DNA of 42,357 bases from a virus: the IMG/VR virus record IMGVR_UViG_3300023171_000022, positions 1 to 42,357 of that record, one strand, 5' to 3'. Positions within the stretch are counted from its first letter, which is position 1; each line of letters opens with the position of its first letter. The position numbers and the translations under genes were made by a program. The notes beneath the pieces were generated by a model. That model searched no databases. It saw only the letters and a program-made list of their open reading frames with translations, and was not told the origin of the DNA. Below, one piece after another: positions 1 through 42,357 of the stretch.

Positions 1-12
1 AGTTGCGGACAC
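1..12. repeat. Terminal 12-bp direct repeat (left copy)
   Basis: AGTTGCGGACAC at the very start is identical to the last 12 bases, 42346-42357. It can be read as a residual overlap of a circular assembly, or as a cos-type cohesive end written at both termini. The second reading fits the lambda-type terminase genes, which start about 85 bases from the right end, because cos of lambda-like phages lies just upstream of the small terminase gene and has a 12-nt overhang. The sequence alone cannot decide. Confidence 0.7.
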
Positions 13-250
13 TAAGTGCATTCCGGCGGACTAAGAGATTCCTTTAATGAAAAAAGAACCCGATCAGTGCAACGGCAGGATTGATTGCACTTTCTTGCCC
101 TTCTTTCCCCCGCTCCCTTTGTTCGCTTCAATTTAATAGAATTATCTAAAATAAGTCCGGTTAGTCCGACTCAATCGAACGATGTAACTGAAAACCAATG
201 AGCCGCGAGGATTGGACAAAACTCCTTTCAGATAGGACGTCGAGGACTTA
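1..250. other. AT-rich non-coding terminal region
   Basis: No convincing gene is seen here. The stretch is clearly more AT-rich than the rest of the window. It holds GCGGACACTAAG at 5-16, GCGGACTAAG at 26-35 and the inverted copy TTAGTCCG at 161-168. If the genome is circular or has cohesive ends, this region abuts the small terminase gene and could hold packaging (cosB-like) or replication sites. That role is inference. Confidence 0.45.
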
Positions 251-462
251 TTGAGCCGTCGTCATCTTCTCAACAAGGGGAGCGGGGAAGAGCCGCACAA
301 ACGGAAGAGAAGAAGTCCGACGTCGGCCCGGCATCATCCTCCTGCTAACCCGCCCCACACCGGGCCTCGGTCGATCAACTCAGCTGGCCAGTCTCCCTTC
401 ACGGCATCACCCAGCAGCAGAAAGATCATTGACCGCAGCCGTCTGCGAGCCGATCGCCTGCC

Positions 463-765
463 ATGATCACCGCAGACAAGACAACCTGCCCCCTCATCGG
501 CGGCCCTGCCGGCGGCCGCACGGCGAGCCTGGTTGAGCCACTCGCCGCACACTACAGCTACGCCCCACCTGGTCAGATCCCCACCATCTACCAGCTCTTC
601 TCCTACGATCTCCCCCGACACACGGCCCACTACCTCAGCCCCCTGGGCATGACGGACACGGATCGATTGATCGCTGCGGCCGCCCTCTTCACCGGCCCGG
701 GCAATCGCTCCCTATTTCAATTCAAAGAACCCGCGGCCGCCGCCGGCGTCCCTTCCACCAGGTAA
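463..765 (+). CDS. Possible small rightward ORF, unknown function
   Basis: A 100-codon rightward ORF with strong G/C preference at third codon positions and an ordinary amino-acid composition. It has several Tyr and Leu residues and no obvious motif, signal peptide or membrane segment. Its end overlaps the 3' end of the convergent helicase gene by about 50 bases. An upstream frame starting with TTG at 251 ends in an ATGA overlap with this start but has a basic, proline-rich, shadow-like composition. I do not recognise the product, and the GC-rich DNA could create a false ORF. The opposite-strand ORF at 334-630 looks less protein-like. Confidence 0.3.
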   Translation: MITADKTTCPLIGGPAGGRTASLVEPLAAHYSYAPPGQIPTIYQLFSYDLPRHTAHYLSPLGMTDTDRLIAAAALFTGPGNRSLFQFKEPAAAAGVPSTR

Positions 766-2447
766 ACCACGAAGGTGCTGGTGCTCGTGTTCCGATCGGA
801 AAAACGGTACGTCCGGCCGTCTACTTGCACCAGCCGGCCGAGGCGCTTGCGCAGGATCTTCGCCCAGGGCCCTGCCTGCTTCTGGGGGTCCATGTAGCGC
901 TTCGCCTGCTCAAGCTTCACAGCATCCGTGAAATCCGTGTCCGGCACTTTCCACAAGCTCGGCCGCTGCTCCATGATCGCCAGTGTCAGCTCCAGATCCC
1001 CCAGCTTGTCCACGTAGAGCCCGTGCTCGCGTGCCACCGCACACCATTCAGGGAGCGGGATGGAAACGCCGGCCACGGTCGGCGTGAATCGCCGCACCAC
1101 ACCCGCGAAAAGCGTATCAAATTCCACCTGCCACTTGTCCCCCGCATCCGCCAGCAGCGCCGGCGCGAATGCATCGCCGAAGCCGGCCGCCGCCACGATC
1201 CCGCCCACGATCCCCGTCCATTCCACAAAGCTCGCCATCCTCCGCGGTGCCGCCGGCATCTTCTCATCGCTCCAATGCTTCACCATCGCCCACAGCGCGC
1301 TGAGGATCCTTGACCGGTTCTCCGGAGCCGCCAGCCACTCGCTCGTGATCTCCACGCCCTTCCGTTTGCTCAGCCGTTCCGCCGCCGATGTCGTCGCGAA
1401 AAGGTCCACCATCACCGCCCGCCGCACCAGGTCATCGCTCAGCGTCGTCCCGTTGCCGGAAATCAGCGTCATGATCCGCTTTGGCAGCTCCACCTGCTGG
1501 TGGCTGTGCATCCGCCGGTAGCCCCAGCGCGGCTGCACGATCCACCGGTTCAGCGTTTGCGATTTAATAAATCCGTCCACGTCGTCCAGGAACAAATAGC
1601 TCGAGTAGCTCCCCACTTTCACCGCCAGCATCTTTTTGAACTCATCCCCCTCGTCGAAATCATCCGTCAGGCAATACCCATACAGCGGCGTGATCGTCAT
1701 TTCCGCCAGGATCGATTTGCCGGATCCCTCCATGTTCGCGTTGTAGTAATACATCGGCACCGCCAGGGCATCGGGAAACAGCAATTGCACGAAATTCCCG
1801 ATCATTCCGGAAATCTGCGCCGCCAGCGATCGCCCCGGATCTCCCCATTCAAAGCCGCCCAGCAGCTCCCGGAAAAACGTCGTCGCCTCCGCCAGCGTCA
1901 TCGTCACGATGTGCGGCGCGTTCCCCGTCACGAACACCTTGTGCTCCGGATCATAGCCCCGCGGCAGCAGCCGCACGCCCTTCCGGTCCTCGATGAATAC
2001 CGGCAGCATCGCCGGCAGCACCCGCGTCACCTCCGGCAGCATCGCCTTGAACATCGAGCTGCCCAGGATCTCCCCCGCCCGCTTCGAGGTCATCGATACC
2101 CGCTTCGGCTTCCCATCCTCATCCTTACCATTGCACACCACGCAATGCCGCTCGATCCACGAGATGAAATTCTTGTCCGTCATCGTCTCCACCTTCCCCT
2201 CCGGATCGATGGTCACCACATTGTCCGCCTGGACGAACAAACCCTCGTGCCGCACGATCTGCCCCACCTCCAGGATGACTTCGGAAATCGTTTTCCGCAC
2301 GTCCACCATCGGCGCCGTCGCCTTCCCCAGCCTCTCGCCGGATTGCACGTCGAGGTCGATCCCCATCGCCGCGGCGATCGGTCCCAGCTTGCGGAACATC
2401 TCTTCCGAGATCCGCCGTCCGTTGTTTTCCGGTTCATCACTCTGCAT
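717..2447 (-). CDS. P-loop helicase/ATPase, replication
   Basis: A 576-residue protein, probably the replicative helicase or helicase-loader ATPase of the phage. A Walker A motif (EGSGKS) lies at about residues 240-245 and a Walker B-like run (LFLDDVD) at about 285-291, followed by further conserved segments typical of SF3/D5-like or DUF3987-like phage ATPases. The N-terminal 230 residues hold a Cys pair (CVVC, about 102-105) in a possible primase-associated or DNA-binding portion. It overlaps the upstream primase-like gene by 11 bases, so the two are probably translationally coupled and act together at the fork. It is the last gene of the leftward early operon. The exact helicase family is uncertain. 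Confidence 0.7.
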   Translation of the reverse strand: MQSDEPENNGRRISEEMFRKLGPIAAAMGIDLDVQSGERLGKATAPMVDVRKTISEVILEVGQIVRHEGLFVQADNVVTIDPEGKVETMTDKNFISWIERHCVVCNGKDEDGKPKRVSMTSKRAGEILGSSMFKAMLPEVTRVLPAMLPVFIEDRKGVRLLPRGYDPEHKVFVTGNAPHIVTMTLAEATTFFRELLGGFEWGDPGRSLAAQISGMIGNFVQLLFPDALAVPMYYYNANMEGSGKSILAEMTITPLYGYCLTDDFDEGDEFKKMLAVKVGSYSSYLFLDDVDGFIKSQTLNRWIVQPRWGYRRMHSHQQVELPKRIMTLISGNGTTLSDDLVRRAVMVDLFATTSAAERLSKRKGVEITSEWLAAPENRSRILSALWAMVKHWSDEKMPAAPRRMASFVEWTGIVGGIVAAAGFGDAFAPALLADAGDKWQVEFDTLFAGVVRRFTPTVAGVSIPLPEWCAVAREHGLYVDKLGDLELTLAIMEQRPSLWKVPDTDFTDAVKLEQAKRYMDPQKQAGPWAKILRKRLGRLVQVDGRTYRFSDRNTSTSTFVVYLVEGTPAAAAGSLN

Positions 2448-3621
2448 CCAGCACTCGCAATCTAGGTTTTGTTAAAATTGAATCCGCGGTCGGCTCCTGA
2501 TCCAGCCACAGCAACCGCTGCTCGCCTGGTTCCGGCCACCGCACGTAGCGGGATTTCGGTTTTCCCGCCGGCGTCTTGCCATCGGTCACCATCGCCCCCT
2601 CGCGCAGGCACAGCGGCAGCCTTGTCAACCGCACGCTCGTCATCGCCTTCCAGTCCCCCCCCAGCTTCGCCAATACCGGGCCCAGCATCTCCGCCATCTG
2701 CTGGATTTCATTCTGCGTCTTCGCCTCCACCCTCAGCAGCGCATGGATGGATCGCTTGCCGCTCGTATACAGCGCCGCGATGGGTAATGGCAGCTGCCCC
2801 AGCAGGTTCAGCCACGTCGCATCCGCCACACTGTCGCTTTCCAGCAGCAGATACCGCCACACCGTCACATTCGGCCCGCTGCGCCGGGAGATCACCGGCT
2901 CGCCGTTCTCATCGCGATCGCCGTTCGGCTTCCACTTCCCGTCCACCGGATTCGCCAGGAACCACACCCCGCATCGCCCGCTGCGTGGCAGCGCCTCTTC
3001 CGTTGGCCGCACCCCGGGCCGCCCGCCCAGCCGCCATGCCGTCCCCGGCCACTCACTCCCGCCCGCGGCGAAGAATCCGAAATCCCCCTGGGAATACTCC
3101 GAGGTGAAAATCAACGCCTTCTCCCCCGGCTCGTAAAGGTGTCCCAGGAAGAGCTCCGGCGTGTCCACATACCGCACGTCGATGGGGCTGCGCTCCATCA
3201 GGAATCGCTCCGTCATTTCAAAGCCTCTCAACGTCATCGCCGCGATCATCGCCGGATCCACGTCCTGCCCCTTCTTCACCGCCTCCGGAGCGTGCGCCTC
3301 CGCCGGCTGCTGCGCGGCATGTGGGCGCGAGTGCCCTGCGGCGGCCGTCCACGTCGCCTTGTCATTCTTCAGCAGATACCCGCGCTCCGCGTTCGCCTTC
3401 TCCGCCTGGCGGAGCTTGTGTTTCAGTTCCTTCTCACTCCACGCCGGCGCGCATCGGCTGTTGAATTCCTCCTGCAGCACCTGCATTGCCAGCCCCTCCG
3501 GCAGATCGAAGCCCTTCACCACCGCGATCGCGGCCGCATAGGCAGCATTGTGCCCGCCCGCCCCGCTCACGCTGGCATCCATCTTGCCGACATAGCGGCG
3601 GGCTCGATCAATCAGCTCCAT
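2437..3621 (-). CDS. Primase-like protein (PriCT-like plus AEP-like domains)
   Basis: A 394-residue protein. Residues about 20-75 look like the small helical PriCT domain (GHNAAYAAA, then alternating helices ending in KLRQAEKAN). Residues about 245-345 contain an archaeo-eukaryotic-primase-like pattern: an acidic LLLESD motif, then TSGKRSIHA (sxH motif), then VRLTRLP. Primases with these motifs make RNA or DNA primers. Here the helical PriCT-like part precedes the catalytic-like part, the reverse of many phage primase-polymerases. It overlaps the helicase gene downstream by 11 bases. The domain reading is from motifs only; the primase role is supported by context. Confidence 0.6.
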   Translation of the reverse strand: MELIDRARRYVGKMDASVSGAGGHNAAYAAAIAVVKGFDLPEGLAMQVLQEEFNSRCAPAWSEKELKHKLRQAEKANAERGYLLKNDKATWTAAAGHSRPHAAQQPAEAHAPEAVKKGQDVDPAMIAAMTLRGFEMTERFLMERSPIDVRYVDTPELFLGHLYEPGEKALIFTSEYSQGDFGFFAAGGSEWPGTAWRLGGRPGVRPTEEALPRSGRCGVWFLANPVDGKWKPNGDRDENGEPVISRRSGPNVTVWRYLLLESDSVADATWLNLLGQLPLPIAALYTSGKRSIHALLRVEAKTQNEIQQMAEMLGPVLAKLGGDWKAMTSVRLTRLPLCLREGAMVTDGKTPAGKPKSRYVRWPEPGEQRLLWLDQEPTADSILTKPRLRVLDAE

Positions 3622-3645
3622 AAAATTAAAGAGACCTCACGTCGT

Positions 3646-4206
3646 TTAATCAGCGTTCTGAACACAGGTGGCGCGTTCGATCACGGCACGGGCCGATTCG
3701 ATGTCGCGGTCAAGACAGAGTCCGGTTTTGTCGGTCTCGCGAATTGTTTCCAGCCTGTGCATCAGGCCCCGGAGCCGCTCAAGCAAGTCGGGAGCGGCTG
3801 CGATAAGTCTGGCATTGGCTTCATCGAACGCATCAAGCCGATCCATCTTCGCAACGATGCATATCGATGGCTCAACCTCCCCTTCGGTATGGGATTCACG
3901 AATTACTCCGAGCGCGTCTCCGCCCAAGGAGGGGACTTCTCCGACATTTACGATCCACGGGCCGGGGGTGTGTTTTGGTGGTGATGATTGTGTGTTCATA
4001 GATCTTTCAGGTATAAAGTGAGGGCTGCCGCCGATCTCAACTTGCGGGACGCCCATTGATTGCATGTGAATGAGAAGTCCCTGGGCGCCGCATCCAAGGT
4101 GTCGGCATTGTTCGTCGCAGGTGAATTCCGGGAACCACTCGCACGGACGTTCAGAACCAGGCATCGCAGCCAAGCTCTGCCCGTCATTTCGAGTGGTGGT
4201 GATCAT
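3646..4206 (-). CDS. Phage hypothetical protein of the HTPGPW/ANARLIAAAP family
   Basis: The C-terminal part (from the internal Met at 3999) carries the signature KHTPGPW, a central EANARLIAAAPDLLE helix and a terminal helix with SARAVIERA. This small phage protein family of unknown function is very common in siphoviruses. The preceding 69 residues contain a cysteine-rich stretch (CEWFPEFTCDEQC) and are in frame without a stop. The gene may therefore start at 4206, or at 3999 as most family members do, where AAAGATC precedes the start. It lies in the early operon just before the primase gene. Confidence 0.6.
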   Translation of the reverse strand: MITTTRNDGQSLAAMPGSERPCEWFPEFTCDEQCRHLGCGAQGLLIHMQSMGVPQVEIGGSPHFIPERSMNTQSSPPKHTPGPWIVNVGEVPSLGGDALGVIRESHTEGEVEPSICIVAKMDRLDAFDEANARLIAAAPDLLERLRGLMHRLETIRETDKTGLCLDRDIESARAVIERATCVQNAD

Positions 4207-4233
4207 TGGTTCGCTGGCTGGATTTGGTCGTTC

Positions 4234-4716
4234 TCAATCATTGGGCCAGTTTGAGATTTCCTCGTCGGCGGCATCTTCGGGATTTTCCGTGAGATCATTA
4301 TTGAGGTTTTCGAGCTGGGATTCCGCGATGTCTATTGCGGTCGTCGGATGCACTGCGGCTCGATCCTCTAGGCGGGCGGCGCAGCGTTTGATCCAATGTT
4401 CGCGAGATAGAGCGGGCTGCGGGTTTGCAAGACGCTGCAACCGGTCGATTTCCGCGGCGATGAGAGCGCCTGCTTTGACGAGGTTGCGGATTGGATTGTC
4501 AGACGGTTTCCACCATTCGGGATTCCACGGCCATTGATCGTCCATCAGTTTCGCGCCGCAGTTTCCTCTGACTTGCGCGGAGGCTGTTGTGGTGTAACTG
4601 ATCGCCGCTTCCGCGAGCGCACCATCTGGGTGCTCCGCGTCATGTTCCGGTGTCCACCCTTCGGTAGTGATTTGCCGATCACGTTCGGCAGCGATTTGTT
4701 GAATTCCTGTTTTCAT
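4234..4716 (-). CDS. Phage hypothetical protein (AAERDRQI...WPWNPEWWKP family)
   Basis: A 160-residue protein. It begins with GIQQIAAERDRQITTEGWTPEHD and continues with a WPWNPEWWKPSDNPIRNLVKAGALIAAEIDRL segment. This pattern is shared by a widespread phage protein family without assigned function. The Met at 4716 was chosen over 4746 because the family begins at this motif. No membrane segment or signal peptide is seen. It is part of the leftward early operon, 27 bases after the preceding stop. Confidence 0.65.
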   Translation of the reverse strand: MKTGIQQIAAERDRQITTEGWTPEHDAEHPDGALAEAAISYTTTASAQVRGNCGAKLMDDQWPWNPEWWKPSDNPIRNLVKAGALIAAEIDRLQRLANPQPALSREHWIKRCAARLEDRAAVHPTTAIDIAESQLENLNNDLTENPEDAADEEISNWPND

Positions 4717-4742
4717 AATGTAAAAATTGAGAACCAGTCTCC

Positions 4743-5108
4743 TCACCGGACTTCGCCGGCGGGATTGGCGTTACGCTTTTCCCGCAGCGGAATCGTGAAG
4801 GTAATCGGGCCTACATTTCGCGGAGCGGGAGCCTGTGATAGAGCAATGATCGCCAATCCCACGTTCTGCATATCCTCACCATAGATATCCCAAAAATATC
4901 GCTGCCGTGGCCCCTTGCTATATCGCAAGAATGGTGGGTGCTCCGTCCCATCGTTGTAGCGGACCTGCACCGTCGGGCGCGTTTCCGGCCGTGGATGGGG
5001 CGGCATGTAATCCGGGATAATTTCGCAGGATTCGTGCCAAGGCTCATCAAGCAGATATTCCATCAGCTTCGTCGCATCCACCGGAGTGAGATTTGGGATT
5101 TGTTTCAT
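4743..5108 (-). CDS. Hypothetical early protein, 121 aa
   Basis: I do not recognise this protein. It is soluble-looking, with a proline-rich middle (PDYMPPHPRPETRP) followed by aromatic residues, and ends in basic residues. The start at 5108 overlaps the stop of the upstream 30-codon gene by one base (TAATG), which supports both starts and suggests translational coupling. It lies in the early leftward operon between the sigma-4-like gene and the primase. Confidence 0.55.
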   Translation of the reverse strand: MKQIPNLTPVDATKLMEYLLDEPWHESCEIIPDYMPPHPRPETRPTVQVRYNDGTEHPPFLRYSKGPRQRYFWDIYGEDMQNVGLAIIALSQAPAPRNVGPITFTIPLREKRNANPAGEVR

Positions 5109-5200
5109 TATTTTTGAAGTGCTCGTCGAACTACGGCGAAGATTAAAGCTACAAGGCAAACGAGGTAGGCTAGCGCGAATGCCATGTGATGAGGGCTCAT
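5108..5200 (-). CDS. 30-aa single-span membrane peptide
   Basis: A very short gene encoding MSPHHM, then a hydrophobic helix of about 20 residues (FALAYLVCLVALIFAVV), then the basic end RRALQK. This is a typical N-out/C-in one-helix membrane peptide by the positive-inside rule. Its stop overlaps the next start (TAATG at 5106-5110). Function is unknown. It is too short for standard ORF calling, but the coding layout and membrane pattern are convincing. Confidence 0.5.
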   Translation of the reverse strand: MSPHHMAFALAYLVCLVALIFAVVRRALQK

Positions 5201-5212
5201 AATTTTTCAGAT

Positions 5213-5425
5213 TTATCTCAGAATTTCTAACAGCGCCTCTCCCAGTCTCCGCTTCTCGCCGAACAGCAGACGATGCCGGATCTTCCGCAACGCCCGGGCC
5301 TCGATCGCGAAAATATTATTGTGATGGCACCCGCAGAAGGCCGCGATTTCCCGCAACGATCGCCGCTCGCCCGGCAGCAACGTCGCTCCGGAGATCGCAA
5401 GCCCCAGATCCACCGATGATTTCAT
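5213..5425 (-). CDS. Sigma-70 region-4-like HTH protein, 70 aa
   Basis: A 70-residue protein whose residues about 22-50 (RRSLREIAAFCGC...IFAIEARALRKIRH) strongly resemble the C-terminal helix-turn-helix of sigma-70 region 4, where IEAKALRKLRH is the hallmark. Region 4 binds the -35 element and the RNA polymerase beta flap. A free-standing copy could redirect host RNA polymerase to phage promoters or bind DNA alone. The start at 5425 overlaps the stop of ParB-like protein 2 by 4 bases (ATGA). Regulatory function is inferred from the motif; it could also be a general phage HTH protein. Confidence 0.6.
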   Translation of the reverse strand: MKSSVDLGLAISGATLLPGERRSLREIAAFCGCHHNNIFAIEARALRKIRHRLLFGEKRRLGEALLEILR

Positions 5426-7095
5426 GCAGCGAGTTTCCGTGCTTTTTTCGCCGCCTTCTTCGCCGTCTTTTTCACCGCCTTCGCAGCGGTCTTTTTCGGC
5501 AAGGGAGCGACCTTTGTTTCCACCGCCTCCGGAGCGGCCGCCGGCGGCTCGTCTTTCGCCAGCGTGATCGGATCGATGCCCTTGCCCCACGATTTCGGCA
5601 CCGGAAGTTCATCGGTGCACACGCGGATCCATTCGCTCTGCCAATCAAAACCGATCAGCCCGGCGATCGCCTGCATCTCCGCCATCTTGTCCGGCCGCAC
5701 CAGGTCACGATTCGTGCCGAAGTAGATGCGCCCCTTCAGGATCGGCCGGATGGATTCCCACAGCAGTTCCTCCCGGGTGAGGTTCCCACCGCCGTGGCCG
5801 AATTCAGGCACCAGCACTTCCGCATCGAGGCTCAGCCACACCGCTTCATGATCCTTGAGATTGCTGAGGTAGTTCCGCTGATCGGTCATACCGAAGGCCG
5901 CCACCAGGTTCAGAATCGGCACCCCCGCCGGCACATCCGCCGCGCAGATCGCCTCCACCAGCAGCTTGTTCATCGCAGCCAGGCGCTTTCCCGTCAGACG
6001 GTCCTCGCGCGATTCGATCTGACCCGGCGAGCCGCTGGGCGCATTCTTACCTCCCGCCTTCTTTTTGATCAAGAAAACGAGTTTGGGTGCCATTGGCTTT
6101 GACACATCCAGCCCGGCGAGCTCGGTGCCCGCCTTCGCTTTTGAGACCGAGTAAGAATCGCTGAAATCCCAGCGATCCATCACTTTCAGCTCTTTGCCTT
6201 CATAGATCGCGCCGCCGTATCCCTCGCTTTTGAAAAGCACCACATCCGTGATCTTACGTTCTCCCAGGGCGGCCGTGATCGCTTTATCGATCGCCATTCC
6301 CAGCCGCTTCCCGAAGCAGATGGCGTTCAAACAATTGCCGCAGGATTTACCAGCTTCCTTGAAAAGTGAATCGTTCGTGTCAGTCGCGCAACCCGGGCCG
6401 CAACCTGGAATGAACGTGTCCGGATCGGTCAGCCAGTCGCAGCCCTCCAATGGACTTGCCAGCCCGCGGATGGCTTCCTGCAGTGAAGCGAACGAGCCCG
6501 CATTGCGAAAATTCCAATTGCCGGCTGCTCTGATCTGCATTTCCGGAGAAAGCGATCCCACCCGTTCTTTCATCTCCACGTTGAAATGGTCCAGTGGCTG
6601 TCCGGGCTTCATCAGCGCCATCAACTCCGGCACGATATCGAGCAGCTTCATCCGCCGCTTCACCCACAGCTCCGTCTTCCCATACCGCGCGCAGATTTCG
6701 CCGGGCGTGAGCCCTTCCGCCAGCCGGCGGCCGATCAATACCGCCTCCGCCTCCGGATCGGGATCCTCGCGCTGCAGGTTCTCCAGCAGGATCGTGTCTT
6801 CCAGCTCTCCGTCCGTCATCGGCCGCACGATCACATCCAGCGGAATGCCCAGCGCATGGCAGGCCGTCCGCCGGCGGGCTCCCGCCGCCAATTCCACGCA
6901 GCCCTTCTTCGTCGGATGCGGCCGCGCCAGCGCCGGCGTCGCCTGGCCGTGGGCCTTGATGGATTTCTTCAGCTCCGCCACCTCCTTTTCGGTCGGTTGG
7001 CGGGTGTTCAATTCGGACACCAGCACCAGCTTCGTGTCCATCTTCACGACCATCTCCGCCGTGCCCTTCGTTTGTTTTTTTGTCGCAGTTTTCAT
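5422..7095 (-). CDS. ParB-like nuclease/CTPase-domain protein 2
   Basis: A 557-residue protein with an N-terminal ParB/Sulfiredoxin-like domain. The boxes AGARRRTA (about 71-78) and ENLQRED (about 105-111) match the GERRxxA and ENxxR boxes of ParB. A helical segment (GEICARYGKTELWVKRRM, about 122-140) follows like the ParB HTH. A cysteine cluster (C232, C236, C252, C255, C260) suggests a metal or Fe-S site. The tail is Lys/Ala rich with AKKA repeats like histone H1, so probably binds DNA nonspecifically. Start 7095 was preferred to 7119. No ParA is present, so classical partition is doubtful; a role in DNA handling or regulation is possible. Confidence 0.75.
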   Translation of the reverse strand: MKTATKKQTKGTAEMVVKMDTKLVLVSELNTRQPTEKEVAELKKSIKAHGQATPALARPHPTKKGCVELAAGARRRTACHALGIPLDVIVRPMTDGELEDTILLENLQREDPDPEAEAVLIGRRLAEGLTPGEICARYGKTELWVKRRMKLLDIVPELMALMKPGQPLDHFNVEMKERVGSLSPEMQIRAAGNWNFRNAGSFASLQEAIRGLASPLEGCDWLTDPDTFIPGCGPGCATDTNDSLFKEAGKSCGNCLNAICFGKRLGMAIDKAITAALGERKITDVVLFKSEGYGGAIYEGKELKVMDRWDFSDSYSVSKAKAGTELAGLDVSKPMAPKLVFLIKKKAGGKNAPSGSPGQIESREDRLTGKRLAAMNKLLVEAICAADVPAGVPILNLVAAFGMTDQRNYLSNLKDHEAVWLSLDAEVLVPEFGHGGGNLTREELLWESIRPILKGRIYFGTNRDLVRPDKMAEMQAIAGLIGFDWQSEWIRVCTDELPVPKSWGKGIDPITLAKDEPPAAAPEAVETKVAPLPKKTAAKAVKKTAKKAAKKARKLAA

Positions 7096-7149
7096 GTTTT
7101 TCCCAGTGTGTTTTCTCAAATAGATATCATTTCCGGCCGTCCGGATGGA

Positions 7150-7368
7150 TCACGGATCGATCCCTCCACCCAGCATCGGCACCGCTGTTGGATCCAGCCC
7201 CGACGCCGGCAGCGAGGCCGGCGCGCAGACACCCGCCACCGTGTGCACCCGCGGCCCCACGCCCGCCGTCACGATCTCCGGCCGGTCCAGCGGATCCGCC
7301 CCATCGAGCGGCCCGCACGCCGGAAGTGCCAGGCAGGCCAGCGCCAGCAAGAGCCGCGCGGATGTCAT
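7150..7368 (-). CDS. Small lipoprotein, 72 aa
   Basis: The N-terminus MTSARLLLALACLALPAC is a lipoprotein signal peptide with a lipobox-like LPAC, so Cys18 would be lipidated. The remaining 54 residues are rich in Pro, Gly, Asp and Ala with no fold I recognise. The start overlaps the upstream stop by 4 bases (7365-7368). Phage-encoded small lipoproteins act in lysis (Rz1) or superinfection exclusion. The lysis genes are 10 kb away, so exclusion or another lysogenic effect is the better guess, but this is speculative. Confidence 0.5.
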   Translation of the reverse strand: MTSARLLLALACLALPACGPLDGADPLDRPEIVTAGVGPRVHTVAGVCAPASLPASGLDPTAVPMLGGGIDP

Positions 7369-7634
7369 GCCGCATCCTCCAGCAAGAGGTTCACCTCACC
7401 CTTCTTCCGCCCCAGCTCGCAGACCACGCGGAAGGCGTGGGTCTCCGTGATCCACACCGCATCCACGCCCTTCATCGAGCGCTCGATGCTCGCCACCACT
7501 TCCGGCTCGGCACTTGGGTCGAAGATATTGGTCACGGACACATAGCCCGCCCCCTCCGCCTCGGCCCGGGTCATCATCGGCAACGTCGCCCAGGCCTTGT
7601 TCTTCACCTCATCTCGAATAAATTTCGCAGGCAT
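7365..7634 (-). CDS. Hypothetical early protein, 89 aa
   Basis: An 89-residue soluble protein starting MPAKFIRDEVKNKAWATL and ending in acidic EVNLLLEDAA; not recognised. It sits between the acyl carrier protein gene and the lipoprotein gene, and overlaps the latter by ATGA. The protein-like composition and the overlap support the gene. A co-function with the acyl carrier protein cannot be judged from the sequence. Confidence 0.5.
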   Translation of the reverse strand: MPAKFIRDEVKNKAWATLPMMTRAEAEGAGYVSVTNIFDPSAEPEVVASIERSMKGVDAVWITETHAFRVVCELGRKKGEVNLLLEDAA

Positions 7635-7658
7635 ATCTCGAATTTCTAAATGGTTTGA

Positions 7659-7907
7659 TCAGCCGTTCTTTTTCGAGACCGCCTCGTATCGTTCGAGCAG
7701 GTTGAGGACGTCACCCACGGTCTTCAGTTCCTCCGCATCATCATCCGGGATCTCGATGTCATATTCTTCTTCGAGGGCCATGATGAATTCCACGTCATCG
7801 AGGGAGTCGCCACCCATGGCCTCCATCGTGCTTTCCAAGGTCACTTCGCTTTCCGTTACCCCCAGCAGGTCGCCGAGGATTTCCGCCAGTATTTCTAAAT
7901 TGGTCAT
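7659..7907 (-). CDS. acpP: Acyl carrier protein
   Basis: An 82-residue acidic four-helix protein with the acyl-carrier signature GGDSLDDVEF. Ser35 of the DSL motif is the expected 4'-phosphopantetheine attachment site. It continues with helix II/III residues (ALEEEYDIEIPDDDAE) and TVGDVLNLLE at the end, all as in bacterial AcpP of about 78 residues. ACPs carry acyl chains for fatty-acid, lipid A and other syntheses, and also bind other partners. Finding one inside the early operon of a phage is unusual. No ketosynthase or acyltransferase lies nearby, so it would have to use host enzymes or serve as a decoy or adaptor. The family call is solid; the role is open. Confidence 0.85.
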   Translation of the reverse strand: MTNLEILAEILGDLLGVTESEVTLESTMEAMGGDSLDDVEFIMALEEEYDIEIPDDDAEELKTVGDVLNLLERYEAVSKKNG

Positions 7908-7930
7908 GATATAATTTTGTTAGATAAGTC

Positions 7931-7969
7931 TTCCACTGATCACTGATCACTCGGCACTCGGCACTTCTT
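7931..7969. repeat. CACTGATCAC/CGGCACT repeat element, copy A
   Basis: This stretch runs TTCCACTGATCACTGATCAC, then TCGGCACTCGGCACT. A near-identical element lies at 11693-11728. Both lie roughly 25 to 60 bases upstream of a leftward start (acyl carrier protein here, Gp37/Gp68 protein there). This copy overlaps the last codons of ParB-like protein 1. Short tandem CACTGA-type repeats are common between genes in some bacteria, so it may be imported host-type repeat DNA or a regulatory duplication. Confidence 0.55.
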
Positions 7970-9500
7970 CCTCCACCGGCTCCAGGCCCAGCGCCTCCCT
8001 CAGCCGCTCCAGGATCCCCGTCAGTTCCTCCGGTTTGTTTTCCTTCGCACAGGCCAGCAGCACGCCGGCGCCGGTGAGATAGACCACCGCCCGCCACCCG
8101 CGCCGTTCCGTGAGACTCTCCACCCACCGCTTCCGGCCGGCGGCCGCATCACCGGCACCCATCGTTTCCAGATCGATGCCAAGTGACACCGCCAGCGCGT
8201 CCAGGTGCATCAGCCCGCCGCACGCGCCCAGCCATTTCGCCAGCGCCGGCAGATGCTGCTCGATGGCCGCCGGGCTGCTGCCGTCCGTCGGATGGGTCCA
8301 CTGCCGGTACCACGCCAGCAGCATCGCGTTGATTTCCTTTTCCAAGTCGCCTTTCGCCTTCTCCACCACCTGCGCGCCCTTCTTTTTCGCGCTGCTCTGC
8401 TCGTGGCGGCCCTTTCCGCCGGAGATCGGGAAAACGCATTGGTTCACGATCTCCAGGTATTCCGGGATCGATGCCACCTCCGCCCCCTTCAGCTTCGCCT
8501 CTTTCTCGATCTCCCGCAAAGCCGTCTCCGCCTGGGTCAGCTCCGCCACTTTGAGCGGCTCCACCTTCACCACCCACACCGCCTTCACCTCATCCGTCCA
8601 CTCGCCATCGGAGCCGGGGATCCGCAGCTGCCGGGCGATGACCATCTGCTCCGCGCCGTGCTTTTCCGCCAGCTCGCCCCACGTCGGGATCTGCTGCTCC
8701 GGCCAGTCCCGCGCATGCACCGCCAGCTCCTTTTCCTCCGGCCGGTCCTCCACGTTCCGCCACTCCGCCGGCGAGAGCGCCTTGCTGTCCCAGTAGTCCA
8801 GCACTTTGAGATTCGGCGCCTGCACCCGCATCTTCGAGGCCGTCTTGTCCCACTTCGCCGCCTTCTTTTCCGGATCGATGAATTCCCGGCGGATCCGCGC
8901 GATCGCCATCTTCTCCGGCATCGCTCCCACGCCATCACCGGGATCCACCACCTGCTGCAGCGCCTGCTCCCGCCGCCCGGTGGAGACGTTCGCCAGCACC
9001 GCGGCCGTGCTGTAGCTGATCTTCTGGCACCGCACCGCTTCCTTGATCGCCGGCTCCAGATCCACCAGGCCGATGAGTCGGGAAACATACATCTTATTCT
9101 TCCCATTCCGCTCCGCGATCTCCTGCTGCGTCCAGCCCAGATCAAGCATCGCCTTGTAGCCCTCCGCCTCTTCCACCGCGTCGAAATTCTTGCGGGCGAT
9201 GTTTTCCGTCACCGCGATCTCGATCGCCTCCTTGTCGGTCAGATCCCGCACCACGCACGGCACGATCTCCACGCTCACCAGCTTCGCCCCCCGCCACCGC
9301 CGCTCGCCCGCCACGATTTCGAAGTGCACCCCGCTGCCAGCCTCCACCTCCACCGGCCGCACGATCAGCGGCTGCAGCACGCCCTGGGATTCGATGGATT
9401 TGCCCAGCTCCTGCAGCGGCCCCGCTTCGAAGTTTTTGCGCGGCTGCATCGCCCACGCCCGCAGCTCGCTTACCGGTATTTCTTGTAGTTTCAATTTCAT
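7947..9500 (-). CDS. ParB-like protein 1 (ParB/Spo0J/RepB family)
   Basis: A 517-residue protein with a complete N-terminal ParB CTPase/nuclease-like domain: GERRWRGAK at about 65-73 and TENIARKNF at about 98-106. A helix-turn-helix follows (WTQQEIAERNGKNKMYVSRLI, about 123-143), as in Spo0J/KorB. The C-terminal 250 residues are charged and helical without a recognised domain. The Met at 9500 was chosen because it starts the ParB fold directly (MKLKLQEIPVSEL); the earlier in-frame start at 9632 adds a low-complexity leader. ParB proteins bind parS DNA, but phage homologues often act in DNA modification or transcription. No ParA is found. Confidence 0.8.
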   Translation of the reverse strand: MKLKLQEIPVSELRAWAMQPRKNFEAGPLQELGKSIESQGVLQPLIVRPVEVEAGSGVHFEIVAGERRWRGAKLVSVEIVPCVVRDLTDKEAIEIAVTENIARKNFDAVEEAEGYKAMLDLGWTQQEIAERNGKNKMYVSRLIGLVDLEPAIKEAVRCQKISYSTAAVLANVSTGRREQALQQVVDPGDGVGAMPEKMAIARIRREFIDPEKKAAKWDKTASKMRVQAPNLKVLDYWDSKALSPAEWRNVEDRPEEKELAVHARDWPEQQIPTWGELAEKHGAEQMVIARQLRIPGSDGEWTDEVKAVWVVKVEPLKVAELTQAETALREIEKEAKLKGAEVASIPEYLEIVNQCVFPISGGKGRHEQSSAKKKGAQVVEKAKGDLEKEINAMLLAWYRQWTHPTDGSSPAAIEQHLPALAKWLGACGGLMHLDALAVSLGIDLETMGAGDAAAGRKRWVESLTERRGWRAVVYLTGAGVLLACAKENKPEELTGILERLREALGLEPVEEEVPSAE

Positions 9501-9523
9501 GATTGGTTGGTTAAATTTTTCTT

Positions 9524-10300
9524 TCAGTTCAGCCACGTCAGGTCCTGGTGCGCCGCCACCTGGCCGGCGCCGCTGCCCTTCCGGTTCCGGTTCCCCTTCT
9601 GCGGCGCGGAGTAGTTCCCCGCCTTCTGGCACGAGGCCCGCGCCTCCGCCCGGCCCGCACCGGCCACCGGCACGTTGTAGACGCGCTGGATCCGCGCGCT
9701 CACCGTCGCCTTGCCGCCATCCCCGCAGGCGATCGCGATGTCATCCATCGACATATCACCGATCAGTTCCGGCCGGATCGCCTTCGCGATCGCGAAGACG
9801 GTGCGCAGCACCTGCAGCGGCTCCCGGCCGTGCCGCATGAAGTAATCCAGCACCGCTATCCACGTCCGGTCATGCTCGCCCGCCGGTTCCTCCGCCCCGC
9901 GCTCGATGAGTTCGTTCAGCGTCGGCAGCGCCGCCGCCGGCGCCGTCCGGAAGGCTTGCGCGGGTTGCTGGCGGATCCGCACGTTGGACACCGTGCCAGG
10001 CGTCCCGCTGATCACCGTCACCCCGTCCAGCCCGCCGGCGCCCAGCGGGTGGTGCAGCACCTTCGCCAGCCGGTCCACCATCCGCAGCACCCACGCCGGC
10101 TCCGCCCCGTGGGAGAAAAAGTAATCCAGCATCCCGCGGAATGCTTCCACGCGCGCCGTGATCGGATCGCCCTCATCTTCGCCCGCCTCCTTCGCCATCA
10201 GCTCCTCCGCCGGCGTCCGCTGCACCCCGAAGTGCGCCGTCGCCAGGTTCCGGTTTACGTTCCGGTCCATCCGGTCCTCGCTGTTGCCCAGGTCCCTCAT
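9524..10300 (-). CDS. Hypothetical protein with internal duplication, 258 aa
   Basis: Not recognised. Two similar segments are visible: MLDYFFSHGAEPAWVLRMVD (about 57-76) and VLDYFMRHGREPLQVLRTVF (about 149-168). Each is followed by a short helix and a Gly/Pro break, so the protein has two copies of a helical module of about 35 residues. The region after the second copy (DIAIACGDGGKATVSARIQRV) could be a helix-turn-helix. The C-terminus is Gly/Asn/Arg rich. It overlaps the upstream ASCH gene by ATGA. A DNA-binding or regulatory role is possible but unproven. Confidence 0.55.
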   Translation of the reverse strand: MRDLGNSEDRMDRNVNRNLATAHFGVQRTPAEELMAKEAGEDEGDPITARVEAFRGMLDYFFSHGAEPAWVLRMVDRLAKVLHHPLGAGGLDGVTVISGTPGTVSNVRIRQQPAQAFRTAPAAALPTLNELIERGAEEPAGEHDRTWIAVLDYFMRHGREPLQVLRTVFAIAKAIRPELIGDMSMDDIAIACGDGGKATVSARIQRVYNVPVAGAGRAEARASCQKAGNYSAPQKGNRNRKGSGAGQVAAHQDLTWLN

Positions 10301-10683
10301 GCGGCATCCTCCACGTTGAAAAATCCAAGCGCTCCCTTGTAGGGCCGGAAAGGCAACGGCTCCGCGTGCTCGAGCACGAACCCGAAGTCACCGAAAAACC
10401 AAGGCGATGGGCTCTTATGCACGCATCCCACGATCTCCACCCGCCCCACGATCCCGCCGAGCTCCAATTCCTCGAACGACGGCAGCTCGATCTGATGTGG
10501 CTCGAAGGCGCTCGCCAGTTCCAGCGTCTCCCGCGCCGCCTCATAATCATCCCGCGTCATCGTCTTCGACGCATGCACCAGCACCGGACCACGCTGCAGC
10601 GTCTTCCAGGAGCGGTTCTCGATGTTCTTATGCCCGTTGACGATCAGCCACGCCCACGGCTGGCGGATGGAAAGCGCCTTCAT
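10297..10683 (-). CDS. ASCH-domain protein
   Basis: A 128-residue protein with the ASCH beta-barrel pattern. It has an N-terminal MKALSIRQPWAWLIVNGHKNIENRSW (RQPWA...G.K..E.R), then GPVLVHASK and GGIVGRVEIVGCV, and ends in aromatic GALGFFNVE. ASCH folds bind RNA or modified nucleotides, and some hydrolyse modified nucleosides. Small ASCH proteins are common in phages next to Gp37/Gp68-type genes, as here. It overlaps that upstream gene by 4 bases, suggesting a shared job, perhaps on modified nucleosides; that is inference. Confidence 0.8.
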   Translation of the reverse strand: MKALSIRQPWAWLIVNGHKNIENRSWKTLQRGPVLVHASKTMTRDDYEAARETLELASAFEPHQIELPSFEELELGGIVGRVEIVGCVHKSPSPWFFGDFGFVLEHAEPLPFRPYKGALGFFNVEDAA

Positions 10684-11672
10684 CGTGCCACCTCCACCGT
10701 TGGAAATTCATTGTGCTCGATGCCGTCGAGCAAGCTGCCGGCCAGCTTCTTACCCGTAAGCCGGACCGTGGCCCCACCGCGAGAATAATGGTGGGCGCGT
10801 GGCCCTACCACCTCACTGACAGACCCCCACTCTCCCCACTGCTTGAAAAGAAACGGCACGCCAGCTTCTCGGCACTGATCCCGCAGCGACCTTGCCCAAT
10901 CTGGATGCATCGGGCGGGCACCTTTACCGCTTTCGCCACCGCAGATCACCCAGTCCACGAATTTACAAGGTTTGCCACCGGGCCACGTCGGAAAAATCAC
11001 CGCCTCCAAAAGCGGTTCACACGACAGAAAGCGAATCTTCGCGGGAATCATCAGCAGCGACGGAATGCGTTCATCCGCACGCTTTCGATCCTCAACCGTG
11101 GCCCCTAGCCAGACGTTTTGGGGTGGACGTCCATGTGCCCAGTTCTTCACGAATGAATAAAATTCGTCGGTATATTTATCTTCCGACTCACCACAATCTC
11201 GAATGGCTCTCGCGAGAACAGCAGTAACGCGCGCTCTCCAGTTCTGAGGCCGTTTGGTCAGCAGCAACCAGTCGAGATGCGGCGTGAGTCGGATCACATC
11301 TAACAAATCCGCCAGCCATTCGAGCGGCACCTCGTCGTCCAGCCAATCCGCCAGCGAGGCACAAAAGACCCGCTTCCGCCGTGGCTTCACATATCCAGCA
11401 GCGGATGCATTTGCCTCACCGCCTAACTGCGAAACCTGTTTTTCCCAGATCTGATTTTGAAACTCCGCCAGCTTGTTCCAACGAAGCGGAAGTTTCCAAT
11501 TGCCAGCCGATGTCCGCCGGCGCGGCTTGCCCTTGCCCCAGTTCTCGCCGCCGCGGAACCGCACGTTCCGCGCTTCCGCATAACAATTCGCGCAGCCAGG
11601 CGAGACCTTGGTGCAGCCCTCCCACGGATTGAATGTATGATCGCACCACTCGATGTTTGAATTTTCAGCCAT
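10680..11672 (-). CDS. Gp37/Gp68 family (DUF5131) radical-SAM-like protein
   Basis: A 330-residue protein starting MAENSNIEWCDHTFNPWEGC. It has a cysteine set CX6CX2C (C20, C27, C30, in GCTKVSPGCANCYAE) that is diagnostic of the phage Gp37/Gp68 family, believed to be radical-SAM-like with an Fe-S cluster. Other family features visible are LLLTKRPQNW, VWLGATVED, IRFLSCEPLLE and WVICGGESG. The reaction is unknown; the family resembles spore-photoproduct-lyase-like enzymes. The Met at 11672 fits the family start better than 11705. Its pairing with an ASCH protein suggests nucleic-acid modification. Confidence 0.85.
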   Translation of the reverse strand: MAENSNIEWCDHTFNPWEGCTKVSPGCANCYAEARNVRFRGGENWGKGKPRRRTSAGNWKLPLRWNKLAEFQNQIWEKQVSQLGGEANASAAGYVKPRRKRVFCASLADWLDDEVPLEWLADLLDVIRLTPHLDWLLLTKRPQNWRARVTAVLARAIRDCGESEDKYTDEFYSFVKNWAHGRPPQNVWLGATVEDRKRADERIPSLLMIPAKIRFLSCEPLLEAVIFPTWPGGKPCKFVDWVICGGESGKGARPMHPDWARSLRDQCREAGVPFLFKQWGEWGSVSEVVGPRAHHYSRGGATVRLTGKKLAGSLLDGIEHNEFPTVEVAR

Positions 11673-11692
11673 TTCGATATCTTCTAAATTTC

Positions 11693-11728
11693 TTCCACTG
11701 CTCACTGATCACTGCGCACTCGGCACTT
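11693..11728. repeat. CACTGATCAC/CGGCACT repeat element, copy B
   Basis: This stretch runs TTCCACTGCTCACTGATCAC, then TGCGCACTCGGCACT. It is the second copy of the element at 7931-7969, with the same order and orientation relative to the downstream leftward gene. It lies between the stop of the 108-residue gene (11736) and the Gp37/Gp68 start (11672). Confidence 0.55.
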
Positions 11729-11735
11729 TTTCCAC

Positions 11736-12062
11736 TTAACCGAAATCCCCCGCCGCCAGGTCTTTCCCGCTCACCACCACCGCTTCCTCCCGCTCCAGGG
11801 AGAAGGCCGCCATCGCCTCCAGATCCCCGCTTGCCTTCGGCACCGGCTCCCGCCGCCGCGCCGCATCCAGCACGCCCATCGCCCACAGGAACCGCAGATC
11901 GGACAGCGGTTCATAATCCGGCCGCACCGCCATGTCCTCCGCCGCAGCATTGATCAGCAGGCGGGACAGCTTGCCCACCGCATCGGCTTTCAGCCGGCCC
12001 GCGGCGCGGATGTCCCACAGCCCCGTGCAGAACTCCTGGACGATGGGGGATTTCGTGCTCAC
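11736..12062 (-). CDS. Hypothetical early protein, 108 aa
   Basis: A 108-residue, mainly helical soluble protein (GLWDIRAAGRLKADAVGKLSRLLIN...); not recognised. The start overlaps the stop of the upstream gene by 4 bases (ATGA, 12059-12062). It lies in a run of small coupled genes typical of phage early operons. Confidence 0.5.
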   Translation of the reverse strand: MSTKSPIVQEFCTGLWDIRAAGRLKADAVGKLSRLLINAAAEDMAVRPDYEPLSDLRFLWAMGVLDAARRREPVPKASGDLEAMAAFSLEREEAVVVSGKDLAAGDFG

Positions 12063-12310
12063 CCCTCACCTTCCTTCCTTGGAATCCCCTGGAACCCCAC
12101 CCACCGCACGAACTCCAGCACCCACCGGCCGCTCCGGTTCGTTCGATTTGCAAAGCCGTAGACCAGCACGTCTGACACGCCATTCCCACGGTCCACCCGC
12201 ACGAGATACAGCTCGCCCCGCGGCAGCAGCCGCGCCTCCACATCCGCCCCATCCGCCACTCCGCCGAAAAGCGTCATCGCCACCAGCTGCTGCGCGATCG
12301 GATCATTCAT
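12059..12310 (-). CDS. Hypothetical early protein, 83 aa
   Basis: An 83-residue protein starting MNDPIAQQLVAMTLFGG. It is predicted to be mostly beta (EARLLPRGELYLVRVDRG...VLVYGFANRT...WVLEFVRWVGF) and is not recognised. The start at 12310 is chosen because it follows GGACCTCC-like pairing potential and overlaps the upstream stop (12303) by 8 bases. Longer in-frame starts run deep into the upstream gene. Confidence 0.5.
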   Translation of the reverse strand: MNDPIAQQLVAMTLFGGVADGADVEARLLPRGELYLVRVDRGNGVSDVLVYGFANRTNRSGRWVLEFVRWVGFQGIPRKEGEG

Positions 12311-12920
12311 CGGGACCTCCTTTTCCGATGACTTCTCCGTAGAAAATTCCCTCACCGTGATCGCCAAAGAAGGTGCGCCGGACCACCTGTCCTTGGGCAT
12401 CCACACACACCATCGGCCGTCGAGCCCGCTTCTCCGCCATCGTCTCCACGCCTTCCAGCGCCTCCCACACTCCCAGGCACCAGCACTCCTGATGCTGGGT
12501 TGAAATTTCATCCCATGCTCCGACCTCGCAGCCCAACGTTTCCAACGCCTGCCGCCGATACATCTCCCACCCTGCTTCGAAATCCGGCGGCGGCCCCGCT
12601 TCCCGTTCGGAAACATCCGCCGGCCGCAGCGATCGCCGGTCACCGAATTGCCCGCCCTGCCGCTCCCCGAAGCGCCCGCCCGGTACTAGCAGCCGGGAAA
12701 ACAAATGAGCGATCAGCTCCGCGCACTCCCCCAGCGTCGGCGGCCGCGCCGCTTCCGGCGGGTGGGTGAAGGTCTGCCCGTCCGGCACCTTGATGATTTC
12801 GAAAATATAATGGTCCCCGCCGGCGCCGCCCACCGTCACCTCGAATAGCCGGGCATCATCCCGCGGGCTGTCCAGTTGGGGCTGTGCCAGCGCCTGCTCG
12901 TTGAGATACAGCGCGCTCAT
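12303..12920 (-). CDS. Hypothetical early protein, 205 aa
   Basis: A 205-residue soluble protein; not recognised. The N-terminal half has a beta-rich stretch (DARLFEVTVGGAGGDHYIFEIIKV). The middle is Arg/Gly/Pro rich, and the C-terminal part has a WDEISTQHQECWCLGVWEALEGV helix. It is coupled by ATGA to the upstream membrane-protein gene (12917-12920) and overlaps the next gene by 8 bases. Confidence 0.5.
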   Translation of the reverse strand: MSALYLNEQALAQPQLDSPRDDARLFEVTVGGAGGDHYIFEIIKVPDGQTFTHPPEAARPPTLGECAELIAHLFSRLLVPGGRFGERQGGQFGDRRSLRPADVSEREAGPPPDFEAGWEMYRRQALETLGCEVGAWDEISTQHQECWCLGVWEALEGVETMAEKRARRPMVCVDAQGQVVRRTFFGDHGEGIFYGEVIGKGGPDE

Positions 12921-13174
12921 TGTCCCGCCTCCTCACCCAGATTATTCCGCTGCCAGTCCTGGCGGTCCGCCTCCGCCAGCGAGCACTGCCGCGCCCGCAG
13001 CAGGACGAAGACAAAAGAGAGCTGCCAGATCACCGCCAGTGCCAGCACCACCAGCCAGCCGGCGGAGAAGGCCCCGCCCAGCGCCGCCCAGCCTTCGATC
13101 AGGATCACCACCAGCAGCCCCACCGCCGCCAGCCCCTGCCACCTCGCTTCTTTTCTCAGATACTCGGAATTCAT
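12917..13174 (-). CDS. Two-helix membrane protein, 85 aa
   Basis: An 85-residue protein with two hydrophobic helices (about 13-32, GLAAVGLLVVILIEGWAALG, and about 37-60, SAGWLVVLALAVIWQLSFVFVLL) joined by a short turn, with a charged N-terminus and C-terminal tail. This is an inner-membrane hairpin. Positive residues at both ends suggest both termini are cytoplasmic. Function is unknown; candidates are superinfection exclusion or a holin-like protein, though the lysis cassette is elsewhere. Start 13174 fits the hydrophobic layout. Confidence 0.6.
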   Translation of the reverse strand: MNSEYLRKEARWQGLAAVGLLVVILIEGWAALGGAFSAGWLVVLALAVIWQLSFVFVLLRARQCSLAEADRQDWQRNNLGEEAGQ

Positions 13175-13202
13175 TGGTTTTTGTCTTGGTTGAAATTTCG
13201 TC

Positions 13203-13478
13203 TCAGCCCTGCGCAGCCCAGAAAGCCCGCAGGAATTCCGGGTAGTCCGCGATCCGGCGTGAAGCCCCCTGCGCATACCCCACCAGCCACTCGTGGAAAT
13301 CCGGCAGGAAGATCCTTACCCCCGGCTTCGTCGCCCCCGGCTTCCGGATGTAAGGCAGATTGTCCTGGTCGATCATCCGCTGCACCTCGTCATCATCCAC
13401 CTGTAGGAACCGCCGCACGTCCGCACGCTTCACCAGCTCCACGCGAGACTTCGCCCCTTGCCCCCTCGCGGCATTCAT
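13203..13478 (-). CDS. Excisionase/MerR-like HTH protein, 91 aa
   Basis: A 91-residue basic protein. The pattern LVKRADVRRFLQVDDDEVQRMIDQDNLPYIRKPGATKPGVRIFLPDFHEWL is that of winged-helix excisionase-type DNA-binding domains (helix, turn, recognition helix, then the R.RF...D...WL end). It could be the excisionase (recombination directionality factor) for the integrase at 15849-17114, or an early regulator. It is the third gene after the divergent control region. Start 13478 overlaps the preceding stop by ATGA. Confidence 0.6.
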   Translation of the reverse strand: MNAARGQGAKSRVELVKRADVRRFLQVDDDEVQRMIDQDNLPYIRKPGATKPGVRIFLPDFHEWLVGYAQGASRRIADYPEFLRAFWAAQG

Positions 13479-13573
13479 GGCAGCACCCCCCCGCTTGCCA
13501 TCGCCGCCTTGCAACGGGCGAGGATGGCATCCAGCTCCTCCAACAGAGCTTCCAGTTTTTCCACAGGGTTCAT
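13475..13573 (-). CDS. 32-aa helical peptide
   Basis: Sequence begins MNPVEKLEALLEELDAILARC, a single amphipathic Leu-rich helix that could dimerise as a coiled coil. It has a 4-base ATGA overlap with the excisionase-like gene downstream (13475-13478). It is too short for routine calling; the overlap and regular heptad-like Leu spacing support it. Function is unknown. Confidence 0.4.
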   Translation of the reverse strand: MNPVEKLEALLEELDAILARCKAAMASGGVLP

Positions 13574-13592
13574 CGAGTCGGCGAAATGAAGA

Positions 13593-13748
13593 TTAGGCCG
13601 CTTTCTTTTCAGACCGCTCTGCGAGCTGATCCATCAGCCTGGAAACCGCTTCTTGAGGGGTGCACTGCCACTCCTGAGCTTTTGCGAGAATGAGGCGGAG
13701 CGTGCGCTCCGAGTATTGATTGGCGGGGAATTCGATAGTTGCGTTCAT
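13593..13748 (-). CDS. Small early protein, possible DNA-binding (51 aa)
   Basis: A 51-residue protein starting MNATIEFPANQYSERTLRLI and ending ERSEKKAA. A short beta-like start (ATIEFPA) followed by two helices is reminiscent of ribbon-helix-helix proteins (Arc/CopG), but the match is loose. It is the first gene of the leftward early operon, directly beside the divergent control region opposite the repressor. A Cro-like regulatory role is therefore conceivable. Confidence 0.5.
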   Translation of the reverse strand: MNATIEFPANQYSERTLRLILAKAQEWQCTPQEAVSRLMDQLAERSEKKAA

Positions 13749-13844
13749 AAGATTGCTTTGCCGTTAGGAAGACTTTTCTTCCTTTTCGGCAATACGTCAA
13801 ATAAATTTATTGTTTTTTCTGCCTAATAGGCAGACTTTCGCCGC
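13749..13844. promoter_or_regulatory. Divergent early/lysogeny control region
   Basis: About 96 AT-rich bases between the leftward early operon and the rightward repressor operon. It contains a perfect AATAAATTTATT palindrome (13800-13811 area), a TTGACG on the minus strand usable as a -35 element, a TTGCCG...CGGCAA inverted repeat enclosing GGAAGA/TCTTCC (13758-13793), and the 17-bp palindrome listed separately. This is the expected position of the genetic switch. Exact promoters cannot be fixed by eye. Confidence 0.5.
13818..13834. promoter_or_regulatory. 17-bp palindromic operator candidate
   Basis: TCTGCCTAATAGGCAGA is a perfect 8+1+8 inverted repeat, 10 bases before the GTG start of the repressor. 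A related sequence (TTGCCGTTAGGAAGACTTT) lies about 60 bases to its left; both share TAGG..AGACTTT. Dyad operators of this size are typical for HTH repressors. Binding by the neighbouring repressor is inferred. Confidence 0.55.
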
Positions 13845-14237
13845 GTGACTCTTCCTATTAACGAATTCAAATTATGGATGGACGGCAAAAATCTCAAAGC
13901 CCCAGCGGTCGCGAGCCACTTCGGCGTGAAGGAGCAAACGATTCATCACTGGAGATCGCGCGGAGTGCCGGACGGACGCCTGGACTATGTCCGCCGGTTG
14001 ATGAGCGAGTGGTCATCTATCAACCCTTTCGGACCGCGCATCGTGCTAAACCCGTCCGAATCTCAGTTCCGCCGGTGGAACAAGGCCTCATTGGCAGTCA
14101 ACCAGACTGTCGAAGATTGGGCCATTAACGGACTTGATCAACTTGCCGCGGAGTGGGAATCCGAGAACCGCTATCCCCGGGTGGCAGAAGATCCCGTCGA
14201 ATACAACGCAAAGTCGTCAAGTTCTGGCCCTGCCTGA
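13845..14237 (+). CDS. HTH repressor candidate (Cro/CI-like)
   Basis: A 130-residue protein starting at GTG. Residues about 18-42 (APAVASHFGVKEQTIHHWRSRGVP) form a clear helix-turn-helix of the Cro/CI/YdaS type, where HHW.SRG.P is typical. There is no LexA-type peptidase domain, so if it is the immunity repressor, induction would need an antirepressor, and one is encoded next. It is divergent from the early operon and preceded by the 17-bp palindrome. A Met at 13874 would cut into the domain start less favourably. Confidence 0.65.
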   Translation: MTLPINEFKLWMDGKNLKAPAVASHFGVKEQTIHHWRSRGVPDGRLDYVRRLMSEWSSINPFGPRIVLNPSESQFRRWNKASLAVNQTVEDWAINGLDQLAAEWESENRYPRVAEDPVEYNAKSSSSGPA

Positions 14238-14287
14238 GCTGCCGAAAATCAAACTGTTAGATTTCACCTCTATTTGTCACGAAAAAC

Positions 14288-15124
14288 ATGAACACCTCCA
14301 TCATCCCCATCACCGAATCAGAAACCGGCATCCAGACCGTCAATGCCCGCGAACTCCACACCTTCCTCGAAGTTGGCAAGGATTTTTCAACATGGATCAA
14401 AGATCGAATTTCCCAGTTCGGCTTCGAGGAAGGAATCGACTATTCCCCAGAATCGGGGAATAGGTCGGACGGCCTCCCAGGCAAGCCTCGGCTTGAATAC
14501 CATCTCTCTCTCGATATGGCCAAAGAAGTCTCGATGCTGGAAAAAACCCCAAAAGGAAAATTCGCGCGGCAATACTTCATCGAGTGCGAAAAACGGCTCC
14601 GCTTAGGCCTTTCCTACCCCGCGGCCGGATCCCAATCCCAGGACCTCACCGCCCGCGTCGAAAAGCTTGAGCAGGAGAGGACATTCATTCCGGAAGCAGC
14701 GGAGGACTATTTCTCTATCCTCCGCGCCCAATTGGATCTCGGCGTCCCTGCCGCCACCGCCGCCCGTAACGCCATCCGCCTGGCCCCGCCCCGCAAGCAG
14801 AAAACCGGCATCCTCCGTCATCAGGATCTCAATGGATTTGAAACCGTGCTTGATCTCCCGCGCCGCTCATCCATCCAGCCGGCGGATTCCTTGGTGAACC
14901 GGATGGTGGATGATAAATTCTATTCGACGGATGAGCTGATCCAGATGCTCCCCAGGGATCACGCGATTTTCCGCTGCAGCAAGGGCCGCGGCCAACGCTC
15001 CGCAATGGGCCGTCTAATGATGGAATACGTGAAATCCGGAAGGATTCGCCGCCAACTCAGCACCGCCCACCGCATGGAATTCATGCGCATCCCTGTAATT
15101 ATCCAATTCTCCGCCGGCAGATGA
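14288..15124 (+). CDS. AntA/AntB-type antirepressor
   Basis: A 278-residue protein. Its N-terminal about 110 residues match the AntA/AntB antirepressor domain: TVNARELHTFLEVGKDFSTWIKDRI, FEEGIDY and YHLSLDMAKEVSMLEKTPKGKFARQYFIECEKRL. The rest has a helical linker and a DNA-binding-like C-terminal segment (YSTDELIQMLPRD...MGRLMMEYVKSGRI). Antirepressors bind or inactivate phage repressors to trigger lytic growth. It is directly downstream of the peptidase-less repressor candidate, which fits. Its stop overlaps the next possible start by ATGA. Confidence 0.8.
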   Translation: MNTSIIPITESETGIQTVNARELHTFLEVGKDFSTWIKDRISQFGFEEGIDYSPESGNRSDGLPGKPRLEYHLSLDMAKEVSMLEKTPKGKFARQYFIECEKRLRLGLSYPAAGSQSQDLTARVEKLEQERTFIPEAAEDYFSILRAQLDLGVPAATAARNAIRLAPPRKQKTGILRHQDLNGFETVLDLPRRSSIQPADSLVNRMVDDKFYSTDELIQMLPRDHAIFRCSKGRGQRSAMGRLMMEYVKSGRIRRQLSTAHRMEFMRIPVIIQFSAGR

Positions 15125-15162
15125 TCTTGACGGCCTCAGCTCTAACAGCTATCCGCAGACAA

Positions 15163-15852
15163 ATGAAATCCGCTCTTTTCTTCCTTTTCCTCAGCTTGCC
15201 AGCCCTTGCCGGCCCAGAGGTAAAAATGGAAAAGCTCGAAGTCACCGGCCAGACATACATCGGAGCAACGGTCTCGATGGATGGTAAAGTGAATGCGAAA
15301 ATCGTTCACCAAAGCGGGATCAAAAGAGTTCCAGCTGCCGACCTCGCGCCGGAGATATCAGCTCAAATCGGCTATGAAGCGGGCGCCGCCAGGGCCGCTA
15401 TCACAATGGCAAAAGAAACACAGCGAGCACAGGAACTTGCCTTACTTCGGAAACAGATTCTCAGCGCGGCAGGCCTTAAAATCAGTGGCCGGATATTTCA
15501 AGTATTGGATGACGGAGTGATCATCAACGATGCGGAAAGCTCAGAACCCACCCAGCGCGTCATCACAGAAGAGAAAAAGTTCCGTATCGACGGACCCTCC
15601 ACGCTCGCACCCAACCGCCCGGTCCGCTACGAAACTAGGACAACAACTAAAAAGGTCAAAGGCATGGACTATCACAATCATGGCGACATCTTCGTGAAAT
15701 GCTCAACCCGCGGCTTGGTGGATGAAGCAGGATTCTCCAGGGTAGCCTATCATATCGGCACCTACAGCTTCACCACCGTTCTCGGAGCTCAACGGACGGT
15801 AAATAAATTCACTACGGATCCGGAAGAGTATCTGGAAAGCCTGAGTCGTTAA
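15163..15852 (+). CDS. Secreted cargo protein (moron) with signal peptide
   Basis: From Met 15163 the protein begins MKSALFFLFLSLPALAG, a clear Sec signal peptide cleaved after ALA, leaving about 212 exported residues. The mature start (KLEVTGQTYIGATVS...KIVHQSGIKRVPAADL) resembles a short beta domain frequent at the N-terminus of secreted verrucomicrobial and planctomycetal proteins (from memory, not searched). An alternative start at 15121 overlaps the antirepressor stop by ATGA but buries the signal peptide. Expressed with the repressor operon, it is a likely lysogenic-conversion gene. It overlaps the convergent integrase end by 4 bases. Function is unknown. Confidence 0.65.
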   Translation: MKSALFFLFLSLPALAGPEVKMEKLEVTGQTYIGATVSMDGKVNAKIVHQSGIKRVPAADLAPEISAQIGYEAGAARAAITMAKETQRAQELALLRKQILSAAGLKISGRIFQVLDDGVIINDAESSEPTQRVITEEKKFRIDGPSTLAPNRPVRYETRTTTKKVKGMDYHNHGDIFVKCSTRGLVDEAGFSRVAYHIGTYSFTTVLGAQRTVNKFTTDPEEYLESLSR

Positions 15853-17114
15853 TCTGCGCATGCTTTCTTCTTAAGCCGCTCAAGTATCCCATTCGACAGC
15901 GCTTCCCATTGTTTTCCCCACCCCGGCGGAATCGGTCGCCGGTAGTCCCTCCGGATCACGGCCGGTGAGTTTCCGGATTCCTCCGCCACCAGGTCGATAT
16001 TGTTGATCAGCTGCAGCCGGTAGGTGATGCTGGAATGCCGCAAGACGTCCTTCGGCCACGTCAGCCCGTTTTCGCGCGCCAGCACGGACAGATCCTCCCG
16101 GGCATTCTTCCGGCACACCGTCTGGTTTTTAATGAAGGAAGCGTGCGTCTCATGATCGCGGAGATACTTCAGCAGCTCGCACAGCGGCTCCGGAATATTC
16201 TCGATCCACCGCTCCCGGTTCGTCTTTCCCACCACCTGGTGGGACAAGTGCAGAATCCGGTGCTCAAAGTCGAACGCCGGCCATTTGAGCCGCAGACACT
16301 CGGACGGACGGCACGAGAGCCATCCCGCCACCAGCAGATAGGTCAGATACTGGGGATAACGATCCACCGCCAGTTTTAGCAGCAGCTCCCCTTGGGTAGG
16401 ATTGAAAATCTCCGGCACCTTGTCATCGCGCCGCGTTTTTTTGATCGCCTTCGTCGGATTCACCCGCTCTTTCGGCCAATACTCCAGTTCCCGGCAGCGG
16501 TTGAAAAAGGTCGTCCACCGCGCAATCTTATTATTGATCGTCCGTTTCGAGTAGCCGGGCTTGCGGATATGCCCTTGCAGCAGCTCCCGCGTCACATCCA
16601 GCAGCGGGATCTCCGGATGGTGCTTGGTAAAGCCCCGCAGCTCCTTCCTCATCTCGATCATCGTCTCTGCAGACCCCACCCCGCGATATTCCTCGATCAC
16701 GATCTCGGCCGCCGCGTGAAGCGTGATGCCCGCCACGCTCCCGGGCCCGTGCGTGTGATAATATTGAGCCGCCGCCGCCAGCTTGCGGAAGTCTCCCAAA
16801 GCCTTGACCGCCTGGTCAACTTGCAGGAGAAGCGCCGGCACCTCCTCCGGCCCGGCGATTTTCTCCAGCAGCGCGAATCGATCTTGCTGCGCCGGCGTCA
16901 CCCACGCCCGGCCGGTTGCGCCGTCAAGCTCCCGGACCTTCTTCCTCGCGAACTCCAGCGCCTCTTCGTAGTCCGCGCGCGTCGTCCTCTTTCCGGCTCC
17001 GCCCTCCCTCCAGGACAGCGCCACCATTCCGTTCGCCCGCGGGTAGACGTTCACCACCGCGTTGCCGTAACGCATCTCCGCCTTCTCAACTTTCGCTTTC
17101 GGTTTTGCAGCCAT
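15849..17114 (-). CDS. int: Tyrosine-type site-specific integrase
   Basis: A 421-residue protein. It has an N-terminal arm/core-binding part (YGNAVVNVYPRANGMVALSWR; then a helical SAM-like domain near 150-220). The catalytic domain shows WLSCRPSECLRLKW (first Arg), LRHSSITYRL (box II His), SGNSPAVIRRDYRR (His/Asn position and nucleophilic Tyr). It catalyses integration at the attP just upstream. The longer frame to 17180 would be encoded by the attP repeats, so 17114 is preferred, though no good ribosome site precedes either. It converges on the cargo gene. Confidence 0.85.
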   Translation of the reverse strand: MAAKPKAKVEKAEMRYGNAVVNVYPRANGMVALSWREGGAGKRTTRADYEEALEFARKKVRELDGATGRAWVTPAQQDRFALLEKIAGPEEVPALLLQVDQAVKALGDFRKLAAAAQYYHTHGPGSVAGITLHAAAEIVIEEYRGVGSAETMIEMRKELRGFTKHHPEIPLLDVTRELLQGHIRKPGYSKRTINNKIARWTTFFNRCRELEYWPKERVNPTKAIKKTRRDDKVPEIFNPTQGELLLKLAVDRYPQYLTYLLVAGWLSCRPSECLRLKWPAFDFEHRILHLSHQVVGKTNRERWIENIPEPLCELLKYLRDHETHASFIKNQTVCRKNAREDLSVLARENGLTWPKDVLRHSSITYRLQLINNIDLVAEESGNSPAVIRRDYRRPIPPGWGKQWEALSNGILERLKKKACAD

Positions 17115-17121
17115 CCGGGAA

Positions 17122-17187
17122 AACCGGATTAACCGGTTTTTACACCCGTTTACACCAGAAAAAACCGGCTCCTGCCGCATAAACCGG
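17122..17187. repeat. AACCGG repeat cluster by integrase start
   Basis: Four copies of AACCGG occur at 17122-17127, 17131-17136, 17163-17168 and 17182-17187, two of them extended to AACCGGTTTT. They lie between the integrase start and the attP core and may bind the integrase, the excisionase-like protein or a regulator of int. Binding is not shown. Confidence 0.4.
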
Positions 17188-17317
17188 TTTTTTCCGAACG
17201 AATCTACAACGAAACCAGCCCCTTCAAGGGCGGCGGCGTGGGTTCAAACCCCACCGGGCCCACCTTGATCCATATAGGATTCAAGGCACGCGCCAGAATT
17301 TACACCAAGTTTACACC
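17139..17317. other. attP region: tRNA 3' end flanked by paired TTTACACC arms
   Basis: Two TTTACACC direct repeats at 17139-17146 and 17149-17156 (10-bp period) lie on one side of the core. Two more at 17299-17306 and 17310-17317 (11-bp period) lie on the other. Between them, 17225-17264 reads as a tRNA 3' end with a T arm. This is the classic layout of attP with arm-type integrase sites flanking the core. It lies next to the integrase gene, as expected. Confidence 0.7.
17225..17264 (+). other. tRNA 3'-end fragment (attP core)
   Basis: The sequence GTGGGTTCAAACCCCAC at 17238-17254 forms a 5-bp T stem with the 7-base loop TTCAAAC. It is followed by CGGGCCC (acceptor 3' strand) and ACC. Preceding CCTTCAAGGG could be a variable arm, suggesting a class II (Ser or Leu) tRNA. 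The 5' half of a tRNA is absent, so it is not a functional gene. Integration into a host tRNA gene would restore the tRNA with this phage-borne 3' end. Confidence 0.7.
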
Positions 17318-17336
17318 CTCAATTCGATCCCTCCGG

Positions 17337-17789
17337 TCATTTGTCCCCATCCGCGGACTGGCCGTCCGGACCGAGGATCGCGCTCACCTTGCCATCGATG
17401 AACTTTTTCGCGAGGAAGTCACTCCGCTTTTCGAGGTAGCGGAGAGCCTTGAATCCGAGGATGTAAACGCCGATGCAGACGGCGCAGGTCAGGCCGCCCA
17501 GGGCGACGACGTCGGTATGGATGATCGTGATGTTGAAATACCAGGCGACCAGCTTGGTGAGGAACACGCCGCCGAGGATGGAAATCCCGCAGCGGCCGGC
17601 GACCAGCTGGATGGTCTCGTCCGGCTTTTTGAACATGAGGGCCAGCAGGCAGCTGGTGATGAGACTCACCGCCAGCGTGACGCAGAACCACCGGGTGTCC
17701 CCGGTGGAGATGATGGCACCCACGGTGCACATTCCGGATGAGGCGAGAGAGAAAATCCCAAGGAAAATCTTTTCGTGAGTGTAGTTCAT
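17337..17789 (-). CDS. Holin-like membrane protein
   Basis: A 150-residue protein with four hydrophobic segments: about 8-28 (IFLGIFSLASSGMCTVGAII), 34-52, 63-83 (VAGRCGISILGGVFLTKLVAW) and 91-110 (DVVALGGLTCAVCIGVYIL). A charged C-terminal tail follows (LEKRSDFLAKKFIDG). Its position directly after the endolysin candidate, at the end of the late operon, makes a holin the likely role. Four predicted segments is more than the classical holin classes. Start 17789 (MNYTHEK) was preferred over 17804. Confidence 0.55.
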   Translation of the reverse strand: MNYTHEKIFLGIFSLASSGMCTVGAIISTGDTRWFCVTLAVSLITSCLLALMFKKPDETIQLVAGRCGISILGGVFLTKLVAWYFNITIIHTDVVALGGLTCAVCIGVYILGFKALRYLEKRSDFLAKKFIDGKVSAILGPDGQSADGDK

Positions 17790-17847
17790 TGCTGCTGCTC
17801 TCATGGCGACAAAGTGCCTCCATTTATGGGTTATTCAAGAGGTGGAA

Positions 17848-18474
17848 TCAGTTCACGGGACCCTTTACCAGGATGTAGGGAAGGGTTTTCATTTTGTGTT
17901 TTTTCAGCTCATCCCAGCCGCGCTGCAGCCATGCCTTGGCACGTCCGGCGGGGAGGGTCTGACAAGCCCAGGAAGAGGTGTTTTCCTGGCCGCCCGGGTG
18001 GATGTTCACCTGCTGGTGGCCGGTTTCCTTGTAGTTCCGTGAATCCTCCCACCCCCACATCCGCACGCCGGTGAATTTGCCTTCATTCCCGATCCCCAGC
18101 CGCTTTGCCACCGCGGCATCATCCGCCTGGCGGAAGGCGGGAGTGACGCCCTTATGCGGGCCCGGGTAGAAATACCAGACGCCGGGATCAAGCATGAAGA
18201 ACGGTTTACCCACGCCGGGGTTCCAGCCCACCTTGGAAGGATCCGTGTTGGCCCGCTCCGGATAAAATCCATCCGGCGTGATCAGGAAGAATGCATCGTC
18301 AAAAATCCCGACATCGTTGCGCGAGGGATTTCCCATGGACTTCTCCCAGTAGCCGCGGACGGCGAGGACGCAGACGGCGGGCAGCGGGGCGGTGTTCCCC
18401 CCGGCACGCCAGGCGGCGGTGGCGATTTCAATCGCGCGCTCGCGCGATAGTTGCGGCAGTGTTGGGTTGCTCAT
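17848..18474 (-). CDS. Endolysin candidate (L,D-transpeptidase-like)
   Basis: A 208-residue protein. The motif VNIHPGGQENTSSWACQ (H159, S168, C171) resembles the HXGG...S.GCQ catalytic motif of L,D-transpeptidase-like (YkuD-fold) phage lysins and related peptidoglycan enzymes. In the classic motif the residue before Cys is Gly; here it is Ala. Preceding segments have RGYW, FDDAFFLITPDGFY and GVWYFYPGPHKGVTPAF as in phage lysin-like proteins of this type. It lacks a signal peptide, so it would need the neighbouring holin for export. Cleavage specificity cannot be read from the sequence. Confidence 0.5.
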   Translation of the reverse strand: MSNPTLPQLSRERAIEIATAAWRAGGNTAPLPAVCVLAVRGYWEKSMGNPSRNDVGIFDDAFFLITPDGFYPERANTDPSKVGWNPGVGKPFFMLDPGVWYFYPGPHKGVTPAFRQADDAAVAKRLGIGNEGKFTGVRMWGWEDSRNYKETGHQQVNIHPGGQENTSSWACQTLPAGRAKAWLQRGWDELKKHKMKTLPYILVKGPVN

Positions 18475-18478
18475 TATC

Positions 18479-18997
18479 CTATGCCCCGAGGTCGAATGAG
18501 TGCTCGCCGCGCTTCGGGTATTTGCCCGCGAAACGCTCGCCGAAATCGGTGACGGCGCCGAAGTAGGTTTCCGCCCAGCGGAATCCCTGCTGGGTCATGA
18601 TCGAGCAAAACAGGTCATTGCATGCCACGATGGGCAGCGGCCAGCCGGCGGTCCGCAGAAACTGGAATGACACGTCATGGAAAAGGGTGGCCAGTCGCGT
18701 GGGCTCGGGGTCCGGCGTGCCCACCCAGCCCAGCAGCGGCACCCACCACTTCGGCGAGGATCCGTTCCAGGCGTAGCCGACACGGACCGTGATCAGATCC
18801 CGCCGGATTTCCGCCCACTCCCGGCGATCCACATCGCGGAATGAAAGGCGCTTCTCATGCTGGGCCAGCTTCGGCACGCGCAGGGAGACGTCCGCCAGCA
18901 GCTTGAAGCGATAGGTGCGGTTGGACTCCGGCGAAGAGCCCTTGAGTTCGGTGTAGTGGATGCCTTGGGCAAATTCCGGAAGCGTGAGCTTCATCAT
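18479..18997 (-). CDS. DUF1353 phage protein
   Basis: A 172-residue protein with the DUF1353 features: a beta-rich start (YRFKLLADVSLRVP), ITVRVGYAWNGSSPKW, and a helical part with TRLATLFHDVSFQFLR followed by CNDLFCSIMTQQG. DUF1353 genes often lie near phage lysis or tail genes; the function is unknown. A TTTTGACA element lies 13 nt before the ATG at 18997. A second ATG at 18994 is possible. It is followed closely by the endolysin candidate. Confidence 0.75.
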   Translation of the reverse strand: MMKLTLPEFAQGIHYTELKGSSPESNRTYRFKLLADVSLRVPKLAQHEKRLSFRDVDRREWAEIRRDLITVRVGYAWNGSSPKWWVPLLGWVGTPDPEPTRLATLFHDVSFQFLRTAGWPLPIVACNDLFCSIMTQQGFRWAETYFGAVTDFGERFAGKYPKRGEHSFDLGA

Positions 18998-19010
18998 GCT
19001 GCGGTCGCAC

Positions 19011-19018
19011 TGTCAAAA
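19011..19018 (-). promoter_or_regulatory. TTTTGACA late-gene element (DUF1353 gene)
   Basis: TTTTGACA on the minus strand, exactly 13 nt before the start codon at 18997. It is one of six such elements placed at fixed distance from late-gene starts (see findings). No -10 element follows at promoter spacing, so it is unlikely to be an ordinary promoter. Confidence 0.55.
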
Positions 19019-19038
19019 GCGGGCGCGGCCGGCGGGCG

Positions 19039-19377
19039 TCACCCCTGCCGCAGACAATCCCAATCCGAGTCCAGGATCATAAAAATCTCAAAATTCGCGA
19101 ACCGGCTTTTCTCGCGCTCGTGATAGGTGCGCATCACCGCCGAAATCCCATAAGGCAGAAAGTCACCGGACGCTTCCAGCGCCGGCGTGACGCCGGTGAT
19201 CTCCCCGCTGATTCTCCAAACGGTCGGCTTTTTCCGCCCCGTCGTCATGGTGACATTGCCCACCAGGATCTTGCAGCGCGGATATTTTTCGCCCTCCACC
19301 CGGAAAAGCATCCACTTCCCGATGAGAAGTTTCCGCTGCTCCTGGTAGGTCGGCCAGTATGGATGGCTGTCATTCAC
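19039..19377 (-). CDS. Hypothetical protein before lysis cassette, 112 aa
   Basis: From the GTG at 19377 the protein reads MNDSHPYWPTYQEQRKLLIGKW and has a mixed beta fold (VEGEKYPRCKILVGNVTMTTGRKKPTVWRISGEITGV), ending SDWDCLRQG. It is not recognised. A longer frame reaches 19569, but its first about 64 residues look shadow-like (basic, Ser-rich) and overlap the SGNH gene. A possible promoter lies just upstream. It precedes the DUF1353 and lysis genes. Confidence 0.45.
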   Translation of the reverse strand: MNDSHPYWPTYQEQRKLLIGKWMLFRVEGEKYPRCKILVGNVTMTTGRKKPTVWRISGEITGVTPALEASGDFLPYGISAVMRTYHEREKSRFANFEIFMILDSDWDCLRQG

Positions 19378-19389
19378 AGCCGCTGTTTT

Positions 19390-19421
19390 ACTGTTCGGGG
19401 GAACACTGTCAAGAGTCAAGA
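19390..19421 (-). promoter_or_regulatory. Candidate promoter for lysis-end genes
   Basis: On the minus strand TTGACA is followed after 16 bases by TAAAAC, in the gap between the SGNH gene and the 112-residue gene. A second TTGACT lies 8 bases further upstream. This fits a sigma-70-type promoter moderately well (perfect -35, 4/6 at -10). It would drive the DUF1353/endolysin/holin genes separately from the long late transcript. Confidence 0.3.
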
Positions 19422-19468
19422 TGGGCGGGAAATCAGCCAGGCGGCGATGAGGTTGGGATGCATGATTT

Positions 19469-21007
19469 TTAGAAACTGGAGAACAGCGCAATTGCCGGGA
19501 CAGCCATCCGGGCGTAGCCCTTGCCGCAAGGGTGGACGCCGTCGAAACTGTTAGCATCCCACAGCTCATATGCGTGCCCGGTAACTTGTGAAGGAGCGCT
19601 TACCGTCAGCACGATCAAAGTGGGTGCCGGAGAGTGAGACACGCCCCAAGATTTTGCCGGATCGGCGGTATCCAGAAAAACCGCGCCAGCCGCGCCGCCA
19701 ATTTCAGCATTGCTAAAGCTGGCGCCGGAATCGTTCACACCAGAGGAAATCCCCGTAATTGTTCCGGAAGAAATCAGCGTGCCCGGCTTCCACTTCCCTG
19801 TCGCGATATCCTCGACCTCCGCGCCAATATCTATAAATCCATCGGCCTCCGTTGGGCTTGATCGCACCCACGCATTGTAGAGCAATCTGTTTGGCTCCGA
19901 TACGACGACCGTTTGCGCTGCCAGCGTCGTGAAATTGTTGGCGGCCGACGCGCAGCGCGGCGGGAGGGTGGAGAGATAAACTTTTTTCCCAAGCCGCTTG
20001 AGGCGGGAAACGATCGTTAATATATCTCCTTGAGCCTGAGCAAAGGTCCTTCCGCTGACGAAGTCATTCGTCGGACCTCCCACCACGACGTGGGTCACCG
20101 TATCAAGCAGTGTGCCGCGAAGTGCGGCTTTAGCCTGCGCTGCCCACGATGTTTGATACGCCATGCCACCGACCGCCAGGTTCAGCAGGGGGAGATTGCA
20201 GGCCGCCGCCGCCCGCGCGGCCCATCCCGCGAAAGCTCCCTCTCCCGTCAGCTGGTCTGCCTGCCCATACTCAATCGACGTGCCGATGATGCCGACTGTC
20301 ACGGCTGATTCGCGGCACTCCCCGAAGACCATTGGGGTCGGGCACAGGTTGACGGCCTGGGAAGACAGAGCTCCACTAGCATCAACCGCCGCCAAGGTAA
20401 TAAACGGGTCAACCCCGGTGGATGAAATCACCGTGCTTGTGTCGAGGTGTCCCAATACACCAGAGCCTGCTCCGCAGATCGCAGTCGTTGACGGCAGATA
20501 TACTTGATCAACGGTAATCCCGCCCACTTCTCCGAGGTAGGAATAAGTGTCTGATTTCAATCGGTTCGCGCCAAAACGCACATAAAACACATCGCCCGGC
20601 GCTAGCTCGATTCCCACCGGATCAAACTTCAAAATACCTCCCGGGGATGGCTTTGCGATCCGCTTGCCGCGATAAAAACACGGGATGATCGTGCCGTTGG
20701 CCAGCTCAATTGACGCGAGATATTCCACTGGGTTATCCATCGGATTCTCCCCGTCGCCCGTGTTCGTCCGGGTCAGGGGAAAAATTAATTGGATGTTTTC
20801 AGCTCGACGGCGGGCGACGTGACGCTTCCGCGAAACCGCCACAGAAAAGGTGGTTCGGGTTTGGGAGAACATTTGACTAACCGAGCCTGAAATCGCCATT
20901 TGCACTGGGTTTCCCAGCGCACCACGCGCCTCCGCCTGCTGCGCCGCTGTCGGTGTGACACCCTCGCGAAGCACGGCCTCCCATGCTGGTTTTGTAAAAT
21001 CACTCAT
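19469..21007 (-). CDS. SGNH/GDSL hydrolase tail protein
   Basis: A 512-residue protein. The C-terminal half (about 235-500) is a SGNH hydrolase. It has block I GTSIEYGQ with the nucleophile Ser244, a Gly in block II (AVGGMAYQ), block III GGPTND (310-315), and block V DGVHP with catalytic Asp/His (489-493). These enzymes deacetylate polysaccharides or hydrolyse esters. The N-terminal half is beta-rich and presumably attaches to the tail. Located at the distal end of the tail cluster, it probably trims acetyl groups from the host surface glycan. Start 21007 overlaps the small upstream gene by ATGA. Confidence 0.75.
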   Translation of the reverse strand: MSDFTKPAWEAVLREGVTPTAAQQAEARGALGNPVQMAISGSVSQMFSQTRTTFSVAVSRKRHVARRRAENIQLIFPLTRTNTGDGENPMDNPVEYLASIELANGTIIPCFYRGKRIAKPSPGGILKFDPVGIELAPGDVFYVRFGANRLKSDTYSYLGEVGGITVDQVYLPSTTAICGAGSGVLGHLDTSTVISSTGVDPFITLAAVDASGALSSQAVNLCPTPMVFGECRESAVTVGIIGTSIEYGQADQLTGEGAFAGWAARAAAACNLPLLNLAVGGMAYQTSWAAQAKAALRGTLLDTVTHVVVGGPTNDFVSGRTFAQAQGDILTIVSRLKRLGKKVYLSTLPPRCASAANNFTTLAAQTVVVSEPNRLLYNAWVRSSPTEADGFIDIGAEVEDIATGKWKPGTLISSGTITGISSGVNDSGASFSNAEIGGAAGAVFLDTADPAKSWGVSHSPAPTLIVLTVSAPSQVTGHAYELWDANSFDGVHPCGKGYARMAVPAIALFSSF

Positions 21008-21162
21008 TTGGAAATCTGGATGGATCGATTGTCGGAATGCCACTTCGCGCGGGCATTGTCAGACGGCCAGCGCAGGACGAGGCCGGAGCTTCCGCCGGCT
21101 ACCTGAATGCCTACCGGCCTCACGATGGGCCGCACCAACGGTCTGCATAAAGGACGGCTCAT
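21004..21162 (-). CDS. Small tail-cluster protein, 52 aa
   Basis: Begins MSRPLCRPLVRPIVRPVGIQ and ends DNRSIQISK. It has an Arg/Pro repeat (RPLVRPIVRPV) followed by a beta-like stretch (GSSGLVLRWPSDN). Its stop overlaps the SGNH start by 4 bases (ATGA, 21004-21007), and its start follows the stop of the 104-residue gene by one base. It is missed by length filters, but the tight coupling on both sides is good evidence. Function is unknown; possibly a small virion or linker peptide. Confidence 0.55.
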   Translation of the reverse strand: MSRPLCRPLVRPIVRPVGIQVAGGSSGLVLRWPSDNARAKWHSDNRSIQISK

Positions 21163-21163
21163 C

Positions 21164-21478
21164 TCAGTAAAGGGGAGCTTTGGATTCGACGGCGGAAACG
21201 ACCAGGGCAGGGGCCGTGGCCCCTGTCAGCTTCACCACCACCACTCCGGACTTGGGAACATCGAAGGCCCAGGCATCGCGGCCGGTGGCGGTGACAGCAT
21301 CGCCGGCGGCGTCCTTGAAGGCGGTGAACAAGCCATCGCCGCCCTTAAAGCCCAGCGCCGCCGTGCCGCCACCGAAGTTTCCGGAGAGATCGATGAGGAC
21401 CACCCCGCCAGGCCTTCCCGCCGGCAGCATGAATTCGTCGTTGGTGGTGATGGTGTTGTTTTCCGGAATCGAAATCAT
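21164..21478 (-). CDS. Small beta-rich virion-like protein, 104 aa
   Basis: From Met 21478 (MISIPENNTITTNDEFMLPAG) the protein is Gly-, Thr- and Val-rich with regular beta strands (GGVVLIDLSG, TAALGFKGGDG, SGVVVVKLTGA). This fits a small structural or fibre-associated protein. It is not recognised as a named family. It sits between the glycosyltransferase-like gene at 21513-22334 and the 52-residue gene. The longer frame to 21628 overlaps the upstream gene and looks non-coding. Confidence 0.55.
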   Translation of the reverse strand: MISIPENNTITTNDEFMLPAGRPGGVVLIDLSGNFGGGTAALGFKGGDGLFTAFKDAAGDAVTATGRDAWAFDVPKSGVVVVKLTGATAPALVVSAVESKAPLY

Positions 21479-21512
21479 AATTGAATGGTCTGTTAGATGG
21501 GTGAAAGGGAAA

Positions 21513-22334
21513 TCAAACCTCCAGCGCCGCAGCTTGGATGAACATCGCATCGAGCTGCTTCGGCGTAAGCCCCAGCGCCGCGCCCAGCGTGACGATGGTT
21601 TCGCCGGTCCGCGCGAAAATGGCGTCACCGCTCCATGCCGCCTGCACCACGTGGCGGCCCGGCTCCGGCATTGCCTCGATCAACGCATCCACGGCCGCGG
21701 TGAGCCCGGCGATCCTGAGCACCGCCTTCGCCCGCCAGCTAGCGATCTCCGCCGGCACCTGCAGGTGATCCGGCGGCACTTCCAACACCGGAGCGCGCAC
21801 CACATCCTCGCGGGTGTAGGTCCGCACCTGGCTGGCATGGCGATGAATCGTGACGATTTCGCGGCACGGATTTGAAAGCACCAAACCCGCGTCATCGAGC
21901 AGCCATTGGAAACACAGGTGGCAGAACGGCCGGCCCAGCTCGAAGTCCGCCGCCACCGTCACCGGAGCCCGCAGCACCCAGGAATCATTCGAGCGCGGCA
22001 CCAGCTTCAGCGGATCTCCTTCCCACATCGAGAGCGCGTAGGCCTCGCATACCGGCAGCGCCGCAGCCAGCGCCACGCTCACCGCGTCCCACTCGATATC
22101 GGCGTTCGCGATCACGAACACATCGCCGGCGGTCACGCCAGCGGCAGCGATCATTTCCGCGATCGTCGGCCGGTGGTCCAGGATGACGACCGTCAGCTTG
22201 GGGTCGGTCACCTCCACTTCCCACGGCTCGCCCACCAGAATGACTTCGTCGAAAACCTCCAGATTCGCGGACAGGCAATACAGCAGCTCCCCGGTGCGGC
22301 CGGAACCCGGATAAGATGGAATGATGAGTTTCAT
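21513..22334 (-). CDS. Glycosyltransferase-like protein B (tail cluster)
   Basis: A 273-residue protein starting MKLIIPSYPGSGRTGELL, with an alternating beta/alpha N-terminal part (EVILVGEPWE, KLTVVILDHRPTIAEMIAAAG, VFVIANADIEWD) like a GT-A glycosyltransferase. The ADIEWD segment could carry the metal-binding DXD equivalent. About 200 residues align by eye with the gene at 26059-26694 (VPSYP...EL, VVGEPWE, VFMLANVDME, CHEIITIHHHA/CREIVTIHRHA). The C-terminal 60 residues are an added helical part. It is probably involved in modifying a tail or surface glycan; donor and acceptor are unknown. Confidence 0.55.
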   Translation of the reverse strand: MKLIIPSYPGSGRTGELLYCLSANLEVFDEVILVGEPWEVEVTDPKLTVVILDHRPTIAEMIAAAGVTAGDVFVIANADIEWDAVSVALAAALPVCEAYALSMWEGDPLKLVPRSNDSWVLRAPVTVAADFELGRPFCHLCFQWLLDDAGLVLSNPCREIVTIHRHASQVRTYTREDVVRAPVLEVPPDHLQVPAEIASWRAKAVLRIAGLTAAVDALIEAMPEPGRHVVQAAWSGDAIFARTGETIVTLGAALGLTPKQLDAMFIQAAALEV

Positions 22335-22340
22335 GAAGGA

Positions 22341-23402
22341 TTAAAGTTTGATCGCGCCGATGTAGATATCCGCGGTGCAGGTGCCGGCGCCGGCCATCAC
22401 GGCCGCGGTGGTCACCACCAGTTCCGGAGCGTAGCCGGCCTGGTCGTAAACGTCCGCCGTCGGGTCACCCACGGTGCCTTCGTGCCGGGCCAGGACGTTG
22501 GAAATCGGCCTGGCGGTGATCTGCCCGAAGGTTTCTCCGGAGCAGTAGTAGGACATCAGCTTCACCACCGGATGGGTGGTGGTGTAGGAAGCGGACGTGT
22601 GCGCCACCATGAAGAAAGCGGTGACCTTGTAGCCCAGCAGGGTGAGGCTCGGAAAAAACGGACCGGGATCCACCGCACCTCCGGTTTTCAGGTTTACCCC
22701 CGCCACTTTGAAAAGTTTGTATCCGGGATCATTGATCCCCATCGCGCCGATCGCCGCCCGCCACAGCTCCGGCCAGTTCTGAGCCCCTTCCGCTTTCACA
22801 CCGGCCGCGCCGAGATTCGCACGGCCGTATTCCCGCTCCGCTTCGTCGAAGTCCTGCAGAACATCCACCCGCAGCACCTTCAAGGGGATTTGCACGTCCA
22901 GCAGTTGCCCTTCCTCATTCAATTGCGCCCATTGCGGCCCGGTGAGCGGATCCGGCGGCTCGCCATCTTTGATGACATCATTGTAGACCAGCGCCTTGAT
23001 CGTCTGGGTGGAAAACACCGCCCCTCCCACCGTCCACTCGATCTCCGCCATCAGCGTCACCAGTTCCTCGTCATTGGAATCATCGCCATCGCCATGGCCC
23101 AGCAGGTCGTTCAGCCCGGTGGTATTGAATGACGGCTCGAAGACATAGAGCGCTTCCACCCCCTCCCCTTCCTTCACCCATTCCGGGGAGTAGACGAGAT
23201 AGGCGCTGTCATATTTCCCATCCGCCTTCACCCCGAAGGCACCGGCGGCACCGGCCTGCAGTTCCTCCGCCACCGCTCCGCGGATGAATTGGATTTCCAG
23301 CCGGGCGCTGTCACCACGCTTGAAGCTCAGGCTGGTCAGCGGATCACGGGTGCCGGCGGAAGTGACGAGGCGTTGGCTGTCGAGATCGATGAAAAGACGC
23401 AC
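22341..23402 (-). CDS. Tail fibre/baseplate protein (BppU-like N-terminus)
   Basis: A 353-residue protein starting at GTG. Its N-terminal 150 residues (TSLSFKRGDSARLEIQFI, DSAYLVYSPEWV, FEPSFNTTGLNDLL, TLMAEIEWTVGG...QTIKALVYNDVIKDGEPP) resemble BppU-type baseplate upper-protein domains found on phage fibres. The C-terminal half is beta-rich with no catalytic motif. A TTTTGACA element sits 13 nt before the start and is part of a 21-nt block shared with the scaffold gene. It probably forms the receptor-contact fibre or its adaptor, lying within the glycan-modification island. Confidence 0.6.
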   Translation of the reverse strand: MRLFIDLDSQRLVTSAGTRDPLTSLSFKRGDSARLEIQFIRGAVAEELQAGAAGAFGVKADGKYDSAYLVYSPEWVKEGEGVEALYVFEPSFNTTGLNDLLGHGDGDDSNDEELVTLMAEIEWTVGGAVFSTQTIKALVYNDVIKDGEPPDPLTGPQWAQLNEEGQLLDVQIPLKVLRVDVLQDFDEAEREYGRANLGAAGVKAEGAQNWPELWRAAIGAMGINDPGYKLFKVAGVNLKTGGAVDPGPFFPSLTLLGYKVTAFFMVAHTSASYTTTHPVVKLMSYYCSGETFGQITARPISNVLARHEGTVGDPTADVYDQAGYAPELVVTTAAVMAGAGTCTADIYIGAIKL

Positions 23403-23415
23403 GCCCGCCCCGCGG

Positions 23416-23423
23416 TGTCAAAA
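23416..23423 (-). promoter_or_regulatory. TTTTGACA late-gene element (fibre gene)
   Basis: TTTTGACA on the minus strand, 13 nt before the GTG at 23402. Its TTTTGA is also the last codon and stop of the 875-residue gene. The sequence from here to the start is identical to that before the scaffold gene. Confidence 0.6.
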
Positions 23424-26045
23424 CCCGGGACTCATCGCCGCCAGCGGCGCAAGATCCACCTCCGCCGCAGCAGAGACGAAAAACCCGCGCTCTGTTTTCA
23501 GCCCGCTCCGGGATTTTGCATCCTCGAAGAAGGATCGCCCTTTCAGATCTTTCAGAAATCCGGCGCTCAAAGTCGCCCCCCAGGTATTCTTGATCACCGG
23601 ATGAGACTGACTGTCATGCATGCAAATCACCTTCGCGCCCCAGGTGAGAGCCCGCAGGGTATCCGCGAACGCCGGCCATCCATGGTCCCCGTCGATGAAG
23701 ACGAGATCGACCGCCCCGATATCCGTTTCCCAAAACGGACAGGTGTGCAGCGTTACCCGATCCGGAAAATCACACATCCCGATGATTCGACGGAGAGTTT
23801 CAGTCGGCTTGATTTCCACTACGTGCAGATGACCCAGCACCCCTTGGTTGACCGCCTCGATCAGCGCCGAGGTGGACGCCCCACGATAAGATCCGATCTC
23901 GACAGCCACCCGCTCCCCCACCGGCGTATCAAGCTCCAGGTTCGCGGCAGTGTGCAGCAGGTGAATATGAAATTCATCCATCGGCATCCAGGACGGATCG
24001 TGAGCGAAACGGTATTTCTCGAAATCAAATGAAGGAGTGAACATCGGCTTTTCAGGACTCGCAGGGACCGTTTCGTAGATCAGGCCTTTTTCGACAAGAC
24101 TGCGGAATTTTCGCTTTTTCCCGCCACCTACAATATGCTGGAAGGGTGCCTGGCATTCTTCGTGGGCCCAAGTATTCCATCCAAGCGGCAGATCACCGTA
24201 GGGCATACCCTTTGCGGCCGCTACGCAGACCCACCAATTCCACTGGAATTCCTCCTGGACCTTTTCGATGAAAGGCGGCACCGCGACTTCCAGCATCCGC
24301 CGGGCGGCGTCCCGATCACAGATCCACACGCCCGCATTCCGGTAAACCCAGGAATCCACCGGATGAATGGTTCCAAAGTTCTCCTCACACCAGGCCGGAA
24401 ACTGACGGCTCACTTTCCAAGCAGGATTATTGGGCCGGCAGAACAATCCAGCCCGGTTTGCCACCGAGGGAAATGCGGGGGCGTCCGCATTCACGTAAAC
24501 ATCGGCGTCCACATACATCATCCACTCCGCTTCACCGGCGATGAATTCGCGCATCATGTCGACGACGCAGAATTTCGCGGTCGGATACGAAGGGTTAATG
24601 GCTTTTTCATCCCAGATTTTCAGCGGATGCCCGTGGCGCGCGCACCATGCATCGAGCGCCCCACCGCAGGTTTCCAACCACCAGGCCACCCCGTAGCGGA
24701 TGGTATGGATTTCGACTTTTTCCGGAATATTCGGCCCACAGGCAGGCTCGCCGCCTCTTTCATAAATCAAGTATGCACCACCGCCGGGGCGGGCAATTCT
24801 CCGGGCCGGCACCGCGGCTGCCAGCTTTTTGAACTCCGAGGCCGCTCGGCCCGAAGGAGCTTCCCGCACCAGCCCCGACGCCTCCACATCATAAGGCTTG
24901 GGCCCCAGCGACCGAACGCCCCGCCGGCGCTCATTGTCCGCACCCGGCGTCGTGGTGACCACCAGCCTTTTCCATGACCCCATACTGATATTCTGCAATA
25001 CTTGCCCAGCGGTGCCATTACAGCAGGACTCCAGCGCATCTTTTACGATCACAATATCGGCGTCGATCCGCAGACACACCTCCATATTTTCCACCTTTCC
25101 TTCGAACCATGGATAACGGTGGGAGACACGCTGAATCACTTCATGCCTGGCATCCACTCCCTTGTAGGCAGCTCCTCCCCGCATCACCGGCCCGCACCCC
25201 ATCAGCCACTCCAGATCACCGCAGCCCAAATCAAGGACGTCCGTAAAACCTGCCTCCACCTCCTTGCCCAGCCACTGACAAAGCGCCTTGTAGTCCTCGC
25301 CCACCCCCTCAACGGTCCTGCTAACAGCAGGCGCGGCGATGACCGGCCGCTTGATCGGCATGACACGGGGACGATCATTCTCGTAAGGTGAGGGATTGGG
25401 GAACCGTTGCTCCAGCCACGCCCGAAGCTCGGGCGTGTTTCCCGGCTTGTTATAGTTGAGAAAGCGCTTGCCTGCTGCCGGCGGACCTGTGAATTCCCCA
25501 TAGTATTGCTTGGTCACCCCATGGCACCGCGGCCACTGCCGCTTTGATAGGATCCAGGATTCGCCGGGAAATTTACCCTCGATGCCAGGCCAATCAGCAA
25601 AGCACTCATCGATCATACTTTTATCGAAAAAATAAGGACCGTGCGGCCGGGAGTAGTCCCACGGCTGATAACCTTCCGCTTCCAGCCGGTTGCGCACGGT
25701 CACCAGCCCCGCCGCCCAACTCGTCTGGGCGCCCTTCCAGTTTCTTGAGGCGGGCGTCACCATCATCTCCGCGGCAGTGGTCGGCTGTAGCATGCAAACA
25801 TCATCGTAGTGCCAGAAAAAGCCGGACGGATACCGCTCCGAGGCCGTCTTCAGTGAAGATTTCAAACCGCGCGCCCGGATCAAGTCGCATCCTCTCAGCC
25901 AAGCTGGCAGCCGGCGCCCGACGATACTGATATGGAGAGGATCGCGGAAATTTACATGAAGCGCCCGCAGCGCGAAGCGCAGTTCGGTATCATCGCCCAG
26001 GTCCCCACCTTTATGGTGAAGCGGTATCACTATTGGAAAACTCAT
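23418..26045 (-). CDS. Four-domain glycosyltransferase-methyltransferase fusion
   Basis: An 875-residue protein with four visible parts. Residues about 1-215 are a Stealth/GT-like domain (PIVIPLHHKGG; HYDD at 79-82). Residues about 245-430 are a class I SAM methyltransferase (VLDLGCGD, 270-277). Residues about 443-660 are a second glycosyltransferase with YVDADVYVN (DAD 513-515) and CRPNNP. Residues about 680-860 are a second class I methyltransferase (VEIGSYRGAST 715-725, VFIDGDH 782-788). It would build and methylate a glycan, presumably on the virion or host surface. It lies inside the tail-tip genes, and no signal or membrane segment is seen, so it acts in the cytoplasm. Domain calls are by motif; substrates are unknown. 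Confidence 0.7.
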   Translation of the reverse strand: MSFPIVIPLHHKGGDLGDDTELRFALRALHVNFRDPLHISIVGRRLPAWLRGCDLIRARGLKSSLKTASERYPSGFFWHYDDVCMLQPTTAAEMMVTPASRNWKGAQTSWAAGLVTVRNRLEAEGYQPWDYSRPHGPYFFDKSMIDECFADWPGIEGKFPGESWILSKRQWPRCHGVTKQYYGEFTGPPAAGKRFLNYNKPGNTPELRAWLEQRFPNPSPYENDRPRVMPIKRPVIAAPAVSRTVEGVGEDYKALCQWLGKEVEAGFTDVLDLGCGDLEWLMGCGPVMRGGAAYKGVDARHEVIQRVSHRYPWFEGKVENMEVCLRIDADIVIVKDALESCCNGTAGQVLQNISMGSWKRLVVTTTPGADNERRRGVRSLGPKPYDVEASGLVREAPSGRAASEFKKLAAAVPARRIARPGGGAYLIYERGGEPACGPNIPEKVEIHTIRYGVAWWLETCGGALDAWCARHGHPLKIWDEKAINPSYPTAKFCVVDMMREFIAGEAEWMMYVDADVYVNADAPAFPSVANRAGLFCRPNNPAWKVSRQFPAWCEENFGTIHPVDSWVYRNAGVWICDRDAARRMLEVAVPPFIEKVQEEFQWNWWVCVAAAKGMPYGDLPLGWNTWAHEECQAPFQHIVGGGKKRKFRSLVEKGLIYETVPASPEKPMFTPSFDFEKYRFAHDPSWMPMDEFHIHLLHTAANLELDTPVGERVAVEIGSYRGASTSALIEAVNQGVLGHLHVVEIKPTETLRRIIGMCDFPDRVTLHTCPFWETDIGAVDLVFIDGDHGWPAFADTLRALTWGAKVICMHDSQSHPVIKNTWGATLSAGFLKDLKGRSFFEDAKSRSGLKTERGFFVSAAAEVDLAPLAAMSPGF

Positions 26046-26058
26046 GGATTAATTCGAT

Positions 26059-26694
26059 TCAGCCGGAAGTCCCCAGCGGCAGGTTGTTTTTCAGGCACCA
26101 TAGATCCGGGACCGGGTAGCAGCACGGGCCTTGCACACGATCCACCACGCCGATCCCATAGGTGCGCGGGCTCTCCGCCGCGTGATGGTGGATCGTGATG
26201 ATCTCGTGACAGGGATTCATGATCTTGAGCCCCGCGTTTTTCAAAAGGCCATTAAAGACCGCATGACAAAAGAGCCGCCCTTGGGTGAAATTTGCTCTGA
26301 TCCTAGGGACAGGCGCCCTCAATACCCACACATCAATGGCCCGAGGTTGCAGGGTCAGGGCGTCACTCCCCTCTTGCCACCTTCCCAGTGCATACGCGGA
26401 ACGCGGGGGCAGGCCCTGTGCGAAATCCACCCCGCCTGGCAAGATTTCCATATCGACGTTTGCGAGCATGAAAACCTCACCCTTCGGGACCATTCTTTCG
26501 GCCACGCCCAGCAGTTCGCCGTAAGTAGGCCGCGCCCCCGTATTGACCATCAAGAGGCCCTCATGCTCGATGCCGGTTTCCCATGGCTCCCCAACGACGA
26601 CCACTTGCTCAAAAGTCTCCAAATTCCCGCGCAAGCAGGAAATCAATTCATCATGCCGCTCTGCGGATGGATAGGATGGGACGAAAAGTTTCAT
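26059..26694 (-). CDS. Glycosyltransferase-like protein A (tail cluster)
   Basis: A 211-residue protein starting MKLFVPSYPSAERHDEL. It is paralogous over most of its length to the protein at 21513-22334, sharing VVVGEPWE, VFMLANVDMEIL, the RAP...FCHAVFNGLL region and CHEIITIHHHA. A GT-A-like Rossmann start and a possible VDME metal site suggest a glycosyltransferase. Start 26694 overlaps the stop of the upstream tail gene by ATGA. It directly precedes the four-domain fusion gene, with which it probably functions. Confidence 0.55.
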   Translation of the reverse strand: MKLFVPSYPSAERHDELISCLRGNLETFEQVVVVGEPWETGIEHEGLLMVNTGARPTYGELLGVAERMVPKGEVFMLANVDMEILPGGVDFAQGLPPRSAYALGRWQEGSDALTLQPRAIDVWVLRAPVPRIRANFTQGRLFCHAVFNGLLKNAGLKIMNPCHEIITIHHHAAESPRTYGIGVVDRVQGPCCYPVPDLWCLKNNLPLGTSG

Positions 26695-28076
26695 AAGTCG
26701 GTGACAAAAAGGCACGGCGGATCCGCCACCAGCGGAGGACCCGTGGTGCCGTAGGGGATGTAGCGGCCGCAACGGTCAAACAGCACAAAGTTGTAACCCG
26801 CCTTATTGGTCGCCCAATAAATGCCGCAGCAGTCATAGGTGCCGTCTCCAAACGGCAGATTGGCGAAGGTAAAGATCGGCGGCCGGATATCCGAAGGCTC
26901 CACCCGACATTCCCCCACCAGGTTCATTGCCCCGTTGTTTGCCTCAACCTCGGCACTGATCTTGAAATATCCGCACGAAAATTGATTGGGCAGCACTGAA
27001 AGCACGGAAACCTGCGCAGGCTCATAGTCTGAATACAGGATGACTTCGCTTTTAATTGGCACCTCGATCGGCTCCAGGTTCCCTTCATTTCTAGTGATCT
27101 TGATCCGGATTCGCCCGTTGAATGAGCACCCCCGGCATACTTCAGACAAGCTGAGAGCGATGTTGAGATAAACCGTCGCAGGGATGTAAAGACCTCCGCT
27201 GTCCCGCGGAAATACAAAGCTTCCAAGAGAACCGATGCCGATCACCTTGGCATTGAGATAGCTGAGCTTTGGCACCGGCCCGCATTCCTCATCTGAACCC
27301 GATCCATTGCCATCGGAATCGTCATCATCATCGTCATCGGAACTATCATCTTCCGACTCCGATCCATCTTCATCATCGTCATCGGAGTCGTCATCCGAGC
27401 TATCGCCCCTATCACACTCGAAGCTGTTGAAAACGCCCGGCACATTTTCCTGCCATACCTGATCGATGCCATCCAACTGCAGAACCCCGTCCTCGATTTT
27501 GAAAGTCACCTCCGCGAGAATCCACATCACGTCGCACGGCTCGTTTTCATACCCCTCGATGTCCGGCTGGTCGTCATCGGATTTCTCGACGATGACGATG
27601 TTCGCCTTCCGGTCTGTCCGCATGTAGCAGATCACCTGATATAACGTGCCTGCTTCCAAAGAGTCATCCCCCACAGAAAAAAACGGCAGCGGATCCGCGT
27701 TCATCAGCACCCCCTTCATCTTCGGCTTGATGGTCTGCATCCGCCGCACCGTGTTGTGCTCGATATGACATTGATCGTTCGGCCCATCATAAAGAGCCAC
27801 GTTCCCGGGATAAACATAGACCTTCCCTCCATCTACGTATACCTCGAAGGGATGACGGGGCCGGCGATTGTTGGCCGCCGGCCTTTTATCCCATAGAGTC
27901 GTCCCGCCTCCATTGCGCCTCACGCCCACATCAGCCGATGAACTGATCTTTCCAGCCCTCACCTCCCTCGCCAGCACGGCGATCGCATCGATGATGGCGT
28001 TATGATCCGAGGCCCTGACAGGATTGCCCTGCAGCACCTTGCCCGGCAGCCGGATGATTGAATCGTTGCTGCTCAT
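26691..28076 (-). CDS. Tail-tip protein with Asp/Ser-rich linker
   Basis: A 461-residue protein. The N-terminal 215 residues are beta-rich (YVDGGKVYVYPGNVALYDG, TLYQVICYMRTD). Residues 222-263 are a nearly pure Asp/Ser/Glu/Gly tract (27288-27413 in DNA). The C-terminal 190 residues are again beta-rich with paired cysteines (YDCCGIYW, DRCGRYIP). This is probably a tail-tip, fibre or adhesin subunit. The acidic tract could be a flexible, perhaps Ca-binding, linker, or an acceptor for modification of its many Ser residues. It overlaps both neighbours by 4 bases. Confidence 0.6.
   Translation of the reverse strand: MSSNDSIIRLPGKVLQGNPVRASDHNAIIDAIAVLAREVRAGKISSSADVGVRRNGGGTTLWDKRPAANNRRPRHPFEVYVDGGKVYVYPGNVALYDGPNDQCHIEHNTVRRMQTIKPKMKGVLMNADPLPFFSVGDDSLEAGTLYQVICYMRTDRKANIVIVEKSDDDQPDIEGYENEPCDVMWILAEVTFKIEDGVLQLDGIDQVWQENVPGVFNSFECDRGDSSDDDSDDDDEDGSESEDDSSDDDDDDDSDGNGSGSDEECGPVPKLSYLNAKVIGIGSLGSFVFPRDSGGLYIPATVYLNIALSLSEVCRGCSFNGRIRIKITRNEGNLEPIEVPIKSEVILYSDYEPAQVSVLSVLPNQFSCGYFKISAEVEANNGAMNLVGECRVEPSDIRPPIFTFANLPFGDGTYDCCGIYWATNKAGYNFVLFDRCGRYIPYGTTGPPLVADPPCLFVTDL
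27288..27413 (-). repeat. GAT/TCN-rich low-complexity tract
   Basis: This stretch encodes runs of Asp with interspersed Ser, Glu and Gly in the tail-tip protein. It is built of near-repeats of TCATCGTCATCG on the plus strand. Such tracts expand and contract by slippage, so linker length may vary between isolates. Confidence 0.7.
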
Positions 28077-28798
28077 GAGTAGAGAAAATCATCAGCCCCA
28101 CCCTCCGCCGTCAGGATCCACCTTCGTTCGATGTCCCAGGCCTTCCCATCTTCGGTATTGCGGGCGTTGGCACCGATATAGATCCAGTCTCTGCCCCCAT
28201 TCCCTGGCGCGCCACCAGGAGGAGAATCCCTTTGACCCAAATCTCCCGCCAACCCGCTTACCGTTCCAGACGAATAGCGCTCGACCCATGTCATACCCGG
28301 ATTGAGGTATCCCGCGACCCCGGCGAGGATCAACCGGAACGCTTCCAGCCCGGCTGACGAGACGATCTTTTTTTTGATCTCCGCCGCCCTGGCTTTATCA
28401 ACCCCACCCATCAACTCCGAGAGATAATATTTCTCATCGAGATCCAGATTTTTCAGTTTCGTATGACTCAACAGCGGCTCTTCGTTGGTCGAAAGCTCCA
28501 GATCATAGCGCTTCACCCCACCCGCCGGCCGGCCGGGATAGGTCGCCTGCGCGGAATAGGATTCATAGTCGCAAACCACCCGCACCTGGCCGCCATCCAG
28601 CACCGTTGATCGCAGGGATTTCAGGTATAAGGCCGGGAACTCCGGATGGGAAGATCCGGCCAGAGGAACCCGCGATGCCCAGCCCTGATAGGCATCCACA
28701 TAGATGTATTGCCCGGTCGCCTTGTCAGACCCCATTTCCACGAACACTTCCGTGCCTACCTGCTGGGTCTTGACGACATTGTGTTGAACTACTGCCAT
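28073..28798 (-). CDS. Distal tail/tail-tip protein, 241 aa
   Basis: A 241-residue protein directly after the tape measure, where distal tail or hub proteins lie in siphoviruses. It is beta-rich (TEVFVEMGSDKATGQYIYVDAYQGW, VLDGGQVRVVCDYE), with a helical middle (AAEIKKKIVSSAGLEAFRLI) and a C-terminal beta part. I do not recognise a family by motif; the role is from position. It is coupled to the next gene by ATGA (28073-28076). Confidence 0.5.
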   Translation of the reverse strand: MAVVQHNVVKTQQVGTEVFVEMGSDKATGQYIYVDAYQGWASRVPLAGSSHPEFPALYLKSLRSTVLDGGQVRVVCDYESYSAQATYPGRPAGGVKRYDLELSTNEEPLLSHTKLKNLDLDEKYYLSELMGGVDKARAAEIKKKIVSSAGLEAFRLILAGVAGYLNPGMTWVERYSSGTVSGLAGDLGQRDSPPGGAPGNGGRDWIYIGANARNTEDGKAWDIERRWILTAEGGADDFLYS

Positions 28799-28802
28799 AA
28801 TT

Positions 28803-30926
28803 TTACGCGTAGGTAGCCCCTCCGGAGCCGTTGAGTTGTGAAGCGATGGTTTTCAGCAGCGTGTTCGTCTGCGTGACCAGTTGATTGTTTTTCTGCTGCG
28901 CAGCCACCATCGGCTGGAACACCATCGCGCCACCACCACCCAAACCGATGCGGCTCATGCTGCTGGCGATGGTGATGGCGTTCACCGCACCTTTGATCGC
29001 GTCCACCGTGCCGCCGACACCCGCCTTTACATCCGTTCCTGCATTGATTGTCGGCACGGCGCTATTCAACTTAAGCTTTTCTGTCTCCGCCTTGAATCGA
29101 CTTGTGTATTCAGCGAGTTCTTTTAAGGCGTCCTGGAGTTCTTTAGTGATAGCTCCGCCTGCTGCAATTTTGGCCGCCGCTCCACCGGCAGCGAGAGCAC
29201 GGGCCGCAAGCATTCCCATATCAATCGCACCGCCCGCGTTACTCATTTGCAGTCGCCCCTTCTCTCCTTGCAAAGCCCCCTTCCGGCGCATCATAGCGAT
29301 TTCGTTCATGTCCGCCAGCGGCAGAGCAGACTTGATTTCAGCAGCAAGGGTGGTCCCGATGGATCGAAAAATATTTAGCAACCCATCCCAAAACGACGGA
29401 TCTTGAATTTTAGCCATCGCCCCGGCCAAAATAGGAGGAACTGCTGTGGCCAAGAATGCAACCACACCACGGAGACCCCGCATCAGAGTATCTGCAGCCG
29501 CTTGAAAAGCTACTTTACCGCCAGCCTCCACCAGTCCCCATAGGTTTCCGCTCTTAACAGCAACAAACGCGATCATCAGCGCATCACCGATAGCCTTGCC
29601 TACTTCCCCCGCCTTCACCTGCATCGCGTCCATCATCGCGGAGCCCTGTTGCAGGAATGGCTTCAGTGCGTTCATGATCGGCGTGCCGAAGGAAATCAGC
29701 AGTTGCTCCCAGGAATCCTTGATCCGCGCGATCGCCCCGGCGAAGGTGGCGGAAGCGGTGATGTTCATCTGGTAGAACCGGCCGCCCTTGGAAGTCGCCG
29801 CGGTGAATGCCGCCTCGATCTCGTTGAAGGAAATCTTACCCTCTTCCATCCGCTCCTTCAGCGCCACCATCGATTCGCCGGTTTTCCCGGAAATCTGCTG
29901 CAGTGGATTGAAGCCCGCGTTCACGAGCTGCAGCAGGTCCTGCCCCATCAGCCGGCCTGCGGATTGGATCTGCGCAAAGGCCAGGGAAAGCGATTGGAAC
30001 CGCTCCGGATCCCCCATGCTGATCTCGCTCAGCTGCTTGGTGTATCCCACCACCTTTTGAGCGGACACGCCGAATTGCATCAGCGTCTGCGCGGATTTTG
30101 CGAAGTCACCCATCCCCAGCGGAGACGCCACGGATTCTTTTCGCAGCTCGGCCAGCATTTTGCGCGCTTTCTCAGACGATCCTGTCATCACGCCGAAATT
30201 CGTCTCCATCATCTCCATCTCGGCGCCCTTGCTGATCGCCTTGCCGATCAAGGCACCCAGTCCTAGAGCGCCCGCAGCACCTGCCAGCGGGCCAAGCATG
30301 CCGGCAATGCCTCCGCCACCGCCGCCACTGAAAATCTTGCCCATCCCGGAGAAAGCACCCTTCACGGCCGCCCCCGCGGACTTGGCTGCGCTCACGATTC
30401 CCCGAAACGTGGCGGCGGCCGCGGCGGACAGCAGCGAAAAGCTCGCCCGCACCGCCTTGATCGCCACCACCGTCCCGCCGATCGCCACCGTGGCCGCGAG
30501 CGCCCCCAGGGCGATCTTCCGGAAACCGGGCGAGGAAACAATTTCGCGGATCCGCGCACCCACGCCGGCCATCATCGCCCGCAGGCCACCCGCCGTGGAA
30601 AGCGCCGTCGCCAGGCTCGCGCCCAGGGAGGTCGCACGCACCGCGTTGAACACCGTCTTCATCGCCTGCGCGCCGGCCACGATGTTGGCGATGTGAGCCC
30701 CGGCGGATGAAGCTGAGGCCACCATGCCTTTGATCCCACCCGCAGCTTCCTTGCCCGCTTGGCCGATCGATCGGGTGCCCGCCGCCACCGCGCTGGTGGA
30801 GGAATTCACTTTCGCGAAATCCGCCCGCATCGCCGCAGCCAGGTCCCGCACAGCGGAGGTGACTTCCGCCAAGGCTTGTTTCAGCCCGGAAGTGTTGCCG
30901 CCGATGGGGATGGAGATGCCTGCCAT
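28803..30926 (-). CDS. Tail tape measure protein
   Basis: A 707-residue protein, the longest coding gene of the tail apart from the glycan enzyme. The N-terminal part is Ala/Ser-rich helical (residues 1-130). Hydrophobic segments follow near 137-160 and 205-230, with a Gly6 run at about 201-206. Then comes a tape-measure core (FGVMTGSSEKARKMLAELRKES...GMGDFAKSAQTLMQFGVSAQKVVGYTKQLSEI...GRLMGQDLLQLVNAGFNPL) as in Pfam tape-measure domains. At about 0.15 nm per residue it would set a tail near 100 nm. It lies after the G/GT chaperone gene, as expected, and a degenerate TTTGAGTCC sits 12 nt before its start. Confidence 0.85.
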   Translation of the reverse strand: MAGISIPIGGNTSGLKQALAEVTSAVRDLAAAMRADFAKVNSSTSAVAAGTRSIGQAGKEAAGGIKGMVASASSAGAHIANIVAGAQAMKTVFNAVRATSLGASLATALSTAGGLRAMMAGVGARIREIVSSPGFRKIALGALAATVAIGGTVVAIKAVRASFSLLSAAAAATFRGIVSAAKSAGAAVKGAFSGMGKIFSGGGGGGIAGMLGPLAGAAGALGLGALIGKAISKGAEMEMMETNFGVMTGSSEKARKMLAELRKESVASPLGMGDFAKSAQTLMQFGVSAQKVVGYTKQLSEISMGDPERFQSLSLAFAQIQSAGRLMGQDLLQLVNAGFNPLQQISGKTGESMVALKERMEEGKISFNEIEAAFTAATSKGGRFYQMNITASATFAGAIARIKDSWEQLLISFGTPIMNALKPFLQQGSAMMDAMQVKAGEVGKAIGDALMIAFVAVKSGNLWGLVEAGGKVAFQAAADTLMRGLRGVVAFLATAVPPILAGAMAKIQDPSFWDGLLNIFRSIGTTLAAEIKSALPLADMNEIAMMRRKGALQGEKGRLQMSNAGGAIDMGMLAARALAAGGAAAKIAAGGAITKELQDALKELAEYTSRFKAETEKLKLNSAVPTINAGTDVKAGVGGTVDAIKGAVNAITIASSMSRIGLGGGGAMVFQPMVAAQQKNNQLVTQTNTLLKTIASQLNGSGGATYA

Positions 30927-30951
30927 GGAAGTGGGTGGGACTCAAATCAGC

Positions 30952-31209
30952 TCAATCGTCGTCATCGTCGATCGGCTGGCTGAGCGTTCGTCTCAGTTCA
31001 GAAAAGTATTGGGCGACATCTCTGGTGCCACTGGCGGCAAGATCAGTGCTCCAGCGGGTGCGGGTGCCGGCACTTCGCTGGGCGGCGTGGAGGTATTGGA
31101 GTGCACGACCGATGGGAAGAACCCAGAGGACGTAGCGCTCCCGTTCGGCGTCTCCGGCGGCGTTGAGGGTCCAGAGGAGGGTGGCGAGCCAATGGGGCTC
31201 ACAGGAGGC
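30952..31209 (-). CDS. T extension of tail-assembly chaperone (frameshift product)
   Basis: The -1 frame, entered at the GGGAAAG slip, reads 85 protein-like residues: ASCEPHWLATLLWTL, ERERYVLWVLPIGRALQYLH, YFSELRRTLSQPIDDDDD, then stop. It overlaps the end of the G frame and fills the otherwise empty gap before the tape measure. It has no start of its own. By analogy with lambda gpT, it would bind the tape measure as the C-terminal part of gpGT (225 residues in total). Confidence 0.7.
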   Translation of the reverse strand, partial: ASCEPHWLATLLWTLNAAGDAERERYVLWVLPIGRALQYLHAAQRSAGTRTRWSTDLAASGTRDVAQYFSELRRTLSQPIDDDDD

Positions 31210-31628
31210 TTTCCCGGCCTGCCGTCTCCTTCAGGGATTGCTTCCACCTTCGCCGCCTGGATTCCAAGCGCGACTTTTACGAACTGCTCTTGGAACGATG
31301 AGAGATCATCGAAGCTGAGCGTGAGGCCCACGCGCCGGGCGGCTTTGTGGAGATCGTTCAAATCCCCGTTCTCCACCATCTCCAGCACTTCCTCGATCGG
31401 CGCGGTATGCACCCAGATGAATTCAAAAAGCGCATCGAGATCGGCATACGGTTTTGAAGCTTCCGGCGCGGCGCCTTCTTCTAGTTCCTCGGCGGTGAAA
31501 AGCCCGTTGCCCACTTGCAACAGGATCGCCATCGATCCGGCGGTGACAGGACGCAGCGTGAGATCTCCGCAAGTCAGCGGATGCTCGCGGAAGGCGGAGG
31601 ACAGGAGTTTGAGACGGTTGGTTTCCAT
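30993..31628 (-). CDS. Tail-assembly chaperone G
   Basis: A 211-residue protein just upstream of the tape measure. Its first 140 residues are helical and look like a tail chaperone (LRPVTAGSMAILLQVGNGLFT, LFEFIWVHTAPIEEVLEMV). After codon 140 (the slippery AAG) the in-frame remainder is Pro/Ser-rich, apparently because it shares DNA with the T frame. The G product and a minor GT fusion assemble the tail around the tape measure in lambda-like phages. It precedes the tape measure by 66 bases, all explained by the T frame. Confidence 0.75.
   Translation of the reverse strand: METNRLKLLSSAFREHPLTCGDLTLRPVTAGSMAILLQVGNGLFTAEELEEGAAPEASKPYADLDALFEFIWVHTAPIEEVLEMVENGDLNDLHKAARRVGLTLSFDDLSSFQEQFVKVALGIQAAKVEAIPEGDGRPGKPPVSPIGSPPSSGPSTPPETPNGSATSSGFFPSVVHSNTSTPPSEVPAPAPAGALILPPVAPEMSPNTFLN
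31209..31215 (-). promoter_or_regulatory. Programmed -1 ribosomal slippery site GGGAAAG
   Basis: On the minus strand the heptamer is set in frame as G GGA AAG, the XXXYYYZ form. It is the same heptamer used by lambda for its G/GT frameshift. The T frame is open immediately downstream, and both frames encode well-formed chaperone parts. A short downstream structure has not been evaluated. Confidence 0.75.
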
Positions 31629-31679
31629 GGGGATCTGGGCGCTGGGATTGGGTGTGTTATGGATATAGGAGCGGCTCTG

Positions 31680-31886
31680 TTAGACCGCCTTGAGCACGGA
31701 CGGGGTGATCAGCAGTGCGATTCCTTCCAGGCGGATGCCTTCCTTTTCGATGCCGGCCACCGTGTAGGTGTTACCGTCCGGATGGCTGACTTTCTGCCCC
31801 ACCTTGAATTCAGGGGAGGCAGTGGCTTTGGGCTTTCCTGCTGCGTTTGCAGTAGCTGGCAGTTCGTTGGTATCGTTGTTCGACAT
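31680..31886 (-). CDS. Small tail-region protein, 68 aa
   Basis: A 68-residue protein. A flexible N-terminus (MSNNDTNELPATANAAGKPKA) is followed by a small beta fold (FKVGQKVSHPDGNTYTVAGIEKEGIRLEG). It lies between the tail-region genes and the G chaperone; not recognised. Six bases separate it from the preceding gene. Confidence 0.5.
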   Translation of the reverse strand: MSNNDTNELPATANAAGKPKATASPEFKVGQKVSHPDGNTYTVAGIEKEGIRLEGIALLITPSVLKAV

Positions 31887-31891
31887 AATGA

Positions 31892-32296
31892 TTATCCTTT
31901 TTTCATTTCTCTCATGAAAATGGTCTCCGTCCGCGCATCCGCGCCCATGGAGATGAAGCCGATCTTGCCGTTCTTGCAGATCATGGCGGTGGGCACGTTT
32001 TTGTTGATGTAGTCCCGCAGCCGCGCGCGGTTCCTCATCGCCACCATCAGATAGGCGAAGGGATGGTCCGGGTTGCGCTCGTGCCAGGTCTTGTCATCCC
32101 ACGCCAGCATCAGCTCCCGCGTGTTATAGTTCCCGCACGGGGAGCCGGATTGAAAGAAGAACGCCGTCCGCCGCGCATCGCCTTCCAGCCGCTTGATCGG
32201 CTGCTCCTTGTCCAGGGCGATGCCCACGGCAGCCAGGCACGCGGCGAGGTCGGTGTTGGTGGTTTGGACGGAGGAACCGGTGAGAAAGTCGGACAT
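31892..32296 (-). CDS. Hypothetical tail-region protein, 134 aa
   Basis: A 134-residue protein with DLAACLAAVGIALDKEQPIKRLEGDARRTAFFF near the start and a YLMVAMRNRARLRDYINKNVP helix in the middle. It is not recognised. It lies after the strong terminator that follows the tail-tube gene and before the chaperone. It is probably a late protein made in moderate amount. Confidence 0.5.
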   Translation of the reverse strand: MSDFLTGSSVQTTNTDLAACLAAVGIALDKEQPIKRLEGDARRTAFFFQSGSPCGNYNTRELMLAWDDKTWHERNPDHPFAYLMVAMRNRARLRDYINKNVPTAMICKNGKIGFISMGADARTETIFMREMKKG

Positions 32297-32325
32297 GGAA
32301 TGGGATCGGGGCGGTGCTTTTCGGA

Positions 32326-32372
32326 AAGGGAAAACCGGACGGCGGGGAAAAACCTGAAACCCACCGCCCGGC
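32326..32372 (-). terminator. Strong intrinsic terminator after tail-tube gene
   Basis: Minus-strand stem arms at 32371-32360 (CCGGGCGGTGGG) and 32347-32335 (CCCCGCCGTCCGG) pair over 12 bp with two G-U pairs. The loop is about 12 bases, and the T-rich run TTTTCCCTTT follows. It follows the tail-tube-like gene directly, so would lower expression of downstream tail genes relative to the tube. Confidence 0.75.
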
Positions 32373-32389
32373 TCACTTCACTGGGGAAA

Positions 32390-32773
32390 TCAGGAGCTCG
32401 GGAAATTCGGCAGCACGTCGATGTCGATCTCGACGCCCTTCCAATCCTCGTTTTGGGAGTTTTTGCGCACCTCGCCTACCAGCACTTTCCCGGCGGAAAC
32501 AGAGACCAGATGCCCGGAGCTGATGGCGTTTGCCAAAGTGATCGCGGCGGAAAGTTTTCCAGCGAAGGGAGAGGTGGACGTGAGCTTGCCCTGCAGCTTC
32601 ACCTCGATCGATTCATCGTAATCGGAACGGCCCACGCGCTCGCCCTGGTTGTTTTTCAGGTAGGACTTTTCATTGCGGCTCGTTTCATCGATCGATTCGA
32701 TGATCACGCCGAGAGTGGTCTCGGCGGAGGCGATGCCCCAGCTTCCTACGGTTCCGATCAAGGTTGCGGCCAT
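32390..32773 (-). CDS. Major tail tube protein candidate
   Basis: A 127-residue beta-rich protein: MAATLIGTVGSWGIASAETTLGVIIES, then GKLTSTSPFAGKLSAAITLANAISSGHLVSVSAG, KVLVGEVRKN and WKGVEIDIDVLPNF. Its size and beta pattern suit a small tail-tube subunit. Its place (after the tail terminator gene, before the chaperone), its TTTTGACT element 14 nt upstream and the strong terminator downstream fit a highly expressed structural gene. The family is not recognised by motif. Confidence 0.6.
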   Translation of the reverse strand: MAATLIGTVGSWGIASAETTLGVIIESIDETSRNEKSYLKNNQGERVGRSDYDESIEVKLQGKLTSTSPFAGKLSAAITLANAISSGHLVSVSAGKVLVGEVRKNSQNEDWKGVEIDIDVLPNFPSS

Positions 32774-32787
32774 ATCCCCGCCCGGAA

Positions 32788-32795
32788 AGTCAAAA
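32788..32795 (-). promoter_or_regulatory. TTTTGACT late-gene element (tail-tube gene)
   Basis: TTTTGACT, one base different from the consensus TTTTGACA, lies 14 nt before the ATG at 32773. A GGGCGGGG run follows, similar to the CGGGGCGGG after other elements. Confidence 0.5.
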
Positions 32796-32800
32796 GCGGC

Positions 32801-33277
32801 TCAAGCCGGCTCGCACAAGGTCGCCACCACCGTCCACGGCAGCGTGGTGATCTGGCGGTGGTCCGGCATGGAATTCCCCTGCACCTCCTGCAACATCGCG
32901 TGGAGATAGACCAGCTCCAGCGGCTGCGTCGCCGGCAGCGCCCGCATGATCGCCCGCAGCTCCTGGTCGAAGGCCTTCACCACCGCGCGGTGCACGGGAT
33001 CTTCCGTGTAATCCTTGTCGCTCATCACCACCACCCGCAGCTTCACCCGCCCCGTGCCATCCATCCCCTTCGCCTTTTCACGCTCCCCGCCGTCATGACC
33101 GATGACCACGCACGGCAGATCGCGATCGCCCGTCCGCGTGAAATCGAAAACATTCCAATCCGCCGGCACACCCTCCGGCAGCACCGGCTCCCAGTCCTCC
33201 GCCGCATCCTCCGGCCGCGCGCCCCACAGCAGAGCCAGTTCCTGCACCAGTTGATCGGGGAGGTAGTTCATGCTCAA
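32801..33277 (-). CDS. Tail terminator-like protein
   Basis: A 158-residue protein between a connector-region gene and the tail-tube gene, where tail terminator (lambda gpU-like) or tail completion proteins lie. Mixed alpha/beta: LVQELALLWG at the start; DRDLPCVVIGHDG; RVKLRVVVMSDKD; VHRAVVKAFDQELRAIM; ITTLPWTVVATL at the end. The short strand pattern and size (130-160) fit. It overlaps the previous stop by 4 bases. Family membership is inferred mainly from order. Confidence 0.5.
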   Translation of the reverse strand: MSMNYLPDQLVQELALLWGARPEDAAEDWEPVLPEGVPADWNVFDFTRTGDRDLPCVVIGHDGGEREKAKGMDGTGRVKLRVVVMSDKDYTEDPVHRAVVKAFDQELRAIMRALPATQPLELVYLHAMLQEVQGNSMPDHRQITTLPWTVVATLCEPA

Positions 33278-34059
33278 AACGGGGAGTCGATTCCCGCCCG
33301 CTTCGCTTCCTCGATGAGGATGATGTCCAGCCTCTTCATCAGCCGCTCTTCCGCAATCCGCACCGCCTCATCCTGGGCGCGTCCGCTCAGCACGTCGCTC
33401 ACCCACGGCACGGTATTGCGGATCGTTACCACCGGCTCACCCTGGCTCTCGTAAACCGTGGCGCCGCCGCTGGTGTTCGGATGGGCCTTCGGGCTGGCCC
33501 AGGTCGGCACGGCGGAACCCCCGCCCAGTTGATCCGCCGCCTTCGTCCAGCCCGCTTTCGTCAGCCCCGTTTTCCGCTGCTCCTGCCGGATGTATTCCTC
33601 ACGCGCGCCGCGCTGCAGCACCAGCCCGCGCGGGTGCTTCAAATACACTCGCCCGCGGCTCTTCCGGTTCGCCTGGTGCACCGCCGGATCCGGCACCCGC
33701 ATCACTTCCGCCTGGGAGGCTTTTGATTTTCCGATGATCCGCTCCATCGCCGGCTGGTCGCTCTTCCGATACGCCGCCCAGAACGCGAAAGCGCTCTTCG
33801 GGTCCTGATTTTCGAGAGATTTGTAAAGGCTCGATGGCGTGGCGAACACCCGGCGGATATCCTTTGCCACCGCGTTCATTCCCGCCTTCCGCGCCGCCGG
33901 CCCATCGCCATACGGCTGGGTGGAAAAGGCCAGCCGCACGGCCATGTTGGAGCCCGTCAGCTTCAGCTCATCCAGCAGCCCCCGCCCGCTCGCCGCCAGG
34001 AAGCCGGCCAGAGCCCCGCGCAAGGCGCTTTCGCCCTGGATCGGTCCCGCTTCGATCAT
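33274..34059 (-). CDS. Minor tail/tail completion protein (gpZ/HK97 gp10-like)
   Basis: A 261-residue basic protein from Met 34059, coupled by ATGA to the upstream gene. Near the start it has a helical SALRGALAGFLAASGRGLLDEL and later FSTQPYGDG..ARKAGMNAVAKDI. These are features seen in gpZ-like minor tail proteins, where 'TQPYG' and 'R.G..A...DI' occur. The middle is rich in Arg/Lys (QANRKSRGRVYLKHPRGLVLQ). It likely connects head and tail or completes the tail top. The family call is moderate. Confidence 0.5.
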   Translation of the reverse strand: MIEAGPIQGESALRGALAGFLAASGRGLLDELKLTGSNMAVRLAFSTQPYGDGPAARKAGMNAVAKDIRRVFATPSSLYKSLENQDPKSAFAFWAAYRKSDQPAMERIIGKSKASQAEVMRVPDPAVHQANRKSRGRVYLKHPRGLVLQRGAREEYIRQEQRKTGLTKAGWTKAADQLGGGSAVPTWASPKAHPNTSGGATVYESQGEPVVTIRNTVPWVSDVLSGRAQDEAVRIAEERLMKRLDIILIEEAKRAGIDSPF

Positions 34060-34400
34060 CGCTGTTTCGGTTCGCACCGCAGCATCCACGCCGTTTCATG
34101 CGGCCGGTCCGGAACCTCCATCACGGTGAACAGTTTCACCTGCTCCCCGCCACCGGCCCGCAGCCACTCCACCGCCATCCCTACCTTGGGCGGGGTGATC
34201 AGCACCAGCTTATCGATCCGGAAAAACCGCACACCCTTCACCAGCCGTCCGCCCTCACCGTATTCAGCGGCACCCGTGCCACCCACCGCCGCCGCCGCAT
34301 ACTCCACGCCATCGATCTTCACCACGCCCGGAAACAGCTCTTCCAACGTCTTCTGAGCGGCACGTTGGAAATTCTGGAAACCGGCGCGTGAGAGACCCAT
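34056..34400 (-). CDS. Head-tail connector candidate, 114 aa
   Basis: From Met 34400 (MGLSRAGFQNFQRAAQKTLEELFPG) a 114-residue mainly beta protein (VVKIDGVEYAAAAVGG; FFRIDKLVLITPPK; VKLFTVMEVPDRP). Size and position match head-tail joining proteins such as lambda gpFII, and the fold pattern is compatible. It overlaps the next gene by ATGA (34056-34059). Confidence 0.5.
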   Translation of the reverse strand: MGLSRAGFQNFQRAAQKTLEELFPGVVKIDGVEYAAAAVGGTGAAEYGEGGRLVKGVRFFRIDKLVLITPPKVGMAVEWLRAGGGEQVKLFTVMEVPDRPHETAWMLRCEPKQR

Positions 34401-34420
34401 GCGGGAGACGCGGAGTCGAA

Positions 34421-34648
34421 CTATTGAACAAAAACGTCGACGCCTATCTGACCGCCGGGGATCCACTCCCCGTCTTTCTCCTTCAACAGGTGCCGCTCGG
34501 TCTTTTGCGTTTTTGGAATTCGCACCAGCGCGACCGCAAATTCATCAGACCTTAGCTTCACCCGCACTCGGCCTTCCGGAAAACCTTTCAAAGGCTTTAC
34601 TTCCGCCAGGCCAAACACAAACAGCTCACCAATAATAATTACACTCAT
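34421..34648 (-). CDS. Small head-tail region protein, 75 aa
   Basis: From Met 34648, MSVIIIGELFVFGLAEVKPLKG is followed by a short beta stretch (EGRVRVKLRSDEFAVALVRI) and a charged end. It is not recognised. The short hydrophobic start is not long enough to be a clear membrane helix. It lies directly downstream of the strong terminator after the capsid genes. The longer frame to 34729 covers the terminator and is unlikely. Confidence 0.5.
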   Translation of the reverse strand: MSVIIIGELFVFGLAEVKPLKGFPEGRVRVKLRSDEFAVALVRIPKTQKTERHLLKEKDGEWIPGGQIGVDVFVQ

Positions 34649-34666
34649 AATGAAAGGGATCAGGGT

Positions 34667-34706
34667 TAAAGAAAAACCGCCCATCACACGAGGTGACAGG
34701 CGGCTT
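34667..34706 (-). terminator. Strong intrinsic terminator after capsid genes
   Basis: On the minus strand, a GCCGCC arm (34704-34699), then GTCAC, a small loop, and GTGAT with GGCGG (34682-34677 region), followed by TTTTTCTTT. The stem has about 11 pairs with one or two G-U pairs. It lies between the decoration gene and the next small gene, so it would limit readthrough from the highly expressed capsid genes. Confidence 0.75.
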
Positions 34707-34747
34707 GATCTCCGCGCGAGAAAACGCAAAAAACGCGCGGAAAAGGG

Positions 34748-35161
34748 TTAGAACAGCAACTCCAGCAGGAGCGAGCCGTTGGAAGCGTTGCCGCCTCCGG
34801 ACTCACCCACGGCAGTGGCGCGGATGAAGCGCTTGGTGCCGGGAGGAAGAGAGAACTGCATCGACCCCGCAGGATAGGCCGCGCCGGCCGCCGTGACGGT
34901 CAGCGTGCCCAGCTCGGCGATGTTCGTGAAGTTCGCCCCCGCCTCATCGGAGTGCTGAAGACGGGCCACGATGTTCTTCGTGTCCACGCCCACCGCGCCG
35001 GTGGTGGAAAGCTTCACGGAGAAGTTGGTTTGCACCGGAAACGGCTTTGCCTTGCCGAGGTCGATGGAGGAAGTGACCACCGTGGCCGCCGCGTTGGGAA
35101 GCGCGATGGACCGGAGAAGTTCGGCATCTTTCATGCCGCGTTCGGAAACTGGTTTAGCCAT
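34748..35161 (-). CDS. Capsid decoration/cement protein candidate
   Basis: A 137-residue beta-rich protein with a small helical start (MKDAELLRSIALPNAAATVV), TSSIDLGKAKPFPVQTNFSVKLST, VDTKNIVARLQHSDEAGANFTNIAELGTLTV and QFSLPPGTKRFIRATAV. A late structural protein immediately after the major capsid gene is typically a decoration or cement protein. The pattern resembles the Bbp16-type capsid-associated proteins, from memory. The strong terminator follows directly. Confidence 0.55.
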   Translation of the reverse strand: MAKPVSERGMKDAELLRSIALPNAAATVVTSSIDLGKAKPFPVQTNFSVKLSTTGAVGVDTKNIVARLQHSDEAGANFTNIAELGTLTVTAAGAAYPAGSMQFSLPPGTKRFIRATAVGESGGGNASNGSLLLELLF

Positions 35162-35200
35162 GATCGTAAAGGATGATGAAGATTAAAAACGAATGCCGGA

Positions 35201-36136
35201 TTAGGCGTTGTTCTCGGTATCGACGAGGGAGTCGGTGAGAGTGATCGGATAGCCCGCCAGGGTGGTGGGCGTCTCCGCGAAGGCCGGTGCACCATTGTTG
35301 CCGCCACCCACTTGCCCGATGGCGGAGCGGGAGAGCTGGAGCGTGAGCAACGCCGTGCGGTTCATGAACCACCGGAGATTGCCGCGCCGTTTGATCGGAA
35401 TTTTCGCTACGAGCGCCGCGGCGGTCGCGTCCGTGAGATAGTTGACCGTCGCCGTAGCCTTGATGCCCTTCACGCGGTAAACCGAAAACTCACTGCCCAC
35501 CTGCAGGCCGATGTAGCTGGAAATGTTCGAGACGAAGGCCATCAGCTTCGTGCCGTCCGGCTTGGTGATTTGTTGCTTGTGCCATGGTGGCAAGGCGATC
35601 TCACCTTGATTCCCGACGACGAAGTTGACGCCTTGGCGGGAGAGATCCACCAGGTAAGCCGAGGTCGAGTTCGCACCCCCGTTCGCATTCACCTCGCCGT
35701 TATCAGCGATCTGAGTTTGCAGTCCAGCGAAGCCCTTGGCCTGCGCATCCTGGCCGTAGTAAAACTGGGTGCCGAGACCGATGGTGATGGACTCCAGCGC
35801 TCCGCTCGCTTCATCGGCCAGCAGGTTGCCGGCTTCACCGGGATCGCCCTTGACGATGGCTTCATCGACTTCGAGCTGGGCGTCGATGAAATACATCGGC
35901 TTCAGATCCTGCACCCAGGCGGACTTGCCGGGATTCACACCGCTGTTCGCATCGCGGAAGGCGAAGGGAGGCAGCGCGGTGCGGCGGGAAACCTTGTAGC
36001 TGGTGCCGGGGCGGGTTTGAGCAGGCACCACGGAGAATTCCGGGGCGCTGGTGACAACTTCGCCGATGATTCCGACGATGGCATCGTTCCCAGAGCGCTG
36101 GGCGATATCAAGAAGAGTAAGGAGGCCGTTTGGCAT
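35201..36136 (-). CDS. Major capsid protein
   Basis: A 311-residue protein placed after portal, protease and scaffold genes, as in all lambda-like phages. It is Ala/Gly/Ser-rich with long beta stretches (TRPGTSYKVSRRTALP, IGLGTQFYYGQD, GTKLMAFVSNISSYIGLQVG) and a central YFIDAQLEVDEAIV segment. Length and composition fit an HK97-fold coat protein. The family (for example Bbp17-type) is not certain. It is presumably the most abundant virion protein. No classic ribosome site precedes the ATG at 36136. Confidence 0.75.
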   Translation of the reverse strand: MPNGLLTLLDIAQRSGNDAIVGIIGEVVTSAPEFSVVPAQTRPGTSYKVSRRTALPPFAFRDANSGVNPGKSAWVQDLKPMYFIDAQLEVDEAIVKGDPGEAGNLLADEASGALESITIGLGTQFYYGQDAQAKGFAGLQTQIADNGEVNANGGANSTSAYLVDLSRQGVNFVVGNQGEIALPPWHKQQITKPDGTKLMAFVSNISSYIGLQVGSEFSVYRVKGIKATATVNYLTDATAAALVAKIPIKRRGNLRWFMNRTALLTLQLSRSAIGQVGGGNNGAPAFAETPTTLAGYPITLTDSLVDTENNA

Positions 36137-36177
36137 GGTGGTAAAAATTTCGAATTACGAGGATTGTAGTAGTCAGA

Positions 36178-36747
36178 TCAGGCAACTTTCAGCTTTTCCA
36201 TCTGGGCAGAGAAGGCAGCGGCGGCGCGGTCGCGGCCCTTGAGGTGGGCGAATTCGCCGGCATCCCCCTTCGCACCAGGGATCGTCTCCTGGGCGGCGGG
36301 AAGCTTGGCGGGCTCGATACCCATCCCCGCGATCACATCACGGACGCCATTGGAAACGGCGGCATTGACGGTGGCGGCAGGAGTGGAGGAACCCACGGCG
36401 GCGCGTTGCTCGGAAGTGAGCAGCGTTTCCAGCCGGGCTTCCATCTCCTGATAGCCGGTCACCTGCCCTTGTGCGGCGGTAAGCAGATCGCGGGTGGCGC
36501 CATGGGCGGCTTGTTCCGCTGCGAGATCAGCACGCAGCGCGGCGATCACACCATCATCGGAATGGCCTCCACTAAGCAGGCGGGACAAAAATCCCGGTCT
36601 CTGCGGGCTCGCTTCCACCGCTGCAGGAGCGGCTGGTGCGGTGGCGGCCGGAGCGGCGGGAGTGATGGGAGCTGCTTCCGCGGCGGCAGGCGCTACGGCA
36701 GGAGCAGGGGCGGTTGCGGCAGGCGCGGGAGCAGTTTCAACTGACAT
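36178..36747 (-). CDS. Scaffolding protein candidate
   Basis: A 189-residue protein. The first about 50 residues are almost entirely Ala/Pro with Thr/Val (flexible). A coiled-coil-like helix rich in Ala/Glu/Leu/Gln follows (ALRADLAAEQAAHGATRDLL...EMEARLETLLTSEQ), then a charged C-terminus (RDRAAAAFSAQMEKLKVA). Position between protease and major capsid and the helical, charged composition are those of a procapsid scaffold. A TTTTGACA element sits 13 nt before the ATG. Confidence 0.65.
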   Translation of the reverse strand: MSVETAPAPAATAPAPAVAPAAAEAAPITPAAPAATAPAAPAAVEASPQRPGFLSRLLSGGHSDDGVIAALRADLAAEQAAHGATRDLLTAAQGQVTGYQEMEARLETLLTSEQRAAVGSSTPAATVNAAVSNGVRDVIAGMGIEPAKLPAAQETIPGAKGDAGEFAHLKGRDRAAAAFSAQMEKLKVA

Positions 36748-36760
36748 GCCCGCCCCGCGG

Positions 36761-36768
36761 TGTCAAAA
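36761..36768 (-). promoter_or_regulatory. TTTTGACA late-gene element (scaffold gene)
   Basis: TTTTGACA on the minus strand, 13 nt before the scaffold ATG at 36747. It overlaps the TGA stop of the S49 protease, and the following CCGCGGGGCGGGC is identical to the element before the fibre gene at 23402. Confidence 0.6.
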
Positions 36769-37666
36769 TCGCGCATCCGGCGCGATGGATCTCAAAAGCT
36801 TCTCAAAATCATCGGCAAAGCCATCGACGACGCCTTGCGGAGCGAACTGTGCCGGCCAGTATTGCCCCTGCATCAGCTCGTCACCCAGCCCGCGGCGTTC
36901 CCTCACGAAGCCCTTGAACTGCTCGCCGAATTGCTCCGTCATCTCCTGCATGAAGGCCTTCTCCTTCTCGGTCCACGGCTTCCCGCGCGTTCCGATCGCC
37001 TTCAAATCACCCGTGCGGAAGACATGCGTTTCCAGCCCTTCCATCTCATACGCCCGGCTCTCATCGAGATAAGCGCAAAACGTGGAGATGCTACCCACGA
37101 TGGCGGAAGGTGCGGCGATGATGTGATTGCACGCGCTCGCGAAAAAGTAACCATTCGAGGCCGCGATGGTGTCGGTATAAGCGATTGTCACCTTGCCCGC
37201 CTTGCCCATCGAGCGCATTCGCGCACTCCGGCGCACCCACGCAAGCACCACCCGGCGAGTCGATGTGAACCACGCAATGCGTCACCCGCGCATCCGCCGC
37301 GATGTTTTCAGCCTGCTTCGCAATGATCGCGGAATCACAACCGCCACACAGCAGACCGAGCAGCGAAAGATGCTTACCGATGATTCCGCTCACCTTCAAA
37401 ATTGCGATTGATCCCACCATCTCCACCTGGTCATGCCAATAGCCGGTCTTTCCATCGGAATCCCGCCAGCCCGGCCCCTCCGGATCATCCGCCGCATTCC
37501 CCGGCACCACCGCCGCCACGAATTCACGGTTGGATTTCAGTTCCTCCCGCCGCTCGATGTGCGCCTGGAATTGCCGGCATAGATTCTCGTGCGCGCCCGG
37601 CATGATCGACCACGGCTCACAATAAAGCTTCGCGGCGATCTGGGGATAAGGTTGCTGGGTATTCAT
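36763..37666 (-). CDS. S49-family prohead protease, reading frame broken
   Basis: Two overlapping frames together make one S49 (SppA/ClpP-like) serine protease. The first (37666-37091) ends in HIDSPGGACVGAPECANAL and then turns into nonsense. The second (37251-36763) begins within RSMGKAGKVTIAYTDTIAASNGYFFASACNHIIAAPSAIVGSI, which carries the expected catalytic Ser (AASNGY). The best join lies after ANA, where a one-base (+1) shift links the frames. Causes could be a sequencing or assembly indel, a programmed +1 or -2 frameshift, or a real break. S49 proteases mature the procapsid of lambda-like phages, and the order after the portal fits. The combined length of about 300 residues is typical. 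Confidence 0.7.
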
Positions 37667-37705
37667 CGGAAAATTGAGTTGTTAGAGCGTTGCAAAAAAC
37701 AGTTC

Positions 37706-37721
37706 GTAACGGTGCCGTTAC
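37706..37721. promoter_or_regulatory. Near-perfect 16-bp palindrome GTAACGG..CCGTTAC
   Basis: GTAACGGTGCCGTTAC lies between the portal stop and the protease start. It has 7-base arms around a central pair. On the minus strand a TTTTTT run follows six bases after it, so it may be a weak terminator. As a DNA dyad it could also be an operator. Neither is proven. Confidence 0.35.
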
Positions 37722-37726
37722 AAATA

Positions 37727-39307
37727 TTACTTCGAGCGGCGTTTCGACTTCGGTTTTTGATCGTCGTCATCTTCATCGTCGTCATCGGGCGATGGCGGTT
37801 CTTCATCCTCTTCCTCATCTTTGTCGGCGTTCTTTTTCGTGGCCACGATGTCGCCGATGACCAGCTTCAGATCGTCCATCTGCTTCTTCTCTTCCGCCAG
37901 TTGCCGCAGTTCGGTGAGCCAGTGCAGCCCCTCCTTGGCATAGAATTTTTGCAGGCTCATGAGGCGGGATTTCACCAGCTCCATATCAAGCTTTCCCTCG
38001 CGTCCGCGATCGGCTGTCAGACTGCCCTGCGGCAGCATGGCCGGGTTCCACCACTTCGGATCGCGCGGCATCCGCAGGCGGCCGGCTTTCATTTCCTTGG
38101 CGATGGCATAGCACCAATACCTCCGGCAGAAATTTTCCTGCCGCAGCAGGCGCTGGCCGATCCAGCGCTGCAGCTTGGAGTTCAGCAGCCGGTTGTTCGC
38201 ACCTCGCAGGCTGGCGATGTCCCACATCAGCTCCGGCGGCAGGCCGATGCTCCAGGCGGTATCCCGCACCAGGTGTCCCAGCAGCGCGATCTGATTGGGA
38301 TGCGGAGCGGCATCGATCAGCGCCTTGAGCGAGACGCCGGCCGGCAGTTGCGGAATGTTTCCGCCGGTCATGATCTCTTCGTAATTGAAATTTTCAGTGG
38401 TCGGCGCGCCATTGGCATCGATGCCACCGCGTTGGCCTTTTTTGACCTGGGCAATGACCGAGTTTGTGACATTCCCGCCATAGCTTGCCGAACCGGCCGC
38501 CGTTTCCATGGTCAGCGGAATCTGATTCCGCACCTTGATCCCGTATTTGATATCGCGGACGATCTCGCCCATGTCCTGCAGGTTATTGATCGCCGCACTC
38601 AGGATCGAAACCGGCCGGACGTGGCCCACCTTTTTGAAATGGGCGTAATACAGAGCGTTCGCAGCCAGGATCGTTCGGCTTTTGGTCCGGTCATCCGGAT
38701 CGATCAGATTGTAAGCCTCATGCCGCCCGAACCCATTGATCCGCACGCCGTCCCGCCACCGCTGGCCCTCCAGGTCCCCGTTCGGCTGTAAAATCTGGTG
38801 CGCTTCATAAATCGCAAGCCGCGCCGCCCCCGATGCCGTCTCCGTCAGCACCGGCAACACGTCCCCATCGCGAAAAGCGGCGATATTGAGCTGCAGCTGG
38901 CCTTCGTAGAATCCAAATTTTCCGGAAGCATCGAAAACCTCCGGAATTTCCTGCATATCGAAGGCCTCGTTTGCCAGGTCGTTCCACTCGGTATCCAGGC
39001 TGTTCGCCATCGGGTAGAGGTAGCCGATCAGATCCGCGGAGCCGCTCAGCAGGTGGCCTGCGAATCCAATGTTTTCGGTGATCGCCCGCGTCTTGCGCAT
39101 CATCTCGATGCGCGTGTAGCTGGTGATCTCCCGCGAGGTGTTCAGCTCCGGCCAAATGATCGCGCCGCGCATCGTCGAGTGCGTCACCGCATCATAACCC
39201 GTGCCACCCCCACCATAGGAACCGCCGTGGGATGAAGGTCCCACGACCGGCGACGCGCTTTCTGCCTGACCGCGATTTCCGCGCCTGCCTCTACGATTTT
39301 TCGACAT
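37727..39307 (-). CDS. Portal protein (lambda gpB family)
   Basis: A 526-residue protein. It has a basic, Gly-rich start, TRIEMMRKTRAITENIGFAGHLLSGSADLIG, and a WRDGVRINGFGRHEAYNLIDPDDR region like the lambda portal (GV..D..GRP..Y.). HLVRDTAWSIGLPPELMWDI and FCRRYWCYAI follow. The C-terminus is highly acidic (DDDDEDDDDQ) and ends in basic residues. Portals form the dodecameric ring through which DNA is packaged. It is 3 bases from the gpW-like gene, and the order terL-gpW-portal-protease is lambda's. Confidence 0.85.
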   Translation of the reverse strand: MSKNRRGRRGNRGQAESASPVVGPSSHGGSYGGGGTGYDAVTHSTMRGAIIWPELNTSREITSYTRIEMMRKTRAITENIGFAGHLLSGSADLIGYLYPMANSLDTEWNDLANEAFDMQEIPEVFDASGKFGFYEGQLQLNIAAFRDGDVLPVLTETASGAARLAIYEAHQILQPNGDLEGQRWRDGVRINGFGRHEAYNLIDPDDRTKSRTILAANALYYAHFKKVGHVRPVSILSAAINNLQDMGEIVRDIKYGIKVRNQIPLTMETAAGSASYGGNVTNSVIAQVKKGQRGGIDANGAPTTENFNYEEIMTGGNIPQLPAGVSLKALIDAAPHPNQIALLGHLVRDTAWSIGLPPELMWDIASLRGANNRLLNSKLQRWIGQRLLRQENFCRRYWCYAIAKEMKAGRLRMPRDPKWWNPAMLPQGSLTADRGREGKLDMELVKSRLMSLQKFYAKEGLHWLTELRQLAEEKKQMDDLKLVIGDIVATKKNADKDEEEDEEPPSPDDDDEDDDDQKPKSKRRSK

Positions 39308-39310
39308 AAA

Positions 39311-39580
39311 TTAGGTGGAAAATGGGCGACCGGAGAGATCCATGAAGCTGCTGCGCGCTGCGCTGGGGGAATCGCCATCCACTGCCGCCTGCAGGTGCTC
39401 CAGAACATAAGCAGGAGGGGCCTGCATCGGCTGGCCGCTGGCTCCACCGCCCTCGAAAGTGACCTGGGTGACGGTCACGCCGCTCATCACCTCCTCAACC
39501 GCCAGATTCCGCTTTGCAATGAGCTGCTCGATCGTGTGGCTTTCGCGAAATGCCTTAACTACTGACCAGTTGACCGCCAT
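39311..39580 (-). CDS. Head-tail joining protein (gpW-like)
   Basis: An 89-residue protein between terminase and portal genes, the position of lambda W. It starts with a helical MAVNWSVVKAFRESHTIEQLIAKRNLAVEEVMSG, then VTVTQVTFEGGGASGQ, as in gpW-type proteins (VTFEGGG...). It would close the connector after packaging. A TTTTGACA element lies 14 nt before the ATG. Confidence 0.7.
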   Translation of the reverse strand: MAVNWSVVKAFRESHTIEQLIAKRNLAVEEVMSGVTVTQVTFEGGGASGQPMQAPPAYVLEHLQAAVDGDSPSAARSSFMDLSGRPFST

Positions 39581-39594
39581 TGAGTCGCGGGCGG

Positions 39595-39602
39595 TGTCAA
39601 AA
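39595..39602 (-). promoter_or_regulatory. TTTTGACA late-gene element (gpW gene)
   Basis: TTTTGACA on the minus strand, 14 nt before the ATG at 39580. It follows the TAG of the large terminase by one base, so here the element is clearly not part of a coding sequence or stop codon. Confidence 0.6.
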
Positions 39603-39603
39603 C

Positions 39604-41517
39604 CTATGCGGCTACTTCTGCAGCGGCCGCAGCGGCTTCCTCATCGGCCAGCCTGATCAGTTCCGGACCGAGCCACGCCCACAGGATCTTCCCCATTTTA
39701 GCAGTATCCCCCCAGTCGTTCCCCTTTTGCTTCGTCCACTCGAAGCGGCCGGTTTTGGTCCGCACCAATTTTTCCCGCATGAATTCCTGAAGAAATTCGG
39801 GCTCCACGTTGGCAGGAAACCAAAGCCTCGAATGACCATAGGCCTCGGCTTTTTTCGCGTCAAAATTCGCGATGCTGCGGATGTAGAGCTCCCGCTTGAA
39901 AACATTGTCATCGTAAGTGACCACGGGGATGGTTGGCGAATTGGGATCGTCTTTGAACACCCGGTAATCTTTCAGCGAGACCATCGATCCGACGGAGCCG
40001 GGCGCTCCCCGGCTGCTGAAACAGGCTGGAAAACCACCCGAGCGCGCCTTGACGTGCTGCCGCACCTCGAAGGTCCGGTGGCCGCCCTCATCGATCATCA
40101 CCACCGAAATGGGTAGCGGGCCAGCCGCCGTCATCACCTCACGGTTGCCGATTTCGTCAAGATCGGACAGTTCCAGGCTCGATCCCCAGTCGATGAAATA
40201 CTGATCCCCTTTGCGATCGAACACCTGGATGCTCCACTTGCTGTTTTCGTCCTGCGTATCACCGATCAGCGCGGCCATCAGGCCTTTGACGGAGATCGGT
40301 GTGCCGGGATCGAAAACCTCCCCTTCCATCCGCAGTTCGCCGAGGCCGCGGTTCTCATCTTGCTGCTGCCGCCGGTAGGCCCCGCGGAGGGAAAGCAGCT
40401 TATCCTCGGTCACCTCGCCGATCGTCTCCTGATCGGGCTCGCCCATGTTGTTCTGGTTGAAATCCCGCAGCTTCATCGGGTCCTGCTGCGCCGCGATGAA
40501 CTTTTTCGCCAACTGGCCGAATGATACGTTCTGATTTTGCGAGTAGAGATCGGAGTAATGGGCGCTGAGCTTTCCAGGTTCCCACGCCGGCTCACTGACA
40601 TCAACGCCATCACGCGAGACAATGCGGAAATTCGTCGGCCTCCACGTTCCCAGCTTCATCATCCCGCGTTTGTGATGGTCGAAAATCTCACCCTTGCAGG
40701 CCTCGCACTCGTAATACGTTTCCCTCAGCACCCGGTTCAGATCCCAGTGATTCCCGATCAGATCCTTGCAGTGGGCGAAGCGCATTTGCTTCCACACCAG
40801 GTGCTGCAGGTGGCCGCATTCAGGGTGCGGGCACGGCACGTGATACTTGTGCCGGCTGCCGGTCAGATACTCCCGGTGGATCTGACCGTGAACGAACGTG
40901 GGAGTGGAAAACGCCACCAGCCTGGAACCGGTTTGTTCCTTCAGCCGCGTCCGGAGCAGGTCGAGCGTGGTGGCCTCACCGGAAAGGGCCTTGTGCTTGT
41001 CCACCTCATCCGCCACGCCCAGCATGACGGTCACGCTCGCAAGCTTTCCGGCGGAGCCCGCGCCGGTGAGCCAGAGGTTCATCCCCGGCAGCGAATAGGA
41101 AAACGTGGCAATCCCCGTCTCGCACTCCGCGAAGAGCTTTTCAGTCGCAGGGCTATGCCGGAGAAAGGCCTGCAGCCGCTCTGAAATCTTCTTCGCCTGC
41201 GTGTCGGAATCCATCACGTAGAGGCAGTTCGCCGGCTGCCCGGCGATCATGCGCACGATGTGTCCGAGCGAATGGAAGCTGGCCGCCGATTGCCCCGATT
41301 TTTGAAGAATCAATTCGCCCCACTCGGTTGAATCAAAGAAGAGATCCAGCAACTTCGCGATCGCCGGTGAATAGTCGGGATCGTAGGGCCCGGGCTTCGA
41401 CGGATTTTCCTCCGGCTGGACAATGATGTTTTTCGCCATCCACTCGCCCAATGGCTCCCGCGATCGCGGCGAGAAAACCGAAAGGAAACAACCGAGCACC
41501 AGGGAACGCACGCTCAT
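39604..41517 (-). CDS. Terminase large subunit (GpA family)
   Basis: A 637-residue GpA-type packaging ATPase/nuclease. The N-terminus has PLGEWMAKN..., then the atypical P-loop region LQKSGQSAASFHSL (about 71-84) and a Walker B-like VADEVDK (about 168-174). Zinc-binding cysteines are at 229/234 and 271/274 (YYECEACKGEI). LRDFNQNNMGEP is seen in lambda-like terminases. The nuclease half has GDTQDENSKWSIQVF. It cuts at cos or pac and drives DNA into the portal. Its start overlaps the small terminase stop by ATGA. Confidence 0.9.
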   Translation of the reverse strand: MSVRSLVLGCFLSVFSPRSREPLGEWMAKNIIVQPEENPSKPGPYDPDYSPAIAKLLDLFFDSTEWGELILQKSGQSAASFHSLGHIVRMIAGQPANCLYVMDSDTQAKKISERLQAFLRHSPATEKLFAECETGIATFSYSLPGMNLWLTGAGSAGKLASVTVMLGVADEVDKHKALSGEATTLDLLRTRLKEQTGSRLVAFSTPTFVHGQIHREYLTGSRHKYHVPCPHPECGHLQHLVWKQMRFAHCKDLIGNHWDLNRVLRETYYECEACKGEIFDHHKRGMMKLGTWRPTNFRIVSRDGVDVSEPAWEPGKLSAHYSDLYSQNQNVSFGQLAKKFIAAQQDPMKLRDFNQNNMGEPDQETIGEVTEDKLLSLRGAYRRQQQDENRGLGELRMEGEVFDPGTPISVKGLMAALIGDTQDENSKWSIQVFDRKGDQYFIDWGSSLELSDLDEIGNREVMTAAGPLPISVVMIDEGGHRTFEVRQHVKARSGGFPACFSSRGAPGSVGSMVSLKDYRVFKDDPNSPTIPVVTYDDNVFKRELYIRSIANFDAKKAEAYGHSRLWFPANVEPEFLQEFMREKLVRTKTGRFEWTKQKGNDWGDTAKMGKILWAWLGPELIRLADEEAAAAAAEVAA

Positions 41518-42272
41518 GATGCCGCCAGCTCGAACTCAGCCGCAAATTTCCTCCCGCAAACCCGGCGGAAAACCTCTTCCATTTCCTGCCGCCAGGCGGC
41601 CGCCCACTCCGCATCGTTGGCCGCCGCCCGCAACCGCGGCGCGCATTTCACGCCGTGTCCGATCAGCGACGTCTGCAGGACCTTCAGCATCCCCACCGTT
41701 TCATTCCGAACCTCGCTCGTGCGTTGGAAATCCCCGCGCTGCTCCAGCACGGTGGGCATCAGACGCTCAAGCTGGCGGATTTCGGCCGAGACTTCTTTTT
41801 GTTGCCCGAAATAATTGCTGGCCCGCGAAAAATCGCTCGCGTGCAATGCCTTCATGTGGAGCTTTTCCAGCATCAACCATTTCCGCCTGTAGCTGTCCAA
41901 CTGCTGCTCAATGCCCAGCTCGTGCTCATCGATCGATGGCATTTCGAAGGGCTCCAGTTCCTTTTCAGACCTCTTGACCCCCTCTCCCGACGTGGATCCC
42001 GCCGGCTTCGTGCCGGTCAGCTTCTCGATGGCCTCCAATAACCGCGCCGGCACTTTCTTCGAATACCGCCCTTCGAACCAAGCGGCCATTTCACCAGGAC
42101 TATCCAACGGCACCGGATCGCCCGCCTCTTTCCCGTCCGCCAGCCAGTTCTTGATCTGCCGTTCGCCGTAGCCATAGCGCTCCGCCCAAGCCGGAATTCT
42201 TCCCCGCTTGGTCCGCGTCGCCTCGGACTTTCCGACATCCTCGCCGAGCAAATCAACCGCCCCGCCTGCCAT
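41514..42272 (-). CDS. Terminase small subunit candidate
   Basis: A 252-residue protein directly before the large terminase, overlapping it by 4 bases. The N-terminal part (RIPAWAERYGYGERQIKNWLADGK) is a helix-turn-helix-like DNA-binding region. A long helical middle follows (ELGIEQQLDSYRRKWLMLEKLHMKAL), and a C-terminal part likely contacts GpA. Start 42272 is preferred to 42308 because GGGGTGA precedes it, a rare good ribosome site here, and a TTTTGACA element lies 14 nt upstream. Assignment is by position and helical make-up. Confidence 0.7.
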   Translation of the reverse strand: MAGGAVDLLGEDVGKSEATRTKRGRIPAWAERYGYGERQIKNWLADGKEAGDPVPLDSPGEMAAWFEGRYSKKVPARLLEAIEKLTGTKPAGSTSGEGVKRSEKELEPFEMPSIDEHELGIEQQLDSYRRKWLMLEKLHMKALHASDFSRASNYFGQQKEVSAEIRQLERLMPTVLEQRGDFQRTSEVRNETVGMLKVLQTSLIGHGVKCAPRLRAAANDAEWAAAWRQEMEEVFRRVCGRKFAAEFELAAS

Positions 42273-42286
42273 TTCACCCCGTTCAG

Positions 42287-42294
42287 TGTCAAAA
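42287..42294 (-). promoter_or_regulatory. TTTTGACA late-gene element (small terminase gene)
   Basis: TTTTGACA on the minus strand, 14 nt before the small terminase ATG at 42272. It is preceded by direct repeats CTTTGCC, CTTTTGCC and CTTTTGAC (42287-42313 area). It is the first of the six late-gene elements in transcription order. Confidence 0.6.
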
Positions 42295-42345
42295 GGGCAA
42301 AAGGGCAAAGGGATTTTTCACCCCCCTCTCGGTTTTTACGGGTGG

Positions 42346-42357
42346 AGTTGCGGACAC
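42346..42357. repeat. Terminal 12-bp direct repeat (right copy)
   Basis: AGTTGCGGACAC, identical to bases 1-12. See the left copy for interpretation. Confidence 0.7.

Follow-up and report, generated by a model that had tools for sequence, protein, structure and literature searches.

The gtr serotype-conversion clusters combine a flippase, a bactoprenol glycosyltransferase (GT) and a membrane GT near an integrase. In the staphylococcal SdgA/SdgB system, Ser residues in DSD motifs are glycosylated stepwise by two related and neighbouring GTs, SdgB and then SdgA, and the modification protects from proteolysis (PMC3794999). Mycobacteriophage GTs glycosylate the capsid and the tail tube (Freeman 2023, as cited in PMC12363180). 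The capsule enzyme CpsY belongs to the Stealth family (PMC10668966), and in human PTase the key residues are the NDD motif with Asp-408 and, in addition, His-956 (PMC11418123).

Here we describe an island of transferase genes among the tail-tip genes of a temperate phage. The stretch of DNA analysed, hereafter the window, is the 42,357-nucleotide IMG/VR virus record IMGVR_UViG_3300023171_000022, which carries tape measure, integrase and anti-repressor genes. We computed directly the genes, their families, two domain folds, the layout of the operon and, across phages, the co-occurrence of the enzymes with Ser-rich tail proteins. The reading we favour, with a probability of about 0.55, is that the island is a modular cassette for virion glycosylation whose substrates are Ser-rich tail-tip proteins, and that the tract in the window's own tail-tip protein is the likely acceptor.

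Organization of the island

The structural genes lie on the minus strand in the order terminase, portal, protease, major capsid, tape measure, 241-aa tail gene and tail tip. From the Asp/Ser-rich tail-tip gene on, the order is GT-a, an 875-aa fusion, a fibre gene, GT-b, a small gene and an SGNH esterase (Table 1). All island genes proposed in the first-pass annotation, as well as the neighbouring Asp/Ser-rich tail-tip gene and the SGNH esterase, are present at the positions given there and on the minus strand. The "BppU-like" label of the fibre gene finds no support, as this gene has no Pfam or PHROG match. The stop codon of the tail-tip gene and the start codon of GT-a share the sequence ATGA. 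The 241-aa tail gene has homologues in a sister phage, G001 (30%, 3e-24), and immediately upstream of the Ser-rich tail protein of locus L090 (25%, 1e-11). The terminase pair has no relatives in the genome collection. The early region of the window also contains two large ParB-like genes near each other, at 5422-9632 (phrog_4715 and others).

Table 1 Features of the tail-tip region of the window
Feature	Coordinates	Strand	Evidence
Tail tape measure protein	28803..30926	-	Pfam TMP_3 5.7e-25, phrog_9959 6e-40
241-aa tail gene between tape measure and tail tip	28073..28798	-	Homologues in G001 and L090
Tail-tip protein with Asp/Ser-rich tract, proposed acceptor	26691..28076	-	Tail-operon position; N-terminal profile match
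Asp/Ser tract DRGDSSDDDSDDDDEDGSESEDDSSDDDDDDDSDGNGSGSDEECG (tail-tip residues 222-266)	27279..27413	-	Composition
GT-a, GT-A-like transferase with ANVD motif, 211 aa	26059..26694 (start ATG 26694)	-	ATGA overlap; likeness to GT-b; family alignment
875-aa fusion Stealth-MT1-GT2-MT2	23418..26045	-	Domain and homologue matches
Fusion residues 1-235, Stealth-family sugar-1-phosphate transferase-like	25341..26045	-	Identity, profile, AF2/Foldseek
Fusion residues 236-445, SAM methyltransferase MT1	24711..25340	-	phrog_3382 1e-9; cyanophage homologue
Fusion residues 446-690, GT-like GT2, DxD motif (YVDADVYV)	23976..24710	-	Homologue in L054:7913-9214
Fusion residues 680-875, Methyltransf_24 MT2	23421..24008	-	Pfam PF13578
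Fibre/tail gene, formerly "BppU-like"	22341..23402	-	Position only
GT-b, whole gene, 273 aa	21513-22334	-	ORF
GT-b residues 1-189, GT-A-like transferase with ANAD motif	21768..22334	-	AF2 model, Foldseek
GT-b residues 190-273, phage tail-region module fused to GT	21516..21767	-	phrog_6034 7e-16
Small tail-region gene, 106 aa	21164..21484	-	ORF; weak phrog_10845 0.009
SGNH/GDSL esterase fibre gene	19469..21043	-	Lipase_GDSL_2 6.8e-8, phrog_8480 3e-29

This layout bears on the possibility that the enzymes modify host surface glycans, in serotype conversion or superinfection exclusion, and thereby alter receptor use. Such a role would suit a temperate phage with an integrase, bacterial envelopes often hold methylated and phosphorylated sugars, and the Stealth family has a capsule enzyme in CpsY (PMC10668966). 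We nevertheless consider it rather improbable: the genes sit within the late tail operon, away from the integrase; neither a membrane-anchored partner nor a flippase accompanies them; the cassette enzymes have no strongly hydrophobic membrane span; and the coupling to Ser-rich tail proteins described below recurs. The first-pass annotation had left both the phage fibre and a host receptor as targets. The fibre or tail tip is the target that we retain, with the tract of the adjacent tail-tip protein as acceptor, and nothing was found in support of a host receptor. A gtr cluster was likewise considered and rejected on the different location of the island and its lack of strong membrane spans.

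The fusion begins with a Stealth-type domain

The fusion had been read as GT-MT-GT-MT. All four domains are real, but the first, as judged from a profile match to GNPTAB and an AF2 model, is of Stealth type and not an ordinary GT. This domain (residues 5-224) is 58, 51 and 52% identical to its counterparts in L053, L054 and L105, respectively. Sequence libraries returned a weak Stealth_CR4 match (0.006) and nothing else for the window's own sequence. A profile of 24 phage relatives matched the GlcNAc-1-phosphotransferase GNPTAB at 6e-24 and CpsY at 1e-8, and Pfam Stealth_CR2 was detected in three relatives at 7e-8 to 2e-6, under Pfam's cut-off. Structure prediction for the fusion covered the Stealth domain alone and gave a model with a pLDDT of 90.9 and a pTM of 0.88, for which CpsY is the top Foldseek hit (1e-9) and CpsY and GNPTAB are the best PDB matches. 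E21, R23, D81, D82, H135 and E222 are invariant in the phage family. The hallmarks of Stealth proteins are present, namely ELRYSLRS and (N)DD in CR2, the CR3 His and a CR4 near the C-terminus. D81 and D82 are kept as the DD pair, H135 is the His aligned in the CR3 stretch, and in the window and its closest relatives Tyr takes the place of the NDD Asn, giving YDD. From profiles and model together, domain 1 is predicted to be a Stealth-family sugar-1-phosphate transferase rather than a generic GT. For the window itself, this Tyr and an acidic residue where Arg-322 of human PTase aligns count against the cassette reading.

In MT1, residues 264-374 match the phage methyltransferase family phrog_3382 (1e-9), and Pfam matches are sub-threshold only. 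An MT1 homologue lies in a sugar cassette of Synechococcus phage ACG-2014f, close to a tail fibre gene and together with epimerases, an aminotransferase, GTs and a sulfotransferase. Methyltransf_24 matches MT2 above cutoff at residues 715-795 (8e-10 to 9e-9), and these profiles place both MT1 and MT2 in class I SAM methyltransferase families. The GT2 domain has no Pfam match. A separate phage gene (L054:7913-9214) matches residues 439-868, that is GT2-MT2, as one unit with 44% identity, and other phages join domain 1 to different partners, so the fusion can be regarded as two units. A single-sequence scan of viral contigs and species genomes found no close relatives of the whole fusion.

GT-a and GT-b

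The two genes that the first-pass annotation had singled out as related and transferase-like, GT-a and GT-b, share 46% identity across 196 aa. Their family is found at 39 loci, in cyanophage-like and other phage contigs, and N-x-D, D-x-W and H-x-H positions are invariant in its alignment. In cyanophage S-SKS1, the homologue adjoins a nucleotide-sugar epimerase, and a further member lies at the locus of a Ser-rich tail protein (L111:8112-9437, 2e-28). The AF2 model of GT-b is of moderate quality, with a pLDDT of 63 overall and 74-94 over residues 1-100; Foldseek matches it to the GT-A enzymes PcManGT (4e-5), KfiA and ArnC, which suggests a GT-A fold with moderate confidence. The expected fold classes are supported, as Stealth/GT-A for domain 1, GT-A at moderate confidence for GT-b and methyltransferase families, by profile, for the MTs.

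The last ~80 residues of GT-b, overlooked in the first reading, form a separate module, which stands alone as a small tail-region gene in Acidovorax phage Acica and in Flavobacterium phages. It was not found in the other cassette loci and is therefore a feature of this phage rather than of the system. In the tail region of another phage (L038:9008-13263), a 757-aa fusion with a GT-a/GT-b-type domain is followed by an FkbM methyltransferase and a GT2-like gene.

Stealth domains in other phages

Scanning viral contigs with the Stealth domain alone yielded 34 loci. At eight of them (L053, L054, L058, L059, L062, L068, L078 and L080), the Stealth gene is preceded, at a distance of up to about 3 kb, by same-strand genes for Ser-rich proteins, and five of these eight loci share a conserved upstream gene pair. 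The first gene of the pair encodes a protein in which a ~130-aa domain (KSTAIVPA...RKGF) comes after a Ser tract; the product of the second is a further Ser-rich protein that usually starts like MxxYGSxKSxSSVSES. The fusion partners of the Stealth domain differ: MT1-GT2-MT2 in the window, an FkbM methyltransferase in L053 (a two-domain enzyme found alongside an almost pure poly-Ser tract), a sulfotransferase in L054, Methyltransf_24 in L058, Mannosyl_trans3 and FkbM in L062, and GXM-type and capsule-type domains in L078. Since 24 of 29 Stealth-domain records lack the Ser-protein domain, the family is not tied solely to a Ser-rich acceptor.

In L060, L065, L067 and L069, Stealth-domain genes and other GT-like genes lie between head and terminase genes, with no Ser-rich proteins; these cassettes probably serve virion modification with a different acceptor. 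In the Mycobacterium phages Reptar3000 and SamScheppers (L049, L052; Fionnbharthvirus), a Stealth-domain gene that carries no annotation precedes the terminase by a few genes.

Strong variation in domain content between phages could also be expected if the cassette made a secreted or virion-bound small glycan, modified DNA or were non-adaptive mobile cargo, and phage GTs that act on DNA are known (from literature cited in PMC12619734). We hold this to be very unlikely, given that the cassettes lie in tail operons and not among replication genes, and that motifs are intact and frames open in many phages. Modification of DNA was rejected on gene placement.

Ser-rich tail proteins precede sugar-attaching enzymes

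We performed a reverse scan in which the query, the C-terminal domain of the Ser-rich tail protein, was blind to the enzymes. It yielded 30 loci, of which five end too early to assess and two are near-copies, leaving 23 assessable records. All 27 of the 27 loci checked have a Ser tract, with a median of 19 and never fewer than 12 Ser per 30 residues; for comparison, of the 247 other sense ORFs that are 200 aa or longer, a set that still contains the second Ser-rich proteins, 19 reach 12. SD-type tracts occur in some members of the family (L112, L115 and L114).

GT-like domains follow downstream in 22 of the 23 assessable records, usually with methyl-, sulfo-, pyruvyl- or acyltransferases, a count that includes weak calls (only a sub-cutoff GT9 in L101, and GT25 below cutoff in L110 and L115) as well as L095, judged by its near-identical gene layout to L092 with no separate scan. 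A Stealth or GT25 match is found in 19 of 23; of 22 such matches, 20 are on the same strand and no more than 8 kb downstream. When the five seed records are left out, Stealth or GT25 lies within 8 kb downstream in 15 of 17 cases and within 2 kb in 12 of 17 (P about 1e-16 to 1e-18). In the four records without a Stealth or GT25 match (L092, its near-copy L095, L101 and L112), the enzymes vary, with GT9, Mannosyl_trans3, GT8 and Methyltransf_24 in L092, the weak GT9, Methyltransf_24 and a cytidylyltransferase in L101, and a hexapeptide acyltransferase and one unassigned ORF in L112. Sulfotransferases and pyruvyltransferases are among the other companions. A Ser-rich tail protein followed by sugar-attaching enzymes is an arrangement common to many unrelated environmental phages. 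Neighbourhoods in many phages tie the cassette to tail-tip genes, so that the first-pass annotation is not refuted on this ground. Its view that complete glycan sets are rare near tail genes does not hold in general: glycan cassettes close to tail or structural genes occur repeatedly, both in cyanophages and in other phage contigs, where they lie in operons of structural genes, as well as in the phages described here.

Two details of these loci stand apart. At the transferase position of L112 (10028-11851), GT25-like residues appear in another frame only, possibly through a frameshift or an assembly error. In L105 (10762-11466), a weak match to GDP-fucose protein O-fucosyltransferase (3.7e-5, below cutoff) adjoins a fusion of Stealth, GT and pyruvyltransferase domains.

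The tail-tip tract and a sister phage

The tract of the window's tail-tip protein contains 10 Ser and 21 Asp per 48 residues. More Asp- than Ser-rich, it resembles Ser-Asp repeats more closely than poly-Ser in composition. With an N-terminal profile built from the Ser-rich tail proteins, the tail-tip protein is the best ORF in the window, at a weak E of 0.0027 over residues 14-37. Membership of the Ser-rich family (STT-A) by the C-terminal domain was rejected, as KSTAIVPA...RKGF gave no significant match in the window. The excess of Asp over Ser, the missing C-terminal domain and the weak N-terminal link weaken the case for the tract as acceptor.

Synteny between sister phage G001 and the window begins at the terminase and extends as far as the 241-aa tail gene, with identities of about 30-63%; beyond it, G001 carries other fibre genes. 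None of the island enzyme profiles match in G001, and its tail-tip protein has no Ser/Asp tract (maximum 4 Ser and 5 Asp per 30 residues). A syntenic phage that lacks both enzymes and tract indicates that the island is accessory. The whole island is exchanged for other fibre genes with the upstream tail kept (L045:17199-17957; L045/L046 fibre region), which marks the fibre locus as a point of module exchange.

The joint absence of tract and enzyme families from G001 favours the tract as acceptor, as does the ATGA overlap of the tail-tip gene with GT-a. The cassette might instead glycosylate and methylate another virion protein, such as the 22341-23402 fibre, the SGNH fibre, the tail tube or the capsid, and the Ser/Asp tract would then be a mere flexible linker. 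The GT-b module does occur beside tail fibre genes, the cassette is interleaved with fibre genes, virion glycosylation as described in PMC12363180 concerns the capsid and tail tube, and many Stealth loci lie among head and terminase genes without Ser-rich proteins. However, the reverse scan, in which the enzymes and Ser tracts go closely together, and the joint lack of tract and enzymes in G001 speak against this alternative, and we judge it unlikely.

Discussion

The reading of the island as a glycosylation cassette for Ser-rich tail-tip proteins is favoured by the Ser-rich sense-strand genes upstream of Stealth genes at eight loci and by the 22 of 23 records in the reverse scan. The presence of catalytic motifs, the absence of a strong membrane span and the SdgA/SdgB and mycobacteriophage precedents point the same way. 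Enzyme activity, acceptor, order of steps and benefit are what we infer. The transferases would be soluble, made in the infected cell from the same operon as the tail-tip protein, and would perform cytoplasmic O-glycosylation in which sugars are attached to hydroxyls of the Ser/Asp-rich tract. The Stealth domain could serve as a priming or branching enzyme that adds sugar-1-phosphate, the GT-A domains would extend the glycan with further sugars, and MT1 and MT2 may cap these by methylation, prior to or during tail assembly. The tail module fused to GT-b may tether this enzyme to the growing fibre. The benefit would be a stiff, protease-resistant linker, a changed or masked tip surface and altered adhesion.

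GNPTAB acts on a sugar already in place. From the family assignment, a phosphodiester-linked first sugar added by the Stealth domain is possible, and so, equally, is action on a sugar already in place. A more specific version, which we put forward only tentatively and consider doubtful, is a "proteophosphoglycan" system in which the Stealth enzyme would put sugar-1-phosphate directly on Ser of the tract and the fused GT, methyltransferase and sulfotransferase domains would build and cap a variable glycan. Were this true, swapping of the fused domains would diversify the sugar coat of the tail tip.

If the favoured cassette reading is correct, the tail tips of many unrelated phage lineages are mucin-like and decorated by enzymes, their sugar-editing cassettes are exchangeable, and receptor binding and shielding have a layer of diversity that protein-based host-range prediction ignores. 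The island would offer a minimal, soluble and genetically linked set of enzymes and acceptor that is testable in E. coli. It would also establish a prokaryotic virus branch of the Stealth phosphotransferases, a family familiar from lysosomal targeting in humans and from the capsules of mycobacteria.

Comparison with known systems

The arrangement of a Ser-rich tail protein and sugar enzymes appears not to have been described previously; in the open-access literature, we found no description of Ser-rich phage tail-tip acceptors, of phage Stealth enzymes or of their coupling. The staphylococcal SdgA/SdgB system likewise has a Ser/Asp-rich tract and adjacent GTs that act stepwise on Ser (PMC3794999), and the two related GTs in the window offer a parallel that is suggestive only. 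The SdgA/SdgB acceptors are bacterial cell-wall adhesins and not phage tails, the GTs belong to other families and, unlike in the phage cassettes, there is no methyl or sulfo capping and no Stealth domain. In SRRP glycosylation loci, too, a Ser-rich acceptor is accompanied by a varying series of accessory GTs, but these loci need an accessory Sec system and a GtfA/GtfB priming pair, and their acceptor is a cell-surface adhesin (PMC6973325, PMC7948813). Neither accessory Sec nor GtfA/GtfB was found in the island by Pfam, PHROG and NCBIfam scans. In mycobacteriophages, phage-encoded GTs act on structural proteins, as proposed here; the acceptors are the capsid and tail tube, and PMC12363180 reports no Ser-rich tail-tip acceptor. 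The ACG-2014f cassette, in which GTs, epimerases and a sulfotransferase accompany the MT1 homologue close to a tail fibre gene, differs from the island in that it also makes sugar precursors. With the Stealth phosphotransferases GNPTAB (PMC11418123) and CpsY (PMC10668966), the phage domain has in common the sequence profile, the predicted fold, the ELR motif, the DD pair and the His, whereas it is compact (~225 aa), is fused to MT, GT or sulfotransferase domains and, in the window's subgroup, has YDD for NDD.
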